A DNA stretch of 64,000 nt from Cryobacterium psychrotolerans. Lineage in GTDB: Bacteria; Actinomycetota; Actinomycetes; Actinomycetales; Microbacteriaceae. Under the pieces are notes generated by a model. The model searched no databases and was not told the DNA's origin. It saw only the letters and a list, made by a program, of their open reading frames with translations. The stretch spans positions 1 through 64,000 of the forward strand of contig NZ_FNFU01000009.1 in NCBI RefSeq assembly GCF_900101115.1, read 5' to 3'. Below are positions 1-64,000 of the stretch, piece after piece; positions within the stretch are counted from its first letter, which is position 1; each line of letters opens with the position of its first letter. The position numbers and the translations under genes are program-made.

Positions 1-192
1 GGGGTTTCGGTGGGGGTGTCCATACGTTAAGTCTCCGCCGAACCACCGACATTCCTACCGACAAAGGGCCGGTCAGCCGCATTTTCTGTGGATAACTCCG
101 GCGAGGCGGCCCCTGTGGAGGAATGGACCTCACCTCGCCTCGCCTCACCCTGGCAGCGGCGGCAGTTGTGGGCGAAGTCGGCACGGCGCGTT

Positions 193-435
193 TCAGCCGT
201 GGGCGGCGACGTATTCGACGAGCCCCTTCACCGTCGACACCTGGGTGTAGTCGCGCTCGGGGACGTCGACGCCGGTCGCCTGCGAAATCGTCTCGATCAG
301 CCGCAGGAAGTCGAGCGAGTCGAGTTCGAGGTCCTGCCTCAGCCGGGAGGTCTCCACGAGGTCTTCCGTGTCGACATCCGGCGCCACCTGGCCGATCGCG
401 GCGTGCACGGCCGCTCGGGCGTCCTGCTCGTTCAT
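193..435 (-). CDS. acyl carrier protein (80 aa)
   Basis: A small acidic helical protein of normal ACP length. The motif LELDSLDF places the phosphopantetheine-attachment serine at residue 40, as in ACP and PCP domains, so the protein should carry acyl groups as thioesters on a 4'-phosphopantetheine arm. It is the last gene of a minus-strand operon; its ATG overlaps the E2 stop by 4 bases, so the two are translationally coupled. Its position directly behind the E2 acyltransferase and an acyl-CoA synthetase suggests that it serves this 2-oxo acid dehydrogenase rather than bulk fatty acid synthesis. That role is inference; the carrier identity is well supported. Confidence 0.9.
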   Translation of the reverse strand: MNEQDARAAVHAAIGQVAPDVDTEDLVETSRLRQDLELDSLDFLRLIETISQATGVDVPERDYTQVSTVKGLVEYVAAHG

Positions 436-1919
436 AGTTCCTCCGGTTTCTGCAGCAGCTCGTCGACCCGCGCCAGGAATCTTCCTCCGCGCAAGCCGTC
501 GCTCACGCGATGGTCGGCGGACAGGGTCGCGGTGACGGCGGGGCGCACTCCGATCAGGCCATTCTGCGCCCAGGGCTGCTCGACCACCCGGCCGAAGCCG
601 ACCAGCGCAACCTGCGGCGGGTAGATGACGCCGAAGACGCTCTCGACACCGAGGTCGCCGAGGTTTGTGACGGTGATGGTCGGGTCGGCCATCTCCGCAC
701 GCTGCAGCCGCCCCGCGCGGGCGCGGCTGACCAGGTCGCGCAGGCGCTCCATCAGCAGGTCGATCGACAGGGTGTCTGCGTCGTGGATCGCGGGCGCGAC
801 CAGTCCCCCCTGGCGCAGCGCCACCGCCACGCCGAGGTGCACCGCGTCGCTCGGCTGGTAGGCGTCGTCGGTGAAGAACCCGTTGACCTCCGGCACGTCC
901 CGGGCGGCCAGCGCGGATGCCTTCAGCAGCAGCGCCGCGGGGACAAGCCGGGACGCGATGGGCCGGCCGGTGTTGGTCGACTCCATCCAGGCGAGGGCGG
1001 CACGCAGGTCAATGGTCGTGCTGAGGTAGTAGTGCGGGATCTCCCTCTTCGACCGGGACATCAGCGACCCGATGGCCCGGCGCAGGCTCGCAGACCGCTC
1101 CGCGGCCTCGGCCGGTGTCGGGCCGGGGCGAGTCGCCGCCTTCTCCGGCGCGGCGGCCGGAGTTTGGGCGGCCGGCGCTTCTGCGGCGGGCATTTCGGCG
1201 GCCGGCGCTTCTGCTGCCGGGAGCGGCGGCGGTGCGGCCGCGGTTGCAGCCCGTTGGACGTCGGTCTCGGTGATCGCGCCTTCGGGGCCCGTCCCCGACA
1301 CGGCGGCCAGGTCGACGCCGAGCTCGGCCGCGACCCGCCGGGCACGCGGCGAGGAGCGGACCCGGCCGGCGGCGGCTGCGGGCGGGGCCGGGGCGGCCTG
1401 GGCCCGGGCCGCTTCGGGCCCATGCTCCGCCGCGGCGCGCTCGACGTCGGCGTGGGTGATCGCGCCGTGCTTGCCGGTGCCGCGGAGCCGGGCCGTATCG
1501 ACGCCGAGCTGGCGCGCGAGGTGGCGCACCGGAGGAGAGACGAAGCCGAGTGCCGGCTCCTTCGCGGGCGGCTTCTCGGCGGGCGGCTTCTCGGGCTTTC
1601 TGGCGAGCTTCTCGGCGGCTTTCTCGGCGGGCTTCTCCGCCCGCGCCCGGGGTGCCGGCCGGGCCGGTTCGGCACCCTCGGCGGGGGTGCCCGTGATCCG
1701 CGCCAGCGGGGTGCCGATCGGAACCGTAGTGCCGACCTCGACGAGCAGGTCGGCGACCACGCCCTCCTCGAAGGTCTCCACGTCCATCACGGTCTTCTGG
1801 GTGTCGACGACGGCGACGATGTCGCCGCGGTGCACGTAGTCGCCCGGCTTGACCAGCCATTCGATGATCTTGCCGCTCTCCATGTCCGAGCCGAGTGAGG
1901 GCATCCGGAAGTCACCCAT
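432..1919 (-). CDS. 2-oxo acid dehydrogenase E2 (dihydrolipoamide acyltransferase), with two E3/E1-binding domains
   Basis: This is the acyltransferase core of a pyruvate-type dehydrogenase complex, moving the acyl group from the lipoyl arm to CoA. The N-terminal lipoyl domain is at about 1-78 with the modified lysine at residue 42 (DTQKT). An Ala/Pro/Lys/Glu-rich linker follows. There are then two peripheral-subunit-binding domains, near 130-170 ([14 protein letters not shown]...GTGKHGAIT) and 195-235 ([14 protein letters not shown]...GTGPEGAIT), each followed by a flexible linker. The catalytic domain fills the last 230 residues and ends with the HRVSDG active-site motif. I chose the ATG at 1919 because the lipoyl fold begins there; the frame is open further upstream but reads as antisense of the neighbour. 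It overlaps the E1-beta stop by 8 bases. The substrate (pyruvate, acetoin or branched 2-oxo acid) cannot be fixed from sequence. Confidence 0.92.
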
Positions 1920-2892
1920 GCGCCCCCACCGCCTGCCGTGCCGCCGCGACGACTCGCTCCACCGAGGGCACCGCGGCCAGCTCGAGGTGCCTGGCGTAGG
2001 GCGTCGGCACCTCGGCGCTGCAGACCCGGCCCACCGGGGCGTCCAAGTCGAAGAACGCGGCCTCGGTGATCCGGGCGCTGATCTCGGCGGAGATGCTGCC
2101 GCTGCGCCAGCCCTCGTCGACCACGACGGCGCGGTGCGTTTTTGCCACGGTGGCAAGGATCGCCGCGTCGTCGAGCGGACGCAGGGTGCGGAGGTCCAGC
2201 ACCTCGGCGTCGATGCCCTCCTCCGCCAGCTGATCCGCGGCGTCGAGGGTGGTCTGCAGCGTTCCGCCGTAGGTGATCAGGGACACGTCGGCGCCCGTTC
2301 GGCGCACGGCGGCGGTCTGGATGTCCACCGCGCCGGCGTCATCGTCGAGGTCGCCGGCCATGTTGTAGAGCGAGCCGTGCTCGAAGATCAGCACCGGGTC
2401 GGGATCCTCGAGCGCCGTCCAGAGCATCCCGCGGGCATCCGCGAGGGTCGCCGGGGTGAGGATGCGCAGCCCGGGGATGTGCGCGTACCAGCCCTCGAGG
2501 CTGTGCGAGTGCTGGGCGGCGAGCTGGCGGCCGGCGCCCGTGGTCATCCGGATGACGACCGGCACGCTGAATTGCCCGCCCGACATGTGCGAGAGGGTCG
2601 CCGCGTTGTTCATGATCTGGTCCAGCGCGAGCAGGCTGAAGTTGACGGTCATGATCTCGACGATCGGGCGCATCCCGCCGAGGGCCGCGCCGATCCCGGC
2701 CCCGACGAAGCCGGCCTCCGAGAGCGGGGTGTCGCGGATCCGCTCGGGTCCGAACTCCTCCAGCAGCCCGAGGCTCACCGCGAAGCATCCGCCGTATTCG
2801 CCGACGTCTTCGCCCATCAGGAACACCCGGTCGTCACGCTGCATCGCGTCGCGCATGGCGGCGCGCATCGCCTCACGGTAGGTCGTCTTCAT
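1912..2892 (-). CDS. 2-oxo acid dehydrogenase E1 beta subunit
   Basis: A 326-residue transketolase-like beta subunit of a heterotetrameric thiamine diphosphate E1 enzyme. Family landmarks are GEDVGEYGG at about 27-35, [11 protein letters not shown] near 54-64, and the [16 protein letters not shown] stretch around 127-142 with histidines that line the active site. The C-terminal transketolase domain contains LITYGGTL and the [10 protein letters not shown] stretch. It pairs with the alpha subunit encoded 13 bases upstream and delivers an acyl group to the lipoyl arm of the E2 encoded immediately downstream. The ATG at 2892 opens the conserved N terminus; the open frame upstream is only antisense of the alpha gene. 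Length and motifs are normal for pyruvate or acetoin dehydrogenase beta chains. Confidence 0.94.
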
Positions 2893-2905
2893 GGCAGCAC
2901 CCCGT

Positions 2906-3903
2906 TCATGGTGCGCCCCGTTCGCTGTAGACGAAGCGGGTGAGCTCGTCGACGGATTCCGGGGTGCCCGCCTCGGCGAAATCCACGGCCGCCTGCACCT
3001 CCGCGTCCACCTCCCGCTGCATGGCGTCCCAATCCTTCTTGCGGAGCTGGCCGGCGGCCTCGAGGGCCGTCCGGAGGTGGTCGATCGGGTCACGCTCGAG
3101 CCACTGGGCGACCTCGGCCTTCTCCCGGTACCGCTCGGGATCGAACATCGAGTGCGCCCGGAAACGGTAGGTGCGCAGTTCGAGGAAATGCGGTCCTCCT
3201 CCGGCGCGCACGGCGTCCGTCGCCCGGCGCGCGGCCTCCTCCACGGCGAGCACGTCCATCCCATCCACGGCCCAGGCCGGGATTTCGTAGGCGGCCGCCT
3301 TCAGGGCGATGTCGGTCTGCGACTCCGAGCGATTCAGCGCGGTGCCCATGGCGTAGAGGTTGTTCTCGCAGCAGAACAGCACCGGCAGCTGCCAGAGCGC
3401 GGCGAGGTTGAGGCTCTCGTGGAACTCCCCCTCGGCGACGGCGCCTTCGCCGAAGAAGCATGCGGTGACCCGCGAGCGCCCCGCCATCTTGTCGGCCAGG
3501 GCCAGGCCGACCGCGAGGGGCAGGCCGCCGGCCACGATGGCGTTGCCGCCGTAGAACCGAGTGGCCGCGTCGAACAGGTGCATCGACCCGCCGCGCCCGC
3601 GGCAGCACCCCTCGGCCTTGCCGTACATCTCGGCCAGGATCGCACCGGCGGAAACGCCCTTGAGGAGCGCATGGCCGTGCTCGCGGTAGGTCGCCAGCAC
3701 GGCGTCGTCCGGTTGCAGGGTCGCCATCACGCCGGTCGCGACCGCTTCCTCGCCGATGTACACGTGCAGGAACCCGCGGATCTTCGCTTCGCTGTAGAGC
3801 TCCACACACTTCTCTTCCAGCCGCCTCACCCGGAGCATCTGGTGGAGCAGATGACGGACGTGCCCCGGGTCGGCGAAGTGCGGCGCCTCGGCCGCCTTGC
3901 CGG

Positions 3904-3907
<4 letters not shown>
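2906..3907 (-). CDS. 2-oxo acid dehydrogenase E1 alpha subunit
   Basis: A 333-residue thiamine diphosphate-binding alpha chain. It shows the family order: [15 protein letters not shown] near 45-60, the substrate-channel stretch [21 protein letters not shown], and the cofactor site running from [10 protein letters not shown] to ENNLYAMG. In most relatives the first part reads GDG; here the aspartate that helps hold the Mg-diphosphate is a glutamate. [14 protein letters not shown] near the C terminus is the usual phosphorylation-loop region. The start is a GTG at 3907, preceded by a good GGAGGT Shine-Dalgarno sequence and overlapping the synthetase stop as GTGA. With the beta and E2 genes downstream it makes an E1-E2 set; no E3 (lipoamide dehydrogenase) gene lies in the window. 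Confidence 0.93.
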
Positions 3908-5709
<1,802 letters not shown>

Positions 5710-5721
5710 GCCCACATCAAA

Positions 5722-5897
5722 CTCCCGGCGGAGCCTCTGGCATAGGGCACGGAGACCCCCTCGTTCCGGGGTCCCCCGAAATGATGACTTTCGGATTCGG
5801 CTCCGCACCTGCAGTATTAGCTACGAAAGCTCCCCGGTTCTTCGTAACCGGAGCTGAGGCAGGGTGACATTCGGGTTGTCGCCCTGCCTCCTTTTTT
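5722..5897 (+). ncRNA. candidate structured small RNA, unassigned family
   Basis: Read on the plus strand, about 175 bases form a chain of stems. An 8-bp outer stem (5728-5735 with 5799-5806) encloses a GACCCC/GGGGTC hairpin and a CCGAAA/TTTCGG hairpin with loop TGATGAC. A CCGGTT/AACCGG hairpin follows at 5834-5851, then a terminator. No plus-strand gene follows (thi genes downstream are on the minus strand), so this looks like a free-standing RNA rather than a leader. The two C-rich runs near 5755 and 5772 recall the actinobacterial 6C RNA, but I cannot confirm that family. The 5' end is a guess; no clear promoter was found. Confidence 0.55.
5855..5897 (+). terminator. intrinsic terminator of the small RNA
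   Basis: GAGGCAGGG...CCCTGCCTC forms a stem of about 14 bp (one G-T pair) capped by a short loop. It is followed directly by eight T residues on the plus strand. This is one of the clearest intrinsic terminators in the window and fixes the direction of transcription; no T run lies on the other side. Confidence 0.85.
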
Positions 5898-5898
5898 T

Positions 5899-6232
5899 TG
5901 CCCCGGCCGCCGCGCGCCAGGGAACGAGAAAATCCTCCGCCTGAGATCGCAGCCCTCGGCATCGACCTGGACTCGCTTCACGAAGTCCTCAGACGGCGTT
6001 GAAGTGCGCATTCCGCTCTACCGACTCAAGGAACGGAATCCGACCGCCTTCAAGATCGAGAACTGCCACCCTCCCGAGTACCCAGAAGGTCACCGACGAG
6101 GGCAGGGGCCGACCCTTCCCCGCATGCGCTGAGTATGCGAGCAGCGAAATCACTGGCAGCAGCATTGCCCTCACTAACCGACGACGTCCTCGACACCGTC
6201 ACCATCTGGCTTCGAAACGCAGTAGTCACGCC
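5899..6232. other. gene-free stretch with possible coding remnants
   Basis: No intact gene is seen. The plus strand has a short open tail ending at 6001 (ALGIDLDSLHEVLRRR then stop), which resembles the end of a helical protein, and a 33-codon frame from ATG 6135 to 6236 that I do not recognise and that overlaps the end of thiF. Base composition is less GC-rich than in neighbouring genes. These may be the remains of a lost gene; the evidence is weak. Confidence 0.3.
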
Positions 6233-8482
<2,250 letters not shown>

Positions 8483-8486
<4 letters not shown>

Positions 8487-9715
8487 GGGCGGACTCCTTC
8501 TGGCTGGGCGGCGGGAACGGGGTGGGCTGAGAAACGGTCGGGGAGGAAACGAGCCCATCTGGCGTCCGCCGTGCCGTCGAGCAGGTGCAGGCAATGCTCG
8601 GCCGCGATGGGGGTAAGCAGAACGCCGTGGCGAAAGAATCCGGTGGCGATGACCAGGCCCGGAATGTCGCCGGCTGCCCGCCCGGGGCCGCGGGCGACCC
8701 GTCCGAGCAGCGGCGCGTTGTCCGGTGTCCCCGGGCGGGCGCGGGCGGTGACCTCGATGAGTTCCAGTTCGGCCACCGCCGGCACCAGCACCTGGGCATC
8801 CCGCAGCAACTGGTGCACACCTCCCGCAGACACCGCGGCTGACCCGTCTTCGCGTTGGGTGGCACCGAGAACGACCGTTCCGTCGGAGCGCGGAACGAGG
8901 TAGACGGGAAGGCCGCGAACGAGGCCGCGGATGGTGGCGGTGAGGAGAGGGCGGAGATGCTCCGGGACGCGCAGCCGGAGGATCTCGCCGTAGACCGGGC
9001 GCAGCGGCAGCGCCAGCCAATCCGGCAGCCCGCCCAGCCGGGCGGCGGCCAGGCCGTTGGCAACGATGACCTCGCCCGCCGTGACCGTGGAGCCGTCCGC
9101 CAGGGTGACCCCGACAACGCGGGAGGAAGCATCAGCCGGATTCTCGTGCACGAGCCCGGCCGCGTTCTGCCTGAGGAACGCCTCCTGGGTCCAGTGGTTC
9201 GCCGCCGCGGCCTGGCCAATGGCGGATTCCAGCCGGTGCGCCAGCAGCCGGGGGTCGACCTGGTGGTCCTGCGGGGTGTTGAATGCGCTTGACAGCTGCG
9301 GGCTGAGCAGGGGTTCCTGGGCGCGTGCTGCGCGGATGGTCAGCGGTTCCACGGCCAGACCGTGCCTGAGTTGCGCCTCGCGCAGGTCGGCCAGCGACCG
9401 CCGGTCTGCCGCGTCGGCGCCAACGGTGATGGTCCTGGTCGTCCGGTAGCCGGCGTCAGCGGCGGCCACACCCAGGGACTCGACAAATGCCGGGTACAAC
9501 GCCGCGGAAGCCAGCGTGAGCTCGAGCAGGTCTTCCTCCTGATAATGCAGCTCGCTGACGGGAGCCAGCATCCCTGCGGCGGCATACGTAGCCCCGGTGG
9601 CGGGCGCGGGGTCGAGGACGGTGACGGTGCGGCCGGATCGCGCGGCCGTCCAGGCTATCCCCAGCCCGATGATGCCGGCGCCAATGACGACGACGTCCAC
9701 GGCGCGCTCAGCCAT
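8483..9715 (-). CDS. thiO: glycine oxidase ThiO
   Basis: An FAD-dependent amine oxidase of the DAO family, 410 residues. It oxidises glycine to dehydroglycine, the nitrogen-carbon unit used by ThiG. The N-terminal dinucleotide-binding motif GAGIIGLGIAWTAARSG is at about 12-28, followed by a conserved aspartate at the end of the second strand. Near the C terminus RARPGTPDNAPLLG and TGFFRHGVLLTP are the typical DAO signatures that touch flavin and substrate. It is first in the thiO-thiS-thiG-thiF operon and is divergent from thiE with 70 bases between starts. No TPP riboswitch is visible in that gap, unlike the other two thiamine transcripts nearby. Confidence 0.93.
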
Positions 9716-9785
9716 GAACCCGGTGCATTTCGGTCTGGGTCCGGAGTGGGGCCGACTCGCGGAAATCGCCTTTATGGTGGGTCAC

Positions 9786-10430
9786 ATGGATCATGATCAC
9801 GCCCGGCTGTACCTGTGCACCGACGCCCGGAAATCGCGCGGCGATTTCGCCGAGTTCCTCGATGCCGCCTTCGCCGGGGGTGTGGACATCATCCAGCTCA
9901 GGGACAAAACCATCGAGGCCGCGGAGGAACTGGAGCTCCTCGAGATCCTCCGTGACACCGCAGAGCGTCACGGGAAGCTCTGGGCCGTCAACGACCGGGC
10001 CGACATCGCAGTCCTGGTCGAGGCCCCGGTGTTCCACATCGGGCAGAAGGACCTGCCGCTGGCCTCCGCCCGCAAGCTGCTCGGTGAGACGGCCGCGATC
10101 GGCCTCTCCAGCCACACGCCGGAGCAGATCGACGCCGCCCTGGCCGCCGAGGCGCTGGACTACTTCTGTGTCGGTCCGGTCTGGGCCACGCCGACGAAAC
10201 CGGGGCGTGCCGCGGTGGGGACCGCGCTGGCCGGGTACGCGACTGAGAGGATCAGAGCGACGGGAAGCAACCTGCCCTGGTACGCAATTGGCGGCATTGA
10301 CCTGACCAACATCGAGCAGGTCGTGGTGGCCGGCGCGACTCGCGTCGTCGTGGTTCGCGCGATCACCGAGGCGGATGACCCGACGGATGCCGCGCAGCGG
10401 CTGCTCGCTCACCTGCCCCCGCTGCGCTAG
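9786..10430 (+). CDS. thiE: thiamine-phosphate synthase ThiE
   Basis: This enzyme joins hydroxymethylpyrimidine pyrophosphate to the thiazole phosphate to form thiamine phosphate. The 214-residue TIM barrel shows IIQLRDK, VNDRADIAVLV, HIGQKDLP, GLSSHTPEQ, the phosphate loop VGPVWATPTKPGR and a C-terminal AIGGIDLTNI; these are the expected active-site stretches. The ATG at 9786 has a GGTGGG at fitting distance. An in-frame ATG 12 bases upstream is possible, and further upstream the frame is only antisense of thiO. A TTTATGG box directly in front may be a -10, which would leave almost no leader. It is transcribed away from thiO and converges on thiD. Confidence 0.93.
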   Translation: MDHDHARLYLCTDARKSRGDFAEFLDAAFAGGVDIIQLRDKTIEAAEELELLEILRDTAERHGKLWAVNDRADIAVLVEAPVFHIGQKDLPLASARKLLGETAAIGLSSHTPEQIDAALAAEALDYFCVGPVWATPTKPGRAAVGTALAGYATERIRATGSNLPWYAIGGIDLTNIEQVVVAGATRVVVVRAITEADDPTDAAQRLLAHLPPLR

Positions 10431-10444
10431 CCGCTCGTCCGCTC

Positions 10445-11968
10445 TCATGACGAGGCGCCCGCATGCAGCCGGGGCGCGTCGAAGAAGTCCAGCTCGCACC
10501 GCGAGGACTGGGCAAACGCCGTTCTCATGGCCGCTCGCTCCTGGGCGGAGGCGTTGCCCGCCGCCTCGTCGGTGAAGGCGATGGCCTGCCGGGTGGCCGC
10601 GGCGAAGCCCTCGTCGGCGTAGGTCTCGAGCCACGCCGCGTAGGGGTGCACGCTGCCGTCGCCGCGAGCAAGGAACCGGGCATGGAGCCGGTCGCCCACG
10701 TCCGCGTAGAGCCAGTAGCACGGCAGGATCGCGGCCACCAGGACCGCATAGCTGCCCTGCACGCTGGCGGCCAACAGGTGGTCCAGGTAGCCCTTGGTGA
10801 CGGGGCCGAGTTTCCGCGGCGCGGTGTCAGCGCCCAGCCAGGTGCGGTGCAGGTCTGATTCAACTTCCAGGCACACCCGGGCGGAGTTGGCCCAGAACAG
10901 CTGGGCGGACTCGGTCGGGGCCAGGGCGCTGGCCCGGGCAAGCACGCGCGAGTAGGTGTTCAGGTAGAGCGCATCCTGCGCCAGGTAGTAGGAGAACTCC
11001 GCTTCGTCGAGGGTCCCGTCGCCGAGCGCCTCGATGAACGGCAGGTCGAAGATGGCCGTCCGGGTGGGTTCGATGTCCTGCCAGAGACTCCGGCTGAATT
11101 CCTGCCCGACCGGAGCCTTCCCGGCGAAGAGCCGGTGGAAGTGGTGGATCGGCCCGTTGCCTGCGCCGACCTCCAGGTCGTCCGCGTGCACCAGGGCGTC
11201 GTGCAGCCAGGCCTTGACCTGCGCCAGCGAGTCGGCCCAGTCCCCGGTCCGCGCCTGCACCGTGGCCATGGCGGAGGACAGCGAACAGCCGGTGCCGTGC
11301 GTGTTGCTCGTCTCCACCCGGGGCAAGGCGAACTCCACCACGGTGTCCGCCAACAGCCCGTGGCTGTTGACCAGGGCGTCGGGGCAGCTCTCGCCGGTGA
11401 GGTGTCCCCCCTTGACCAGCACAGTGACCCCGGTCGCCGCCGACAGGCGCCGGGCCTGCTCCACCGCCTCCGACCAGTTTTCGGCCGGCGGCTCCCCCAG
11501 CAGCACGGCCAGCTCCGGCAGGTTGGGCGTGACCAGGTCGACGAGCGGCACCAGGTTCCGCAGGGCCTGCTCCGCGGAGGGCTCCAGCAGCCGGTCGCCG
11601 CTGGTGGCCACCATGACCGGGTCGAGCACGACGAGCGGTGGGCGGTTGGCCTCCAGCCAGGACCGCACCTCCCGGATGACTGCGACGTCTGCCAGCATCC
11701 CGATCTTGACCGCATCGATCGTCACGTCCTCGCTCACCGCGTCCAACTGTTGCCGGAGGAACTCCACCGGGGGAGTGTGCACGGCGCGTACCCCGCACGT
11801 GTTCTGCGCCACGAGGGCGGTGACCACGGCCATCCCGTAGCCTCCGTTCGCGGCGATGCTCTTCAGGTCGGCCTGGATGCCCGCGCCGCCCGTCGGATCG
11901 GTCCCGGCGATGCTCAGCACCCTCGGCGTGACTCTCAACTCGAGGCCTGGGGCGACGTGCGTGTTCAT
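10445..11968 (-). CDS. thiD: ThiD-TenA fusion: HMP(-P) kinase plus aminopyrimidine aminohydrolase
   Basis: Two thiamine enzymes in one chain of about 507 residues. Residues about 10-265 are the ribokinase-fold ThiD (IAGTDPTGGAGIQADLK near the start, LDPVMVATSGDRLL, TPNLPE, and the anion-hole motif NTHGTGCSLSSA). It phosphorylates hydroxymethylpyrimidine. Residues about 290-507 are TenA-like (DLPFIEALGDGTL, YYLAQDALYL, and ILPCYWLYADVG with the catalytic cysteine), which salvages aminopyrimidine from degraded thiamine. I chose the ATG at 11968 over 11977, since the latter lies inside the riboswitch P1 stem, while 11968 has AAGGGA in front. Expression should fall when TPP is high. Confidence 0.92.
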   Translation of the reverse strand: MNTHVAPGLELRVTPRVLSIAGTDPTGGAGIQADLKSIAANGGYGMAVVTALVAQNTCGVRAVHTPPVEFLRQQLDAVSEDVTIDAVKIGMLADVAVIREVRSWLEANRPPLVVLDPVMVATSGDRLLEPSAEQALRNLVPLVDLVTPNLPELAVLLGEPPAENWSEAVEQARRLSAATGVTVLVKGGHLTGESCPDALVNSHGLLADTVVEFALPRVETSNTHGTGCSLSSAMATVQARTGDWADSLAQVKAWLHDALVHADDLEVGAGNGPIHHFHRLFAGKAPVGQEFSRSLWQDIEPTRTAIFDLPFIEALGDGTLDEAEFSYYLAQDALYLNTYSRVLARASALAPTESAQLFWANSARVCLEVESDLHRTWLGADTAPRKLGPVTKGYLDHLLAASVQGSYAVLVAAILPCYWLYADVGDRLHARFLARGDGSVHPYAAWLETYADEGFAAATRQAIAFTDEAAGNASAQERAAMRTAFAQSSRCELDFFDAPRLHAGASS

Positions 11969-11972
11969 CTGC

Positions 11973-12052
11973 GACATCCCTTCGCTAGTGCTAACTAGAC
12001 AGGTTCAACGGGTTTCATCTCAGCTCCCGCATCCGGCGGAGCACCCCGTGTC
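11973..12052 (-). promoter_or_regulatory. TPP riboswitch of thiD-tenA
   Basis: The minus strand shows the THI-box elements in order: GGGGTGC, GCTGAGAT, ACCCGTTGAACCTG, CTAGTTAGCACTAG and GCGAAGGGA. The closing P1 stem pairs GACA at 12049-12052 with TGTC at 11973-11976, so the 3' arm of P1 lies within ten bases of the start codon and includes the AAGGGA Shine-Dalgarno region. TPP binding should therefore block translation directly rather than cause termination; no terminator is seen. Confidence 0.93.
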
Positions 12053-12095
12053 AATCTGGAAAGCCTACAAGACCGTTCCCCGGGAGCGGCGCGGA

Positions 12096-14489
12096 TTACG
12101 GCCACGCGGCCTGGAGCAGGATCGGCGTGCCGGCCACGATGAGCCCCAGGGCGAGCAGAGCGGAGTCAGCCGGCAGCCAGGGTGCGGGCTCGGCCCAGGT
12201 CCGGCGGACGCCTGCGCTGCGGCCGGCCGAGAAGCCGCGCGCCTCCATTGCCACGGCCATCCGGCCCGCCTGGCGCAGCGACTGCACCAGCAGGGCGAAG
12301 GTCATGGCCGCCGCTTGCCGGCTCCTGGTGCTCGGTCCACGCCCGGCGTCCAGTCCCCGCACCCGCCGGATGCGGCGCAGCTGGTCCCACTGCCGGCCCA
12401 GGCCCTCGAAGCGTTGCAGCGCGGCGACGGCCGCGACAACGGGTCGCGCGGGCAGCCGGAGTCGCTGGGCGAGGTGGTCACCGAGCGCGAACGGATCCGC
12501 GGAGCCCGCGAGCAGAACTCCGGGCAGCACGAAGAAGGCCACCCGCAGGCCGGCCGTGACGCCCGCCAGCGGGTCCTGTCCCGTGCTGAGCAGCCAATTC
12601 GAGAACCCCACGGATGCGACGGCGAGCAACCCGGGGATCAGCCGGACGGACGGACGAGCCCAGCCGAAGACCAGCGGAGCCAGGAGCAACTCGACCGCGA
12701 CGCACGCCGCGGCCACACGGACATCGGTGATGGCCAGCCCGCCGACGATCAGCAACAGGGATGACCCGAGCAGCGACAACGGCCCACAGCGTCTCGCGAG
12801 GCCGGTGGGGCGGGGCCGGCGGCGGGGCACAGGTGCCGGTGTGTCCGCGTCGCCGCTGCCCTCGGCCACGGCGGATGCCCCGACCGGCGTCGCCGCGGCA
12901 TCCGTCAACGCCCCCCTGCCGTGCTCGAGGTGGATCCTTCGGTCGGCCAGTGCGATGAGCAGAGGATCGTGGGTGGCGACGACGACGGCGACGCCGGCGG
13001 CCCGGGCGGACAGGATCAGCCCGGTCACGGCAGCCCAGGTGTCACGGTCCTGCCCGACCGTCGGCTCGTCGAGCACCAGCACCGACGGCCCGTGGGCGAG
13101 CGCTCCGGCGAGCGCAAGCCGCCGGAGCTCGCCACCGGAGAGCTCGTGCGGGTCGGCGTCCCGCAGCGCCGACAGGCCGAGCGCCTCGATCAGGCCGTCG
13201 GCTCGCTGCGTGGACGCCTTTTCGTCCAGGCCGAGCGCCCGGCTCGTGCTCAGCACATCATTCAGGACCGTGCGGGCGACCACGGCGAGTTCGGCATGTT
13301 GCGGCACCCAGCCGACACGACGTGCGAGGTCCGTGGACGACCACCGGGCCGGGTGCGGGCCGACGCCGGCGGCCAGCTCCCGTCCCGCGCTCACCGTCCC
13401 GGAGGTGGGCAGCTCGAGGCCGGCCAGCAGCGCAGTGAGCGTCGACTTGCCTGCTCCGCTGACGCCGACGATTGCCAGGACCTCGCCGGAACGAACGCTG
13501 GCGTCGACGCGCGAGAGCGCCTGCACCGAGGCAGGCACGGCCTGGCCCCCGGGCGACGCAAGCCCGGCGCGCGGACGGCGGACCACGCCGACGGCATCCG
13601 CCCGGATCACAACCGAACCGACCGGCCCGCCCGGCAAAGCCGGAAGGCACAACTCCGGAGGCAACCCGCGGGGAACCGGGGCCGGGAGGCCCGGAGCCCA
13701 GACACCCTGCAATGCCGGCGCCGCGCCGCGCTCCAGCAGCGTCTCCGCAACGGTGCCGTCTGCGCTGATTCTTCCGTCGGCGTCCAGGATGATCACCCGG
13801 TCGACCTCGTCGAGCCAGGGGTCGAGTTGGTGTTCGACCAGCACCATCGTGGCGCCCGAGGCGCGGCCCGCCACCCAGATCGCCGCGCGCACCGTGTCCG
13901 CGGCCGAGCGGTCGAGCATCGAGGTGGGTTCGTCGAGCAGCACGAGCCGGGGGGCCAGTGCGAGCACGCCGGCGAGCGCGAGACGTTGCGCCTCGCCGCC
14001 GGACACCGCGTCCACCGGATGGTCCGGGCCATAGGGGAACCCGACCGCGTCCAGCGCCTGCTGCACCGCGGTCCAGATCTGCTCCAGGGGCAGGCCGGCG
14101 TTCTCCGGGCCGAAGGCCACCTCGCGTCCCACTCGAGGGGCGACCATCGCGTCCGCCGGGTCCTGCACGAGCAGCCCGGCCGGGGCGCCATGCAGGTGCG
14201 GGTCCCGGCCGTCGACGCCGATCGATCCGGCGAGGTCGCCGGCATCCGTCGTGGTGAGCACGCCGGCCAGCGCGCGCAGCAGGGTCGACTTACCGGAGCC
14301 GCTCGGTCCGGCCAGCAGGATGCGCTGCCCCTCCTCGATCTGCAGGGTCACGTCGTGCAGGACCGGCGTTGCACGCCCGAACGGGCGCCAGGTCAGCTCG
14401 TGCACCTCCACCCGCGCTCCGCGCGCGCGCGGCGGGCGGTGCGGCGGAGCGGCGGGCGCGGGCCGGTCAGCGGGTCGCGCGGGACTCAC
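12096..14489 (-). CDS. ECF transporter: fused double ATPase and EcfT (YkoD-YkoC type)
   Basis: One chain of about 797 residues holds the whole energising module of an ECF vitamin importer. The first ATPase has Walker A GPSGSGKST near 66, signature VSGGEAQRL near 163 and Walker B LVLLDEP. The second has Walker A GVSGAGKST near 343, signature LSGGELRRL near 450 and LVLDEPTVGQDRD. From about 570 to the end follows a hydrophobic EcfT domain with several membrane segments and the coupling Arg-rich stretches RIRRVRGLDAGR and AMEARGFSAG. Bacillus YkoD (double ATPase) and YkoC (T) are separate, so the fusion is notable. It follows ykoE with an overlap of 23 bases; GTG 14489 has AGGA in front, but ATG 14525 and GTG 14411 are also possible. 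Confidence 0.88.
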   Translation of the reverse strand: MSPARPADRPAPAAPPHRPPRARGARVEVHELTWRPFGRATPVLHDVTLQIEEGQRILLAGPSGSGKSTLLRALAGVLTTTDAGDLAGSIGVDGRDPHLHGAPAGLLVQDPADAMVAPRVGREVAFGPENAGLPLEQIWTAVQQALDAVGFPYGPDHPVDAVSGGEAQRLALAGVLALAPRLVLLDEPTSMLDRSAADTVRAAIWVAGRASGATMVLVEHQLDPWLDEVDRVIILDADGRISADGTVAETLLERGAAPALQGVWAPGLPAPVPRGLPPELCLPALPGGPVGSVVIRADAVGVVRRPRAGLASPGGQAVPASVQALSRVDASVRSGEVLAIVGVSGAGKSTLTALLAGLELPTSGTVSAGRELAAGVGPHPARWSSTDLARRVGWVPQHAELAVVARTVLNDVLSTSRALGLDEKASTQRADGLIEALGLSALRDADPHELSGGELRRLALAGALAHGPSVLVLDEPTVGQDRDTWAAVTGLILSARAAGVAVVVATHDPLLIALADRRIHLEHGRGALTDAAATPVGASAVAEGSGDADTPAPVPRRRPRPTGLARRCGPLSLLGSSLLLIVGGLAITDVRVAAACVAVELLLAPLVFGWARPSVRLIPGLLAVASVGFSNWLLSTGQDPLAGVTAGLRVAFFVLPGVLLAGSADPFALGDHLAQRLRLPARPVVAAVAALQRFEGLGRQWDQLRRIRRVRGLDAGRGPSTRSRQAAAMTFALLVQSLRQAGRMAVAMEARGFSAGRSAGVRRTWAEPAPWLPADSALLALGLIVAGTPILLQAAWP

Positions 14490-15135
14490 GGAATTCCTGG
14501 CCGGCAGGGAAGGCATTGAGGGCACCGGAGCGGGCGAGCGCCCGCACGAGTGCCAGGCCGCCGAGGCCCGCGATCAGGGCGCCGGACGCGACACCGCAGG
14601 CGAGGTAGGCGAGCTTCCATGCCGGGGAGTAATCGGCCGTGTACGCCCACCATTCGTAGCCGACGATTTCCAGGATCGCGGCGGCGACGCCGCCGAGCAC
14701 GGCCGTTGCGGCGCCAAAGCGCCGCCAGCGAACCAGGGCGAGCACCAGCTCGACGCCGAGGCCCTGCAGCAGTCCGGACAGGAGCACGGCGACTCCCCAC
14801 CCGTTGCCCAGCAATAGCTCGACATTGGCCGCGACGAGCTCGGTGAAGAGCGCGGCGCCTGGGCGCCGGATGACCAGTCCGCCGACGACGGCAGGGATCA
14901 GCCAGACGCCGAGCGAGAGCTCACCCGCCGGGGGAAAGCCGACGGTCACGACGCTGAGCAGCGGGTAGATGAACGTGTCGAATCCCCAGAAGGCGACACC
15001 GAACGCCACGGCGAGCATGGCGGCGGTGATCAGGTCGACCCCGCGCCAGGCGGTCAGCCGGCCGGAGGCGAGTATGGTGCTCTTGGGTGCACCGGGCGAC
15101 GATGCGTCCCGAACCGTCGTGTCTTGCGTAGTCAT
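14467..15135 (-). CDS. ykoE: YkoE-type substrate-binding S component, thiamine or HMP uptake
   Basis: A 222-residue integral membrane protein with five or six hydrophobic segments. It is recognisable as YkoE by the N-terminal WRGVDLITAAMLAVAFGVAFWGFD, ELVAANVELLLGNGWG and EWWAYTADYSPAWKLAY stretches. YkoE is the specificity subunit of an ECF importer predicted to carry hydroxymethylpyrimidine or thiamine. It lies 109 bases behind a TPP riboswitch and is followed by the fused ATPase/EcfT gene, so the two genes encode a full importer under thiamine control. The ATG at 15135 is preceded by a GGAACAGGAAC tract. Ligand identity rests on the riboswitch and the family, not on direct evidence. Confidence 0.88.
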   Translation of the reverse strand: MTTQDTTVRDASSPGAPKSTILASGRLTAWRGVDLITAAMLAVAFGVAFWGFDTFIYPLLSVVTVGFPPAGELSLGVWLIPAVVGGLVIRRPGAALFTELVAANVELLLGNGWGVAVLLSGLLQGLGVELVLALVRWRRFGAATAVLGGVAAAILEIVGYEWWAYTADYSPAWKLAYLACGVASGALIAGLGGLALVRALARSGALNAFPAGQEFRESRATR

Positions 15136-15244
15136 GTTGTTCCTGTTCCCGTGGATTCCGATGGATACCGCGGGGACGTTCCCTCAGGCCGCGCTCACCC
15201 GGGCAAGCCCGGCGGGGCACGGCACGAAGGCACGTGAGATTTCC

Positions 15245-15330
15245 CGACTCCCTTCGCCGGTGCTAACCGGAGCAGGTTCGAGGGTCTGCGGCTTCCCGCA
15301 CTCTCAGCGCAGTGAAGCGCTCCCCTGTCG
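15245..15330 (-). promoter_or_regulatory. TPP riboswitch of ykoE and the ECF gene
   Basis: The minus strand carries GGGGAGC, GCTGAGAGTGCGG, GCAGACCCTCGAACCTG, CCGGTTAGCACCGG and GCGAAGGGA in the canonical order. P1 pairs CGAC (15327-15330) with GTCG (15245-15248). It ends 109 bases before the ykoE start, leaving room for an expression platform, although I see no obvious terminator with a T tract. Thiamine pyrophosphate should turn the importer off. Confidence 0.93.
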
Positions 15331-15730
15331 TTCACCGATGATGTTACATGGGCACTCGCGCGACGGGACCGGCCGTGCGGCGCATTTCACTATGTGACGT
15401 GCCCGAGTCAGCCGCACCCTCGGTGGTCGATGTACGCAGAAAAACGAGCAACCTCGTGCGGGGAAGTCCACCGGCAAACCGCGAGACGCTGGACAGCCCC
15501 GGCTGGGATGATGCCGGACCGGCCTCAGCCGGCTGAGATAGCCCTGGCCGCTGAAGCTATAGCCCGGTTCTGCAAAAGGTGCGGAATTTACGCGGGCCAG
15601 CGGACAAGCTTGAAGATCATCCGCTCCCGCTATCCGGAAACGACAAATGGCCTCCGAAATCTCGGAGGCCATTCGTTTTGGGACGAGTTCTTGGAACAGA
15701 ATCAACCAGTTCTAAGAACAACCCCCGTGG
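15331..15730. other. intergenic stretch without a recognised gene
   Basis: Between the riboswitch and tRNA-Ser I see no convincing gene. Open frames on both strands are short, and one runs straight through the tRNA. The promoter of the ykoE transcript must lie at the left side of this region. The tRNA-Ser terminator lies at 15646-15673. The middle part (15400-15600) is moderately GC-rich and shows nothing I can name. Confidence 0.4.
15646..15673 (-). terminator. terminator hairpin behind tRNA-Ser
   Basis: A perfect 12-bp stem (AATGGCCTCCGA pairing with TCGGAGGCCATT) closes a 4-base loop about 58 bases beyond the 3' end of tRNA-Ser. The T-rich tail is short on both strands (TGTCGTTT on minus, CGTTTT on plus), so it may work in both directions. 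Confidence 0.65.
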
Positions 15731-15817
15731 CGGTACCGGTGGGATTTGAACCCACGGTGGAGTCTCCCCCACACAACTTTTCGAGAGTTGCACCTTCGGC
15801 CGCTCGGACACGGTACC
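15731..15817 (-). tRNA. tRNA-Ser (anticodon CGA)
   Basis: An 87-base gene with acceptor stem GGTACCG/CGGTACC and discriminator G. It has a long variable arm typical of serine tRNA and an anticodon stem CAACT/AGTTG around the loop CTCGAAA, which gives anticodon CGA for UCG codons. The T arm has the standard GGTTCAAATCC. CCA is not encoded. Confidence 0.95.
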
Positions 15818-15920
15818 GGGGTCGATTGTAGTTGAGTCGGACGTCCCGGCGCGAATCCGCGCGAGCACGCGCCCAGCCGCCAATCAGCGGATGCCCAGAG
15901 CAGGGTTGTATTCTCGGCGG

Positions 15921-16727
15921 GTGATATCCCTGAACCAGCGACTCCGCTCCCTCGTCCTGACCGCCGGCACCGTGGCTGCGGCGGCAGGAATCGGTGCTGC
16001 CGCCACGTTCAACTACAAGAAGTTCCGCCTCCGGCTGGCCGAGAACGCGGCAGTGCTGAACGAGACCCTGCCGATCCACTCGCAGTGGTGGAGGGATCAC
16101 GCCAAGGAGAAGGGCGAGCTGCTCTACGTCGCCATCGGTGACAGCGCGGCGCAGGGCATCGGCGCGAGCAAGCCCAACCGGGGGTACGTCGGGATCCTGG
16201 CCGATCACATCCGCCTGAGCACCGAGCGCACCGTGCGGGTGATCAACCTCAGCGTGTCCGGCGCCACCGTGCACCTGGCCGTGCGCGACCAGCTGCCGCG
16301 CTTCGTGAAACTCGACCCCGACGTTGTCACGATCGCCATCGGTGCAAACGACATCGCGCTGTGGGATGCCACGCTCTTCGAGACCGGGATCCGGCAGATC
16401 TTCGCAGCCCTCCCCGCCCATGCGATCGTCGCCGACCTGCCGTGCTTCCACCTGCCCCACAACGAGCGCAAGGTGGCCGAGGCCAACGGCATCCTGCGCG
16501 GCGTCGCGGCGGAGTTCGGGCTGAGCGTGGTTCCGCTGCACACGACGACCAAACGGCAGGGCCTGCGGAGCGTCGCCACCCAGTTCGCGAACGACTTCTT
16601 CCACCCCAACGACCGCGGCTACCGGGTCTGGGTCGAAGCGTTCCTGCCCGAACTCAGCGCCGACATCGCGCGTCGGATTCCCCAGGCCAGCGCCGACGCG
16701 CAACCCGGCGTCGGTGGCCCCGGCTAG
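15921..16727 (+). CDS. SGNH/GDSL-family hydrolase with N-terminal membrane segment
   Basis: A 268-residue esterase/lipase-like protein. An N-terminal hydrophobic segment (LRSLVLTAGTVAAAAGIGAAATF) suggests a membrane anchor or signal peptide. The SGNH blocks follow in order: GDSAAQG with the nucleophile serine near residue 75, a glycine block with NLSVSGAT, GANDI, and DFFHPNDRGY carrying the catalytic Asp-His pair near 228-231. The start is a GTG at 15921; the open frame ten codons upstream lacks a better signal. The stop lies 10 bases ahead of radA, so they may share a transcript. The natural substrate cannot be told from the sequence. Confidence 0.85.
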   Translation: MISLNQRLRSLVLTAGTVAAAAGIGAAATFNYKKFRLRLAENAAVLNETLPIHSQWWRDHAKEKGELLYVAIGDSAAQGIGASKPNRGYVGILADHIRLSTERTVRVINLSVSGATVHLAVRDQLPRFVKLDPDVVTIAIGANDIALWDATLFETGIRQIFAALPAHAIVADLPCFHLPHNERKVAEANGILRGVAAEFGLSVVPLHTTTKRQGLRSVATQFANDFFHPNDRGYRVWVEAFLPELSADIARRIPQASADAQPGVGGPG

Positions 16728-16737
16728 GCTCGCTGGC

Positions 16738-18099
16738 ATGGCCAAGCCCCTCTCGACTTTCCGCTGCACAGAGTGCGGCTGGACCACCCCGAAATGGGCG
16801 GGTCGCTGCGGCGAGTGCCAGCAGTGGGGCACCGTTCTCGACGCCGCAGAAAAGGCCGGGATCGGCCGCTCTGTCAAGCCGACGACGGTAACCGGCGACG
16901 GCATCGCCCGGCCCATCACGCACGTCGACACGACCTCGGTCGCGCACTGGCCCACCGGCATCAACGAATTCGACCGGGTGCTCGGCGGCGGCATCGTTCC
17001 CGGCTCGGTGATCCTGCTGAGCGGTGAGCCCGGCGTCGGCAAGTCCACGCTCCTGCTCGAGGTCGCGTCGAAGGCGGCGGCCGCCAAGTCCCGCGTGCTC
17101 TACGTGAGCGCCGAGGAGTCCGTGAGCCAGGTGCGCCTCCGGGCCGAACGCACCGGCGCGCTCCAGCCCGAGCTGTACATCGCCGCCGAGACCGACCTCG
17201 CCACCATCCTCGGCCAGATCGACGCGGTGAAGCCCGACCTCGTCATCGTCGACTCGGTGCAGACGGTCGCCAGTTCGCTCTCCGACGGCCTCGCGGGCAT
17301 GCCCAGCCAGGTGCGGGAGGTGGCATCCACCCTCATTCGCGTGGCCAAGGACCGCAACCTGCCCATCCTGCTCGTGGGCCATGTGACCAAGGACGGCTCG
17401 ATCGCGGGGCCGCGGCTGCTCGAACACCTGGTCGACGTGGTCTGCCAGTTCGAGGGCGACCGGCAGACGGCGCTGCGGTTCGTGCGCGCGCTCAAGAACC
17501 GGTTCGGGCCCACCGACGAGGTGGGCTGCTTCGAGATGACCGGCGACGGCATCGCCGAGGTGCCCGACCCGAGCGGGCTCTTCCTCAGCCGAGGCACCGA
17601 TCCGGTCTCCGGCACCTGCGTCACGGTCGCCCTCGAGGGTCGGCGGGCGATGCCCGTCGAGGTGCAGGCCCTCGTCGTGGCGAGCCAGGCTCCGAACCCC
17701 CGCAGGGTGACGAACGGCGTCGACCCTTCACGGGTGGCCATGCTCCTGGCCGTGCTCGAGAAACGCGCCGGCCTGCAACTGGGCGGAATGGATGTCTACG
17801 TGTCGACGGTCGGCGGCATCCGTCTCACCGAGCCTGCCGCCGACCTGGCGATCGCCCTGGCCATCGCGTCGGCGGTGCGGGACCGTCCGATCGCACACAC
17901 CGTGGCCGCGTTCGGGGAGATCAGCCTGGCCGGCGAGATCCGCGCCGTCTCCGCGGCGACGCAGCGCGCCGGCGAGGGCGTGCGACTGGGCTTCACGACC
18001 CGCATCGACGTCGCGAGCGGATCGATCGCCACCGCCGTAAGCCAGGCGCTGGCCACCGGCGTGCCCGACCGCGAGGCCGAGCTCGACCGGGCCTTTTAG
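16738..18099 (+). CDS. radA: DNA repair protein RadA
   Basis: A 453-residue RecA-like ATPase that drives branch migration and processes recombination intermediates. It starts with the RadA zinc finger (CTECGWTTPKWAGRCGECQQW, two CxxC pairs in the first 30 residues). It then has Walker A SGEPGVGKST near 100, Walker B LVIVDSVQT, and the RadA-specific KNRFG motif near 258. The C-terminal third is a Lon protease-like domain (GGIRLTEPAADLAIALAIASA, GEISLAGEIRAV) that lacks protease function in this family. ATG 16738 places the zinc finger at the very N terminus. The length is standard. It lies closely behind the SGNH hydrolase gene. Confidence 0.96.
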   Translation: MAKPLSTFRCTECGWTTPKWAGRCGECQQWGTVLDAAEKAGIGRSVKPTTVTGDGIARPITHVDTTSVAHWPTGINEFDRVLGGGIVPGSVILLSGEPGVGKSTLLLEVASKAAAAKSRVLYVSAEESVSQVRLRAERTGALQPELYIAAETDLATILGQIDAVKPDLVIVDSVQTVASSLSDGLAGMPSQVREVASTLIRVAKDRNLPILLVGHVTKDGSIAGPRLLEHLVDVVCQFEGDRQTALRFVRALKNRFGPTDEVGCFEMTGDGIAEVPDPSGLFLSRGTDPVSGTCVTVALEGRRAMPVEVQALVVASQAPNPRRVTNGVDPSRVAMLLAVLEKRAGLQLGGMDVYVSTVGGIRLTEPAADLAIALAIASAVRDRPIAHTVAAFGEISLAGEIRAVSAATQRAGEGVRLGFTTRIDVASGSIATAVSQALATGVPDREAELDRAF

Positions 18100-18155
18100 G
18101 CCGACACCGCCAGCACGGATGCGAGCGGCACCGCCCCGCCTACCCGTGGGGGCGA

Positions 18156-18566
18156 TTATTCCCCGCCCTCGCCCTCCGCGGGGAGCGGTCCGAGCGCCCG
18201 CATCAGGTCCGCCGGGGCGGCCTGCATCACATGCGGACCGGCGATGTCGAAGAACACCATTTCCAGCGTTTGCTCGTGCACGGTGAGGAACTCGCGCAGC
18301 CACTGCGCGTCGCCGACCATGACCCGAGGGTCGGGGTCGTCCGGCAGCATCCGGGCGTAGTTCTCGGTCGACGAGAAGAGCAGCAGCATCCGCTTGTCCG
18401 AGCCTTCGCGGCCGAAGACCCGAACCTGCTCGGCCCGACCGTTGACGACGAGTTGCGGAACGATGATCACGTCGTTGCGCAGGGCGTAGGCCACGGCAAC
18501 GACGTCCTGCGCGGCGAGGGCCGCGGCGAGGGGCTCGGAACGGGTGGGAGGAGTGGGTTCGGTCAC
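18156..18566 (-). CDS. SseB family protein (136 aa)
   Basis: A small soluble protein of the SseB N-terminal-domain type. Supporting stretches are LAAALAAQDVVAVAYALRNDVIIVPQLVVNG, LLFSSTENYARMLP and VMVGDAQWLREFL, which give the alternating strands and helices of that fold. Actinobacteria often carry such proteins of unknown function. The chosen start is a GTG at 18566; the open frame extends upstream but reads as low-complexity Arg/Thr-rich sequence. It faces radA tail to tail across 56 bases and lies 88 bases from the next minus gene. No catalytic residues can be pointed out. Confidence 0.75.
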   Translation of the reverse strand: MTEPTPPTRSEPLAAALAAQDVVAVAYALRNDVIIVPQLVVNGRAEQVRVFGREGSDKRMLLLFSSTENYARMLPDDPDPRVMVGDAQWLREFLTVHEQTLEMVFFDIAGPHVMQAAPADLMRALGPLPAEGEGGE

Positions 18567-18654
18567 CAATCCATTCAACCAGCCGGCGCCGCTGCAGGTC
18601 CAAGCGAAAGCACCTGCCGTGAGCGAACGATCGCTCGGTGCAGCGGCACGGACC

Positions 18655-19293
18655 TCAGTACAGCAGGAACTGCTTCGGCGTCTCGGATTCGATTCCGTCG
18701 ACGCTGACCCGCAGGTGGTACGACGCACCACCGGCCGGCGCCGCGTCGCGGGTGTCCGCGTCGCAGGTGTCCTTCGCCGAGCGCACACGCTGCCAGGCGA
18801 CAGGCGTGGTCGAACTGATCGGGTCGCCGGGCTCGAGCAGGACCGCCTGGTCGGCCGAGTCCTGCTGGCAGTCGGTGGATGTCCAGTAAACGTCCTTGCC
18901 GCTCGAGATCGTGAAGACCTGCTTGGAGGTTCCGGCGTTGATGGTGCAGGAGGTGTCGCCGGTGTTGGTGACACTCAGGGAGAGCTGGGGCAACTTGCCC
19001 GGCTCATACTTGACCGCATCGGTAATCGCTTCGACCTGCACATGGGCGGCAACGCAGGGGGCGCCCGCGACCGCGGGTTCCGGGGTCGGCTTCGGCGCGG
19101 CATCCGTCGCGGGGGCGGAAGCGGACGCGGCCGGCGGCGTGGGGTCGACCGGTTCGCCGCGGCTGGAACCGGGCTTCACGATGATGAGGACGATGATGAC
19201 GAGCACGGCCAGCAGGCCCAGCCCCACCATGAGGCGGCGGCGCCGGTACACGGTGCTGGACTGGCGACCACCGGAGTTCTTTGTCGTCGACAT
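18655..19293 (-). CDS. membrane-anchored secreted protein of unknown function (DUF4232-like fold possible)
   Basis: A 212-residue protein with a short cytoplasmic N terminus (MSTTKNSGGRQSSTVYRRRR), one membrane segment (LMVGLGLLAVLVIIVLIIV, residues about 21-40) and a Pro/Ala-rich spacer. An outside domain contains four or five cysteines that could form disulfides (GAPCVAAHVQ, TSCTINAG, STDCQQD, KDTCDAD). The pattern of beta strands (LSLSVTNTGDTSCTINAG) resembles extracellular DUF4232-type domains of actinobacteria. Topology follows the positive-inside rule: outside C terminus. Function unknown; it stands alone between SseB-like and acetyltransferase genes. Confidence 0.75.
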   Translation of the reverse strand: MSTTKNSGGRQSSTVYRRRRLMVGLGLLAVLVIIVLIIVKPGSSRGEPVDPTPPAASASAPATDAAPKPTPEPAVAGAPCVAAHVQVEAITDAVKYEPGKLPQLSLSVTNTGDTSCTINAGTSKQVFTISSGKDVYWTSTDCQQDSADQAVLLEPGDPISSTTPVAWQRVRSAKDTCDADTRDAAPAGGASYHLRVSVDGIESETPKQFLLY

Positions 19294-19356
19294 GCCCCAA
19301 GGTTAACGAGCCGTCGCGCCGCTGCCCGGTAATGGCGTGCGTGTCGGCGGAATGGT

Positions 19357-19899
19357 TCAGGCCAGACGCTTGACCATGCGGGTGTTGCCGAGCGTGTTCG
19401 GCTTGACCCGCGCGAGGTCGAGGAATTCCGCGACGCCCTCATCGTGTGATCGCACGAGTTCGGCGTACACGGCGGGATCGACGGTCTCGGAGCCCATGTC
19501 GACGAAACTGTGCCGGCTGAAGAACGGCACCTCGAAGGTCAGGCAGAACAGACGGCTCAGGCCGAGTTCGCGGGCATCCGCCTCGAGGCGGTCCAGCAGC
19601 GCGTGGCCGACGCCGTGGCCGAGCCAGTCCGCCGACACGGCCAGGGTGCGCACCTCGGCGAGGTCCTCCCACATCACGTGCAGGGCGCCGCAGCCGATCA
19701 GGCGCCCCTCGGCGTCCTCGGCCACCCGGAATTCCTGGACGGCTTCGTAGAAGACGACCCGGTCTTTACCGAGCAGGATGCCCTCCTGGATGAGCGGCTC
19801 GACGAGCGCCTGGATGCGCGGCACATCACTGGTGCGCGCCCGGCGCACCGAGTAGCCCTGCACTGCGTGGTCCTGCCCTGCGTGGTCCTGCGCTGGCAC
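19357..19899 (-). CDS. GNAT N-acetyltransferase, ArgA-like amino-acid acetyltransferase
   Basis: A 180-residue GNAT enzyme. After a short repeated N terminus (AQDHAGQDHAVQG) the fold begins with YSVRRARTSDVPRIQALVEPL. The acetyl-CoA loop is at VSADWLGHGVGHALLDRLEADARELG, and FFSRHSFVDMGSETVDPAVYAELVRSHDEGVAEFLDLARVKPNTLGNTRMVKRL closes the chain (given here as the order of blocks, about 105-180). This layout matches the stand-alone ArgA-type N-acetylglutamate synthases of actinobacteria (Rv2747-like). GTG 19899 has a GAGAGAGG Shine-Dalgarno sequence; a longer frame to 19971 is open but lacks support. No other arginine gene is nearby, so the substrate assignment is provisional. Confidence 0.72.
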   Translation of the reverse strand: MPAQDHAGQDHAVQGYSVRRARTSDVPRIQALVEPLIQEGILLGKDRVVFYEAVQEFRVAEDAEGRLIGCGALHVMWEDLAEVRTLAVSADWLGHGVGHALLDRLEADARELGLSRLFCLTFEVPFFSRHSFVDMGSETVDPAVYAELVRSHDEGVAEFLDLARVKPNTLGNTRMVKRLA

Positions 19900-19981
19900 G
19901 CTCGGCCCTCTCTCGTCGTTCTCACCCGGAACGTCCAGTCTACGGATTCCGCTCCGCTCCCCCGCCCTCATGACGAAAGCC

Positions 19982-20017
19982 GAAGGGGCCCGGCGGATTG
20001 CTCCGCCGGGCCCCTTC
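19982..20017 (-). terminator. terminator hairpin behind clpC
   Basis: A perfect 16-bp GC-rich stem (GAAGGGGCCCGGCGGA with its complement) around the loop TTGC begins 25 bases past the clpC stop. T residues behind it on the minus strand are few and scattered, as is common in high-GC actinobacteria. Confidence 0.75.
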
Positions 20018-20041
20018 CCGTGAGTTGCCCCGGGTGCCGGA

Positions 20042-22567
<2,526 letters not shown>

Positions 22568-22645
22568 GATTACTCCCTTGGCGCCAGGGGCAGTTGTGGC
22601 GCCGATACATCGAGAGTAACCAGCGAAACTGGGTTGCAGGCGCTT

Positions 22646-22659
22646 GTTCGCCCTAGGCG
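22646..22659 (-). promoter_or_regulatory. candidate ClgR operator of clpC
   Basis: The minus strand reads CGCCTAGGGCGAAC. This matches the CGC-YNANR-GCG-WWS core recalled for ClgR, the activator of clp genes in Corynebacterium and mycobacteria. It is placed about 80-90 bases before the clpC start, a fitting place for an activator. The match is to a remembered consensus and needs a matrix search. Confidence 0.5.
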
Positions 22660-22784
22660 TGACGGATGACGCGCGCGGGGAGCCGAGGCCATGCTCGGCC
22701 GCAGGCCCCGTCTGCCCTTGCGAGCAGCCGTACCCGCGCAAATAATGGCAGGACGAAGCGTGGGGCAAGCGCGCGAGGGCTGCG

Positions 22785-23395
22785 ATGAATCGCACCGAGA
22801 ACCCCGAGGATGAGATCGCCCGCCTGACCGCGGAGAACGCCCGTCTGCGGGGCCAGGTGGAGTCCGGGGCGCTCGCGACGCTGCCCCGCACGCGAGCGCG
22901 GGGCAGGGTTCGCGGGTTCTTCGCGGTGCTGCTGATCGCGCTGGGGGCCCTGCTCGCGCCCGTCGCCGTGGTCGCGTTCTGGACGAAGGCGGAGGTTACC
23001 GACACCACCCGCTTCGTGGAGGGCGTTCGCTCCCTCATCCGAACGGCGGCCGAAAAGGTCGTCATCTCGGAAGCCTTTGCGCAGGTCTGGGAGGAGGCGC
23101 TGCGGGTCAGCCACAGCCAGCTCGTAGCGGCACTGCAAGGTGACGAGCCGGCTGCCCTGGTGATCGGGGAGACCGGCGAAGTGGGCATCCAGCTGGCGCC
23201 CGTCCTGGGCGCGGTCAAGAAGCAACTCGTCGCGCAAGGTTTCACGCTGGCCGAGAGGATCCCGGAGGTCGACCGCACCATTCCCATCGCCCAGTCGGAT
23301 GCGCTGGTCCAGGCACGCACGGCCTACCAGCTCCTCGACACCCACGGCGGCGTCGGTCCTGCCCGACACCCGCGGCTGAACCTCCGCCCGCTACT
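22785..23395 (+). pseudogene. decayed gene for a large actinobacterial membrane protein
   Basis: The first 200 codons look real: a coiled start (NPEDEIARLTAENARLRGQVE), a membrane segment (GFFAVLLIALGALLAPVAVVAF, about 45-66), then TKAEVTDTTRFVEG. Relatives I remember have around 100 more residues between that point and the next block (VVISEAFAQVWEEALRVSHSQLVAAL), and a long C-terminal part with further membrane segments after the AQSDALVQARTAYQLLD stretch. Both are missing here: an internal in-frame deletion joins VEG to VRSLI, and the C-terminal half is replaced near 23340 by sequence that is antisense to the end of cls. The frame stays open far into cls only because of GC-rich shadow coding. 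Confidence 0.6.
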
Positions 23396-24854
23396 GGACG
23401 GCGGAGGTCAGCCGGGCGAGATTGTCGAGCACGGTGGAGCGCAGCGGCTGCCGCATCCACTCCTCAAGGGTGAGTTCGCGGCTGTCGGCCCGGTAGCCGT
23501 CTTCCACGGAGCGCATTTCCTGAACGAACGACTTGCCGCGCACCATGAGCGAGATCTCGAAGTTGAGGCTGAACGATCGCATGTCCATGTTGCTGGACCC
23601 GATCACCGCGACGTCGTCGTCGATCGTGAAGTGCTTGGCGTGCAGCACGTAGGGCGCCTTGTAGAGGTAGACGTGCACTCCGGCGCGCAGCAACTCCTCG
23701 TAGTACGAGCGCTGGGCGTGGTGGACGAGCGCCTGGTCGCCGATCTCGGAGACGAACAGCTCGACATGCAGGCCCCGCTGCGTGGCCGTCGTGATCGCGT
23801 ACATGATCGACTCGTCCGGCACGAAGTACGGGCTGGTGATGATGATGCGTTCCTGTGCGTAGTAGAGCAGGGCCAGGAACAGCCGGAGGTTGTTCTCGCG
23901 CACGAAGCCGGGCCCGCTGGGCACGAGCTGGCAGTCCAGCGCCTGGGACAGCGGTTGCTGCCGCACCGGGTGGATTTCCCGGGTCAGCAGGTCGTTCGTT
24001 TCGCTGTACCAGTCGGTGATGAAGATCGCGTTGAGCCCGGCGACGATCGGCCCCTCAAGCCGGGTCATCAGGTCTTTCCATTTGAGCCCGCGTCGGATGT
24101 TCCGGGGCGCGTTGTAGGTGCGGTCGATGATGTTCTGCGATCCCATGAACCCGACCGTGCCGTCCACGATCAGCAGCTTGCGGTGGTTGCGCAGGTCGGG
24201 CCGCTGCCACTTCCCCTTGAGCGGCTGCAGCGGCAGCATCAGCTCCCATTCGACACCGGCCTCGGTCAGCCAGCGGATGGTTTCCTTGTAGCCGACCTGG
24301 CGCTTGGATTGGATGTGGTCCATCAGCACGCGCACGGTGACGCCCCGGTCGACGGCCCGCTTGAGCGAGTCGAAGAACGGCGCGGTGGTGGGATCGAGGG
24401 CGAGGATGTAGAACTCGACGTTGACGTACTTGCGGGCCTTGTCGATGTCGCTGACCATCGCGGCGAATGTGGCCTCGTAGTCGCCGAGCAGCCGGGCGGT
24501 GTTGTCTCCGACGAGCGGCATGGCGCCCAGGTTGCGGTTCAGCTCGACAACGGATTCCAGCCAGGTCGGCCACACATGGTCGCGCCGCACCAGTTCCATG
24601 CCGTCGGTGCTGTCGATGATGAACTGGTTGATTTCCGCCTGCATGGCCAGGCGCCGCCTGGGCAGGGTGCGGTAGCCGATCAGGAGGAAGAGCAGAATGC
24701 CGATGTAGGGGAGGAAGAAGATGGCGAGCAGCCAGGCCATGCCCGAGGTGGGCCGGCGATTGCGGGGCACGACGATGATGGCGATGACGCGGATGACGAA
24801 GTCCACGAGCACGGCCAGCGCGACGATGATTGTCGTGCCGTTGATGTCGGGCAT
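23391..24854 (-). CDS. cls: cardiolipin synthase (phospholipase D family)
   Basis: A 487-residue membrane enzyme that joins two phosphatidylglycerols into cardiolipin. Two hydrophobic segments fill the first 60 residues (IIVALAVLVDFVIRVIAIIVV; MAWLLAIFFLPYIGILLFLLIGY in part). Two HKD catalytic motifs follow: NHRKLLIVDG near 225 and LHAKHFTIDDD near 405, each with GSSN/GSQN-type sequence just behind (GFMGSQN, VIGSSN). The order and length are normal for bacterial Cls. ATG 24854 starts the first membrane segment. It runs tail to tail into the decayed gene at 22785-23395 and is followed upstream by a small membrane protein gene 6 bases away, probably co-transcribed. Confidence 0.94.
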   Translation of the reverse strand: MPDINGTTIIVALAVLVDFVIRVIAIIVVPRNRRPTSGMAWLLAIFFLPYIGILLFLLIGYRTLPRRRLAMQAEINQFIIDSTDGMELVRRDHVWPTWLESVVELNRNLGAMPLVGDNTARLLGDYEATFAAMVSDIDKARKYVNVEFYILALDPTTAPFFDSLKRAVDRGVTVRVLMDHIQSKRQVGYKETIRWLTEAGVEWELMLPLQPLKGKWQRPDLRNHRKLLIVDGTVGFMGSQNIIDRTYNAPRNIRRGLKWKDLMTRLEGPIVAGLNAIFITDWYSETNDLLTREIHPVRQQPLSQALDCQLVPSGPGFVRENNLRLFLALLYYAQERIIITSPYFVPDESIMYAITTATQRGLHVELFVSEIGDQALVHHAQRSYYEELLRAGVHVYLYKAPYVLHAKHFTIDDDVAVIGSSNMDMRSFSLNFEISLMVRGKSFVQEMRSVEDGYRADSRELTLEEWMRQPLRSTVLDNLARLTSAVQ

Positions 24855-24860
24855 GCGGGC

Positions 24861-25046
24861 CTAGTTGGCGGGTTTGTCGTGCGAGGCGAGGCCGAGTTTG
24901 GCGCGCTCTTCGGCTTCGATCTGCGCGTAGGCCTTCCGTTCGGTGCGGTCGGCATGGATGATGGCGCGCATCACGAACCAGAAAACGAGTCCGATCAAAA
25001 CGGTGGGCGCGAGCGACCCCAGTGCGTTGGCCCAGAAATCATCCAT
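24861..25046 (-). CDS. small membrane protein (61 aa)
   Basis: A 61-residue protein with one membrane segment (LGSLAPTVLIGLVFWFVMRAII) and a charged helical cytoplasmic tail (HADRTERKAYAQIEAEERAKL). The gene ends 6 bases ahead of cls, so it is probably made with cardiolipin synthase. Comparable short proteins precede lysS-region genes in several Microbacteriaceae as I remember them, but the function is unknown. Upstream, at 25061-25129, lies a large inverted repeat. Confidence 0.75.
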   Translation of the reverse strand: MDDFWANALGSLAPTVLIGLVFWFVMRAIIHADRTERKAYAQIEAEERAKLGLASHDKPAN

Positions 25047-25060
25047 AGTCCTCCTAGGGT

Positions 25061-25129
25061 ACCCCGCGAAAACGCAGTTGTGCGCGCTAAAACGTCGCTA
25101 TAACGCGCACAACTGCGGGTTCGCGGGGT
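25061..25129. repeat. large imperfect palindrome, 26-bp arms
   Basis: The arms 25061-25086 and 25104-25129 match over 26 bp with two mismatches (AA against GG, when paired). They share the core CGCAGTTGTGCGCG and enclose a 17-base AT-richer loop (25087-25103). It fills the gap between two small minus-strand genes. There is no T tract on either side. It may be one copy of a dispersed intergenic repeat. Confidence 0.8.
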
Positions 25130-25136
25130 GTCGTCG

Positions 25137-25280
25137 TTACTTGGTCAGGATCCCGTAGACGCCGGAAACGATCAGGTAGAGGCCGACGCCGCTGACGACC
25201 ACCCAGACGATGATCCGGTTCGTCGACGGCCCCTTTTTGCCGTCTTCCGGCTTCAGCTCGTCCTTGGGCAGATAGCTCAT
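25137..25280 (-). CDS. very small membrane protein (47 aa)
   Basis: This short frame encodes MSYLPKDELKPEDGKKGPS at its N terminus, then one membrane segment (IIVWVVVSGVGLYLIVSGVYG), ending ILTK. The charged start, a single clean helix and a TAA stop 7 bases behind lysS support a real gene. The lysS stop region lies immediately upstream, so it is likely translated from the lysS transcript. No function is known to me; the topology predicts an inside N terminus. Confidence 0.65.
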   Translation of the reverse strand: MSYLPKDELKPEDGKKGPSTNRIIVWVVVSGVGLYLIVSGVYGILTK

Positions 25281-25287
25281 CAGAATC

Positions 25288-26826
25288 TCACTTCACTAGC
25301 GGGAACAGGATTGTCTCCCGGATGCCGAGGCCGGTCAGGGCCATCAGCAGCCGGTCGATGCCCATCCCCATACCGCCGGTCGGGGGCATGCCGTATTCCA
25401 GCGCGCGCAGGAACTCCTCGTCGAGGCGCATCGCTTCGGGGTCGCCGCCGGCGGCCAGCCTGGTCTGCTCGACGAATCGCTCCCGCTGCACGACCGGGTC
25501 GACGAGCTCGGAGTAGCCGGTTGCCAGCTCGAAGCCGCGCACGTACAGGTCCCACTTCTCCACGACTCCGGCGATGCTGCGGTGGCCGCGCACCAGCGGG
25601 CTCGTGTCGACGGGGAAGTCCATCACGAACGTGGGGCGGGTGAGCCCGCCCTTGACGAAGTGCTCCCACATCTCCTCGACGTACTTGCCGTGGATGGGGT
25701 GGTCAATGTCGACACCCTCGCGGTCGGCGAGGGCCTTGAGCTGGGCGATCGACGTCTCCGGGGAGATCGCGACACCCACCGCTGCGGAGAGGCTGTCGTA
25801 CATGCTGATCCGGTCCCAGTCGCCGCCGAGGTCGAACTCGGTGCCGTCGGCCCAGGTCACGACGTGCGAACCGGAGATCGCGAACGCGGCATCCTGGATC
25901 AGGGTCTGCGTCAGGTCCGCGATCGAGTTGTAGTCGCCGTACGCCTCGTACGCCTCGAGCATCGAGAACTCCGGCGAGTGCGTGGAGTCGGCGCCCTCGT
26001 TGCGGAAGTTGCGGTTGATTTCGTAGACGCGGTCGATACCGCCGACGACGGCGCGCTTGAGGAAGAGCTCCGGCGCGATGCGCAGGAACAACTCGGTGTC
26101 GAACGCGTTGCTGTGGGTGGCGAACGGGCGGGCGGATGCTCCGCCGTGCATGACCTGCAGCATCGGCGTCTCGATCTCGATGAAGTCGCGCGCGGTGAAC
26201 GTCGCCCGGAGGCTGGCCACGGCCTGCGAGCGCTGCACCACGTTGCGGCGGGCCTGCTCCCTGGCGATGAGGTCGAGGTAGCGGCTGCGCACCCGGGTCT
26301 CCTCGCTCAGCTCGCTGTGCAGGTTCGGCAACGGCAGCACGGCCTTGGCCGCGACCTGCCACTCGGTGACCATGATCGACAGCTCGCCGCGGCGGGAGGA
26401 GATCACCTCGCCGGAGACGAAGACGTGGTCGCCCAGGTCGACGAGGTCCTTCCAGTCGGCCAGCGAGGCCTCCCCCACCTCGCCGAGCGACACCATGGCC
26501 TGGATCCGGCTGCCGTCGCCGGCCTGCAGGCTCGCGAAGCACAGCTTGCCGGTGTTGCGCAGGTGCACGATCCGGCCGGCGAGGCCGACCGTGACGCCGG
26601 TTGTGGCATCCGCTTCGAGCTCGCCGTAGCGCGCGCGCACGGCCGGGATGGTGTCGGTCACGGGCACCGAGACCGGGTACGCGCCGCCGCCGGGGCCCGT
26701 CGCGGCGGCGTTCAACCGCTCGCGCTTGGCCAGGCGCACGGCCTTCTGCTCGGTGATTTCGTCGGTGATCTCGTCGGTGATCTCGTCGGTGCTGACCGCA
26801 GGGGCTGCGTCGTGGTGCTCGCTCAT
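25288..26826 (-). CDS. lysS: lysyl-tRNA synthetase, class II
   Basis: A 512-residue class II synthetase. An OB-fold anticodon domain (GLAGRIVHLRNTGKLCFASLQ) precedes the catalytic core with motif 2 (YEINRNFRNEGADSTHSPEF near 265-285, arginine included) and motif 3 (GMGMGIDRLLMALTG near 490). The N terminus carries an unusual tandem DNA repeat encoding TDEI three times (TDEITDEITDEITEQ), which adds an acidic stretch before the core. ATG 26826 is the only start that includes it; alternative starts after the repeat are conceivable. It lies 54 bases behind panC and ahead of a 47-residue membrane protein gene. Confidence 0.95.
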   Translation of the reverse strand: MSEHHDAAPAVSTDEITDEITDEITEQKAVRLAKRERLNAAATGPGGGAYPVSVPVTDTIPAVRARYGELEADATTGVTVGLAGRIVHLRNTGKLCFASLQAGDGSRIQAMVSLGEVGEASLADWKDLVDLGDHVFVSGEVISSRRGELSIMVTEWQVAAKAVLPLPNLHSELSEETRVRSRYLDLIAREQARRNVVQRSQAVASLRATFTARDFIEIETPMLQVMHGGASARPFATHSNAFDTELFLRIAPELFLKRAVVGGIDRVYEINRNFRNEGADSTHSPEFSMLEAYEAYGDYNSIADLTQTLIQDAAFAISGSHVVTWADGTEFDLGGDWDRISMYDSLSAAVGVAISPETSIAQLKALADREGVDIDHPIHGKYVEEMWEHFVKGGLTRPTFVMDFPVDTSPLVRGHRSIAGVVEKWDLYVRGFELATGYSELVDPVVQRERFVEQTRLAAGGDPEAMRLDEEFLRALEYGMPPTGGMGMGIDRLLMALTGLGIRETILFPLVK

Positions 26827-26880
26827 GGTTCTCCGTCGGCCTGCGGCACGGGCGGGGCCCGGCCGGTCGGCAGTGGTTGG

Positions 26881-27759
26881 TTAGGTGATGTCGAGGGGGA
26901 CGTTGTCGATGAGCCTGGTGGTGCCGACCAGCGCGGCAACCAGCATCCTGGCCGGCCCGCGGTAGTCGTCGTCGACCGGAAGGAAGGTCTGCGGGTGCAC
27001 GACAACGAGATAGTCAAGCTTAACGAGTGGTTGGGCGTCGATGACCGCGTGCGCGGCGGCGAGCGCGGCCGGGGCGCCCTGGGAGGCGACGGATGCCGCC
27101 GCGGCGAGGCCGGCCGAGAGCGAGCGGGCGCTCTCCCGCTGCACGGGGTCGAGGTACTGATTGCGGCTGGAGAGAGCCAGGCCGCCCTCCTCACGCACCG
27201 TCGGCACCACATCGACGGACGCCCGGAAGTTGAGCTCGGCGACCATCCGTTCGATCAGGTGAACCTGCTGCGCGTCCTTCTGCCCGAACACGACGGCGTC
27301 GGGATCGACGATGTTGATCAGCTTGGCGACGACCGTGAGCATCCCGTCGAAGTGTCCCGGCCGTGCGGCGCCCTCGTAGAGCGACCCGACGGGCCCGGCG
27401 CCCACCCGCGTCTCGGCCGCGCCGTCCGGGTACATCTCCTGCGCGGTCGGAGCGAACACGTAGGGCACCCCCAGCTCGGCCAGGGCTGACACGTCCGCGT
27501 CGAGCGTGCGCGGATACTGGTCGAGGTCTTCGCCGGCACCGAACTGCAGCGGGTTTACGAAGACCGATACGACCACAGTGTCGCCCAGTTCGCGGGCCCG
27601 ACGGGCGAGGGCCAGGTGGCCGGCGTGCAGGGCGCCCATGGTCGGCACCAGCACCACCCGGGTATCGGCTCCGGCCACGGCGAAGTTCTGCGTCGTGAGG
27701 CTGAGTCGGTCGCGGAGCTCGGCGATCGTGCCGATCACCTCTGGTATGGGCAGGCTCAC
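26881..27759 (-). CDS. panC: pantothenate synthetase PanC
   Basis: This enzyme condenses pantoate and beta-alanine with ATP to give pantothenate for CoA synthesis. The 292-residue chain has the HIGH-like nucleotide motif PTMGALHAGHLALARRAR near 42-58, VFVNPLQFG, DAVVFGQKDAQQ and SSRNQYLDP, in the usual order. The start is a GTG at 27759 that overlaps the stop of the Rossmann protein as GTGA. The family is normally about 280-300 residues. The close link to a Rossmann-fold dehydrogenase-like gene hints at joint pantothenate function. Confidence 0.95.
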   Translation of the reverse strand: MSLPIPEVIGTIAELRDRLSLTTQNFAVAGADTRVVLVPTMGALHAGHLALARRARELGDTVVVSVFVNPLQFGAGEDLDQYPRTLDADVSALAELGVPYVFAPTAQEMYPDGAAETRVGAGPVGSLYEGAARPGHFDGMLTVVAKLINIVDPDAVVFGQKDAQQVHLIERMVAELNFRASVDVVPTVREEGGLALSSRNQYLDPVQRESARSLSAGLAAAASVASQGAPAALAAAHAVIDAQPLVKLDYLVVVHPQTFLPVDDDYRGPARMLVAALVGTTRLIDNVPLDIT

Positions 27760-28496
27760 TCGTCCTCCGGGTAGTTCGGATCGGGGCTGAAATCGGACAG
27801 GTCGAGGGTGTCGGGGCTCGTGCGCGCCAGCGCATTCTCGATGGCGGACCGAACGAGCGGTGCGATGACCGCGCCCGGCCGTTCGATTCCGATCCCCTCC
27901 AGTATGCGCGTAGCCTGCTCGACGATCGCGGTCGAGAACGCGGTCGCGGTCTCCACCGCCTCGGCGTAGCTCGGCCGGTCCCCTTCGGAGACGACCACGG
28001 GTTCGCCGCCCATCTCCACGACGAGCGCCTGCGCGATCGGCAGCACCGGAGTCGGGGCCGTCACGGCGAAGTAGCTGTCGGCCAGGCGCGCGATGTCGAT
28101 GCTCGTTCCGGTGAAGGTCATGGCCGGGTGGATCGCCAGCGGGATGGCGCCGCCCGCCCGGGCAGGGGCGAGGACGGCCGTGCCGAATCGCGCCGAGGTG
28201 TGCAGCACGAGCTGCCCCGGCTGCCAGGTGTCCGTGGCCGCGAGGCCCGCGATGAGGCTTTCGAGCTGGGCGTCCGGCACGGCGATGATCACGAGCTCGC
28301 TGCGCTCGACGATCTGCGGCACGGTCAGGATCGGCACGAGCGGGAGAATCGCTTCCGCCCGGTCGCGGCTCTCCTGCGAGATGGCGGAAATGCCGACGAT
28401 GGCATGGCCGGCGCCGGCCAGGGCCGCGCCGAGGATGGGGCCGACGCGGCCGGCGCCGATGATGCCGACTCCGAGTCGTCCGGGGCGTTGGGTCAT
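27756..28496 (-). CDS. Rossmann-like/DUF2520 protein
   Basis: A 246-residue protein with an N-terminal dinucleotide-binding fold (GVGIIGAGRVGPILGAALAGAGH, about 8-30). The middle contains SELVIIAVPDAQLESL and a helical C-terminal domain begins with HPAMTFTG, features of the Rossmann-like plus DUF2520 family. Such genes stand next to panC in many actinobacteria, which has led to the suggestion of a ketopantoate reductase-like role; this is unproven here. It overlaps the PH-domain gene and panC by 4 bases each, so translation is coupled on both sides. Confidence 0.85.
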   Translation of the reverse strand: MTQRPGRLGVGIIGAGRVGPILGAALAGAGHAIVGISAISQESRDRAEAILPLVPILTVPQIVERSELVIIAVPDAQLESLIAGLAATDTWQPGQLVLHTSARFGTAVLAPARAGGAIPLAIHPAMTFTGTSIDIARLADSYFAVTAPTPVLPIAQALVVEMGGEPVVVSEGDRPSYAEAVETATAFSTAIVEQATRILEGIGIERPGAVIAPLVRSAIENALARTSPDTLDLSDFSPDPNYPEDE

Positions 28497-30037
28497 TCGA
28501 AGACTCCTGTCGGGTGGTTCCAGCGATGGCTGGTGTCGGAGGTGGCGCAGCTGACCGCGCCCGCCGCGACCGCCTCGAACAGACGCACCGCCTCCTCGGC
28601 ATCGACGACGGCGAGGGATGCCGACACGGGGCCGGCCACGGTGTGCAGGCGTGCGGACGCGAGGCCGAGCATCCGCCTCACCGGTCCCTGGTCGATGCGC
28701 ACGCTCTGCAGCCGGGCCAGCGGGACGAGGATGAGTTCGCGGGAGACGATCCCGCGGCGGAGCACCACTGCGCCGGCGGAGAGCGTGTACCCGGTGCGCC
28801 GCCAGGAGAACGGCCGCAGCCAGGCGGCGCGCCGCGGGGCATTGATGAAGCCGTCGCTGCCGCCCCTCGAGTGCATCCCGCTCTCGATCACGGCGCCCTG
28901 CTCCTCGCCGGTGTACCCGGGAAGGATGAGTTCGAGCACCCTGGCGACGTCGGCTGCGGTGCCGACCGGCAGCACCGTGGTGCCGGCCTCGCCGGCAGCG
29001 CCCTGGCTCACGGAACGGCCGGCCTTGTTGATCCGCACCTGCCACCAGCCGAAGGGCCGCCAGAGCAGCGGCTGCGAGATCCCGATCGCGTGGACCCGAC
29101 CCGGCGGAAGGGTCTCGTTGCTCGTGGAGAGGAGGCCGAAGCCCACCCGCACGCCGTCCGGGGTGCCCGCGATGCTGAAGCGCAGCGACCTGGTCAGCCG
29201 GGAGAGGAAGTACCCCGCGCTGCCGATCAGGGCGGGAACGATCGCGATCGGCAGCCACCCGCTGCTGCCGATTGCGCCGCCGACCGCGAGCGCGATGACC
29301 CCGACGAGGAGGAAGACGGTGAAGCCGCTGAGCACGATCGATCCGAACAGCCTGGCGGGAGGGATCCGCACGACGGACTCCGGCGGGGCGGCATCCGGGT
29401 CGAGCTCCGGCGCCAGGAACTCGACGACGCGGTCGCGGGCGAAGCCGCCCACCGTCACCCCGGGTTCCGAGGGGCCCTCGCCCGGCTCCCGAGCAGGCTC
29501 GACGGACTCCGCGGCGGGTCGGCGGGCGCCGGACGCGAGGCGCAGGATGTCGCGGCGGAGCTCGTCCGCCCGGGCCGAGCCGAGGTACGCCAGCGGGACA
29601 TTGGCGTCCTGCCCGGCGACGCTCACTTCGAGCTTGGCGGCGCCGAACAGCCGCGGGATGAGGGGGCGTTCGATGTTGACGCCCTGGATCCGGTCGAGCC
29701 GCGCCTTGCGGTTGCTCCGGAAGACGATCCCGCTGCGCACCTCGACGATCTCGTCGTTCACCCGGAAGGTGTGCGCCCGCCAACTGAGCGAGAACGCGAT
29801 CAGGATGACGACGAGAGCGCCGGCCACGGCGAGCAGGGCCCAGCCGACCGACCCGCGGCGGTAGATCTCCTCCAGCGGATCGGCGCTGCCGACCGGGATG
29901 CCGAAGACGACGTCGAGTACGCGTTCGCGCAGGTTCGCCAGGATGAATCCGATGGCCGCGAAAACGAAGATGCCCCCGCGGAGGAGCGGAGTCGCCGGGT
30001 GGAGTCGATGCCACTCGCCGTCGGCCAGCGAGCTCAC
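28493..30037 (-). CDS. membrane protein with two bacterial PH (DUF304) domains, 514 aa
   Basis: Two membrane-hairpin plus PH units make up the chain. The N-terminal part has two membrane segments (GGIFVFAAIGFILANL; LLAVAGALVVILIAFSLSW) and a PH-like stretch with RSGIVFRSNRKARLDRIQGVNIERPLIPRLFG. The second half has further membrane segments near 270-330 and a PH copy with LLSTSNETLPPGRVHAIGISQPLLWRPFGWW. A third related block near the C terminus reads LRRGIVSRELILVPLARLQSVRIDQGPVRRMLGLASARLHT (blocks described, 430-480). This is the YdbT type. It pairs with a short single-PH gene just upstream (YdbS type). Function in envelope stress or secretion is suggested for the family only. Confidence 0.85.
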   Translation of the reverse strand: MSSLADGEWHRLHPATPLLRGGIFVFAAIGFILANLRERVLDVVFGIPVGSADPLEEIYRRGSVGWALLAVAGALVVILIAFSLSWRAHTFRVNDEIVEVRSGIVFRSNRKARLDRIQGVNIERPLIPRLFGAAKLEVSVAGQDANVPLAYLGSARADELRRDILRLASGARRPAAESVEPAREPGEGPSEPGVTVGGFARDRVVEFLAPELDPDAAPPESVVRIPPARLFGSIVLSGFTVFLLVGVIALAVGGAIGSSGWLPIAIVPALIGSAGYFLSRLTRSLRFSIAGTPDGVRVGFGLLSTSNETLPPGRVHAIGISQPLLWRPFGWWQVRINKAGRSVSQGAAGEAGTTVLPVGTAADVARVLELILPGYTGEEQGAVIESGMHSRGGSDGFINAPRRAAWLRPFSWRRTGYTLSAGAVVLRRGIVSRELILVPLARLQSVRIDQGPVRRMLGLASARLHTVAGPVSASLAVVDAEEAVRLFEAVAAGAVSCATSDTSHRWNHPTGVFE

Positions 30038-30531
30038 AGTCCGGCCCGGCGGCTTTCGGCCAGGTCGACGAGCCGATCGCGGAGGCTCTCCGCGTCTTCC
30101 TCGGTGAGGCCGGGGATCGCGACGCCGGTTGTCGCCGCCGCGGTCACGAGTTTGAGATCGGCCAGGCCCAGCCAGCGGGCGACCGGGCCGCGCGTGATGT
30201 CGACCAGCTGCATCCGACCGTACGGCACGGCCACGAATCGCTGGAACATGATGCCGCGGCGGAACAGGAGGTCGTCCTGACGCAGCTGGTAGCCGATGGA
30301 TCGGACCCGGCGCGGCTCGAGGATCAGGGTCACCAGGGCGATCACGGCCACGCCGGCACCCGCGTACAACGCCCACTGAAACTCGAACATCAGCCAGAGC
30401 GCAGCCGCCGCGGCGCAGGCGAGGAGTCCGCCGACGATCGTGCCGACGATCTCCACCACCACATAGCGGGGGGAGACGCGCTGCCAGCCGGCGCCGGCGG
30501 CCAGGTCGAGGCGCCCGGACTGGTCAGGCAT
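30034..30531 (-). CDS. single PH-domain (DUF304) membrane protein, 165 aa
   Basis: A YdbS-like partner of the larger PH protein. Two membrane segments (VVEIVGTIVGGLLACAAAAALWLMF; ALYAGAGVAVIALVTLILE) occupy about 25-80. A bacterial PH domain follows with GYQLRQDDLLFRRGIMFQRFVAVPYGRMQLVDITRGPVARWLGLADLKLVTAAA as its conserved core (given here as span 85-145). The ATG at 30531 overlaps the DUF3180 stop by 8 bases, and the stop overlaps the next gene as GTGA. The pair of genes with this layout is a common actinobacterial arrangement; biochemical role unknown. Confidence 0.85.
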   Translation of the reverse strand: MPDQSGRLDLAAGAGWQRVSPRYVVVEIVGTIVGGLLACAAAAALWLMFEFQWALYAGAGVAVIALVTLILEPRRVRSIGYQLRQDDLLFRRGIMFQRFVAVPYGRMQLVDITRGPVARWLGLADLKLVTAAATTGVAIPGLTEEDAESLRDRLVDLAESRRAGL

Positions 30532-31024
30532 GGAGCCCTCCGGCCTCTTCCTGCCGCTCGTCTTCCGGTTTGTCCGGCGGGAGGGTGCAGAAGTGTTCGG
30601 CGACGAGACCGCCGGCGAGCAGAATGGCCGCACCGACTGTCGTGCCGATTGCGAGCCACAGCGAGGACAGGTTCGGCACCACCGTGCGGGTAAGGACGTA
30701 CAAGAGGACTCCGAGGCCGCCGCCGAGGAAGAGCGAGCCGCTGAAGCTGGAGGACTTGGCGAGCACCGCGACCCGCATGGCCCTGAAGGGGTCGACGCGG
30801 CGCTTCACGGTACCCTTCGTCGCTTTCGTCGCTTTCGTCGCCTGGCGGATCGGCCAGGCGAGCACGACCACGATGATGCCGATCACCGCGAGGGTGGCGG
30901 CCATCGACGGGGGCGGCAGGAGGATGGGCGCCCCGGATGCCGCCGCGGTGACTTCCAGGAGGAAGCCGACGACACTGCCGAGCAGCCAGAGGGCGATCAG
31001 CGGGGTGGGACTACTGCGTTTCAT
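30524..31024 (-). CDS. DUF3180 membrane protein (166 aa)
   Basis: An actinobacterial membrane protein with four hydrophobic segments: PLIALWLLGSVVGFLLEV, MAATLAVIGIIVVVLAWPI, a Gly-rich segment around 100-118 and LWLAIGTTVGAAILLAGGLV. The cytoplasmic loop between segments two and three carries a tandem nine-base repeat giving ATKATKATKG. DUF3180 genes typically lie downstream of folK in this order, as here (4-base overlap with folK). No function is established for the family. Confidence 0.85.
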   Translation of the reverse strand: MKRSSPTPLIALWLLGSVVGFLLEVTAAASGAPILLPPPSMAATLAVIGIIVVVLAWPIRQATKATKATKGTVKRRVDPFRAMRVAVLAKSSSFSGSLFLGGGLGVLLYVLTRTVVPNLSSLWLAIGTTVGAAILLAGGLVAEHFCTLPPDKPEDERQEEAGGLHA

Positions 31025-31557
31025 GGCCGGCCGTCCAGGCCCGGCGCGCTACCCTGCCGACGCACGCTGCTCGCGGCCGCCGCGAGCAGCTCGTCGACGC
31101 GGCCGCGGCCCGGGATGGCGGCGTCAGGGTCGAGCGCAAGCCACGGCGCGAGCACGAAGTCGCGCTGCCAGGCCCGGGGGTGAGGAATCGTGAGCCGGTC
31201 GTCGGAGAGTTCCAGCTCGCCGAAGACAATGATGTCGATGTCCAGGGTGCGGTCCCCCCACCGCTCGGTGCGCACCCGGCCATGGGCGTCCTCGATGCCG
31301 TTGATCGCGTCAAGCAGCTCGTGCGGGTCGCCGGTGTAGCGTGCGGTGACCACCGCGTTGAGGTACGGCGGCGCGGCGGGGTCCACCCCGTCCGGCTTCA
31401 CGGCGGCGCTCTCGAAGACCGGTGAGACGCCGGCCACTTCGAGCCTCTCGAGGTCGGCGATGGCCCTCGCCGCGTCGACCAGGATCGCGGCGCGGTCGCC
31501 GAGATTGCTGCCGAGGGCGAGCACGACGGATACCGGCGCGTCGGGCGCGGGGGTCAT
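31021..31557 (-). CDS. folK: 6-hydroxymethyl-7,8-dihydropterin pyrophosphokinase FolK
   Basis: This enzyme transfers pyrophosphate from ATP to hydroxymethyl-dihydropterin, the step before dihydropteroate synthase. The 178-residue chain shows LGSNLGDRAAIL near the N terminus, SPVFESAA, YLNAVVTARY, RWGDRTLDIDIIVFGE with the metal-binding Asp pair near 110-120, and TIPHPRAWQRDFVLAPW. All are FolK landmarks. The start ATG overlaps the folB stop by 4 bases and its stop overlaps DUF3180. It is the fourth enzyme gene of the fol operon (folE-folP-folB-folK in transcription order). Confidence 0.95.
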   Translation of the reverse strand: MTPAPDAPVSVVLALGSNLGDRAAILVDAARAIADLERLEVAGVSPVFESAAVKPDGVDPAAPPYLNAVVTARYTGDPHELLDAINGIEDAHGRVRTERWGDRTLDIDIIVFGELELSDDRLTIPHPRAWQRDFVLAPWLALDPDAAIPGRGRVDELLAAAASSVRRQGSAPGLDGRP

Positions 31558-31913
31558 GAGCGCGTTCTCTCGATGCGCACCGCGACGTCCGTGAACGGCA
31601 CCGAGATCGGCGCGTCGGGCTTGTGCACCGTCACCTGCACCCGCTCGGCCGCCTCGTGGGCGAGCACCACGGCGGCGATCCGCTCGGCGACGGTTTCGAT
31701 CAAGTCGACCGGGTCGCGTGTGGCGGCTTCGGTGACCTCGACGGCCAGCTCGCCATAGTGGATCGTCTGGCTGACGTCGTCGCCCACCCGGGCGAGGTCC
31801 AGCCAGACCGTGACGTCGATGACGAAATCCTGGCCTTTCTCCTTCTCGAACTCGTAGACGCCGTGGTGTGCGTTGACTCGCAGCCCGGTGAGAATGATCG
31901 AGTCGGTGCTCAT
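31554..31913 (-). CDS. folB: dihydroneopterin aldolase FolB
   Basis: A 119-residue tunnelling-fold enzyme that cleaves dihydroneopterin to hydroxymethyl-dihydropterin and glycolaldehyde. Landmarks are LTGLRVNAHHGVYEFEKEKGQDF near 9-31 with the substrate-contact glutamate, DDVSQTIHYGELAVEV, LIETVAERIA, and VTVHKPDAPI with the catalytic lysine. Length is normal. ATG 31913 overlaps the folP stop by 4 bases; the upstream open frame is antisense. It supplies the substrate of the FolK encoded next. Confidence 0.95.
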   Translation of the reverse strand: MSTDSIILTGLRVNAHHGVYEFEKEKGQDFVIDVTVWLDLARVGDDVSQTIHYGELAVEVTEAATRDPVDLIETVAERIAAVVLAHEAAERVQVTVHKPDAPISVPFTDVAVRIERTRS

Positions 31914-32716
31914 GGGACCATTCTGTCGGAACCGGCGAGGGCGAGCACGTTCAAGGCCGCCCGCGTGCCGGCAACGTCGTGCACGCGAACCCCCCACGCC
32001 CCGGCCTGGGCCGCCAGCACGCTGACCACGGCGGTCGGCAGGTCGCGGGCGAGGACGGGCGCGTCGGCCGGGAGCGCCGTGGCGAGGAACCGCTTTCGTG
32101 AGGCGCCGATGAGCACCGGAAGGCCGAGCTCGTCGAAAGCGGCGAGGTGGGCGAGGACCTGCCAGTTGTGTTCGGGCCGCTTGGAGAAACCGAGGCCGGG
32201 GTCGAGCAGGATGCGCTCCCGGGCCACGCCGGCTCGCACGAGCGCGCCGACCCGCTCTGCGAGTTCGTCCCGCACGTCGGTGACGACGTTCGTGTAGGAG
32301 GCCAGCGCCTCCATCTCGTGGGCGTGCCCCCGCCAGTGCATCGCCACGAAGCGCAACCCCGTGCGAGCCGCGACGGACGCCATCTCCGGGTCGGCGAGGC
32401 CGCCGGACACGTCGTTGATGATGCTCGCGCCGGCCGTCGCGGCGGCGAGGGCTGTTTCCGAGTTCAGTGTGTCGACGCTCACCGTGATTCCGGCACGGGT
32501 GAGCTCGGTGATGACCGGGATCACCCGGGATTGTTCCTCGGCGGGCGACACCCGGGTCGCACCGGGCCGGGTGGACTCACCACCGACGTCAATGATGTCC
32601 GCGCCCTGGCCCTGGAGGGTCAGGGCGTGCCGGATGGCGGCGTCCGTGCTCGACCACCTGCCCCCGTCGCTGAAGGAATCCGGTGTGACGTTGAGCACCC
32701 CCATGACCAGAGTCAC
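31910..32716 (-). CDS. folP: dihydropteroate synthase FolP
   Basis: A TIM-barrel enzyme joining hydroxymethyl-dihydropterin pyrophosphate and p-aminobenzoate; it is the target of sulfonamides. The 268-residue protein begins with VMGVLNVTPDSFSDGG near 4-19, followed by IDVGGESTRPGA, INDVSGG, DPGLGFSK and LIGASRKRFL, the complete set of family motifs. The start is a GTG at 32716 which overlaps the folE stop as GTGA. The open frame upstream is Arg/Pro-rich antisense of folE. Member of the folE-folP-folB-folK operon. Confidence 0.96.
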   Translation of the reverse strand: MTLVMGVLNVTPDSFSDGGRWSSTDAAIRHALTLQGQGADIIDVGGESTRPGATRVSPAEEQSRVIPVITELTRAGITVSVDTLNSETALAAATAGASIINDVSGGLADPEMASVAARTGLRFVAMHWRGHAHEMEALASYTNVVTDVRDELAERVGALVRAGVARERILLDPGLGFSKRPEHNWQVLAHLAAFDELGLPVLIGASRKRFLATALPADAPVLARDLPTAVVSVLAAQAGAWGVRVHDVAGTRAALNVLALAGSDRMVP

Positions 32717-33282
32717 CCTCCGGCTCCGATCAGCGCGATGATTTCGGCACGGGCCACCGGGTCGGTGAGTTCGCCTCGGGATGCCATCGTGACGGTCGAG
32801 CTGCTGACCTGCCGCTGGCCCCTGGCGCTCACGCAGCCGTGGACGGCATCGAGGACGACGAGGATTCCCCGGGGCCGCAGGCCGGCCTGCAGCGCCTCCG
32901 CGATCTCCTCGGTCAGCCGTTCCTGCACCTGGGGGCGCGCCGCGAGGATCTCGACGACGGCGGGCAGCCGGCCGAGGCCGACCACGCGGTCGCTCGGCAG
33001 GTAAGCCAGGTGGGCCGTGCCGATGAACGGAAGCAGGTGGTGCTCGCAGGTGGAACGGAACGAGATATTGCGCAGGAGCACAAGCTCCCCCGTGTCCGGT
33101 CCGACCGGGATGGTGTCCCGCAGGGGCGCCAGCGGGTCCTGCTCCAGCCCGGCGAAGAGCTCGGCATAGGCCTCCGCGACCCGCCGCGGGGTCGTTTCCA
33201 GGCCCGGCCGGGCCGGATCCTCTCCGATGGCAGCGAGGATCTCGGCGACGGCGGCCTCGATGCGCGCCTTGTCCACTGCCAC
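32713..33282 (-). CDS. folE: GTP cyclohydrolase I FolE
   Basis: This enzyme opens the guanine ring of GTP to make dihydroneopterin triphosphate, the first step of folate synthesis. About 189 residues include ETTPRRVAEAYAELF, SFRSTCEHHLLPFIG with zinc ligands Cys and His near 75-80, LPSDRVVGLGRL, QVQERLTEEIA and VHGCVSARG with the third zinc-ligand cysteine. The start is one of two nearby GTG codons (33282 or 33276); I took 33282. It begins 8 bases after the ftsH stop, which suggests read-through from ftsH into the folate operon. Confidence 0.95.
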   Translation of the reverse strand: MAVDKARIEAAVAEILAAIGEDPARPGLETTPRRVAEAYAELFAGLEQDPLAPLRDTIPVGPDTGELVLLRNISFRSTCEHHLLPFIGTAHLAYLPSDRVVGLGRLPAVVEILAARPQVQERLTEEIAEALQAGLRPRGILVVLDAVHGCVSARGQRQVSSSTVTMASRGELTDPVARAEIIALIGAGG

Positions 33283-33290
33283 AGGGCGGC

Positions 33291-35294
<2,004 letters not shown>

Positions 35295-35367
35295 GATGCT
35301 CACAGGCTATCGCGCACGCACTGGGCAAAGGCCGTGTGTTCGCCTAAAGGTGAACTGATCGGTCGCT

Positions 35368-35940
35368 TCAGGCGGTGGCCGGCTCCACCGGGGCATACAC
35401 GTGGCTGGCCAGCACGCCGACCGAACGCAGGTTGCGGTACTTCTCCGCGTAGTCGAGGCCATAGCCGACGACAAACTGGTTCGGGATCTCGAAACCCACG
35501 TATTTCACGTCGATCTCGACCCGCGCGGCCTCGGGCTTGCGGAGCAGGGCGCAGATTTCAACGGATGCCGGACCGCGGGAATTCAGGTTGGCCAGCAACC
35601 AGGACAGGGTGAGCCCCGAGTCAATGATGTCCTCGACGATGAGCACGTGGCGCCCGGTCAGGTCGGTGTCCAGGTCCTTGAGGATGCGCACTACCCCGCT
35701 GGACGCGGTGCCGGAGCCGTAGGAGCTGACCGCCATCCAGTCCATCGCGATGGGGTGCTTGAGTTCCCTGGCCAGGTCGGCCATGACCATCACGGCGCCC
35801 TTGAGGACTCCGACGAGCAGCAGGTCCTTGCCCGCGTAGTCATCCTCGATCCGCCGGGAGAGCTCGGCGAGTCGATCGCGGATCTGCTCCTCCTCGATCA
35901 GGATTTCGGTGAGGTCGCCATCAATGTCGCGAGGTTCCAT
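35368..35940 (-). CDS. hpt: hypoxanthine phosphoribosyltransferase
   Basis: A purine-salvage enzyme of 190 residues making IMP or GMP from base and PRPP. It has the type I PRTase binding loop VLIVEDIIDSGLTLSWL near 100-116 and the flexible-loop SSYGSGTASSG near 72-82. The upstream block LLVGVLKGAVMVMADLARE and the base-binding end PNQFVVGYGLDYAEKYRNL are also typical. The tilS and hpt reading frames overlap by 20 bases, and ftsH follows after 73 bases: the tilS-hpt-ftsH order is widely conserved in Gram-positive bacteria. Confidence 0.95.
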   Translation of the reverse strand: MEPRDIDGDLTEILIEEEQIRDRLAELSRRIEDDYAGKDLLLVGVLKGAVMVMADLARELKHPIAMDWMAVSSYGSGTASSGVVRILKDLDTDLTGRHVLIVEDIIDSGLTLSWLLANLNSRGPASVEICALLRKPEAARVEIDVKYVGFEIPNQFVVGYGLDYAEKYRNLRSVGVLASHVYAPVEPATA

Positions 35941-36961
35941 GGGAGCGAGAAGGTCCTTTGCTGTGAGCGTGTCCGGGTCTGCTGAGAATCAGCCAGCCGT
36001 GCTGCCTGACAACTCTAACGCCTGGCAGGTCGAGCGCCCCCTGCCCGTGCCAGTCGGTCACCAGGCGGGCGACGGCCAGCGTGTGGACACGTTCGAGGGA
36101 GACGCCGAACTCGCTTTCGGCCACGAAGCGAATGATCCGCTGCCGCAGGGCGGGCGGGTTCGCCGCGAGCGCGGCCACCGAGATCGCGATCCCGGCCTCG
36201 GCCGGTTCGCAGATCTCCGGGGCGAGTTCACGCACGAGCGCGTCGAGGGCCTCGGCGTCTTCCCGGAGCTGATCGGCCGTCCGGGCGAGGGCGCCTGCGA
36301 CCCCGGGACCCAGCTCGCGTTCGAGGATCGGCAGCACCGTGTCGCGCACGCGAACGCGCCCGTAGCGCGGATCGGAATTGTGCGGGTCTTCCCAGGGGAC
36401 GAGGCCCGCGTCGAGGCAGGCCTGGCGGGTTTGCCGGCGACGGATGCCGAGCAGGGGACGCAGGTACGGGCCGTTCTGCGCGGCCATGCCCGAGAGGCTC
36501 GTCGGACCCGATCCCCGGGCGAGCCCGAGCAGCACGGTCTCGGCCTGGTCGTCGAGGGTGTGCCCGAGCAGGATGTGGCGTGCACCGGTCTCCGCGAGCG
36601 CCCGGTCGAAGGCGGCGTACCGGGCCGAGCGCGCCGCAGCCTCCGGCCCCTCCCCCGCACCCTCGGCCTGGACCGTCACCGGCAGCACGAGCACCGGGCC
36701 GAGGCCGAGTTCCCGGGCCTGGCGCGCCGCGGCCTCCGCCACCTCCGCCGACCCGTGCTGCAAGCCGTGGTCCACGATGACTGCGCCGGCGCCGGGGCCC
36801 GCACGGGGCGCCTCGAAGGCCGTGGCCGCGGCGAGGGCGAGGGAATCCGCGCCGCCGCTCAGCCCCACCAGCACCAGCCCGTCCGCTGGAAGCAGGCCGC
36901 GTACCGCTCGGCGCACATCGGCGATCGCCGGGGACAACCGCGGGCGCTGTGCAGACTCCAT
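35921..36961 (-). CDS. tilS: tRNA(Ile)-lysidine synthetase TilS
   Basis: This enzyme modifies C34 of tRNA-Ile2 to lysidine so that it reads AUA. The PP-loop SGGADSLALA lies near 34-43 of the 346-residue chain, with VDHGLQHGSAEVAEAAARQA, LLGHTLDDQAETVLLGLARG and GLVPWEDPHNSDPRYGRVRVR as further family blocks. The C-terminal region is short, as usual in actinobacteria, lacking the full domain of E. coli TilS. The gene is divergent from ppa with 47 bases between starts, so the two promoters overlap there. Confidence 0.94.
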   Translation of the reverse strand: MESAQRPRLSPAIADVRRAVRGLLPADGLVLVGLSGGADSLALAAATAFEAPRAGPGAGAVIVDHGLQHGSAEVAEAAARQARELGLGPVLVLPVTVQAEGAGEGPEAAARSARYAAFDRALAETGARHILLGHTLDDQAETVLLGLARGSGPTSLSGMAAQNGPYLRPLLGIRRRQTRQACLDAGLVPWEDPHNSDPRYGRVRVRDTVLPILERELGPGVAGALARTADQLREDAEALDALVRELAPEICEPAEAGIAISVAALAANPPALRQRIIRFVAESEFGVSLERVHTLAVARLVTDWHGQGALDLPGVRVVRQHGWLILSRPGHAHSKGPSRSHGTSRH

Positions 36962-37008
36962 CCAGTAACGTTATCCGCAGACTTAGACCACCGAGGAGAT
37001 ATCAGGCC

Positions 37009-37500
37009 ATGGCCGAATACGACGCAGTCATCGAAATCCCCCGCGGGAGCCGAAACAAGTACGAGGTTGACCACCAGACCGGGCGCGTGTACCTGGACCG
37101 GGTGCTCTACACGAGCTTCATGTACCCCACCGACTACGGCTACTTCGAGAACACGCTCGGCCTTGACGGCGACCCCGTCGACGTGCTCGTGCTCCTCGAC
37201 TACCCGCTGTTCCCCGGCGTCGGAGTGTCGGTTCGGCCCGTCGGTGTGTTCAACATGACCGATGACGGCGGTTCCGACGCCAAGGTCATCGCCGTCCCCG
37301 CCGGCGACCCGCGCTGGGCGCACATCCAGGACGTCACCGACATCCCGGAGTACACCCGCAAGGAAATCGAGCACTTCTTCGAGCACTACAAGGACCTCGA
37401 ACCGAACAAGTGGGTCAAGACCGAGGGCTGGGGCGACGCGGCCGAGGCCGAGCAGATCGTGATCGACGGCATCGCGAAGCTTGCCGCCGAGGGGCACTAA
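37009..37500 (+). CDS. ppa: inorganic pyrophosphatase
   Basis: A family I soluble pyrophosphatase of 163 residues that pulls biosynthetic reactions by hydrolysing PPi. Active-site elements are EIPRGSRNKYEVD near 9-21, YPTDYGYF, DGDPVDVLVL near 55-64 with the three metal-binding aspartates, and KWVKTEGW near the C terminus. The start ATG has a strong GAGGAG sequence at 36993-36998. It converges on the M23 peptidase gene; a palindrome lies between them. Confidence 0.96.
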   Translation: MAEYDAVIEIPRGSRNKYEVDHQTGRVYLDRVLYTSFMYPTDYGYFENTLGLDGDPVDVLVLLDYPLFPGVGVSVRPVGVFNMTDDGGSDAKVIAVPAGDPRWAHIQDVTDIPEYTRKEIEHFFEHYKDLEPNKWVKTEGWGDAAEAEQIVIDGIAKLAAEGH

Positions 37501-37525
37501 CCCCTCTCACCATCGCGCCTCGGGC

Positions 37526-37582
37526 TGAGTTGCGGAGAAAGTACCTTCGTTCGGAAATTGAAGGGTCTTTGTCCGCAACTCA
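37526..37582. repeat. palindrome between ppa and the M23 peptidase gene
   Basis: Arms of 23 bp (37526-37548 and 37560-37582) match at 20 positions, beginning TGAGTTGCGGA, around an 11-base loop. It lies between two convergent genes and could serve as a two-way terminator, although no T run follows. The arms are less GC-rich than the flanks, which fits a mobile or repeated element better. Confidence 0.75.
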
Positions 37583-37596
37583 ACCTGCGCGTCAGG

Positions 37597-39000
37597 TCAG
37601 CCGAGCCAGGCGCCGCGGGCGCCCATGAACGGCACGGGGTTGATGCGGCCGCCGTTGACGCGCACCTCGAAGTGCAGGTGGCAGGCGGTGGACGCCCCCG
37701 TGCTTCCCGTGCTCGCGATTGCTTGTCCCGTTCCGACCCGCTGGCCGTTGCGGACGAAGATTCCGCCGTCGCGGATGTGCGCGTAGCCGGTCGAGACGCC
37801 GCCGCCGTGGTCGATGAGCACGTAGTTCCCGTAGGTGCCGAGCCGGCCGGCGTACATGACCCGGCCCGAGTGCGCGGCGGAAATCGGAGCGTAGCAGCCC
37901 GTGCCCAGGTCGGTGCCAGAGTGGTAGCTGGAACTGCACCCTCCGCTGCTGCAGATCCTCGGGCGCGGCCCGTACCCGGCGGTGATCCGACCGTATGCGG
38001 GCGAAACCCAGTCTCCGCCGCCTCCGCCGCCACCGCCGGTTGAACCGCCGCCTCCGCCGGCTGCAGCTGCCGCAGCAGCCGCGGCCGCCCGCGCCGCGGC
38101 GGCCCTGGCAGCGGCAGCGCGCGCCGCCGCGGCGACCCGCGCGGCCTCGATCGCGGCCAGGCGCTTGCGCTCGGCGACGCCGGCCCGGTAGCCCTCGGCG
38201 GTCTTGGCTTCCGTGTCCTGCATGAACGTCAGCTGCGCGGCGAGTTCAACGCCCTTGTCCTCGGATTCTGCCAGCGCACCCGCCGCGGCGTCCGCCGCGG
38301 CCTGGGCTGCGATGAGGGCGTCCTCGGCGGCTCGGCGGAGCTTCTCCCGCTCGGTCTTGGCGACCTTCGCCTGGTCCCCCAGCGCCTGGGCCGTGTTCTT
38401 GGCGGTCTGGGCCTGATCGTAAATATCCGCACTGCGCTCGACCAGTTTGCTCATGCTGCCCAGCTTCGACAGCAGCTCGTCAGCGCCTTTACCGGATGTC
38501 TCGCCGTCGAGGAACAGGTTCACGCTGAGGTCGGTGCCGCCGGTTCGGTAGAGCTGGGCGGCCAGCTGGCCGGCCTGCCGGGTCGCGGCATCCGCAGTCT
38601 TCTTGCTCTCGTCGGCCTGCGCCTGGAGGGACTCGGCGCGACGCGTGGCCTCGTCCAGGTCGTCCTGCGCGACTTCGAGTTCGGCCGCACGCGCATCGGA
38701 TGCCGCCCGGGTCTCCGCGACCTGCGTCTGCAGGCCGGCAATGAGGCTCCTGATCTCGGCCACCTGGGCCCGCGCGGCGGAGGTATTCGATTTCGCGTTC
38801 TGCAGGTCCTGCCAGCTCGGGTACTTGGCGGCCTGGGCCGGAGCGACCGGGCTGGCGAGGGTCACGGCCATGACCAGTGCGGCGGTGAATCCGATGACGG
38901 TCATGATGCGGCGCCTGGTCACCCCGGCCCACGCTGCGCTTCGGCGGCCGATCAGGCGCGCCGCGGGCCCGGACTCGATCGCAGTTCCCGTGCGCTTCAT
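37597..39000 (-). CDS. secreted M23 metallopeptidase with coiled-coil region
   Basis: A 467-residue cell-wall endopeptidase or hydrolase activator of the EnvC/NlpD kind. A long n-region and signal segment (RRRIMTVIGFTAALVMAVTL, ends APAQA near 57) precede a coiled coil of about 60-290, rich in Ala, Glu and Gln. An unusual Ala run (about 30 of 40 residues) and a Gly run of over ten residues form a linker, and the C-terminal LytM/M23 domain follows. Zinc-site motifs YHSGTDLG and HLHFEV are intact, so it should be an active peptidase. An inverted repeat lies 34-62 bases upstream of the start. It faces ppa. Confidence 0.93.
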   Translation of the reverse strand: MKRTGTAIESGPAARLIGRRSAAWAGVTRRRIMTVIGFTAALVMAVTLASPVAPAQAAKYPSWQDLQNAKSNTSAARAQVAEIRSLIAGLQTQVAETRAASDARAAELEVAQDDLDEATRRAESLQAQADESKKTADAATRQAGQLAAQLYRTGGTDLSVNLFLDGETSGKGADELLSKLGSMSKLVERSADIYDQAQTAKNTAQALGDQAKVAKTEREKLRRAAEDALIAAQAAADAAAGALAESEDKGVELAAQLTFMQDTEAKTAEGYRAGVAERKRLAAIEAARVAAAARAAAARAAAARAAAAAAAAAAGGGGGSTGGGGGGGGDWVSPAYGRITAGYGPRPRICSSGGCSSSYHSGTDLGTGCYAPISAAHSGRVMYAGRLGTYGNYVLIDHGGGVSTGYAHIRDGGIFVRNGQRVGTGQAIASTGSTGASTACHLHFEVRVNGGRINPVPFMGARGAWLG

Positions 39001-39033
39001 AATTCCCCGATCAACCGCTCACAAATCACATAC

Positions 39034-39062
39034 GTCACTGTGTTAACTCCGTTCACAGTAAC
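39034..39062 (-). promoter_or_regulatory. inverted repeat upstream of the M23 peptidase gene, possible operator
   Basis: GTCACTGTG (39034-39042) and CACAGTAAC (39054-39062) are inverted copies differing at one position, with an 11-base spacer that contains GTTAAC-like sequence. The position fits a regulator site at the promoter. The GTTAC/GTAAC elements recall sites of MtrA, and TGTGA recalls Crp; neither match is complete. Confidence 0.45.
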
Positions 39063-39259
39063 AAAACGGTCCCGCGTCCGGTACCCAGCCCGGCGCCGGA
39101 CCGGGTGCCGGACCCGAATCTAACCCGCGGAACCGGCGAAACCGCGACCATTCGCGGGCGCGGTGGGAAGCGCGGCGCGCCGTGTGCGACTCGATTTGGG
39201 CAAACGAGCATCCGGAACGTATGCTTACTCGTCGGAAGTCATGCGGTTCGTGACGACAC

Positions 39260-39332
39260 GGCCCCATCGTTTAGCGGCCTAGGACGGCGCCCTTTCACGG
39301 CGTTAACACGGGTTCGAATCCCGTTGGGGCTA
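39260..39332 (+). tRNA. tRNA-Glu (anticodon TTC)
   Basis: A 73-base gene with acceptor GGCCCCA/TGGGGCT (first pair G-T), anticodon loop CTTTCAC giving TTC, and T arm GGGTTCGAATCCC. It heads a run of three tRNA genes; CCA is not encoded. Confidence 0.95.
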
Positions 39333-39377
39333 CACAATTGAAAATAGAAATACACTATAAAATGGTTCTCATAGCGA

Positions 39378-39451
39378 GGCCCTGTAGCGCAGTTGGTTAG
39401 CGCGCCGCCCTGTCACGGCGGAGGTCGCCGGTTCAAGTCCGGTCAGGGTCG
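39378..39451 (+). tRNA. tRNA-Asp (anticodon GTC)
   Basis: A 74-base gene with acceptor GGCCCTG/CAGGGTC and discriminator G. The anticodon stem CCGCC/GGCGG around CTGTCAC gives GTC, and the T arm is GGTTCAAGTCC. It lies 45 bases after tRNA-Glu, in the same direction. Confidence 0.95.
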
Positions 39452-39460
39452 CAAAGCAAC

Positions 39461-39486
39461 AAGCCCTTTCGAAAGGAAGGGCTTTT
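39461..39486 (+). terminator. terminator behind tRNA-Asp
   Basis: AAGCCCTT and AAGGGCTT form an 8-bp stem around an 8-base loop, followed by TT after the stem (TTTT in all). It starts 10 bases behind tRNA-Asp, so tRNA-Glu and tRNA-Asp probably form a unit separate from tRNA-Phe. Confidence 0.75.
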
Positions 39487-39519
39487 GCCTTAGAAAGTCA
39501 CCTCTCGAGGTCTCTTTCT

Positions 39520-39592
39520 GGCCCTGTAGCTCAGTTGGTAGAGCGTTCGACTGAAAATCGAAAGGTCACCGGATCGACGCCGGTCGGGGCCA
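39520..39592 (+). tRNA. tRNA-Phe (anticodon GAA), with unusual T loop
   Basis: A 73-base gene with acceptor GGCCCTG/CGGGGCC (one T-G pair), anticodon stem TTCGA/TCGAA around CTGAAAA giving GAA, and discriminator A. The T loop reads ATCGACG between ACCGG and CCGGT, so position 54 is A instead of the nearly universal T. All stems are intact, so it should be functional. Confidence 0.93.
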
Positions 39593-39594
39593 CG

Positions 39595-39634
39595 AAGGCC
39601 ACTCCCAGGCTTCTACTCGGGGGTGGCCTTTTTT
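39595..39634 (+). terminator. terminator behind tRNA-Phe
   Basis: AAGGCCACTCCC pairs with GGGGGTGGCCTT (12 bp, one wobble) around a 12-base loop and runs into six T residues. It starts two bases past the tRNA, a textbook intrinsic terminator that isolates the EPS region from the tRNA genes. Confidence 0.88.
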
Positions 39635-39678
39635 GTGCCCGCGGCGGCTCCGGTCCGGGCGAGACTCGCCCCCGAAGT

Positions 39679-39712
39679 GGCTACAGCACGTCCCCGCGGA
39701 TTCGGGGTATGT
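39679..39712 (+). promoter_or_regulatory. promoter-like box A of the EPS region
   Basis: GGCTAC (39679-39684), 19 bases, then GGGGTAT (39704-39710). The same layout, with GGTTAC and identical spacing, stands before the second glycosyltransferase gene, and 14 bases from GGGGTAT onward are identical there (GGGGTATGTTCGCC). GGGTAT is the -10 of stress-type (SigB/SigF) promoters in actinobacteria, though the -35 spacing here is long. Confidence 0.5.
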
Positions 39713-39826
39713 TCGCCACGTGAGTAGCTGAGATTCCGTCATGTTCCCCGGCTGCTTCCGGCGTGAGCCCCCGAAGCTCTCGCCCGATGGACCGCGAGGT
39801 CCCGCACACCCGCACCTGAACCTGAA

Positions 39827-39846
39827 CCTGTAACCCGAACTGCAGG
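39827..39846 (+). promoter_or_regulatory. SD-sequestering leader hairpin, copy A
   Basis: CCTGTA (39827-39832) pairs with TGCAGG (39841-39846), loop ACCCGAAC. The 3' arm is the start of the Shine-Dalgarno sequence GCAGGGA for a short leader frame at 39856. Copies B (42373-42393) and C (50604-50624) share the stem exactly and the loop core ACCCGAA. The CCTGAA unit is also repeated just upstream (39815-39830). Confidence 0.7.
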
Positions 39847-39855
39847 GAATGACCG

Positions 39856-39933
39856 ATGACTCCACCCACAATTCGTCGACCCCTCCGTCGACCGTGCGCA
39901 CCCGACCGCCCCCGGGCGGTGAGTGCGCGATGA
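39856..39933 (+). CDS. leader peptide A (25 aa), coupled to the glycosyltransferase gene
   Basis: A 25-codon frame starting ATG 8 bases behind AGGG. It encodes an Arg/Pro-rich peptide beginning MTPPTIRRPLRRPCAP and ends in TGA, which overlaps the ATG of the next gene (ATGA). A strong hairpin (ACCGCC/GGCGGT near 39906-39921) lies inside the frame in front of that ATG, so leader translation may be needed to free it. The composition matches no known domain; the evidence is the position, Shine-Dalgarno and two similar cases in the region. Confidence 0.5.
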   Translation: MTPPTIRRPLRRPCAPDRPRAVSAR

Positions 39934-41477
39934 CGAATCCGACGCCGCGCCTGCCGCTGATCGGCCCTCTGCCCCTCGGGCGTCGCCCGAAGCTGAGGCT
40001 CGTCGACCCCGCCACCGAGCTCACGCCCCGGCCGTCCGCGTACGCCCAGGCCTCCGGACTCCGCTGGGCCAGGCAGTACCGGGCCAGGCTTCGTGTGACG
40101 GACGTCGGCATCATTGTGGTGGCCGTTTCGGTGGCCCTGGTCGCACGCTTCGGTGTCGAGGGCGCCCAGGCTTCCATCGGAAGCCTCCGCGCGGACTACT
40201 GGGCGGTGGCCCTCCTGATCGCGGCCACCTGGGTCGCCACGCTCGCTGCGTTCCACACCCGGGATTCCCGGGTCGTGGGGATCGGGGCCTCGGAATACAA
40301 GCAGGTCGCCAACGCGAGCGCGCTCACCTTCGGGATGCTCGCCATCGCCTTTCTCGTGTTCCAGGTCGATATAGCCCGCGGTTTCTTCATCCTGGCCCTG
40401 CCCCTGGGCGTCGTCGGACTCCTGCTTGAGCGCTGGCTCTGGCGCAAATGGCTTCTCCACCAGCGGCACTTCGGCCACTATCTGGCCCGGGTGATCGTCG
40501 TCGGCAAACGCGATGACGTGGAGTACGTGGCCAATCAGATCGATGAGAAATCCGGCGCCGCGTATCACGTCGTGGGCGCCGCGCTCGAGGAGGGCACCGG
40601 GGGAACCGTCAACGCCGGCGACCATGAGGTGCCGGTCGTTGCCGACCTCGATCACGTGGCCGAAGCCGCGGCGGCCATGGGGGTCGACACGGTCATCGTG
40701 GCCGGACACCCCCAGGGTGGGAGCCACTACATCCGCAACCTGGGCTGGGAGCTGGAGGGGACATCCGCCGAGCTGGTGCTCTCGAGCCGGCTGACGGATG
40801 TTGCCGGCCCCCGCATCCACTTCCGCCCCGTCGAAGGCCTGCCGCTGATCCACGTTGAGATCCCCCAGTTCGAAGGGGGAAAGCACGTCCTCAAGCGCGC
40901 CCTCGACGTTGCCGTCTGCGGCGTGGCGATCGTGCTGTTGATGCCCCTTCTGGCCGCGGTGGCGATCGCGATTCGGGCAGAGAGCCCCGGGGCGGTCATC
41001 TTCCGCCAGGAAAGGGTCGGGCGTAACGGCCGCACCTTTCCGATGCTCAAATTCCGGTCGATGGTGCCCAATGCCGAAGACCACCTGTCGGTGCTTCGGG
41101 ATCTCAACCAGGGCTCCGGACTGTTGTTCAAGATCAAGGACGACCCGCGCGTGACCAGGGTGGGCCGGGTGCTGCGCAAGTACTCACTCGACGAGCTTCC
41201 CCAGCTGTGGAACGTGCTCGTCGGCGACATGAGCCTGGTCGGCCCGCGCCCGCCGTTGCCCGCCGAGGTACGCGGCTACGAGAACCACGTTCACCGCCGC
41301 CTCTACATCAAGCCGGGGCTCACCGGAATGTGGCAGGTCAACGGCCGCTCCGACCTCAGCTGGGAGGAGAGCGTCCGACTCGACCTCTATTACGTCGAGA
41401 ACTGGTCGCTCGCGGGCGACCTGATGATCATCTGGCGCACCTTCAAGGTCGTCATCCATCCCGTGGGGGCGTACTGA
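39930..41477 (+). CDS. polyprenyl glycosylphosphotransferase (EPS initiating enzyme), copy 1
   Basis: A 515-residue membrane enzyme of the WcaJ/CpsE type that transfers a sugar phosphate from a nucleotide sugar to undecaprenyl phosphate, starting a repeat unit. Four N-terminal membrane segments lie within about 45-165. A nucleotide-binding-like middle domain (RVIVVGKRDDVEYV, AAMGVDTVIVAG) and a fifth hydrophobic segment near 325-345 follow. The catalytic domain (KFRSMV, YSLDELPQLWNV, DMSLVGPRPPLP, YIKPGLTGMWQVNGRS) ends the chain. ATG 39930 gives exactly the same length as the paralogue at 42529; an in-frame ATG at 39849 would add 27 low-complexity residues. The next gene starts at the stop (TGATG). 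Confidence 0.93.
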   Translation: MTNPTPRLPLIGPLPLGRRPKLRLVDPATELTPRPSAYAQASGLRWARQYRARLRVTDVGIIVVAVSVALVARFGVEGAQASIGSLRADYWAVALLIAATWVATLAAFHTRDSRVVGIGASEYKQVANASALTFGMLAIAFLVFQVDIARGFFILALPLGVVGLLLERWLWRKWLLHQRHFGHYLARVIVVGKRDDVEYVANQIDEKSGAAYHVVGAALEEGTGGTVNAGDHEVPVVADLDHVAEAAAAMGVDTVIVAGHPQGGSHYIRNLGWELEGTSAELVLSSRLTDVAGPRIHFRPVEGLPLIHVEIPQFEGGKHVLKRALDVAVCGVAIVLLMPLLAAVAIAIRAESPGAVIFRQERVGRNGRTFPMLKFRSMVPNAEDHLSVLRDLNQGSGLLFKIKDDPRVTRVGRVLRKYSLDELPQLWNVLVGDMSLVGPRPPLPAEVRGYENHVHRRLYIKPGLTGMWQVNGRSDLSWEESVRLDLYYVENWSLAGDLMIIWRTFKVVIHPVGAY

Positions 41478-42124
41478 TGAGCAATCTGACTGCCGGTCCG
41501 GGGATGGCAGCGTCCCCGGCACAGGGCCCCGGCCATCCGCCACGGATCGCGGCGACGGCCGACGTCGACCCCAGCGCGATCATCGAACCCGACACCGTGA
41601 TCTGGCACCTCGCGCAGGTCCGCGAGTACGCTCGACTCGGCCCGGGCTGCATCCTCGGGCGAGGCGCCTACGTCGGGCCGGGAGTCATCCTCGGCAAGAA
41701 CTGCAAGGTGCAGAATTACGCGCTCGTCTATGAGCCGGCGCTCATCGAGGACGGGGTCTTCATCGGCCCGGCTGCCGTGTTCACAAACGACCTTTTCCCC
41801 CGCGCTGTCAACATCGACGGCACCCAGAAGGCCGCCGTCGATTGGGAAATGGTCGGCGTGACCGTGCGCACGGGTGCCTCCATCGGCGCCCGTGCGGTCT
41901 GCGTCGCGCCCCTCACCATCGGGCGGTGGGCGATGGTGGCCGCCGGCGCGGTGGTGACACGGGACGTGCCCGACTACGCGCTCGTTGCCGGGGTTCCCGC
42001 CCGGCGCATCGGCTGGGTCGGCCGCAGCGGCGCCCGCTTGCAGGACGCAGGCGACGGGACGTACGTCTGCCCCGCCACCGGAGAACGGTACGTGGAGAAC
42101 AACGGGGTGCTCAGTCATACCTGA
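41477..42124 (+). CDS. sugar N-acetyltransferase, WlbB/WbpD-like (left-handed beta helix)
   Basis: A 215-residue hexapeptide-repeat enzyme. From about residue 30 the chain shows repeated hexads (GPGCILGRGAYVGPGVILGKNCKVQNYALVYEPALIEDGVFIGPAAVF over 55-100) and FTNDLFPRAVN, which is typical of WlbB/WbpD, UDP-2-acetamido-3-amino-uronate N-acetyltransferases. The short C-terminal strand pair (GDGTYVCPATGERYVEN) also fits that subfamily. ATG overlaps the glycosyltransferase stop by one base. It suggests that the polymer contains an acetamido sugar acid, but the partner genes (dehydrogenase, aminotransferase) are not in the window. Confidence 0.85.
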   Translation: MSNLTAGPGMAASPAQGPGHPPRIAATADVDPSAIIEPDTVIWHLAQVREYARLGPGCILGRGAYVGPGVILGKNCKVQNYALVYEPALIEDGVFIGPAAVFTNDLFPRAVNIDGTQKAAVDWEMVGVTVRTGASIGARAVCVAPLTIGRWAMVAAGAVVTRDVPDYALVAGVPARRIGWVGRSGARLQDAGDGTYVCPATGERYVENNGVLSHT

Positions 42125-42287
42125 GCACCGGGCGAGGGCGCAATGACGACCACCACCCGGATCTCAATCGGCGGCCAGGCGGCCAGGCGGTCACGACCTG
42201 CTGCGCGCACAGGGGCACACCCGTCGCGCCCCCCGAACGGGGTGTGCACCCACGCTCCGGGGGCTCCTCCGCCATGGCCCCCGTAGG

Positions 42288-42321
42288 GGTTACAGCGCCG
42301 GGCCCCCGGATCGGGGTATGT
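42288..42321 (+). promoter_or_regulatory. promoter-like box B of the EPS region
   Basis: GGTTAC (42288-42293), 19 bases, then GGGGTAT (42313-42319) followed by GTTCGCC, the same as box A. It lies within the 277-base gap behind the acetyltransferase; the rest of that gap (42125-42287) shows nothing further that I can name. Confidence 0.5.
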
Positions 42322-42372
42322 TCGCCGTGTACAGAGGTGAGAATTCATCAGATCTGCACAACAAGACACTGA

Positions 42373-42393
42373 CCTGTAAACCCGAAATGCAGG
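42373..42393 (+). promoter_or_regulatory. SD-sequestering leader hairpin, copy B
   Basis: CCTGTA (42373-42378) pairs with TGCAGG (42388-42393), loop AACCCGAAA. The 3' arm runs into GCAGGGA, the Shine-Dalgarno sequence for the leader frame at GTG 42402. About 54 bases separate it from promoter-like box B. Confidence 0.7.
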
Positions 42394-42401
42394 GAATGCC
42401 C

Positions 42402-42521
42402 GTGAATACGTCGCTTATGCGTCGACTCTTCGTCGACCCCGTGGATCCAGCCCCCGCCCGGGCGGGAGCACCCGCTCCGGCACCCACCGCGCCTCGCTGC
42501 GCCTCGCGGCGGGGACGGTGA
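42402..42521 (+). CDS. leader peptide B (39 aa)
   Basis: A 39-codon frame starting GTG, 7 bases behind AGGG. It encodes a peptide that begins VNTSLMRRLFVDPVDP and turns Ala/Pro/Arg-rich toward RCASRRGR. It stops 7 bases before the ATG of the second glycosyltransferase. An ATG two codons upstream in the same frame is too close to the Shine-Dalgarno sequence. A perfect palindrome CCCGCCCGGGCGGG lies inside the frame. Leader peptides A and C stand in the same place in front of their genes. Confidence 0.45.
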   Translation: MNTSLMRRLFVDPVDPAPARAGAPAPAPTAPRCASRRGR

Positions 42522-42528
42522 GGGCGCG

Positions 42529-44076
42529 ATGACCGACCCGAGGCCCCGGCTTCCGTTCATCACCGCGGCGCCGGCCTGGCACATCCCGCGACTGCGGCTC
42601 GTGGACACCGAGGCGCCTCCGAATCCGGCCCGCAGCGTCGACACGCACTCCTCCGGACTGGCCTGGGCCAGGCGATACCGGACCACGCTCCTCCTGACCG
42701 ACGCCGGGGTCATCGCGGCCGCCGTCGCAACGGGGCTGGCTGCGCACCTGGGCTCCGAGGGTGCTTCCGCGGCCGACCTCGGTCAGCACGCCGAGTACTG
42801 GGGAGTCTCCCTGCTCATCATCGCCACCTGGATCCTCACCCTCGGCACGTTCCACACCAGGGACTCGCGAGTCGTGGGGGTCGGCGCCACCGAGTACAAG
42901 CGGGTGATCAACGCGAGCGCACTGGCCTTCGGGCTGCTCGCGATCGGCTTCCTGCTCTTCCAGGTCCACTCCGCGCGCGATTACTTCCTCGTCGCCCTGC
43001 CCCTCGGCCTGGCCGCCCTCACGCTCGAACGCTGGCTGTGGCGAAAATGGCTGCTGCACCAACGGCTCTTCGGACACTATCTCTCGCGGGTCATCGTGGT
43101 CGGCAAACGCGAGGACGTTGACTACGTGATCGGCCAGATCGACGCCAAGTCCGGCGCGGCCTACTGCGTGGTGGGTGCGGCGCTGGAGAGCGACGGCGGC
43201 CCCGCGGTGATGGCCGGGCAGCACGAGGTGCCCGTCGTCGCCGACTTGAGCCGGGTCGCGAGCGCGGCGGCGAGCATGGGTGTCGACAGCGTGATCGTGG
43301 CCGGAGCCCCCGAGGGCGGAAGCCAGTACATCCGCAACCTCGCCTGGGACCTGGAAGGCACCTCGGCCGAGCTGGTGCTGTCGAGCCGGTTGACGGATGT
43401 CGCCGGACCCCGCATCCATTTTCGTCCGGTTGAAGGCCTGCCGTTGATCCACGTGGAGATCCCGCACTTCGATGGCGCCAGGCACGCACTCAAGCGAATG
43501 CTCGACCTGGTGGCCTCCGGACTGGGGCTCCTCGTGCTGTTGCCCCTGCTCCTGGCGATCGGCATCCTGGTCAGAGTCGAAAGCCCGGGTCCCGCGCTGT
43601 TCCTGCAGGAGCGCTGTGGCCGCAACGGGCGCACGTTCACCATGGTCAAGTTCCGCTCGATGGTCCGGACCGCGGAGGATGACCTGGCCGGCCTCCGCGA
43701 ACTGAACGAAGCATCCGGTGCGCTGTTCAAGATCCGCCATGACCCGAGGATCACCCGGGTGGGGCGCGTGATCCGCAAGTACTCCCTCGACGAATTGCCC
43801 CAGCTCTGGAACGTCTTCGTCGGGGACATGAGCCTGGTGGGCCCGCGCCCGCCGCTGCCGACCGAGGTGGAGTGCTACGAGCGACATGTACATCGGCGTC
43901 TCTACATCAAACCGGGGCTGACCGGCATGTGGCAGGTCAACGGCCGCTCGGACCTGTCCTGGGACGAGAGCGTACGGCTCGACCTGTTCTACGTCGAAAA
44001 CTGGTCCCTCCCCGGAGACCTGCTCATCCTGTGGCGCACCGTCAAGGTCGTCCTCCGCCCGACGGGGGCGTACTGA
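42529..44076 (+). CDS. polyprenyl glycosylphosphotransferase, copy 2
   Basis: A 515-residue paralogue of the gene at 39930, equal in length and alignable throughout. It has the same N-terminal membrane segments, RVIVVGKREDVDYV, a shared 20-plus residue block around LSSRLTDVAGPRIHF, and the catalytic KFRSMV, YSLDELPQLWNV, GPRPPLP and YIKPGLTGMWQVNGRS. It should also load a sugar phosphate onto the lipid carrier. The N-terminal cytoplasmic tail and the region facing the sugar differ most, so the two may accept different sugars. ATG 42529 follows a GTGAGGG tract. Copy 2 is followed by the cytidylyltransferase gene after 32 bases. Confidence 0.93.
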   Translation: MTDPRPRLPFITAAPAWHIPRLRLVDTEAPPNPARSVDTHSSGLAWARRYRTTLLLTDAGVIAAAVATGLAAHLGSEGASAADLGQHAEYWGVSLLIIATWILTLGTFHTRDSRVVGVGATEYKRVINASALAFGLLAIGFLLFQVHSARDYFLVALPLGLAALTLERWLWRKWLLHQRLFGHYLSRVIVVGKREDVDYVIGQIDAKSGAAYCVVGAALESDGGPAVMAGQHEVPVVADLSRVASAAASMGVDSVIVAGAPEGGSQYIRNLAWDLEGTSAELVLSSRLTDVAGPRIHFRPVEGLPLIHVEIPHFDGARHALKRMLDLVASGLGLLVLLPLLLAIGILVRVESPGPALFLQERCGRNGRTFTMVKFRSMVRTAEDDLAGLRELNEASGALFKIRHDPRITRVGRVIRKYSLDELPQLWNVFVGDMSLVGPRPPLPTEVECYERHVHRRLYIKPGLTGMWQVNGRSDLSWDESVRLDLFYVENWSLPGDLLILWRTVKVVLRPTGAY

Positions 44077-44108
44077 TCATGCCCCTCACCCGATCCCAAG
44101 GAGCACAC

Positions 44109-44564
44109 ATGTCACATCGAATCGGCTACGCCGGCGGCGCCTTCGACCTGTTCCATGTCGGCCACCTGAACATCCTCAAGCATGCAAAGAGCCAGTGCGA
44201 CTACCTCATCGCGGGAGTCGTGTCCGATGAACTTCTCGAGCTCGTCAAAGGCCGGCGCCCGATTGTCCCCCTCTCGGAGCGGCTGGAAATCGTGCGCCAC
44301 GTCTCGTTTGTTGATGAGGCCGTGGAGGAAACCTTTCTGGACAAGCTGGACACCTGGCGATCGGTGCACTTCGATATCTACTTCAAGGGAGACGACTGGA
44401 AGGGAACCGAACGGGGGCTGCGCCTCGAGCAAGCGTTCGCCGAGGTGGGTGTCGAGGTGGTCTACTTCCCCTACACGATGAGCACCTCGAGCACCGCGCT
44501 CCGCCACGCGCTCGACGCGTTGTCGGCGCCCCCGCGCGAGGCCGAGGCGGTGCGCCGGCGCTAG
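44109..44564 (+). CDS. cytidylyltransferase of the TagD/glycerol-3-phosphate type
   Basis: A 151-residue nucleotidyltransferase that probably makes a CDP-alcohol such as CDP-glycerol. The signature GGAFDLFHVGHLNILKHAK near 9-27 includes the HVGH nucleotide motif; KGRRPIVPLSERLEIV and a C-terminal MSTSSTALR (ISTT-like) complete the fold. The chain is somewhat longer than TagD (about 130). ATG 44109 has AAGGAG at ideal distance; an upstream in-frame ATG (44079) lacks one. Its product could feed the CDP-alcohol phosphatidyltransferase encoded at 54286, or another phospho-alcohol substitution on the polymer. Confidence 0.85.
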   Translation: MSHRIGYAGGAFDLFHVGHLNILKHAKSQCDYLIAGVVSDELLELVKGRRPIVPLSERLEIVRHVSFVDEAVEETFLDKLDTWRSVHFDIYFKGDDWKGTERGLRLEQAFAEVGVEVVYFPYTMSTSSTALRHALDALSAPPREAEAVRRR

Positions 44565-44656
44565 CAGCCGGCGCCCTGGCGCCCGCCGCACCAACCTGAG
44601 AGTCCCCCCAGAGGGGGAATACTTGACTAACGCTCAGCTACTGGTCCGTGTGACGA

Positions 44657-44684
44657 TTGTCCTGGGCGTTCCAAATCTTATGTA
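44657..44684 (+). promoter_or_regulatory. promoter of the GH16 hydrolase gene
   Basis: TTGTCC (44657-44662), 16 bases, TATGTA (44679-44684): a good vegetative-type promoter about 80 bases before the start. A further G-rich box, GGGGGAATACT near 44612-44622, resembles the EPS boxes loosely. Confidence 0.5.
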
Positions 44685-44763
44685 GCCACCGAGCCATACC
44701 CGCTTGTCATGCATACTGCTCTGCCGCTCACCACCTACTCACAACAGCGGCAAGGAGTGACTC

Positions 44764-45723
44764 ATGTCACCATTCGGATTCACGCGCTCCCGGAGGGCGC
44801 CCGGCAGGACCCCGGACGGGCGCCGCGGCGTCGCACGAACGATCGGAGTGTCGACAGCGACCCTCACGGTTCTGGCCCTGTCGGCCGTGAGTCTCCCCGC
44901 CCAGGCGGCACCGGCGGTCCAGCCGACGGTGAGCCTCGCCTCGGCCGCGACCGCCCCGGCCGGATGGAAGCTGGCCTGGGCCGACGAGTTCTCCGGCACC
45001 ACGCTCAATCGCGCCGTATGGAACGTCGCGAACAGATCAACCTACGGCGACGGGAACAAGGAGCTCGCCTGCCTGATGGACCGGCCGCAGAACGTCAAGG
45101 TATCCAGCGGCCTCCTTACGATCGCGGCGCGCAAAGAGGCGACTCCGATCACGTGCGGCACGCGCGACACGCGTTTCCCCGCCGGGCGCACGTACACCTC
45201 GGCCATGCTGCACACGAAGAACAAGCTCGCCTTCCAGTACGGACGGTTCGAGATCCGCGCGAAGATGCCGACCACACAGGGAACCTCGAAGGGACTGTGG
45301 CCGGCCTACTGGATGCGCCCGGCCGCCGGCGGGATCGGCGAGCTCGACATCCTCGAGCTGATCGGCACCGGCAAGAGCGACCCGTACAGCGCCGACAAGG
45401 TTTCCCAGACCATCCACTACGACTACGTGGGAACCCACCGGAAGCAGTCCCAAGTGCACAAGCTCGCCAGCGGCAACTTCGCCGATGGTTTCCACAACTA
45501 CGCGGTCGAATGGGCGCCGGGTTCGATCAAGTGGTTCGTCGACGGGACCCTGACCTACACGCGCACCCTCAGCACGACGTCGTGGATTGACAAGGCGTTC
45601 GTGGGCAAGTTCTACCTCCGGCTCAACATGGCCGTCGGCGGCACGTGGCCCGGCTCGCCCGATGCCAACACGGCTTTCCCCGCGAACTACCAGGTCGACT
45701 ACGTCAGGGTCTTCAGGCGCTGA
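44764..45723 (+). CDS. secreted glycoside hydrolase family 16
   Basis: A 319-residue beta-glucanase-like enzyme. The N terminus has a twin-Arg region and a signal segment (LTVLALSAVSLPAQA, cleavage near 50). The jelly-roll GH16 domain starts at WKLAWADEFSGTTLN. The catalytic motif ExDxxE is present as ELDILE near 193-198, and the flanking WPAYWMRP and NYAVEWAPGSIKWFVDG are typical. It is alone on its transcript with a good GGAGTG signal before ATG. In an EPS region it may trim or release the polymer, as GH16 family EPS depolymerases do; the substrate is not known. Confidence 0.92.
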   Translation: MSPFGFTRSRRAPGRTPDGRRGVARTIGVSTATLTVLALSAVSLPAQAAPAVQPTVSLASAATAPAGWKLAWADEFSGTTLNRAVWNVANRSTYGDGNKELACLMDRPQNVKVSSGLLTIAARKEATPITCGTRDTRFPAGRTYTSAMLHTKNKLAFQYGRFEIRAKMPTTQGTSKGLWPAYWMRPAAGGIGELDILELIGTGKSDPYSADKVSQTIHYDYVGTHRKQSQVHKLASGNFADGFHNYAVEWAPGSIKWFVDGTLTYTRTLSTTSWIDKAFVGKFYLRLNMAVGGTWPGSPDANTAFPANYQVDYVRVFRR

Positions 45724-45776
45724 CGTGCGCAAGCGCCGACGTTCAGAAGCGCCGACGCAGTCGCAGCGGCCGCGCC

Positions 45777-46712
45777 TCAGAGGCCGCGGCCGCGGCGGTT
45801 GACGGCGTTGACCAGCGGCCCGGCGGGCACCAGGCGCGCGGCGATGGCCATCGCCACGTAGGCGCGCAGTTGGGAGCGGTCGTGGTGGATGGCGCGACCG
45901 GCCCAGCTGCGCGCGCCGGCCAGCTGCCCGAGGGCGGCCAGCGCGAAGGCGATCTGGCCCTCGATCCGGGCTGACCCGGCGGCGCTGCCGGCGAATTCCG
46001 GATGCTTGTCGAGCAGGTAGCTGAGTCCGTCCGCGATCCCCTGCCACTTCCCCGAGAAGAACGACGCTCGGTTCCAATGGATGATGACCAGCGGCTCCCG
46101 TATTCCCAGGATGTGGCCGACGCGGGTGGCCCGGAGCAGAAGGTCGTAATCCTCCCCATAGGACGTCGGCAGCACCTCGTCGACCAGGCCGATGCGGCCG
46201 AGCAGATCGGCACGCCGGAGCAGGAACGAGGACGGGTGGATTTCGGTGATCCGCGACGCCAACAGGGCGGCGAATTCCGTGCGTTCGGGGGGCAGCCGAT
46301 CGACCGTCCGGCCTGGCGTCACAATGCGGATGCCGGTGGCCACGAGAACCGCAGCCGGGTCCTCTCGCCACGCCTGGACCTGCCTGATCAGTTTGGTGGG
46401 GAGCCACTCGTCGTCATCGTCGCAGAATGAGGTGAGCTCTCCGCCGGCGGCGAGGATCCCCGTGTTACGGCCCCCGGCCAGTCCCGGCGTGCGGTCGTTC
46501 GACATCGTGCGGAGCGCTCGCGGACCGGCCGGCACGACGACATCCTCGAGGGGATCGACGGCCACCTGGTCGAAGACGACGATCACCTCGATCTCGCCCG
46601 CGTACTCCTGTCCGAGTGCGGCCCGCACCGCCGACCGGAGCAGCTCGGGCCGCCCGCGGGTCGCGATGACGACGCTCACGCTGGGTAACGTCGCACTCGA
46701 CTGCGCCGGCAT
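45777..46712 (-). CDS. family 2 glycosyltransferase
   Basis: A GT-A enzyme of 311 residues. The family start is VSVVIATRGRPELLRSAVRAALGQ near 12-35, followed by the nucleotide-sugar-binding loop NDRTPGLAGGRNTGILAA and the DXD-like metal site FCDDDDEWLPTK near 98-109. The later block SYGEDYDLLLRATRVG contains the ED pair used as catalytic base in GT2. No membrane segment is seen, so it acts on the inner face of the membrane. The start ATG overlaps the polymerase stop by one base, so the two are translated together. Confidence 0.92.
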   Translation of the reverse strand: MPAQSSATLPSVSVVIATRGRPELLRSAVRAALGQEYAGEIEVIVVFDQVAVDPLEDVVVPAGPRALRTMSNDRTPGLAGGRNTGILAAGGELTSFCDDDDEWLPTKLIRQVQAWREDPAAVLVATGIRIVTPGRTVDRLPPERTEFAALLASRITEIHPSSFLLRRADLLGRIGLVDEVLPTSYGEDYDLLLRATRVGHILGIREPLVIIHWNRASFFSGKWQGIADGLSYLLDKHPEFAGSAAGSARIEGQIAFALAALGQLAGARSWAGRAIHHDRSQLRAYVAMAIAARLVPAGPLVNAVNRRGRGL

Positions 46713-48007
46713 CAGACGAACCTTCCCAACCGGTGCTTGTGCAGACCGGAGGGCAGGACATCCGGACGCATGGTCAGCGCCGCGGCGATCATGGCGATCG
46801 CAAGTCCCGCAGTCATGATCCCGTAGTAGAGCGACTCGACGAGCACGACCAGCAGCACGGTGTTGAGGGCCAGGCCTGCCGGGTCACGTTCGCGGATCGA
46901 CCTGATGTAGGCCCAGGCCAGCCACCCCATGAACAGAACCACCCCGGGGAACCCGTGCGAGAACATGACCATCCAGATCTGGCCCTGGGTGCCAACGGAT
47001 GGCGCGTCATCCTTTTCGGAGGGGCGCGGGGCCCCGTAGCCGAGCCAGGGCGAATCGAGGGTACGGTCGAATGCCTCCTGGTAGAGGTTCGCGCGGTCCT
47101 CGGTCGACGAGCTGGCCGTGATCCTGTGGGTGAGTCGCTCGGCGATGGGCAGGGTCGCGAACGCGACCGCGACGACGGCCGCGAGCGCGAGCAGGCCGAG
47201 GAGCGCTTTGCCGTTGCCGCGGATGACCAGGCGAACGGCCACGTAGACCAGCGCGAGTCCGAGCCCCAGGAACATCCCCCGGTTGAGGGTGAGGAAGGCC
47301 GGCACCAGGGACACCGGGATGGCCAGGAGGAGCCACCAGAACCGCCGCTCCCCCCGCACCTCGACGAGGTAGGCGATCACGATGGGCAGGAGCATGGAAT
47401 AGGCGTTGCCCCAGCCGTTCGTGTAGAGGAACGGGGCGCTGGGCCGGGGATCGAGCTTGGCCCATCCGTCCGGGTTGTACTGGGAGACCCGCCGGACGAT
47501 CATGTCCTGGACCATCTCGTTGGAACTGATCGGGGCCGGGAGCACGAGGCCCAGCGGCGTGTGGATCGACAACAGGGGGAAGATCACGCCGATATACCCA
47601 CCCGCGACGATGACAAGCCAGAACACGGTCAACACGCCGAGGACGTACCGCGTTGTGAGCGAGGCCCCGGCGTTGTAGACGTAGAGAAAAATGATCGTGA
47701 CGCTCAGGTAGAGCAGGGCGCGATAGGCGAACCCGACGAGGCGATCACCGGTGTCAATTCCGATCACCGAGATGCCCATCCAGACCAGGAAGAACAGCCA
47801 GATGGCGAGCCCGCGCGGGAAACTGATGCCACCGCGGCGAACGAGAAGGAAGAGCATCACGGTGGCCAGCGCTATCCACACGGCCTCACCGAGGCCGAGC
47901 AGCCACCAGGCCGGGAACAGCACGAACATGGCCGCAAACGGCCAGCGCGGGAGGGGCTGCCGCAGAACAACGTCAGAGCCCGGCCTGGCCGGAGCGAGTG
48001 CCCGCAT
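46712..48007 (-). CDS. Wzy-like O-antigen/EPS polymerase or ligase
   Basis: A 431-residue integral membrane protein with about ten to twelve hydrophobic segments. A large external loop lies around 165-215 (SSNEMVQDMIVRRVSQYNPDG and PSAPFLYTNGWGNAYS) and a second at 310-345 with GYGAPRPSEKDD, the arrangement of the O-antigen ligase/polymerase family. Polymerases of this class join lipid-linked repeat units outside the membrane. It shares its transcript with the GT2 gene and is divergent from the WecG-like gene. Sequence variation in this family is high, so polymerase versus ligase is a judgement based on the EPS context. Confidence 0.85.
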   Translation of the reverse strand: MRALAPARPGSDVVLRQPLPRWPFAAMFVLFPAWWLLGLGEAVWIALATVMLFLLVRRGGISFPRGLAIWLFFLVWMGISVIGIDTGDRLVGFAYRALLYLSVTIIFLYVYNAGASLTTRYVLGVLTVFWLVIVAGGYIGVIFPLLSIHTPLGLVLPAPISSNEMVQDMIVRRVSQYNPDGWAKLDPRPSAPFLYTNGWGNAYSMLLPIVIAYLVEVRGERRFWWLLLAIPVSLVPAFLTLNRGMFLGLGLALVYVAVRLVIRGNGKALLGLLALAAVVAVAFATLPIAERLTHRITASSSTEDRANLYQEAFDRTLDSPWLGYGAPRPSEKDDAPSVGTQGQIWMVMFSHGFPGVVLFMGWLAWAYIRSIRERDPAGLALNTVLLVVLVESLYYGIMTAGLAIAMIAAALTMRPDVLPSGLHKHRLGRFV

Positions 48008-48146
48008 ACGCTGCTCCTTCTCCGGTCGGCCCGGCCGATGCGCCGGTTCTCATGTCACGCGGGTTCAGTATAGGTAGCAACGCGGCGCATTATTCAACCC
48101 CGAACGGGGGTAGGTGCCCCCGCGCTGTTGTGCCAGTGTGTGCAGC

Positions 48147-48968
48147 ATGAGGATAGCTCACCTACCAGCCGACGGGACTCCCGACCGCCCCGTCTCTTCC
48201 GGCGGCCCGTCGACCGCACGCCGCGTCGACGTCGTCGGCGTGGCCGTCGACACCCTGACCATGGCGGAGGTCGTCGAGACGATCCTGCGATGGACGGATT
48301 CCACCACGGTCCATGTCGCCGTTGGCGTCAATGCCGATGTGTGCAACCAGGCTGCCGCGGATCGGGTCCTGTGCGGTGTACTGGCCTCCGCCGACCTCAC
48401 CTACGCGGACGGTCAGTCGATCGTCTGGGCGGCGCGATTCCTCGGCCGGATCATCCCGGAGCGCGTCGCCACGACCGATCTCATCCACCCGCTGGCCGCG
48501 GCGTGCGCGCAACAGGGAAAGAAACTCTTCCTGTACGGGGGGCAGGCCGGGGTCGCCGAGCGAGCCGCCGCCCGCCTGGCAGCCGGGTCGCCTGGGCTTC
48601 TGATCGATACGCACGACGGCTTCGTGCTGGAGCAGCACATGGACCGGCTGGTGCGGGAGATCAACGAGTCGGGGGCCGACATCCTTCTGGTCGGGCTCGG
48701 CGATCCCCTCCAGCAGCGCTGGGTTTCCAGCCATCGCAGCGAGCTCACCGTTCCGGTCGTGCTGACCTGCGGCGGCCTGTTCGACTGGACGAGCGGGGCA
48801 CACCGGCGCGCTCCCGCCTGGATGATCGGCGCGGGCCTCGAATGGCTCTGGCGCCTCATGATCGAACCGCGACGACTCGCGAAGCGATACCTGCTGGGCA
48901 ATCCCGCCTTCCTGCTCCGACTGGGCCTGGAAATCCTGCGCAATCACCGACGGGCCACGGTGTCGTGA
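48147..48968 (+). CDS. WecG/TagA/CpsF family glycosyltransferase
   Basis: A 273-residue GT26 enzyme that adds the second sugar, often ManNAc or its acid, to a lipid-linked acceptor. The family blocks are visible: VNADVCNQAAADR near 65-78, the catalytic-aspartate region LTYADGQSIVWAARFLG near 88-104, ERVATTDLIHPLAAACAQQGKKLFLYGG, and LVGLGDPLQQRWV toward the C terminus. A helical tail with LEWLWRLMIEPRRLAKRYL probably touches the membrane. ATG 48147 is preferred to an open frame beginning at 48114. The stop overlaps the flippase start as GTGA. ManNAc-type specificity is known for relatives only. Confidence 0.92.
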   Translation: MRIAHLPADGTPDRPVSSGGPSTARRVDVVGVAVDTLTMAEVVETILRWTDSTTVHVAVGVNADVCNQAAADRVLCGVLASADLTYADGQSIVWAARFLGRIIPERVATTDLIHPLAAACAQQGKKLFLYGGQAGVAERAAARLAAGSPGLLIDTHDGFVLEQHMDRLVREINESGADILLVGLGDPLQQRWVSSHRSELTVPVVLTCGGLFDWTSGAHRRAPAWMIGAGLEWLWRLMIEPRRLAKRYLLGNPAFLLRLGLEILRNHRRATVS

Positions 48969-50497
48969 GCAGCAGGACGCAGCTCGTCGCCACCGATTCC
49001 ACCAACCTTGCCAGGGGCGCGGTCGCGGGCTTCGCCGGCGCCGCCACAAGCGCTGTGATGGGTTTCGTGCTGATGGTCGTCCTGGCCCGCACGCTCGGCG
49101 ACACCGGCTCGGGCGTGGTCTTGCAGGCCATCGCGGTCTTCTCGATCGTCCTGAGCCTGGCCAGGGCCGGCATGGATTCCGCCGCCGTGTGGATCATGCC
49201 CCGCCTGGTCGCGCACGATCCGGCACGGATCCGCAGCGCGCTGACGGTCATGTTCGCGGCGACGGCAGCCGCCGGCGTCCTCTGCGGCGCGGCAACCGTG
49301 ATCCTCGCGCCAGGCTTCGCGTTGACCGGGGACTCCCACGCCAGTGACGTGGCGGATGCCGTGGCCGTCGCCGGATGGTTCCTTCCGGTCGCGGCGCTCC
49401 TGCTGGTGGGGCTTGCGGCCACCCGGGGTCTGGGCGGCGTCCTGCCGTACGTGAGCGTGGGCAGCATCGGCCTTCCCGTCGTGCGTCCCATCGTCGTCTG
49501 GCTGGTCGCTGCCGGCGGCGGATCCTTCGTTGCCGTCACCCTGGCCTGGGCCGCCCCGCTCCCGGTCGCCCTGATCGCCGCCGCCCTCGTGCTGCGGGTC
49601 CAGGTTCGCCGTCACGAAGGGGCGGCCGGGGTGCGCGGGCTCTGGCGCCCTGATCCCTCCCTGCGGAAGGGCATCGTGTCCTACGCCTTGCCTCGAACGC
49701 TGTCGGCCGGCCTGGAACAGTCGGTGATTTGGCTCGACGTTGTGCTCGTGGGCATCCTTGCCGGGTCGGCTTCGGCCGGTGTCTACGGCGGCGCCAGCCG
49801 TTTCGTGGCCGCCGGACTCATCATCGACACGGCACTTCGCCTCGTCGTGTCCACTCGATTCAGCACCCTCCTGTTCCAGGAAAAGGTCGCCCAGGTCCAG
49901 GCGCTCTACCGGGTGGCGGCCACCTGGCTCGTGCTGTTCGGCACACCGATCTACCTCGTCCTGGCCGTTTTCGCGCCGGTGGTCCTCCAGCTGCTTGGAC
50001 CAGGCTTCACCGAAGGATCGACGGCGCTCATGATCCTGTGCGCCGGCGGAATCATCAGCTTCACGGCCGGCAACGTGCAGTCGGTGCTCCTGATGAGCGG
50101 GCGGAGCGGCTGGGCGGCATTCAACAAGGCAATCGTGCTCGTCGTCAATGTGGCCGGGAACCTCGTGCTCGTGCCGCTCATCGGCATCAATGGCGCCGCG
50201 ATCTCGTGGGCACTCAGCATGCTCATCGATGCCGCCCTCGCGACCGTGGAGGTCCGACGGTTCATCGGCATCCGGCTGGATGCGCGCGCCGTGGCGTACG
50301 CACTCATGGTGCCGGTGATCACGGTCGGCATCCCGGCCCTGGCCCTGCGGCTCACGGTCGGTGACACCCTGGCCGCGTTGCTCATCGCCCTCCCCCTGTG
50401 CGCGGCACTGTTCTTCGGCTGGTGCGCCCTGGACCGCCGGAGGTTGCAGCTGCATGACCTGGCGCTCCTCGCACGCCGCCGGGCCCCGGTGAAGTGA
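48965..50497 (+). CDS. Wzx-like polysaccharide flippase (MOP superfamily)
   Basis: A 510-residue membrane protein with roughly twelve to fourteen hydrophobic helices. It opens with the typical RGAVAGFAGAATSAVMGFVLMVVLARTLG and contains GVYGGASRFVAAGL and a C-terminal LVPLIGINGAAISWALSMLI. It is predicted to move lipid-linked repeat units from the inner to the outer face of the membrane. GTG 48965 overlaps the stop of the WecG-type gene. Together with the Wzy-like protein it makes a Wzx/Wzy-dependent route the best model for this locus, although no Wzz or tyrosine kinase regulator is found in the window. Confidence 0.9.
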   Translation: MSSRTQLVATDSTNLARGAVAGFAGAATSAVMGFVLMVVLARTLGDTGSGVVLQAIAVFSIVLSLARAGMDSAAVWIMPRLVAHDPARIRSALTVMFAATAAAGVLCGAATVILAPGFALTGDSHASDVADAVAVAGWFLPVAALLLVGLAATRGLGGVLPYVSVGSIGLPVVRPIVVWLVAAGGGSFVAVTLAWAAPLPVALIAAALVLRVQVRRHEGAAGVRGLWRPDPSLRKGIVSYALPRTLSAGLEQSVIWLDVVLVGILAGSASAGVYGGASRFVAAGLIIDTALRLVVSTRFSTLLFQEKVAQVQALYRVAATWLVLFGTPIYLVLAVFAPVVLQLLGPGFTEGSTALMILCAGGIISFTAGNVQSVLLMSGRSGWAAFNKAIVLVVNVAGNLVLVPLIGINGAAISWALSMLIDAALATVEVRRFIGIRLDARAVAYALMVPVITVGIPALALRLTVGDTLAALLIALPLCAALFFGWCALDRRRLQLHDLALLARRRAPVK

Positions 50498-50515
50498 TGC
50501 CAACCGAATGCGGGG

Positions 50516-50545
50516 GGTTCACTTCAGTGTTCGCTGGGGGTACTG
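50516..50545 (+). promoter_or_regulatory. promoter-like box C of the EPS region
   Basis: GGTTCA (50516-50521), 15 bases, then GGGGTAC (50537-50543). It resembles boxes A and B, and fits the GTTT...GGGTA(T/C) pattern of SigB/SigF promoters better than they do in spacing. It lies just behind the flippase stop. Confidence 0.45.
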
Positions 50546-50603
50546 TGCGTCGTAGTCGGAGCTCTCCCACCCCCGGGAGGCACCCGGCTGACGTGGGAAC
50601 CAA

Positions 50604-50624
50604 CCTGTACACCCGAAATGCAGG
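50604..50624 (+). promoter_or_regulatory. SD-sequestering leader hairpin, copy C
   Basis: CCTGTA (50604-50609) pairs with TGCAGG (50619-50624), loop CACCCGAAA. The 3' arm continues as GCAGGAGA, the Shine-Dalgarno sequence for the leader frame at GTG 50635. An ATG at 50628 in another frame stops after three codons. Confidence 0.7.
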
Positions 50625-50634
50625 AGATGATCCA

Positions 50635-50688
50635 GTGAACCCGACCCTTGCGCTTGCGTGCGCTCCCGCCCCCGGGAGTCCGTCATGA
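50635..50688 (+). CDS. leader peptide C (17 aa), coupled to the secreted-protein gene
   Basis: A 17-codon frame, GTG start, encoding VNPTLALACAPAPGSPS. Its TGA overlaps the ATG of the next gene (ATGA). A hairpin CTCCCG/CGGGAG lies at its 3' end. Position, Shine-Dalgarno and overlap repeat the arrangement of leader A. All three leader peptides share a Cys-Ala followed by Pro or Ser near their C-terminal part, which may be chance given their composition. Confidence 0.5.
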   Translation: MNPTLALACAPAPGSPS

Positions 50689-51380
50689 CGAAGTCCACGC
50701 ACGCCCCCCAGCCCGGCGGCGAGCCGTCGGGCGAGCGGCGGCCGCCCCGCCCCCGGCGCCGAGCCGTGCTTGTCGGGCTGTCGGCCGCGGTGACATTTCC
50801 GCTCTGCCTGGCAGCCTGGGCGTCCTTGCCCGCCCCGGCGACGGGCGCGGTCGAGAAAGCGGCGCCTCCCGCGGTGGGCGGCACGATCCGCGCGGCCGCC
50901 CCGGCGGCCCCGTCCCCCACCGCGACGCCTCCCGGGGCCTCGACGACGGCCCCGCTGGGAGCCCTCAACAAGGAGCTGGCGACATCGACTGTCAAGGGAT
51001 TCCTGGAGTCTGTCGCAGCCGTTGATCCGACGTCCAAGAGCCTGGGCGCCAAGCTGTCCGCCGTGGCCAGGGGCGCGATCGTCGACGAGCTCGAGAACGA
51101 GCAGCAGGAGTTGGAGTCGAACGGCTGGACGCAACGCGGCAAGGCCACCGTGAAATCCGTCACCATCATCAGCACCAACCTGACCGCAACGCCCCCGGCT
51201 GCGGTCGCACAAGCCTGCGTCGACTCCGGCAAGGTCGTGACGCTCGATGCCGACGGCCGGCCGCTGGCCGGCACGGACCCGGCTGCCGCGCACGCCGCCC
51301 TGAACATCTACTCACTGCAGCAGGACGGCGGAACGTGGCGCATCACGGCCCGGACGTTCCCGGACGACCCGGCCTGCTGA
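50685..51380 (+). CDS. secreted or membrane-anchored protein of unknown function (231 aa)
   Basis: The N terminus is basic (GERRPPRPRRRAVLVG) and followed by one hydrophobic segment (LSAAVTFPLCLAAWASL, about 35-52), then a Pro/Ala/Thr-rich spacer to about 95. The outside domain begins near LNKELATSTVKGFLES. It resembles the small alpha+beta (NTF2-like or Mce-associated) domains often found behind such anchors, but I cannot assign a family. It is the first gene of a transcript with the fibrinogen-like protein (44 bases) and CDP-alcohol transferase, all under leader C. A role in EPS export or anchoring is inferred only from position. Confidence 0.75.
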   Translation: MTKSTHAPQPGGEPSGERRPPRPRRRAVLVGLSAAVTFPLCLAAWASLPAPATGAVEKAAPPAVGGTIRAAAPAAPSPTATPPGASTTAPLGALNKELATSTVKGFLESVAAVDPTSKSLGAKLSAVARGAIVDELENEQQELESNGWTQRGKATVKSVTIISTNLTATPPAAVAQACVDSGKVVTLDADGRPLAGTDPAAAHAALNIYSLQQDGGTWRITARTFPDDPAC

Positions 51381-51424
51381 TGCGCCGATCACGGCCGACC
51401 CCATCACTCACGAGGAGAACCGAC

Positions 51425-54274
51425 ATGCAGCGCTCAGGTACCGGACCCGCCGCCACGCGACGTGCCGCCTGGCTCACCGCCGGCGTCCTGCTGGCATCCG
51501 TCCTGACGCCGACCGCCGCGAATGCCGCGAGCCTGCCGGTGCCCAACGGGTTGACGGCAGCGAGCGCCGCGGCATCCTGTTGGGAAATCAAGCAGGTCAC
51601 TCCCTCCGCTCCGAGCGGCGTTTACTGGCTGGCCACGCCCGCGCTGGGAGCGCCGGACCGCTTCTACTGCGACCAGACGACCGGCGGGGGCGGCTGGGTG
51701 CTCGTCGGACGCGGCCGGGAGGACTGGTCGCAGTCCGACGAGGGCAAGGGCAGCCCGGCCACCGTGAGCGGAACCATCACCGGGCAGGCCGCCTTCGCCC
51801 CGGCCCAGCTTTCGGCCGCCGTGATCCGCGCGCTCCTGAACGGGGCCGCCGTCAAGTCCCTCTCGGACGGCGTGCGGCTGCGGCGCGCAACGAACGCCAC
51901 CGGGACCGCGTGGCAGGAATCCACATTCACGTTCTCCTCGCCGCGCGACGACTGGTCCTGGATGTTCAACAACGAGCAGCGCCTCGCCTCCTGGAAGATC
52001 GGCGCGGCCTCCGGCACCGGCGGCCAAACGGCCGCCTTCGGATCCGGCACCGGCCTGGAGCGCATCGAGACGATCACGACCGTCAACCAGGGCTGGAAGC
52101 CCGGCTTCGGATTCGGCACGGCCGCCCGCGGCACGACCAGTGCGAGCAGCTACCTCTGGGCACCGAGTTCGACCGCCCCCAATCCTCGCCCGTTCACGCA
52201 GGTGTACCTGAGGCCGAAGCTGCTGAGCTCCACCATCTTCTCGGCCATCCCCGACTCGGGCACCGCGAAGTCCGAAAACGCGGGGGTGGCGCAGAGCTTC
52301 GCCGCGCCGACCGTCTGGGGAGTCACCGGGCTGGGCGCCGGGCCGTCCACAACAGAGGGCAGCAACGAGGTCTCCGCCTTCGCAGAGGGCAACGGCATCG
52401 TCTACGTCGGCGGGAACTTCCTCGCGGTACAGCGGAACTCGGCGGGAAGCGGCAAGGTCACGCAGTCCTACCTCGCTGCCTTCGATGTGCGGACCGGGGA
52501 ATGGATCTCCTCGTTCCGGCCGACCTTCAACAACCAGGTCAAGGCGCTCGCCGTGCTGCCCAATGGACGCCTGGCCGTCGGCGGCTACTTCAGCACGGTG
52601 AACGGGGCTTCCCGCGCCGCCTTCGTCGTGCTCGATCCGACCACGGGGGCCACCGACGCGAGCTACACCACGAAGATCTTCAACAACATCGCCGGCGGCG
52701 TGCCCGTGGTTCGTTCACTCGACGTGCAGGACAACTGGCTCTATCTCGGCGGGGCCTTCACCCACATGACCGGAGGTACCGCGACATCCCAGAGGTACAT
52801 GCGGTCCGCGGGCCGGATAGCCGCGACCGACGGCACCCCCGACCGCACCTGGAACCCTGAATTCAATGGGACCGTGATCTCGCTCGACGCTTCGGCCCGG
52901 GGAGACCGCGCCTATTACGCCGGGTACTTCACCACGTCGAAGACCACAGCCGCCGTCAAGGGCGCCGCGATCAGAACCGCGGACGCCACGGTGGTCCCGT
53001 GGACCATCGACTTCTCGAGTGCGAACAACTACCAGCAGGCCGTCAGGGAGGTCGGCAGCAGGGTGTGGATCGGCGGATCCAACCACATGCTGTACAGCTA
53101 CGACCGCGCGGCGATGTCCGAGCTGAGCACCAACATCACCAAGTCGGGAGGTGACTTCCAGGCGATCTCGAGTGACGGATCCGTCGTCTACGGCGGCTGC
53201 CACTGCTTCTATACGAACTATTCCGGGGCACGGAGGTGGCCGACGATCGGCACGAACTGGACCCAGGCATCGAAGATCAGCAGCGCCGGGGCCTGGGACA
53301 ACGCGACGGGCAAGTACCTCAACGCCTTCAGTCCCATCGTGAGCCAGCGCGCCGGCGCCGGAGCATGGGCCCTGTTCAACGACTCGACCGGGACCACCTG
53401 GTTCGGCGGCGACTACAGCAGTTCGTTCAAGGCCGGGTTCGTGTCCCAGTGGTCGGGCGGTTTCGTGCGGTTCGCACACAACGACACGCAGGCGCCGACC
53501 ATCCCGTCGCGGCTCACAGCCGCGGTGACCGCCGGGGGTGACGCGCTGGGCTGGAGCGGTTCGACGGACAACCGTGGTTCCGTCACATACCAGGTGCTGC
53601 GCCAGGACCGCGTCATCGCGGCGACCACGTCGACATCGCTGACCGTTCCGGCCGCGCCGGCGGGGACGAAATATTTCGTTCGCGCCGTCGATCCCTCCGG
53701 CAACCGCTCGGCCAGCACCCCGGCGGTCACGGCCGACACGGCTGCGCCGCCGCCTCCGCCGCCGCCCGCGGACGCAACGCTGATCGGCGCGGGAAGCTCC
53801 TGGAGCTACTACTACTCCGCGACCGACCCGGCGCCGGGCTGGCAAGCGCCGACGTATGACGCATCGAGCTGGCCGACCGGCCCCGCGCCTCTCGGCTGGG
53901 GCCAGGCGACCCTGGGGACGACCCTGACCGCCGCGACCCCCAAACCGCTCACGTCCTACTACCGCAAGGCCTTCACGGTCGCCGATCCGGCCCAGGTCGG
54001 AACGGTCGAGGTGACGACGCGGGCAGACGACGGCATCGTCGTGTACCTGAACGGCGTGGAGATCACCCGGGTGAACATGCCGTCGGGCACCGTGACGAGC
54101 GGCACCTATGCCATCTCGGCCATCTCGGCGAGCACCGCCCTGGCCAACCCGGTCGTCGTGCAGGTCCCCGGCTCGACCCTCGTCGCGGGCACCAATGTGA
54201 TCACCGCGGAGGTCCACTCCAATTACCGTGCCACACCAAGCGCCAGCTTCGAGCTGTCGGCCGTCGTGAAATAG
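51425..54274 (+). CDS. large secreted protein: fibrinogen-like domain, beta-propeller, FN3 and C-terminal beta-sandwich
   Basis: 949 residues with a signal peptide (WLTAGVLLASVLTPTAANA, cleaved near 35). A fibrinogen-related domain starts at SCWEIKQVTPSAPSGVYWL and contains RFYCDQTTGGGGWVLVGRG near 78-96, the classic FReD signature. From about 280 to 680 are repeats of the kind NGIVYVGGNF, NGRLAVGGYFSTVNG, NWLYLGGAF, RVWIGGS, TTWFGGDYSSSF: a delta-60/NHL-like propeller. A fibronectin type III domain (LTAAVTAGGDALGWSGSTDN) and a Pro-rich hinge (AAPPPPPPPA) follow. The last 150 residues form a galactose-binding-like sandwich (TRADDGIVVYLNGVEI). It is probably a sugar-binding or adhesive surface protein of this EPS system. 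Function inferred. Confidence 0.85.
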   Translation: MQRSGTGPAATRRAAWLTAGVLLASVLTPTAANAASLPVPNGLTAASAAASCWEIKQVTPSAPSGVYWLATPALGAPDRFYCDQTTGGGGWVLVGRGREDWSQSDEGKGSPATVSGTITGQAAFAPAQLSAAVIRALLNGAAVKSLSDGVRLRRATNATGTAWQESTFTFSSPRDDWSWMFNNEQRLASWKIGAASGTGGQTAAFGSGTGLERIETITTVNQGWKPGFGFGTAARGTTSASSYLWAPSSTAPNPRPFTQVYLRPKLLSSTIFSAIPDSGTAKSENAGVAQSFAAPTVWGVTGLGAGPSTTEGSNEVSAFAEGNGIVYVGGNFLAVQRNSAGSGKVTQSYLAAFDVRTGEWISSFRPTFNNQVKALAVLPNGRLAVGGYFSTVNGASRAAFVVLDPTTGATDASYTTKIFNNIAGGVPVVRSLDVQDNWLYLGGAFTHMTGGTATSQRYMRSAGRIAATDGTPDRTWNPEFNGTVISLDASARGDRAYYAGYFTTSKTTAAVKGAAIRTADATVVPWTIDFSSANNYQQAVREVGSRVWIGGSNHMLYSYDRAAMSELSTNITKSGGDFQAISSDGSVVYGGCHCFYTNYSGARRWPTIGTNWTQASKISSAGAWDNATGKYLNAFSPIVSQRAGAGAWALFNDSTGTTWFGGDYSSSFKAGFVSQWSGGFVRFAHNDTQAPTIPSRLTAAVTAGGDALGWSGSTDNRGSVTYQVLRQDRVIAATTSTSLTVPAAPAGTKYFVRAVDPSGNRSASTPAVTADTAAPPPPPPPADATLIGAGSSWSYYYSATDPAPGWQAPTYDASSWPTGPAPLGWGQATLGTTLTAATPKPLTSYYRKAFTVADPAQVGTVEVTTRADDGIVVYLNGVEITRVNMPSGTVTSGTYAISAISASTALANPVVVQVPGSTLVAGTNVITAEVHSNYRATPSASFELSAVVK

Positions 54275-54285
54275 AGGGTCCACGG

Positions 54286-55047
54286 ATGTCCCACGCCCAC
54301 TCATCCACCTTCGAGGCGGCTCAAACCAGCGCCGGGAGTGACAGACGGTTCAGCGTGGCCCTGGCCCGGCTCGGATCGGCCCAGAAGCCGGCAAGCGGGG
54401 TGCCCGCCTATACCCGCTGGGTCAACCGGCGCCTCGCCCGGTTCGCGGCCGCGGCCGCATATTCCGCCGGCTGGTCGGCGAACGCCGTCACGGCGGCATC
54501 CGCGGCACTGTCTTTCGTCGCGCTTGCGCTCATGGTCACGGTGCCGACGACCGCCCCGCTCGGAGTCGCGGTCGGGGTGCTGCTCGCCGCCGGCTACGTG
54601 CTCGACTCCGCCGACGGGCAGGTCGCCCGGCTCGGCGGCGGCGGGAGCGCTGCCGGCGAATGGCTCGACCATGTTGTCGACGCGATCCGCACCCCTGCGC
54701 TGCACCTGGCAACCCTGATCGGGCTGAGCGCCGTGCCGGGGATCGGCACCTGGCCCCTGCTGATCGCGATCGGCTACTGCCTCGTCAGCGTCGGCCAGTT
54801 CATGAGCCAGATCCTGGCCGAGCAGCTCTCCGGCGCGGCCGCACCTCGGTCCGATGCCTCCGGGATCAAGCAGTCTCTCCTCTTAGTGCCCACGGATAAC
54901 GGAACGTTGTGCTGGATCTTCCTGCTCTGGGGGATGCCGTCGATCTTCGTGTGGGTCTACGCGGCCATGTTCCTGGCCAACACCGTCCATGCGGCCGTGT
55001 CCATGCGCCGCAAGTACGTGCGGCTGACCGTGCTGCGGAAGCGCTGA
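54286..55047 (+). CDS. CDP-alcohol phosphatidyltransferase family protein
   Basis: A 253-residue membrane enzyme with about six hydrophobic segments. The family motif D-x2-DG-x2-AR-x8-G-x3-D-x3-D is complete: DSADGQVARLGGGG, then GEWLDHVVD, near 105-130. It transfers a phospho-alcohol moiety from a CDP-linked donor to a hydroxyl acceptor. It starts 11 bases after the fibrinogen-like gene, so it belongs to the same transcript. With the TagD-like cytidylyltransferase at 44109 it could modify the polymer or its lipid anchor with an alcohol phosphate; ordinary phospholipid synthesis is the alternative. Confidence 0.88.
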   Translation: MSHAHSSTFEAAQTSAGSDRRFSVALARLGSAQKPASGVPAYTRWVNRRLARFAAAAAYSAGWSANAVTAASAALSFVALALMVTVPTTAPLGVAVGVLLAAGYVLDSADGQVARLGGGGSAAGEWLDHVVDAIRTPALHLATLIGLSAVPGIGTWPLLIAIGYCLVSVGQFMSQILAEQLSGAAAPRSDASGIKQSLLLVPTDNGTLCWIFLLWGMPSIFVWVYAAMFLANTVHAAVSMRRKYVRLTVLRKR

Positions 55048-55074
55048 ACCGCGGCTTCTCAGTTTCTGCGGCGC

Positions 55075-55950
55075 TCAGAGCGCGGCGTCGCCCGGTGCGA
55101 ACGTGTCGCAGCCGTCCGCGCCCTGCTCGAAACCGGTCATGAACCAGCGCTGCCGCTGCTCGCTCGAACCGTGCGTCCAGCCCTCCGGATTGACCTGGCC
55201 CTGCGTGGCCTGCTGGATCCGGTCGTCACCGACGGCGGATGCGGCGCTCAGCGCGTCCCGGATCTGCGCCGGGGTGATCGGCTCGAGGAACGGGACTCCG
55301 CTCGGATCTTCCGTCGTCGATGCGGAGCCGGCCCAGGCGCCGGCGTAGCAGTCGGCCTGCAGCTCGACGCGAACCGCGTTAGAGCCGGCTCCGGTGCGCC
55401 CGTCCTGGGACTTCTCGAGGACCCCCGTGATGTTCTGGATGTGGTGGCCCCACTCATGCGAGACGACATACATCTCGGCCAGCGGCCCCCCGGAGGAGCC
55501 GAAACGCGTGCGCAGTTCGTCGTAGAACGCCGTGTCGATGTAGATCGTGGCGTCGGGCGGACAGTAGAACGGGCCGGTCGCGCTCGAGGCGCCGCCGCAG
55601 CCGGTGCTGACGCTGTCGGTGAACAGCGAGAGGTCCTGCGGCGGCTGGTAGTCCACGCCGAGTGCGGGCAGCTCGTTGGCCCAGTAGGAGTCGAGCGAAG
55701 CCGCAGCCCCCTTCATCCGGCAGTCGATGTCGGCATTGGCGTCGGCGCCGGTCTGGCAGTTCTCGAGGGAGGAGCCGGTGGGCTGCGGTCCGGCGCCGCC
55801 GACCAGTCCGGTCAGGTCGACGCCGAGGATCTGCGACAGGATGATCAGGGCGACGACGCCCAGGCCACCTCCACCGACGGCGATGCCGGTGTTGCGCCCG
55901 CGCTTGCTTGCCCTGCCGCCGCCGATGTTGGCATTGTCGTTGAACGTCAT
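55075..55950 (-). CDS. neutral zinc metallopeptidase (YpfJ type), membrane-anchored
   Basis: A 291-residue protein. The start MTFNDNANIGGGRASKRGRN is followed by one membrane segment (GGGGLGVVALIILSQILGV, about 27-45) and an outside domain with the zinc motif HEWGHHIQNITG near 170-181. A downstream RVELQADCYAGAW supplies the third ligand, as in the YpfJ/zinicin-like family. Cysteines at DIDCRM and STGCGGAS may pair. It converges on the CDP-alcohol transferase gene and is close to the iminopeptidase gene upstream (9 bases), so these are likely co-transcribed. Confidence 0.9.
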   Translation of the reverse strand: MTFNDNANIGGGRASKRGRNTGIAVGGGGLGVVALIILSQILGVDLTGLVGGAGPQPTGSSLENCQTGADANADIDCRMKGAAASLDSYWANELPALGVDYQPPQDLSLFTDSVSTGCGGASSATGPFYCPPDATIYIDTAFYDELRTRFGSSGGPLAEMYVVSHEWGHHIQNITGVLEKSQDGRTGAGSNAVRVELQADCYAGAWAGSASTTEDPSGVPFLEPITPAQIRDALSAASAVGDDRIQQATQGQVNPEGWTHGSSEQRQRWFMTGFEQGADGCDTFAPGDAAL

Positions 55951-55959
55951 CTGGACAGG

Positions 55960-56916
55960 CTACGCCGCGAAGCGGTCGGTCGCCGCGATGATGGCGTCGA
56001 GGTTGCCGGGCTGGTCGAAGGCGTGGCCGGCATCCGGAATCATGTGAAACTCGGCCTCGGGCCACGCCTTGTGCAGCTCCCAGGCGGTGAACGCCGGGGT
56101 GCACATGTCGTAGCGGCCCTGCACGATCACCCCGGGGATGTCCTTCAGCTTGCCCGCGTCCCGGATCAGCTGGTTCGGCTCGAACCAGCCGCCGTTTTGG
56201 AAGTAGTGGTTTTCGATCCGGGCGAACGCAACCGCGAAAGCGGGCTCGGTGAAGTGCGCGATCGTCTCCGGCTGCTGCAGCAGCGTGATCGTGGACGACT
56301 CCCACGTGGACCAGGCGATGCCGGCGCGTTCGCGAACGGCCTGGTCCGGGTCGTGCAGCAGTCGGCCGTAGGCCTCGATCAGGTGGCCGCGTTCGTCGAC
56401 CGGCACCGGGGCCAGGAAGCTTTCCCACAGGTCAGGGTAAATCGCCGCGGCGCCGCCCTCGTAAAACCAGTCCAGCTCGACCGGGCGCAGGGTGAAGATG
56501 CCGCGAACGACGAGCTCGGTGACGTGCTCGGTGTGGGTCTGTGCGTAGGCCAGGGCGAGGGCGCTGCCCCACGAGCCGCCGCAGACCAGCCAGCTGTCGA
56601 TGCCGAGGTGCGCGCGGAGCCTCTCCAGGTCGGCCACGAGGTGCCAGGTGGTGTTCGCCTCGAGGTCCGCGGCCGGCTCACTCGCATGCGGCGTGCTCCG
56701 GCCGCATCCGCGCTGGTCGAAGAGGATGATCCGGTACTTCTCCGGGTTGAAGACGCGGCGCTGTGTGGCGCTCGACGCGCCTCCGGGGCCGCCGTGGAGG
56801 TAGACCGCCGGCTTGCCGTCGGGGTTTCCGGATGCCTCCCAGTACAGGGCCTGGCCGTCCCCCACGTCAAGCATGCCGGTCTCGTACGGTTCGATTTCGG
56901 GATAGAACTCTCGCAT
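55960..56916 (-). CDS. pip: proline iminopeptidase
   Basis: A 318-residue alpha/beta-hydrolase that removes N-terminal proline from peptides. It begins with the family-specific MREFYPEIEPYETGMLDVGDG. The oxyanion block is VYLHGGPGGASS near 38-50, FDQRGCGRS near 67-75, the nucleophile elbow GGSWGSALALAYAQ near 112-125, and late Asp/His region IVQGRYDMCTP and DAGHAFDQPGN. Length and motifs are standard for Xanthomonas-type PIP. The start ATG at 56916 has a GGGAAG-like signal. It is followed by the zinc peptidase gene. Confidence 0.93.
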   Translation of the reverse strand: MREFYPEIEPYETGMLDVGDGQALYWEASGNPDGKPAVYLHGGPGGASSATQRRVFNPEKYRIILFDQRGCGRSTPHASEPAADLEANTTWHLVADLERLRAHLGIDSWLVCGGSWGSALALAYAQTHTEHVTELVVRGIFTLRPVELDWFYEGGAAAIYPDLWESFLAPVPVDERGHLIEAYGRLLHDPDQAVRERAGIAWSTWESSTITLLQQPETIAHFTEPAFAVAFARIENHYFQNGGWFEPNQLIRDAGKLKDIPGVIVQGRYDMCTPAFTAWELHKAWPEAEFHMIPDAGHAFDQPGNLDAIIAATDRFAA

Positions 56917-56938
56917 GGGAAGAGCCTATTACCCGCCG

Positions 56939-57778
56939 CTAGGCGTCGCGACGCTTCAGCAGCAGGGCCGCACCGGCCAGGCTCGCCAGCAGCCAGCCCA
57001 GCACGACGAGCAGCGCCTGCCACGGCTCCAGGATCGCCGGAGCAGGCCCGCCCGAAGCCATCATGCCGGCGCCGGCGTTGGAGATCAGATACGGCATCAG
57101 ATCGGTCGCCCAGGTGGCCGGGATCATCGACAGCACGATCGGCAGCAGCAGGAGCATCCCGAGGGTCGCCGCGATTCCGCCGGCGCTGCTCCGCAGGATG
57201 GCGCCCACGCCGAGGGCGAAGACGGCCACCAGGGCCAGGTAGAGGGCGCCGGCCAGCAGGGGGATGATCACGGCGCCGTCGAACAGGCTCGCGTGGATCC
57301 CTTTCCCGGCCAGGATCGGCGCGGCCACCAGGAACGATCCGACGTTGGCGACGGAGCCGACCAGCACGGTGGCCGTGAACAGCACGGCCGCCTTCGCCCA
57401 GAGCGCGGGCAGCCGACGAGGCACCGCGGTGAGCGTCGACCTGATCATTCCGGTGGAGTACTCCCCGCTCACGACGAGCACGCCGAGCACGGCGACGACG
57501 AGTTGGCCGAAGAAGACACCGAACGTCGAGGCCTGCACGACGAAGCTGGTCTGCAGGGCCGCCGGCAAGTCCGCCCCGCCTGGCAGGTCCAGGGCGAGGG
57601 ACATGATCGCCGCCATGCCGAGCGAGATGACCACGACGATGGCGTACGACCACGAGGTGGAGCGAACCGTACGCAGCTTGATCCACTCGGAGCGGAGGAT
57701 GCCGGCGAAGGTCAGGCCGGAAGCGGTCGGCAGCCGTGCGGCGGAGGGCGCTGCCGGGGGTGCGGTCGTGGTGCTCAT
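56939..57778 (-). CDS. ABC-2 type transporter permease
   Basis: A 279-residue membrane subunit with six hydrophobic segments. The N-terminal SEWIKLRTVRSTSWSYAIVVVI pattern and the conserved EYSTGMIRSTLTAVPRR near 115-130 are typical of ABC-2 exporters of the DrrB/CcmB-like kind found widely in actinobacteria. The start ATG overlaps the stop of the ATPase gene by 4 bases. The exported substrate is unknown; related systems protect against antibiotics or export lipids. Confidence 0.88.
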   Translation of the reverse strand: MSTTTAPPAAPSAARLPTASGLTFAGILRSEWIKLRTVRSTSWSYAIVVVISLGMAAIMSLALDLPGGADLPAALQTSFVVQASTFGVFFGQLVVAVLGVLVVSGEYSTGMIRSTLTAVPRRLPALWAKAAVLFTATVLVGSVANVGSFLVAAPILAGKGIHASLFDGAVIIPLLAGALYLALVAVFALGVGAILRSSAGGIAATLGMLLLLPIVLSMIPATWATDLMPYLISNAGAGMMASGGPAPAILEPWQALLVVLGWLLASLAGAALLLKRRDA

Positions 57779-58722
57779 CGTGCGGCCTCCTGCAGTTCGG
57801 GCGCGTTGGAATCCGGGGAGCCGGCTGTGCGGTACTCCACCTCGTTCTGAGTGAGGGTCATGTACGCCTCTTCGAGGGAGGCGGAGAGCGGGGTCAGCTC
57901 GTGCAGCACGATGCCCGCGGAGGCCGCCCGGTCGCCGATTTCCGACGCGGCGATGCCGACGATCTCGAGCACGTCCGGCTCCAGGCCGGTGACGGTGACG
58001 TCCGGCCGGGTGAGCAGGGTGGAGAGGTGGCCGGCGTGAGGGCTCCGAACCCGCACCGTGCTGCGCGTGGCGGCTCCGATGATGTCGGCCACCGGGGCAT
58101 CCGCAATCACGCGGCCTCGCCCGAGCACGATGAGGTGGTCGGCGGTGAGCGCCATCTCGCTCATCAGGTGCGAGGACAGCAGCACTGTCCGGCCCTCGGC
58201 CGCGAAATGGCGTACGAGACGACGCACCCACTGGACGCCCTCGGGGTCGAGGCCGTTGATCGGCTCGTCGAGGATGAGCGTCGCCGGGTCGCCGAGCAGG
58301 GCCGCGGCAATGCCCAGGCGCTGTCCCATGCCGAGGGAGAATCCGCCCACACGCTTGCGCGCCACGGTCTCGAGGCCGGTCAGCTCGATGACCTCCCGAA
58401 CCCGGCGGGCCGGGATGCCGTGCGTGGCGCCCATGGCAAGCAGGTGATTGTAGGCCGAGCGCCCGGTGTGCACGGCCTTGGCGTCGAGGAGGACCCCCAC
58501 CTCGCGGAGCGGGGCCGAGTGCTCGTGGTAGTGCTTGCCGTTCACCGTGACCGACCCGGCGGTGGGGCGGCTCAGCCCCACAATCATGCGCATGGTCGTG
58601 GACTTGCCCGCGCCGTTCGGCCCCAGGAAACCAGTGACCTTGCCGGATTGCACCGTGAAGTCGACCGCGTCGACCGCCGTCTTGCTCCCGTAGTGCTTGG
58701 TCAGGGATTGTGCCTGGATCAT
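57775..58722 (-). CDS. ABC transporter ATP-binding protein
   Basis: A 315-residue nucleotide-binding subunit. It has Walker A GPNGAGKSTTMRMIVG near 38-53, the Q-loop region with LLDAKAVH, the signature FSLGMGQRLGIAAALLGDP near 130, and Walker B LILDEPINGLDPEG, then an extension of about 100 residues typical of exporters such as DrrA or CcmA. It energises the permease encoded directly behind it. The upstream 150 bases include the terminator hairpin of another gene, with no clear promoter recognised. Confidence 0.92.
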   Translation of the reverse strand: MIQAQSLTKHYGSKTAVDAVDFTVQSGKVTGFLGPNGAGKSTTMRMIVGLSRPTAGSVTVNGKHYHEHSAPLREVGVLLDAKAVHTGRSAYNHLLAMGATHGIPARRVREVIELTGLETVARKRVGGFSLGMGQRLGIAAALLGDPATLILDEPINGLDPEGVQWVRRLVRHFAAEGRTVLLSSHLMSEMALTADHLIVLGRGRVIADAPVADIIGAATRSTVRVRSPHAGHLSTLLTRPDVTVTGLEPDVLEIVGIAASEIGDRAASAGIVLHELTPLSASLEEAYMTLTQNEVEYRTAGSPDSNAPELQEAAR

Positions 58723-58828
58723 CGCTGTCCTCGTTCGTCTATCAGTGGGGGGCGGTGGGCGTGGCGATCGGCGCGCGGCTGACCAGCCTCGACACTACCG
58801 CCGCAACCCGAACGCCGGCCGAGGGGAG

Positions 58829-58858
58829 GCCGGGGCGGGAATGGTAGCCTGCCCCGGC
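58829..58858 (-). terminator. hairpin behind the acyl-CoA oxidase gene
   Basis: GCCGGGGC (58829-58836) and GCCCCGGC (58851-58858) form a perfect 8-bp stem around a 14-base loop, 18-47 bases past the stop of the acyl-CoA oxidase. No T tract follows; this is a GC-rich actinobacterial style terminator at best. Confidence 0.45.
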
Positions 58859-58875
58859 AGGCGGGCGGGCGCGTT

Positions 58876-60993
58876 CTACTTCGCCTTCACGGCCTTCACG
58901 GCCTTCACCGCCTTCTCCTGGACCGGCGCCGTGCCGCTGTCCCGAAGCTTCCGGTAGTACTCGCGCGCCTCGTTCTGGCGCTCGAGCTCGATGCCACTGG
59001 CGATCGGGGCGCGCAGGTGCTCCTGGGTGTAGCCGAAGGCGTCGACGAGGTCCTGCGCGTGCGGACGCAGCCGGGCGATGAGGCGGTCGATGTAGGCCGT
59101 CACCGATTGCGCACGCTGCGCGGACAACCGGCCGTGGATGAGGTACCAGGCCAGGTTCTTCTCGACCAGGCCAAGCCCGAACAGGTCGCGCAGCCAGGTG
59201 AGCACCTGCCGGGTGCCCGCGTCATCCGTCGTCTCGACGGCCCGGGTGAAGGCCTCCCACTGCAAGAGCTGGCCGTGCGCGCGGGCGGCCTCGATCAGCT
59301 CGTTCTGGTGGGAATTGAACAGGTCGGCGGCCTGCTTTCGCGGCAGCTTGTTCGCCGAGCGGAGCTTCCCGGCGACGTCGGCGATCATTGTTTCGACCCG
59401 GTCGGTGAGCAGCTGCCGCTGCACGTTCGTGTCGCGCAGCTGCCCGACCGAGCGGGCGGTGGAGCCGAAGTCCCGGGCGGCCTGGGCCAGGGTGCGGAGG
59501 CCCGTGCCGTGGTAGGCCCGGTCCGCGGCCTGCTGCACGACGTACCGGGCCAGGGCGCCGACATCCGCCGAGGCGAACTTCTTGCTGTAGTCGGTGAGCA
59601 GTCGCTTGGCGACCAGCTGCAGGAGCACGTTGTTGTCGCCCTCGAATGTGGCGTAGACGTCGAGGTCGGCACGCAGGCCGACGAGGCGGTTCGCCGCCAT
59701 GAAGCCCGCGCCGCCGCAGGCCTCGCGAGCCTCCTGGAGCGTGTCGAGGGCGTGCCAGGTGGAGAGGGGCTTGAGCACGGCGGCGAGGGTCTCGAGGTCC
59801 TGGCGATCGTCATCGGTATCGGCCTTGCCGCTGAAGACCTTGTCGAAGGTGACCAGGAACTCGTCGTGCGCGAAGGTCTGGGCGTAGGTGGTGGCCAGGC
59901 GCGGCAGCAGCCGGCGCTGATGCCGCTGGTAGTCGAGGACGACCTCTTCATCGGTCTCGCTGCCGGCCGTGAACTGCCGGCGCTGGCCGCCGTAGGTGAT
60001 GGCGATGGTCAGCGCGAGTGCGGATGCCTGGGTCGCCGCGCCGTCGAGGGACACCCGCCCCTGCACGAGCGTGCCGAGCATGGTGAAGAAGCGGCGGCCC
60101 GGGCTGTCGATCGAACTCGTGTACGTGCCGTCGGCGTCGACGTTTCCGTACCGGTTGAGAAGGCTCGTGCGCGGGATGCGCACGTTCGTGAAGTGCAGCC
60201 GTCCGTTGTCGATGCCGTTCAGGCCGCCCTTGAGGCCGTCGTCCTCACCGCCGACGCCCGGCAGGAAGGCGCCGTCCTCGCCGCGGATCGGCACGTAGAA
60301 GGCGTGGACCCCATGGTTCACCCCCCGGGTGATCAGCTGGGCGAAGACGACGGCGGCGACGCCGTCCTTCGCGGCATTGCCGAGGTAGTCCTTCCACGCG
60401 GCCCGGAACGGGGTGTGGATGGCGAACTCGTCGGTTTCGGAATCGAAGGTCGCCGTCGTACCGATGCTCGCGACATCCGAGCCGTGCCCGATCTCGGTCA
60501 TGGCGAAGGCGCCGGGGATCTTCAGGCTCATGATGTCCGGCAGCCAGGCGTCGTGGTGCGGCTTCGTTCCGAGGTGGAGGACGGCGGCACCGAAAAGGCC
60601 CCACTGCACGCCGCCCTTGATCTGCAGGCTGGGGTCGGCGGTGACGAGCTCTTCGAAGGCGGCGATATTGCCGCCCTGGTCGTCCTGGCCGCCGAGGTGT
60701 TTCGGGTAGGCGCGGTGCACGTGGCCGAGGTCGGCGAGCACCTTCAACTGGCCGAAGACGCGACTGCGGTGTTCGTCCATGGAGAGTCCCTCGATGCGCT
60801 GCATCTCCGGCCGTGCGGTGAGCTCGCGCGCCGCGAGGCGCACGTCGGCCCAGGTGCCGAGGAGCTGCCGGTTGAGGGTCGGCAGGTCGACTGCCGGGGC
60901 ACTCGGGTCGCCGGCGATCTTGATCGGTCCGGTGTCGACGCTGGCGTCGGTCGAGGTGGTGGGGGTGGTGGGGCGCTGGGCGGTGTCAACCAT
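58876..60993 (-). CDS. acyl-CoA oxidase / acyl-CoA dehydrogenase-like flavoenzyme (705 aa)
   Basis: A long acyl-CoA dehydrogenase-superfamily protein of the oxidase type (usual size 650-720). The N-terminal helical domain contains DLGHVHRAYPKHLGGQDDQGGN. The flavin/substrate region reads AFAMTEIGHGSDVASIGTTATFD near 160-182, and HFTNVRIPRTSLLNRYGNVD follows. The catalytic C-terminal domains include REACGGAGFMAANRLVGLRADLDVYATFEGDN near 425-455, with the glutamate that acts as base in this family. It should desaturate fatty acyl-CoA and pass electrons to oxygen. The tail ends in repeats EKAVKAVKAVKAK from a nine-base DNA repeat. It is monocistronic. Confidence 0.92.
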   Translation of the reverse strand: MVDTAQRPTTPTTSTDASVDTGPIKIAGDPSAPAVDLPTLNRQLLGTWADVRLAARELTARPEMQRIEGLSMDEHRSRVFGQLKVLADLGHVHRAYPKHLGGQDDQGGNIAAFEELVTADPSLQIKGGVQWGLFGAAVLHLGTKPHHDAWLPDIMSLKIPGAFAMTEIGHGSDVASIGTTATFDSETDEFAIHTPFRAAWKDYLGNAAKDGVAAVVFAQLITRGVNHGVHAFYVPIRGEDGAFLPGVGGEDDGLKGGLNGIDNGRLHFTNVRIPRTSLLNRYGNVDADGTYTSSIDSPGRRFFTMLGTLVQGRVSLDGAATQASALALTIAITYGGQRRQFTAGSETDEEVVLDYQRHQRRLLPRLATTYAQTFAHDEFLVTFDKVFSGKADTDDDRQDLETLAAVLKPLSTWHALDTLQEAREACGGAGFMAANRLVGLRADLDVYATFEGDNNVLLQLVAKRLLTDYSKKFASADVGALARYVVQQAADRAYHGTGLRTLAQAARDFGSTARSVGQLRDTNVQRQLLTDRVETMIADVAGKLRSANKLPRKQAADLFNSHQNELIEAARAHGQLLQWEAFTRAVETTDDAGTRQVLTWLRDLFGLGLVEKNLAWYLIHGRLSAQRAQSVTAYIDRLIARLRPHAQDLVDAFGYTQEHLRAPIASGIELERQNEAREYYRKLRDSGTAPVQEKAVKAVKAVKAK

Positions 60994-61172
60994 CGTCGGT
61001 CCTTCGTCTTTCGCGCGGAACAGGAATTTTCTCCACGTTAGGGCGGGCTCGGAGTCGGCGGAAATGGTGCGTGACGGGGCTACAAAGAAGCCCGCTGCGC
61101 CCGGCATCCGTTTTGTAGGTTCCCACAGCTCATGGCCGTTTGCACCTGCGACCGTCCACAATCGTGGTTCGA

Positions 61173-61757
61173 TCAGGCGGGGTTGTGGGCGATGATGTGG
61201 AAGACGTGCCAGTGCCGGGGGCCGAAGGCGGACTGGCCCGTCCGGTCGTCTTCATCGAGGGTATGCACGGTCAGTCCGGCGAGCAGCGCCTGCACGTCGG
61301 CGCGGTCGTGGAAGTTCATGTCGGCGCGGCCGGACCAGGAGTCGTGCGGGCCGAACAGTTCGCCGGCGAACCAGGCGCCGGGCTTCAGCGCGGCACGGAT
61401 GCCCGACCACACTGTCGGGAACGCCACCGATTCGCAGAACGGCAGCGCGAAGGTCGAGTAGACGAGGTCGGCGGCGGGGAGCACGCCGACGTCTTCGAAT
61501 CGGGCGCGGCGGAAGGTCAGGCGGGCGAGCTGTTCGGGCGTAAGGCCCGCGCGCACGCGCGCCTCGGAGGTGGGGTCCGCGTCGATCGCGAGCACGCGCC
61601 ATCCGTTCGCGAGCAGGTGACGGGTCTCGGTTCCCTCGCCGCAGCCGATGTCGATCGCCACGCCGGGTGGGGCGTCGTCCCGACTGGCGAGGGCCTGAAG
61701 CACGACCGACCGCACGGCGCGACCGGCCTGCGCGTCGTAGTAGCCGGTCCAGTCCAT
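61173..61757 (-). CDS. class I SAM-dependent methyltransferase
   Basis: A 194-residue enzyme with the Rossmann-like SAM site: motif I AIDIGCGEGTETRHLL near 36-51, an acidic motif II LAIDADPT near 60, and motif IV-like DLVYSTFALPFCESV. The start MDWTGYYDAQAGRAVR resembles methyltransferases of the tellurite-resistance TehB type or similar small proteins, but substrate and target are unknown. The stop region of recQ lies 3 bases upstream, so it is most probably made from the recQ transcript. Confidence 0.88.
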   Translation of the reverse strand: MDWTGYYDAQAGRAVRSVVLQALASRDDAPPGVAIDIGCGEGTETRHLLANGWRVLAIDADPTSEARVRAGLTPEQLARLTFRRARFEDVGVLPAADLVYSTFALPFCESVAFPTVWSGIRAALKPGAWFAGELFGPHDSWSGRADMNFHDRADVQALLAGLTVHTLDEDDRTGQSAFGPRHWHVFHIIAHNPA

Positions 61758-61760
61758 GCG

Positions 61761-63785
61761 CTACGCCGCGCCCACGCCCGTCGCGACCACGCCCAGCAGC
61801 GCCTCACCGTAGGCCTCGAGCTTCTTCGCGCCGATCCCGCTGATGCCGTCGAGCTCGCCGAGTGTCGCCGGGCCGGCGGCCGCGACGGCGATCAGGGTGG
61901 CGTCGCCGAAGACGATGTAGGCGGGGACGCCCTGCTCCTTCGCCGCGGCCGAGCGCCAGGCACGCAGCGCCTCGAACAGCGTCTCCTGCCCGGGGGTGAG
62001 GTCGGCGACGCCGGCCCTGGCCACGCTCTTCGCGGCCGCGGACCGGCGAGCGGGGCGGTCGGGACGGTCGGGCTCGGTGCGGAGTTGCACGGGGCGGGTG
62101 CCGGCGAGCACGTCGGCCGCGGCATCCGTGAGGGCCAGCGTGCCGTATTCGCCCTCGGGGGCGAGGAACCCCTGGGCCAGCAGCTGGCGCACGATGCCGC
62201 GCCACTGCTGGTCGCTCAGGTCGGCGCCGATGCCCCAGGTGGCGAGCTGCTCGTGCTTGTGCTGGGTGCTGCGCGGGGTCGTCTTGCCGCGGAGGATGTC
62301 GATGAGGTGCCCGGCGCCGAAGCGCTGATTGCGCTCCCGCAGCAGGCGCACGACGGTGGAAAGCAGTTTCTGGGCGGGGACGGTGCCGTCCCAGCCGACG
62401 GGCGGCTCGAGGCAGGTGTCGCAGTTGCCGCAGGGCTCGCTCGGCTGGCCGAAGTAGCGCAGCAGGTTGACCCGTCGGCAGTGCACGGTTTCGCAGAGCG
62501 CGAGCATGGCGTCGAGGTGCGCGGAGAGCTTGCGGCGGTGCGCCATGTCGCCGGGCGACTGGTCGATCATGCGTCGCAACTGCACGACGTCCTGCAGGCC
62601 GTAGGCGAGCCAGGCCGTCGCGGGGGCACCGTCGCGGCCGGCGCGGCCGGTCTCCTGGTAGTAGCCCTCGACCGACTTGGGCAGGTCGATGTGGGCGACG
62701 AAACGCACGTCGGGCTTGTCAATTCCCATGCCGAACGCGATCGTGGCGACGATGACGACGCCCTCCTCGCGCAGGAACCGCGACTGGGTGCGGGCGCGCA
62801 GGCCGGCGTCGAGTCCCGCGTGGTACGGCATCGCATTGACGCCGTTGGCCCGCAGGAACTCGGCGGTCTGTTCGACGGTCTTGCGGCTGAGGGCGTAGAC
62901 GATGCCCGCGTCGTCCGCGTGCTCCGAACGGATGAATGCGAGGAGCTGCTTGCGCACCTCGAGCTTGCTCACGATGCGGTACTGGATGTTCGGCCGGTCG
63001 AAGCTCGCGACGAAGTGCTTCGCGTCGCCCAGCTGCAGGCGGGTGGTGATCTCCTTGTGCGTGGCATCCGTGGCCGTGGCCGTGAGCGCGATGCGCGGCA
63101 CGTCGGGCCACCGGTCGGCCAGCTCGGACAGGGCGAGGTAGTCGGGGCGGAAGTCGTGCCCCCACTGCGACACGCAGTGGGCTTCGTCGATGGCGAAGAG
63201 GGAGATGGCGCCCCGGTCGAGGAACCGTTTGGTGGCCTCGGAGGAGAGCCGCTCCGGGGCGACGTAGAGCAGGTCGAGGTTGCCGGCGAGGTAGTCGCGT
63301 TCGACCTGGCCGCGGGAGGCGGCATCCTGGCTGGAATTGAGGAACGCCGCCCGCACGCCGACGGCGGTGAGGGCGTCGACCTGGTCCTGCATCAGGGCGA
63401 TCAGCGGGGAGACGACGATGCCGGTGCCAGCCCGCACGAGCGACGGGATCTGGTAGCAGAGGCTCTTGCCGCCGCCGGTGGGCATGAGCACGACCGCGTC
63501 GCCGCCGCCGATGAGCTGGTCGATGATGGCGGCCTGCTCGCCGCGGAACGAGTCGTAGCCGAAGACGGTGTGCAGCGCCTCGGCCGCGGTCGCGAACTTC
63601 ACGGTCGCCGCGATCGGCGCGGGCGGGGCCATTCGCGCGGCGCCGGGGCCGCCGGCGCCGGCGCCGGGAGCATCCATCGGCCCGGATGCCTGGTCGGAGT
63701 AGGTGTCCGGCGGGGGCGGCGCGTCGAAGTCCTCGGGTGGTTCGAACTCGTCAGGATCCCACGGTGTTTCGGCGTTCCAGCTCAC
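61761..63785 (-). CDS. recQ: ATP-dependent DNA helicase RecQ
   Basis: A 674-residue 3'-5' helicase. An extended N terminus of about 65 Pro/Asp-rich residues precedes the core. Motif I is [14 protein letters not shown] near 99-112, motif [22 protein letters not shown] near 200, and motif [12 protein letters not shown] near 375. The RQC zinc cysteines are CETVHCRR and CGNCDTC near 430-460. A single C-terminal HRDC domain ([19 protein letters not shown] to [19 protein letters not shown]) ends the chain. The start is a GTG at 63785. Length and order are those of bacterial RecQ. Acts in recombination repair and restart of stalled forks. Confidence 0.96.
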
Positions 63786-63962
63786 CCGGCCACTCTACCC
63801 GGGACCCCCGGCGCCATCCCCCGGCGCCTGTCGGAGGGTGTTCGGAGGAGACCGGTTGTGAGATTGCCTTCCACATTCCCCCAAACCGGATCGGCAGGGG
63901 CTCCGAATGAAGCTGTGAAGGCCGCACACCAGGTGGGCCACCTCATCCAAGGAGAATCTCCA

Positions 63963-64000
63963 ATGCGACTCATTACACGTAAGACGCTGACGGCAGTGTC
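63963..64000 (+). CDS. start of a gene cut by the window edge
   Basis: ATG 63963 has a strong AAGGAG at 63949-63954. The twelve complete codons visible read MRLITRKTLTAV, a basic start running into what looks like a signal peptide or membrane segment. No function can be assigned. The 177 bases between recQ and this gene should hold the promoters of both. Confidence 0.6.
   Translation, partial: MRLITRKTLTAV

Follow-up and report, generated by a model that had tools for sequence, protein, structure and literature searches.

Three hairpins in front of transcripts of one EPS locus

The window (the whole stretch analysed, 64,000 nucleotides of contig NZ_FNFU01000009.1 of Cryobacterium psychrotolerans) carries an EPS locus in which two related glycosylphosphotransferase (PGT) genes and the first gene of a third transcript each follow a copy of the same small hairpin, HP1:

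39827..39846, + strand, HP1 site 1, CCTGTA-ACCCGAAC-TGCAGG; covariance-model score 45.7 bits
39930..41477, + strand, PGT 1, EPS polyprenyl glycosylphosphotransferase (TIGR03025, Bac_transf)
42373..42393, + strand, HP1 site 2, CCTGTA-AACCCGAAA-TGCAGG; covariance-model score 50.6 bits
42529..44076, + strand, PGT 2, 70% identical to PGT 1
50604..50624, + strand, HP1 site 3, CCTGTA-CACCCGAAA-TGCAGG; covariance-model score 42.1 bits
50685..51380, + strand, opening gene of the third transcript, product of 231 aa without a Pfam or NCBIfam match

The 231-aa product of the last gene looks membrane-anchored. All three hairpins lie where the original prediction had placed them, with the letters it had given: the loop, 8-9 nt long and closed by the stem CCTGTA/TGCAGG, contains ACCCGAA at every site. 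The pattern CCTGTAN{0,4}CCCGAAN{0,3}TGCAGG occurs three times in the 3.2-Mb genome, at exactly these positions, and its reversal, used as a backwards control, does not occur in that genome. When the 21-nt form was searched with up to 3 mismatches, we found two matches in the window (sites 2 and 3, site 1 being one base shorter and hence outside this count) and none in 100 shuffles. An Rfam scan of the window returned six matches, all tRNA or TPP and all away from HP1; no family, including T-box and epsC/EAR (RF01735), reached its gathering score on the HP1 sites, and a permissive scan of site 1 alone gave a single chance match (E 4.8). One conceivable partner of the HP1 loop is a tRNA anticodon loop; the tRNA genes adjoining site 1 are those for Glu, Asp and Phe.

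Distribution of HP1 in Microbacteriaceae

The original prediction called for a covariance-model search of related genomes, and this search found HP1 conserved across genera of Microbacteriaceae. The first alignment behind the model held 28 exact-pattern copies. Four of 46 exact-pattern loci (L007, L015, L030 and L033, outside the family and inside open frames) were dropped before counts were made, and L004 and L021 were excluded from alignment A1 because of their closeness to the end of the locus; of the sources retrieved, 82 were passed on for analysis. Within the genus, 50 of 57 genomes had a match, and within the family 34 of 249; these counts are not independent because the sequences are related to each other. 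Two of the family matches look like chance: L144 and L145 are weak and lie inside a tRNA-synthetase gene and a topoisomerase gene, and both are still counted in the 34 genomes and in our list of 109 copies, from which duplicate loci of the same genome were removed. The sole match outside the family in a wider search (L177) lies within a 573-codon open frame.

Association with polysaccharide genes had also been proposed as a check. Within the genus, HP1 lies at most 500 bp upstream of 49 of 52 close PGT orthologues and of 0 of 54 paralogues, a comparison that leaves out 15 of 121 PGT matches as short or C-terminal fragments, three of them more than 60% identical. Of the other HP1 copies (n=25), 21 are on the same contig as a PGT-linked copy and within 34 kb of it, and the remaining four are on contigs without one.

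Covariation and predicted folding of HP1

In the aligned copies, 98.6% of HP1 stem cells pair; pairs 2-4 are invariant, and 7 of the 81 rows scored lack the innermost pair. A look for compensatory changes among 83 distinct rows yielded one compensated pair, C-G to U-A in 3 rows, along with a change from U.G to U-A in 4 rows. One pair with both sides changed was reached by 75 of 500 shuffles, and a control in which the 3' partners were slid by +3 likewise gave 1 pair and 3 cells, with 3 further types. Stem covariation of HP1 is thin.

The mean z-score of HP1 was -2.3. Across 91 leaders the predicted pairing of the Shine-Dalgarno letters CAGG averaged 0.94-0.95 between 4 and 50 °C and fell to 0.85 at 70 °C. 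The loop is both conserved and accessible in the predicted fold, and its near-invariant ACCCGA suggests a binder. Cryobacterium is a cold-living genus and HP1 hides a Shine-Dalgarno sequence, as an RNA thermometer or a passive damping hairpin without a partner would; nevertheless, the flat predicted pairing speaks against a thermometer and loop conservation would be needless in either case, which makes this explanation very unlikely. A trans-encoded small RNA that opens or locks HP1 by pairing with its ACCCGAA loop would account for a conserved, accessible loop. There is no candidate, and we regard such a partner as quite unlikely; a genome search by loop complement speaks neither for nor against it, as GNTTCGGGTNC occurs 45 times and its backward control equally 45 times.

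The hidden Shine-Dalgarno sequence and the leader ORFs

The 3' arm of HP1 continues into a Shine-Dalgarno sequence at all three sites (GCAGGGA, GCAGGGA and GCAGGAGA), as had been predicted, and a short open reading frame follows each of them:

39842..39848, + strand, Shine-Dalgarno GCAGGGA, site 1, partly inside the HP1 3' arm
39856..39933, + strand, leader ORF 1, 25 codons; stop overlaps the PGT 1 start (ATGA)
42389..42395, + strand, Shine-Dalgarno GCAGGGA, site 2
42402..42521, + strand, leader ORF 2, GTG start, 39 codons; its stop codon starts 10 nt ahead of PGT 2
50620..50627, + strand, Shine-Dalgarno GCAGGAGA, site 3
50635..50688, + strand, leader ORF 3, GTG start, 17 codons; its stop and the start of the next gene overlap (ATGA)

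In 93 of 95 leaders the best anti-Shine-Dalgarno duplex and CAGG overlap. While the hidden Shine-Dalgarno sequence stands, its supposed target has to be revised, in that it serves mostly a short leader ORF instead of the EPS gene itself. At site 1 a further ATG at 39849 is in frame with PGT 1, but it lies 2 nt behind GCAGGGA and is probably too close to it to serve as a start. At four loci (L016, L047, L041 and L064) the main gene itself begins at the first start codon that follows HP1.

The leader stop and the start of the downstream long ORF form an exact -1 overlap (ATGA or GTGA) in 71 of 109 HP1 copies, compared to 301 of 6540 random positions put through the identical procedure; genes starting with ATGA favor overlap in their own right, and the selection procedure is biased toward it, a bias that the random control shares. 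Another 25 of the 109 copies have other close geometries, and 13 have no coupled leader by the procedure used. No significant additional structure was seen ahead of the main start (mean z -0.4).

We compared codon positions 1/2/3 in 34 related pairs. After codon 13 of the leaders, change is even (0.163/0.168/0.181), in contrast to the main genes (0.073/0.049/0.205), so that no coding constraint on the leader peptide is seen beyond this point; codons 1-13 are ambiguous (0.136/0.095/0.147). This suggests that it is translation of the leader ORF, rather than the sequence of its peptide, that seems to matter. An attenuator or stalling leader peptide was rejected, given the even change after codon 13 and the lack of the RRPxRRP motif from part of the leaders.

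CsrA/Rsm-controlled leaders are a known case of a protein-gated Shine-Dalgarno sequence in biofilm and EPS genes; CsrA reads GGA, and its core binding motif is ANGGA. Repression of leader translation by CsrA bound to the GGA beside HP1 would be in keeping with the csrA gene of this genome, with the AGGGA inside GCAGGGA and with the finding of CsrA in 22 of 34 HP1-positive family genomes versus 77 of 249 overall. However, the other 12 HP1-positive genomes gave no CsrA match, 10 of them at 93-100% completeness, and these CsrA-less genomes include strong HP1 matches (G025, E=1.4e-9). ANGGA is also missing at site 3 (GCAGGAGA), in Rathayibacter (GCAGGTTGA) and in others, and what is conserved in HP1, unlike in CsrA/Rsm leaders, is the ACCCGA loop and not GGA. 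Since CsrA is not present wherever HP1 is and ANGGA is not in all copies, we put CsrA low as a general partner of HP1 and strongly doubt this explanation.

Further shared leader parts

The surroundings of the three hairpins had been described as otherwise different. This is not simply so, as several elements are common to sites 1 and 2: a promoter-like TATGTTC, a TGAG-N6-TCA box that begins 21 nt further on, and a second hairpin, HP2 (GTCGAC-N5/6-GTCGAC), whose first base lies 19 nt downstream of that of the leader start codon. Copies of ACCCG were also found upstream of HP1 at sites 1 and 3.

39708..39741, + strand, promoter-like TATGTTC and TGAG-N6-TCA box, site 1
39808..39812, + strand, upstream ACCCG copy, site 1
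39875..39892, + strand, HP2 site 1, GTCGAC-CCCTCC-GTCGAC
42317..42350, + strand, promoter-like TATGTTC and TGAG-N6-TCA box, site 2
42421..42437, + strand, HP2 site 2, GTCGAC-TCTTC-GTCGAC
50582..50586, + strand, upstream ACCCG copy, site 3

ACCCG is enriched upstream of HP1 (74 copies vs 23.3 +- 4.4 in shuffles), and TGA-N7-TCA is strongly enriched in 88 stretches (58 vs 1.5 in mononucleotide shuffles). We rejected TGAG-N6-TCA as a 5'-end hairpin, its outer pairs being without covariation (100 vs 95.8 +- 5.0, 52 rows), and for this reason take it as an operator-like box.

HP1 itself could be read as a DNA operator, a hyphenated inverted repeat at which a transcription factor would form a roadblock downstream of the promoter. 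Its stem sequence is nearly invariant, as in an operator, and ACCCG is repeated upstream, with 30 of the 74 copies sitting 10-13 nt before the stem. The spacing tells otherwise: the distance from the HP1 stem to the leader start codon is 28-31 nt in 89 of 95 leaders, yet that from the TGAG-N6-TCA box to HP1 ranges from 22 to 130 nt, a variation of about 100 nt (n=61), while the box itself sits 21-22 nt from a -10-like TANNNTC in 39 of 65 rows. That HP1 is near-fixed to the start codon and not to the promoter-linked box favors action at the RNA level, and the asymmetry of the conserved centre ACCCGA also counts against an operator, which we judge unlikely.

The same start-codon spacing bears on a recruitment hairpin for processive antitermination of the RfaH/ops, LoaP or EAR type, for which polysaccharide operons are the same gene context. 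This genome has a single NusG-domain match (PF02357), so no specialized paralogue, whereas the LoaP system is described as needing a NusG paralogue for antitermination at a UNCG-type loop (PMC12691694), which the HP1 loop is not. Together with the lack of an Rfam match on the HP1 sites, this leaves antitermination extremely unlikely.

Discussion

At the level of sequence, our comparisons show the conservation of HP1, its association with one locus, its near-fixed spacing to the start codon, the leader overlap and the lack of peptide constraint. We infer from these that HP1 forms in the cell and that the leader is coupled to the EPS gene. With reasonable though not firm confidence, we propose that HP1 works in cis, as an RNA hairpin, to gate the initiation of translation at a coupling leader ORF before EPS genes. 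In the closed state, HP1 would bury the Shine-Dalgarno sequence of the short leader ORF; once it is open, a ribosome would translate the leader and, at the stop/start overlap (ATGA), either reinitiate on the EPS gene or unfold its start. A single small hairpin may thereby set the output level of several transcripts from one EPS locus. Of the shared translational switch in the original prediction, the selected, Shine-Dalgarno-hiding hairpin in transcripts of one EPS locus is retained, and direct gating of the EPS gene gives way to gating, usually, of a leader ORF.

A putative sequence-specific factor would read the ACCCGA loop, perhaps together with the upstream ACCCG, and lock or open HP1; a protein is presumably the likelier candidate, ahead of a small RNA. 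More tentatively, this could be a dedicated and undescribed RNA-binding regulator of Microbacteriaceae that reads ACCCGA in the Shine-Dalgarno hairpin, has its second contact in the upstream ACCCG and exerts translational control over several transcripts of the EPS locus via leader ORFs whose peptide does not matter. We hold this to be possible, though somewhat less probable than its absence. If true, it would be a translational counterpart of the RfaH/ops logic.

Several known systems resemble parts of this arrangement. Reinitiation or coupling from leader genes in Actinobacteria has been described through distance statistics with a peak at 10-11 bp (PMC4833913); as here, a short leader ORF lies directly before a structural gene, and the ribosome is handed on at the stop/start, as we propose for HP1 leaders. 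The HP1 leaders differ in their mostly ATGA overlap and in the conserved Shine-Dalgarno hairpin in front, and the distance statistics reported there concern no shared hairpin or regulon. ANTAR-target RNAs, as characterized in PMC8164766, are likewise hairpins of actinobacterial mRNAs; a genome usually has 1-3 of them, they can extend over the ribosome binding site, and they consist of dual stem loops with hexanucleotide loops in which A1 and G4 are conserved. HP1, in contrast, has a loop of 8-9 nt with ACCCGA, and the second hairpin, 28 nt away, is pyrimidine-rich (loops such as CCCTCC and TCTTTC) and not a hexanucleotide A1/G4 pair, and we rejected HP1 as an ANTAR target. The genome of C. psychrotolerans encodes three ANTAR domains. 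Like epsC RNA/EAR and JUMPstart, HP1 is a leader RNA element common to polysaccharide genes, but those elements are described as acting on transcription elongation (PMC2864571), while HP1 is tied to the start codon and has no Rfam model. The LoaP hairpin of antibiotic operons is small, protein-bound and in control of long operons (PMC12691694), and HP1 is similarly a small leader hairpin with a putative binder.

A search of the literature at the level of titles and abstracts found no comparable control of polysaccharide production in Microbacteriaceae. Taken together, HP1 is probably a shared translation switch for coat-polysaccharide genes. It provides a compact, searchable RNA element and a regulon for polysaccharide production in this family; its leaders offer a clear test case for regulation via a coupling ORF with an irrelevant peptide, and the hairpin itself may be used as a 20-nt bait, with a near-invariant loop, for fishing out the putative binding factor.

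Distribution of the hairpin

Re-inspection of the sequence bore out the three hairpins of the original prediction (HP1; stem CCTGTA/TGCAGG, loop ACCCGAA) at 39827-39846, 42373-42393 and 50604-50624. These are the only matches to the HP1 pattern in the 3,247,111-base genome, where the backward control gave none, and a 3-mismatch form was absent from 100/100 shuffled windows. An Rfam scan of the window returned six matches, tRNA or TPP only and none at HP1 sites; a permissive scan was limited to site 1. A full-text search of non-subscription literature, including the parts available of PMC8164766, PMC2864571, PMC12691694 and PMC4833913, found no description of the element. Other features of the window include the following.

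11960-12058, - strand: TPP riboswitch (Rfam scan)
15232-15336, - strand: TPP riboswitch (Rfam scan)
39260-39593: tRNA-Glu, tRNA-Asp and tRNA-Phe, bordering the EPS locus on its left; this may mark an integration boundary
39729-39741 and 42338-42350: TGAG-N6-TCA palindrome; a -10-like TATGTTC precedes it by 21 nt
44764-45720: family-16 glycosyl hydrolase, within the EPS region
51335-54271: long secreted-looking protein behind the third hairpin (979 codons when read in its longest frame), no Pfam match

Elsewhere, this actinobacterial genome carries a csrA gene (G000:C34:113972-114124), and CsrA is present in 77/249 family genomes.

An exact-pattern scan of 84,980 species genomes yielded 46 loci. 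Titles or genome kinship placed 42 of them in Microbacteriaceae (Cryobacterium, Leifsonia, Rathayibacter, Glaciibacter, Glaciihabitans, Galbitalea and Microterricola, as well as MAGs); the other four, located within open frames, were taken as chance. We built a covariance model from 28 of these sequences, and the search proposed with the original prediction recovered HP1 in 34/249 family genomes (E<=0.01) and 50/57 genomes of the genus (E<=0.05). Two of the 34 family matches, the weak hits L144 and L145, sit in unrelated genes and are probably chance. An order-wide draw gave matches in 4/297 genomes, of which the sole one outside the family falls within a 573-codon open frame. Because stricter filters were applied in all three model searches, weak copies may be missed.

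Genes behind HP1

We searched the genus with the window phosphoglycosyl transferase (PGT) as query and excluded 15 fragments. A same-strand HP1 lies no more than 500 bp ahead of 49/52 matches of at least 60% identity versus 0/54 below 60% (42-52%). One of the three misses (L159, genome G280) keeps ACCCGA between a different stem, TTCCCT/AGGGAA, and this stem also covers the Shine-Dalgarno of the PGT leader. Among 25 genus copies without such a PGT behind, 21 share a contig with a PGT-linked copy at <=34 kb and four are on contigs without one. Within the genus, HP1 looks like a single-locus regulon; copies in certain other genera lie far apart (G006, G089). Overall, 76/109 collected copies have a PGT homologue <=1.5 kb downstream, and the weak family matches L079, L142 and L143 each have a PGT behind as well. 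Other first genes tested were hexapeptide acetyltransferases, one glycosyltransferase, two DMFA2_C proteins, one weak DUF5122 match and several without family. At L135 a DUF5122-like protein (weak match) lies behind HP1, as the long secreted-looking protein does at the third window site.

Leader reading frames and proposed coupling

The claim that HP1 hides a Shine-Dalgarno sequence was supported, in that the best anti-Shine-Dalgarno duplex overlaps CAGG of the 3' arm in 93/95 leaders, but the start behind it mostly opens a short leader ORF rather than the EPS gene. HP1 position is tied to this start codon (28-31 nt from the stem 5' end in 89/95), which is GTG in 77/95, and the ORFs span 12-92 codons. 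By an automatic procedure requiring a downstream ORF of >=120 codons, the leader end overlaps the downstream start with an exact one-base offset in 71/109 copies, 25 are close with another geometry and 13 have no coupled leader. The same procedure at random positions in the same loci gave 301/6540 exact overlaps, a comparison that is not a probability since copies are related and genes beginning with ATGA favour overlap. Four copies (L016, L047, L041 and L064) differ in that the main gene begins directly at the first start after HP1.

Differences among 34 related leader pairs were even across codon positions after codon 13 (0.163/0.168/0.181) and 0.136/0.095/0.147 in codons 1-13, whereas main genes gave 0.073/0.049/0.205 (18 comparable pairs). 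Judged from these rates, the peptide is probably not the selected product. This makes an attenuator peptide less likely and favours translation itself as what matters.

RNA and DNA elements

Of all stem cells in the 83 distinct rows, 98.6% can pair. At the outer pair, 79 rows have C-G, three U-A and one U-G; at the fifth, 79 have U-G and four U-A. Pairs 2-4 are invariant and the innermost is unpaired in seven rows. Most single predicted folds contain HP1, and its mean z is -2.3. The covariation score and compensated-cell count were reached by 0/500 shuffles. The evidence from compensatory changes (outer U-A) is small, however, since 75/500 shuffles reach the compensated-pair count and a +3 slide equals the true alignment in pairs and cells.

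A second hairpin lies inside the leader ORF at sites 1 and 2 (GTCGAC-N5/6-GTCGAC); site 3 lacks one. Among 71 leaders below 80% identity, 27 have a full 6-bp hairpin whose 5' arm starts 18-21 nt behind the leader start codon. These hairpins use 10 different arm pairs, and the 6-bp hairpin rate outside offsets 18-20 is 0-8% per offset. Pairing in fixed columns reached 244 versus 201.4 ± 8.5 when columns were shuffled (highest value of 5000 shuffles, 233). Without GTCGAC pairs it was 160 versus 137.5 ± 7.6, a level reached by 10/5000.

Many relatives of sites 1 and 2 share the TGAG-N6-TCA palindrome. Its spacing is tied to a -10-like TANNNTC (21-22 nt apart in 39/65 rows; no such -10 in 24/65), whereas its distance to HP1 ranges over 22-130 nt (n=61). 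Its outer flanks do not covary, so by its sequence it looks like a DNA operator for some transcription factor.

Proposed mechanism

With HP1 closed, the leader Shine-Dalgarno would be hidden and the EPS gene little translated; with HP1 open, the leader would be translated and the EPS gene would follow by coupling. The 83 nt leading up to HP1 are enriched for ACCCG (74 copies in 106 stretches, relatives included, versus 23.3 ± 4.4 in shuffles), 30/74 copies lying 10-13 nt before the stem. Loop conservation and this extra ACCCG suggest that a sequence-specific binder may read the loop, although we regard a dedicated HP1 binder as a tentative proposal, somewhat against the odds. The loop varies somewhat: L130 and L143 have other changes, and the related copies L133 and L134 carry ACCCCTAG instead of ACCCGAA with the stem kept, which makes these two variants natural test material for a binder.
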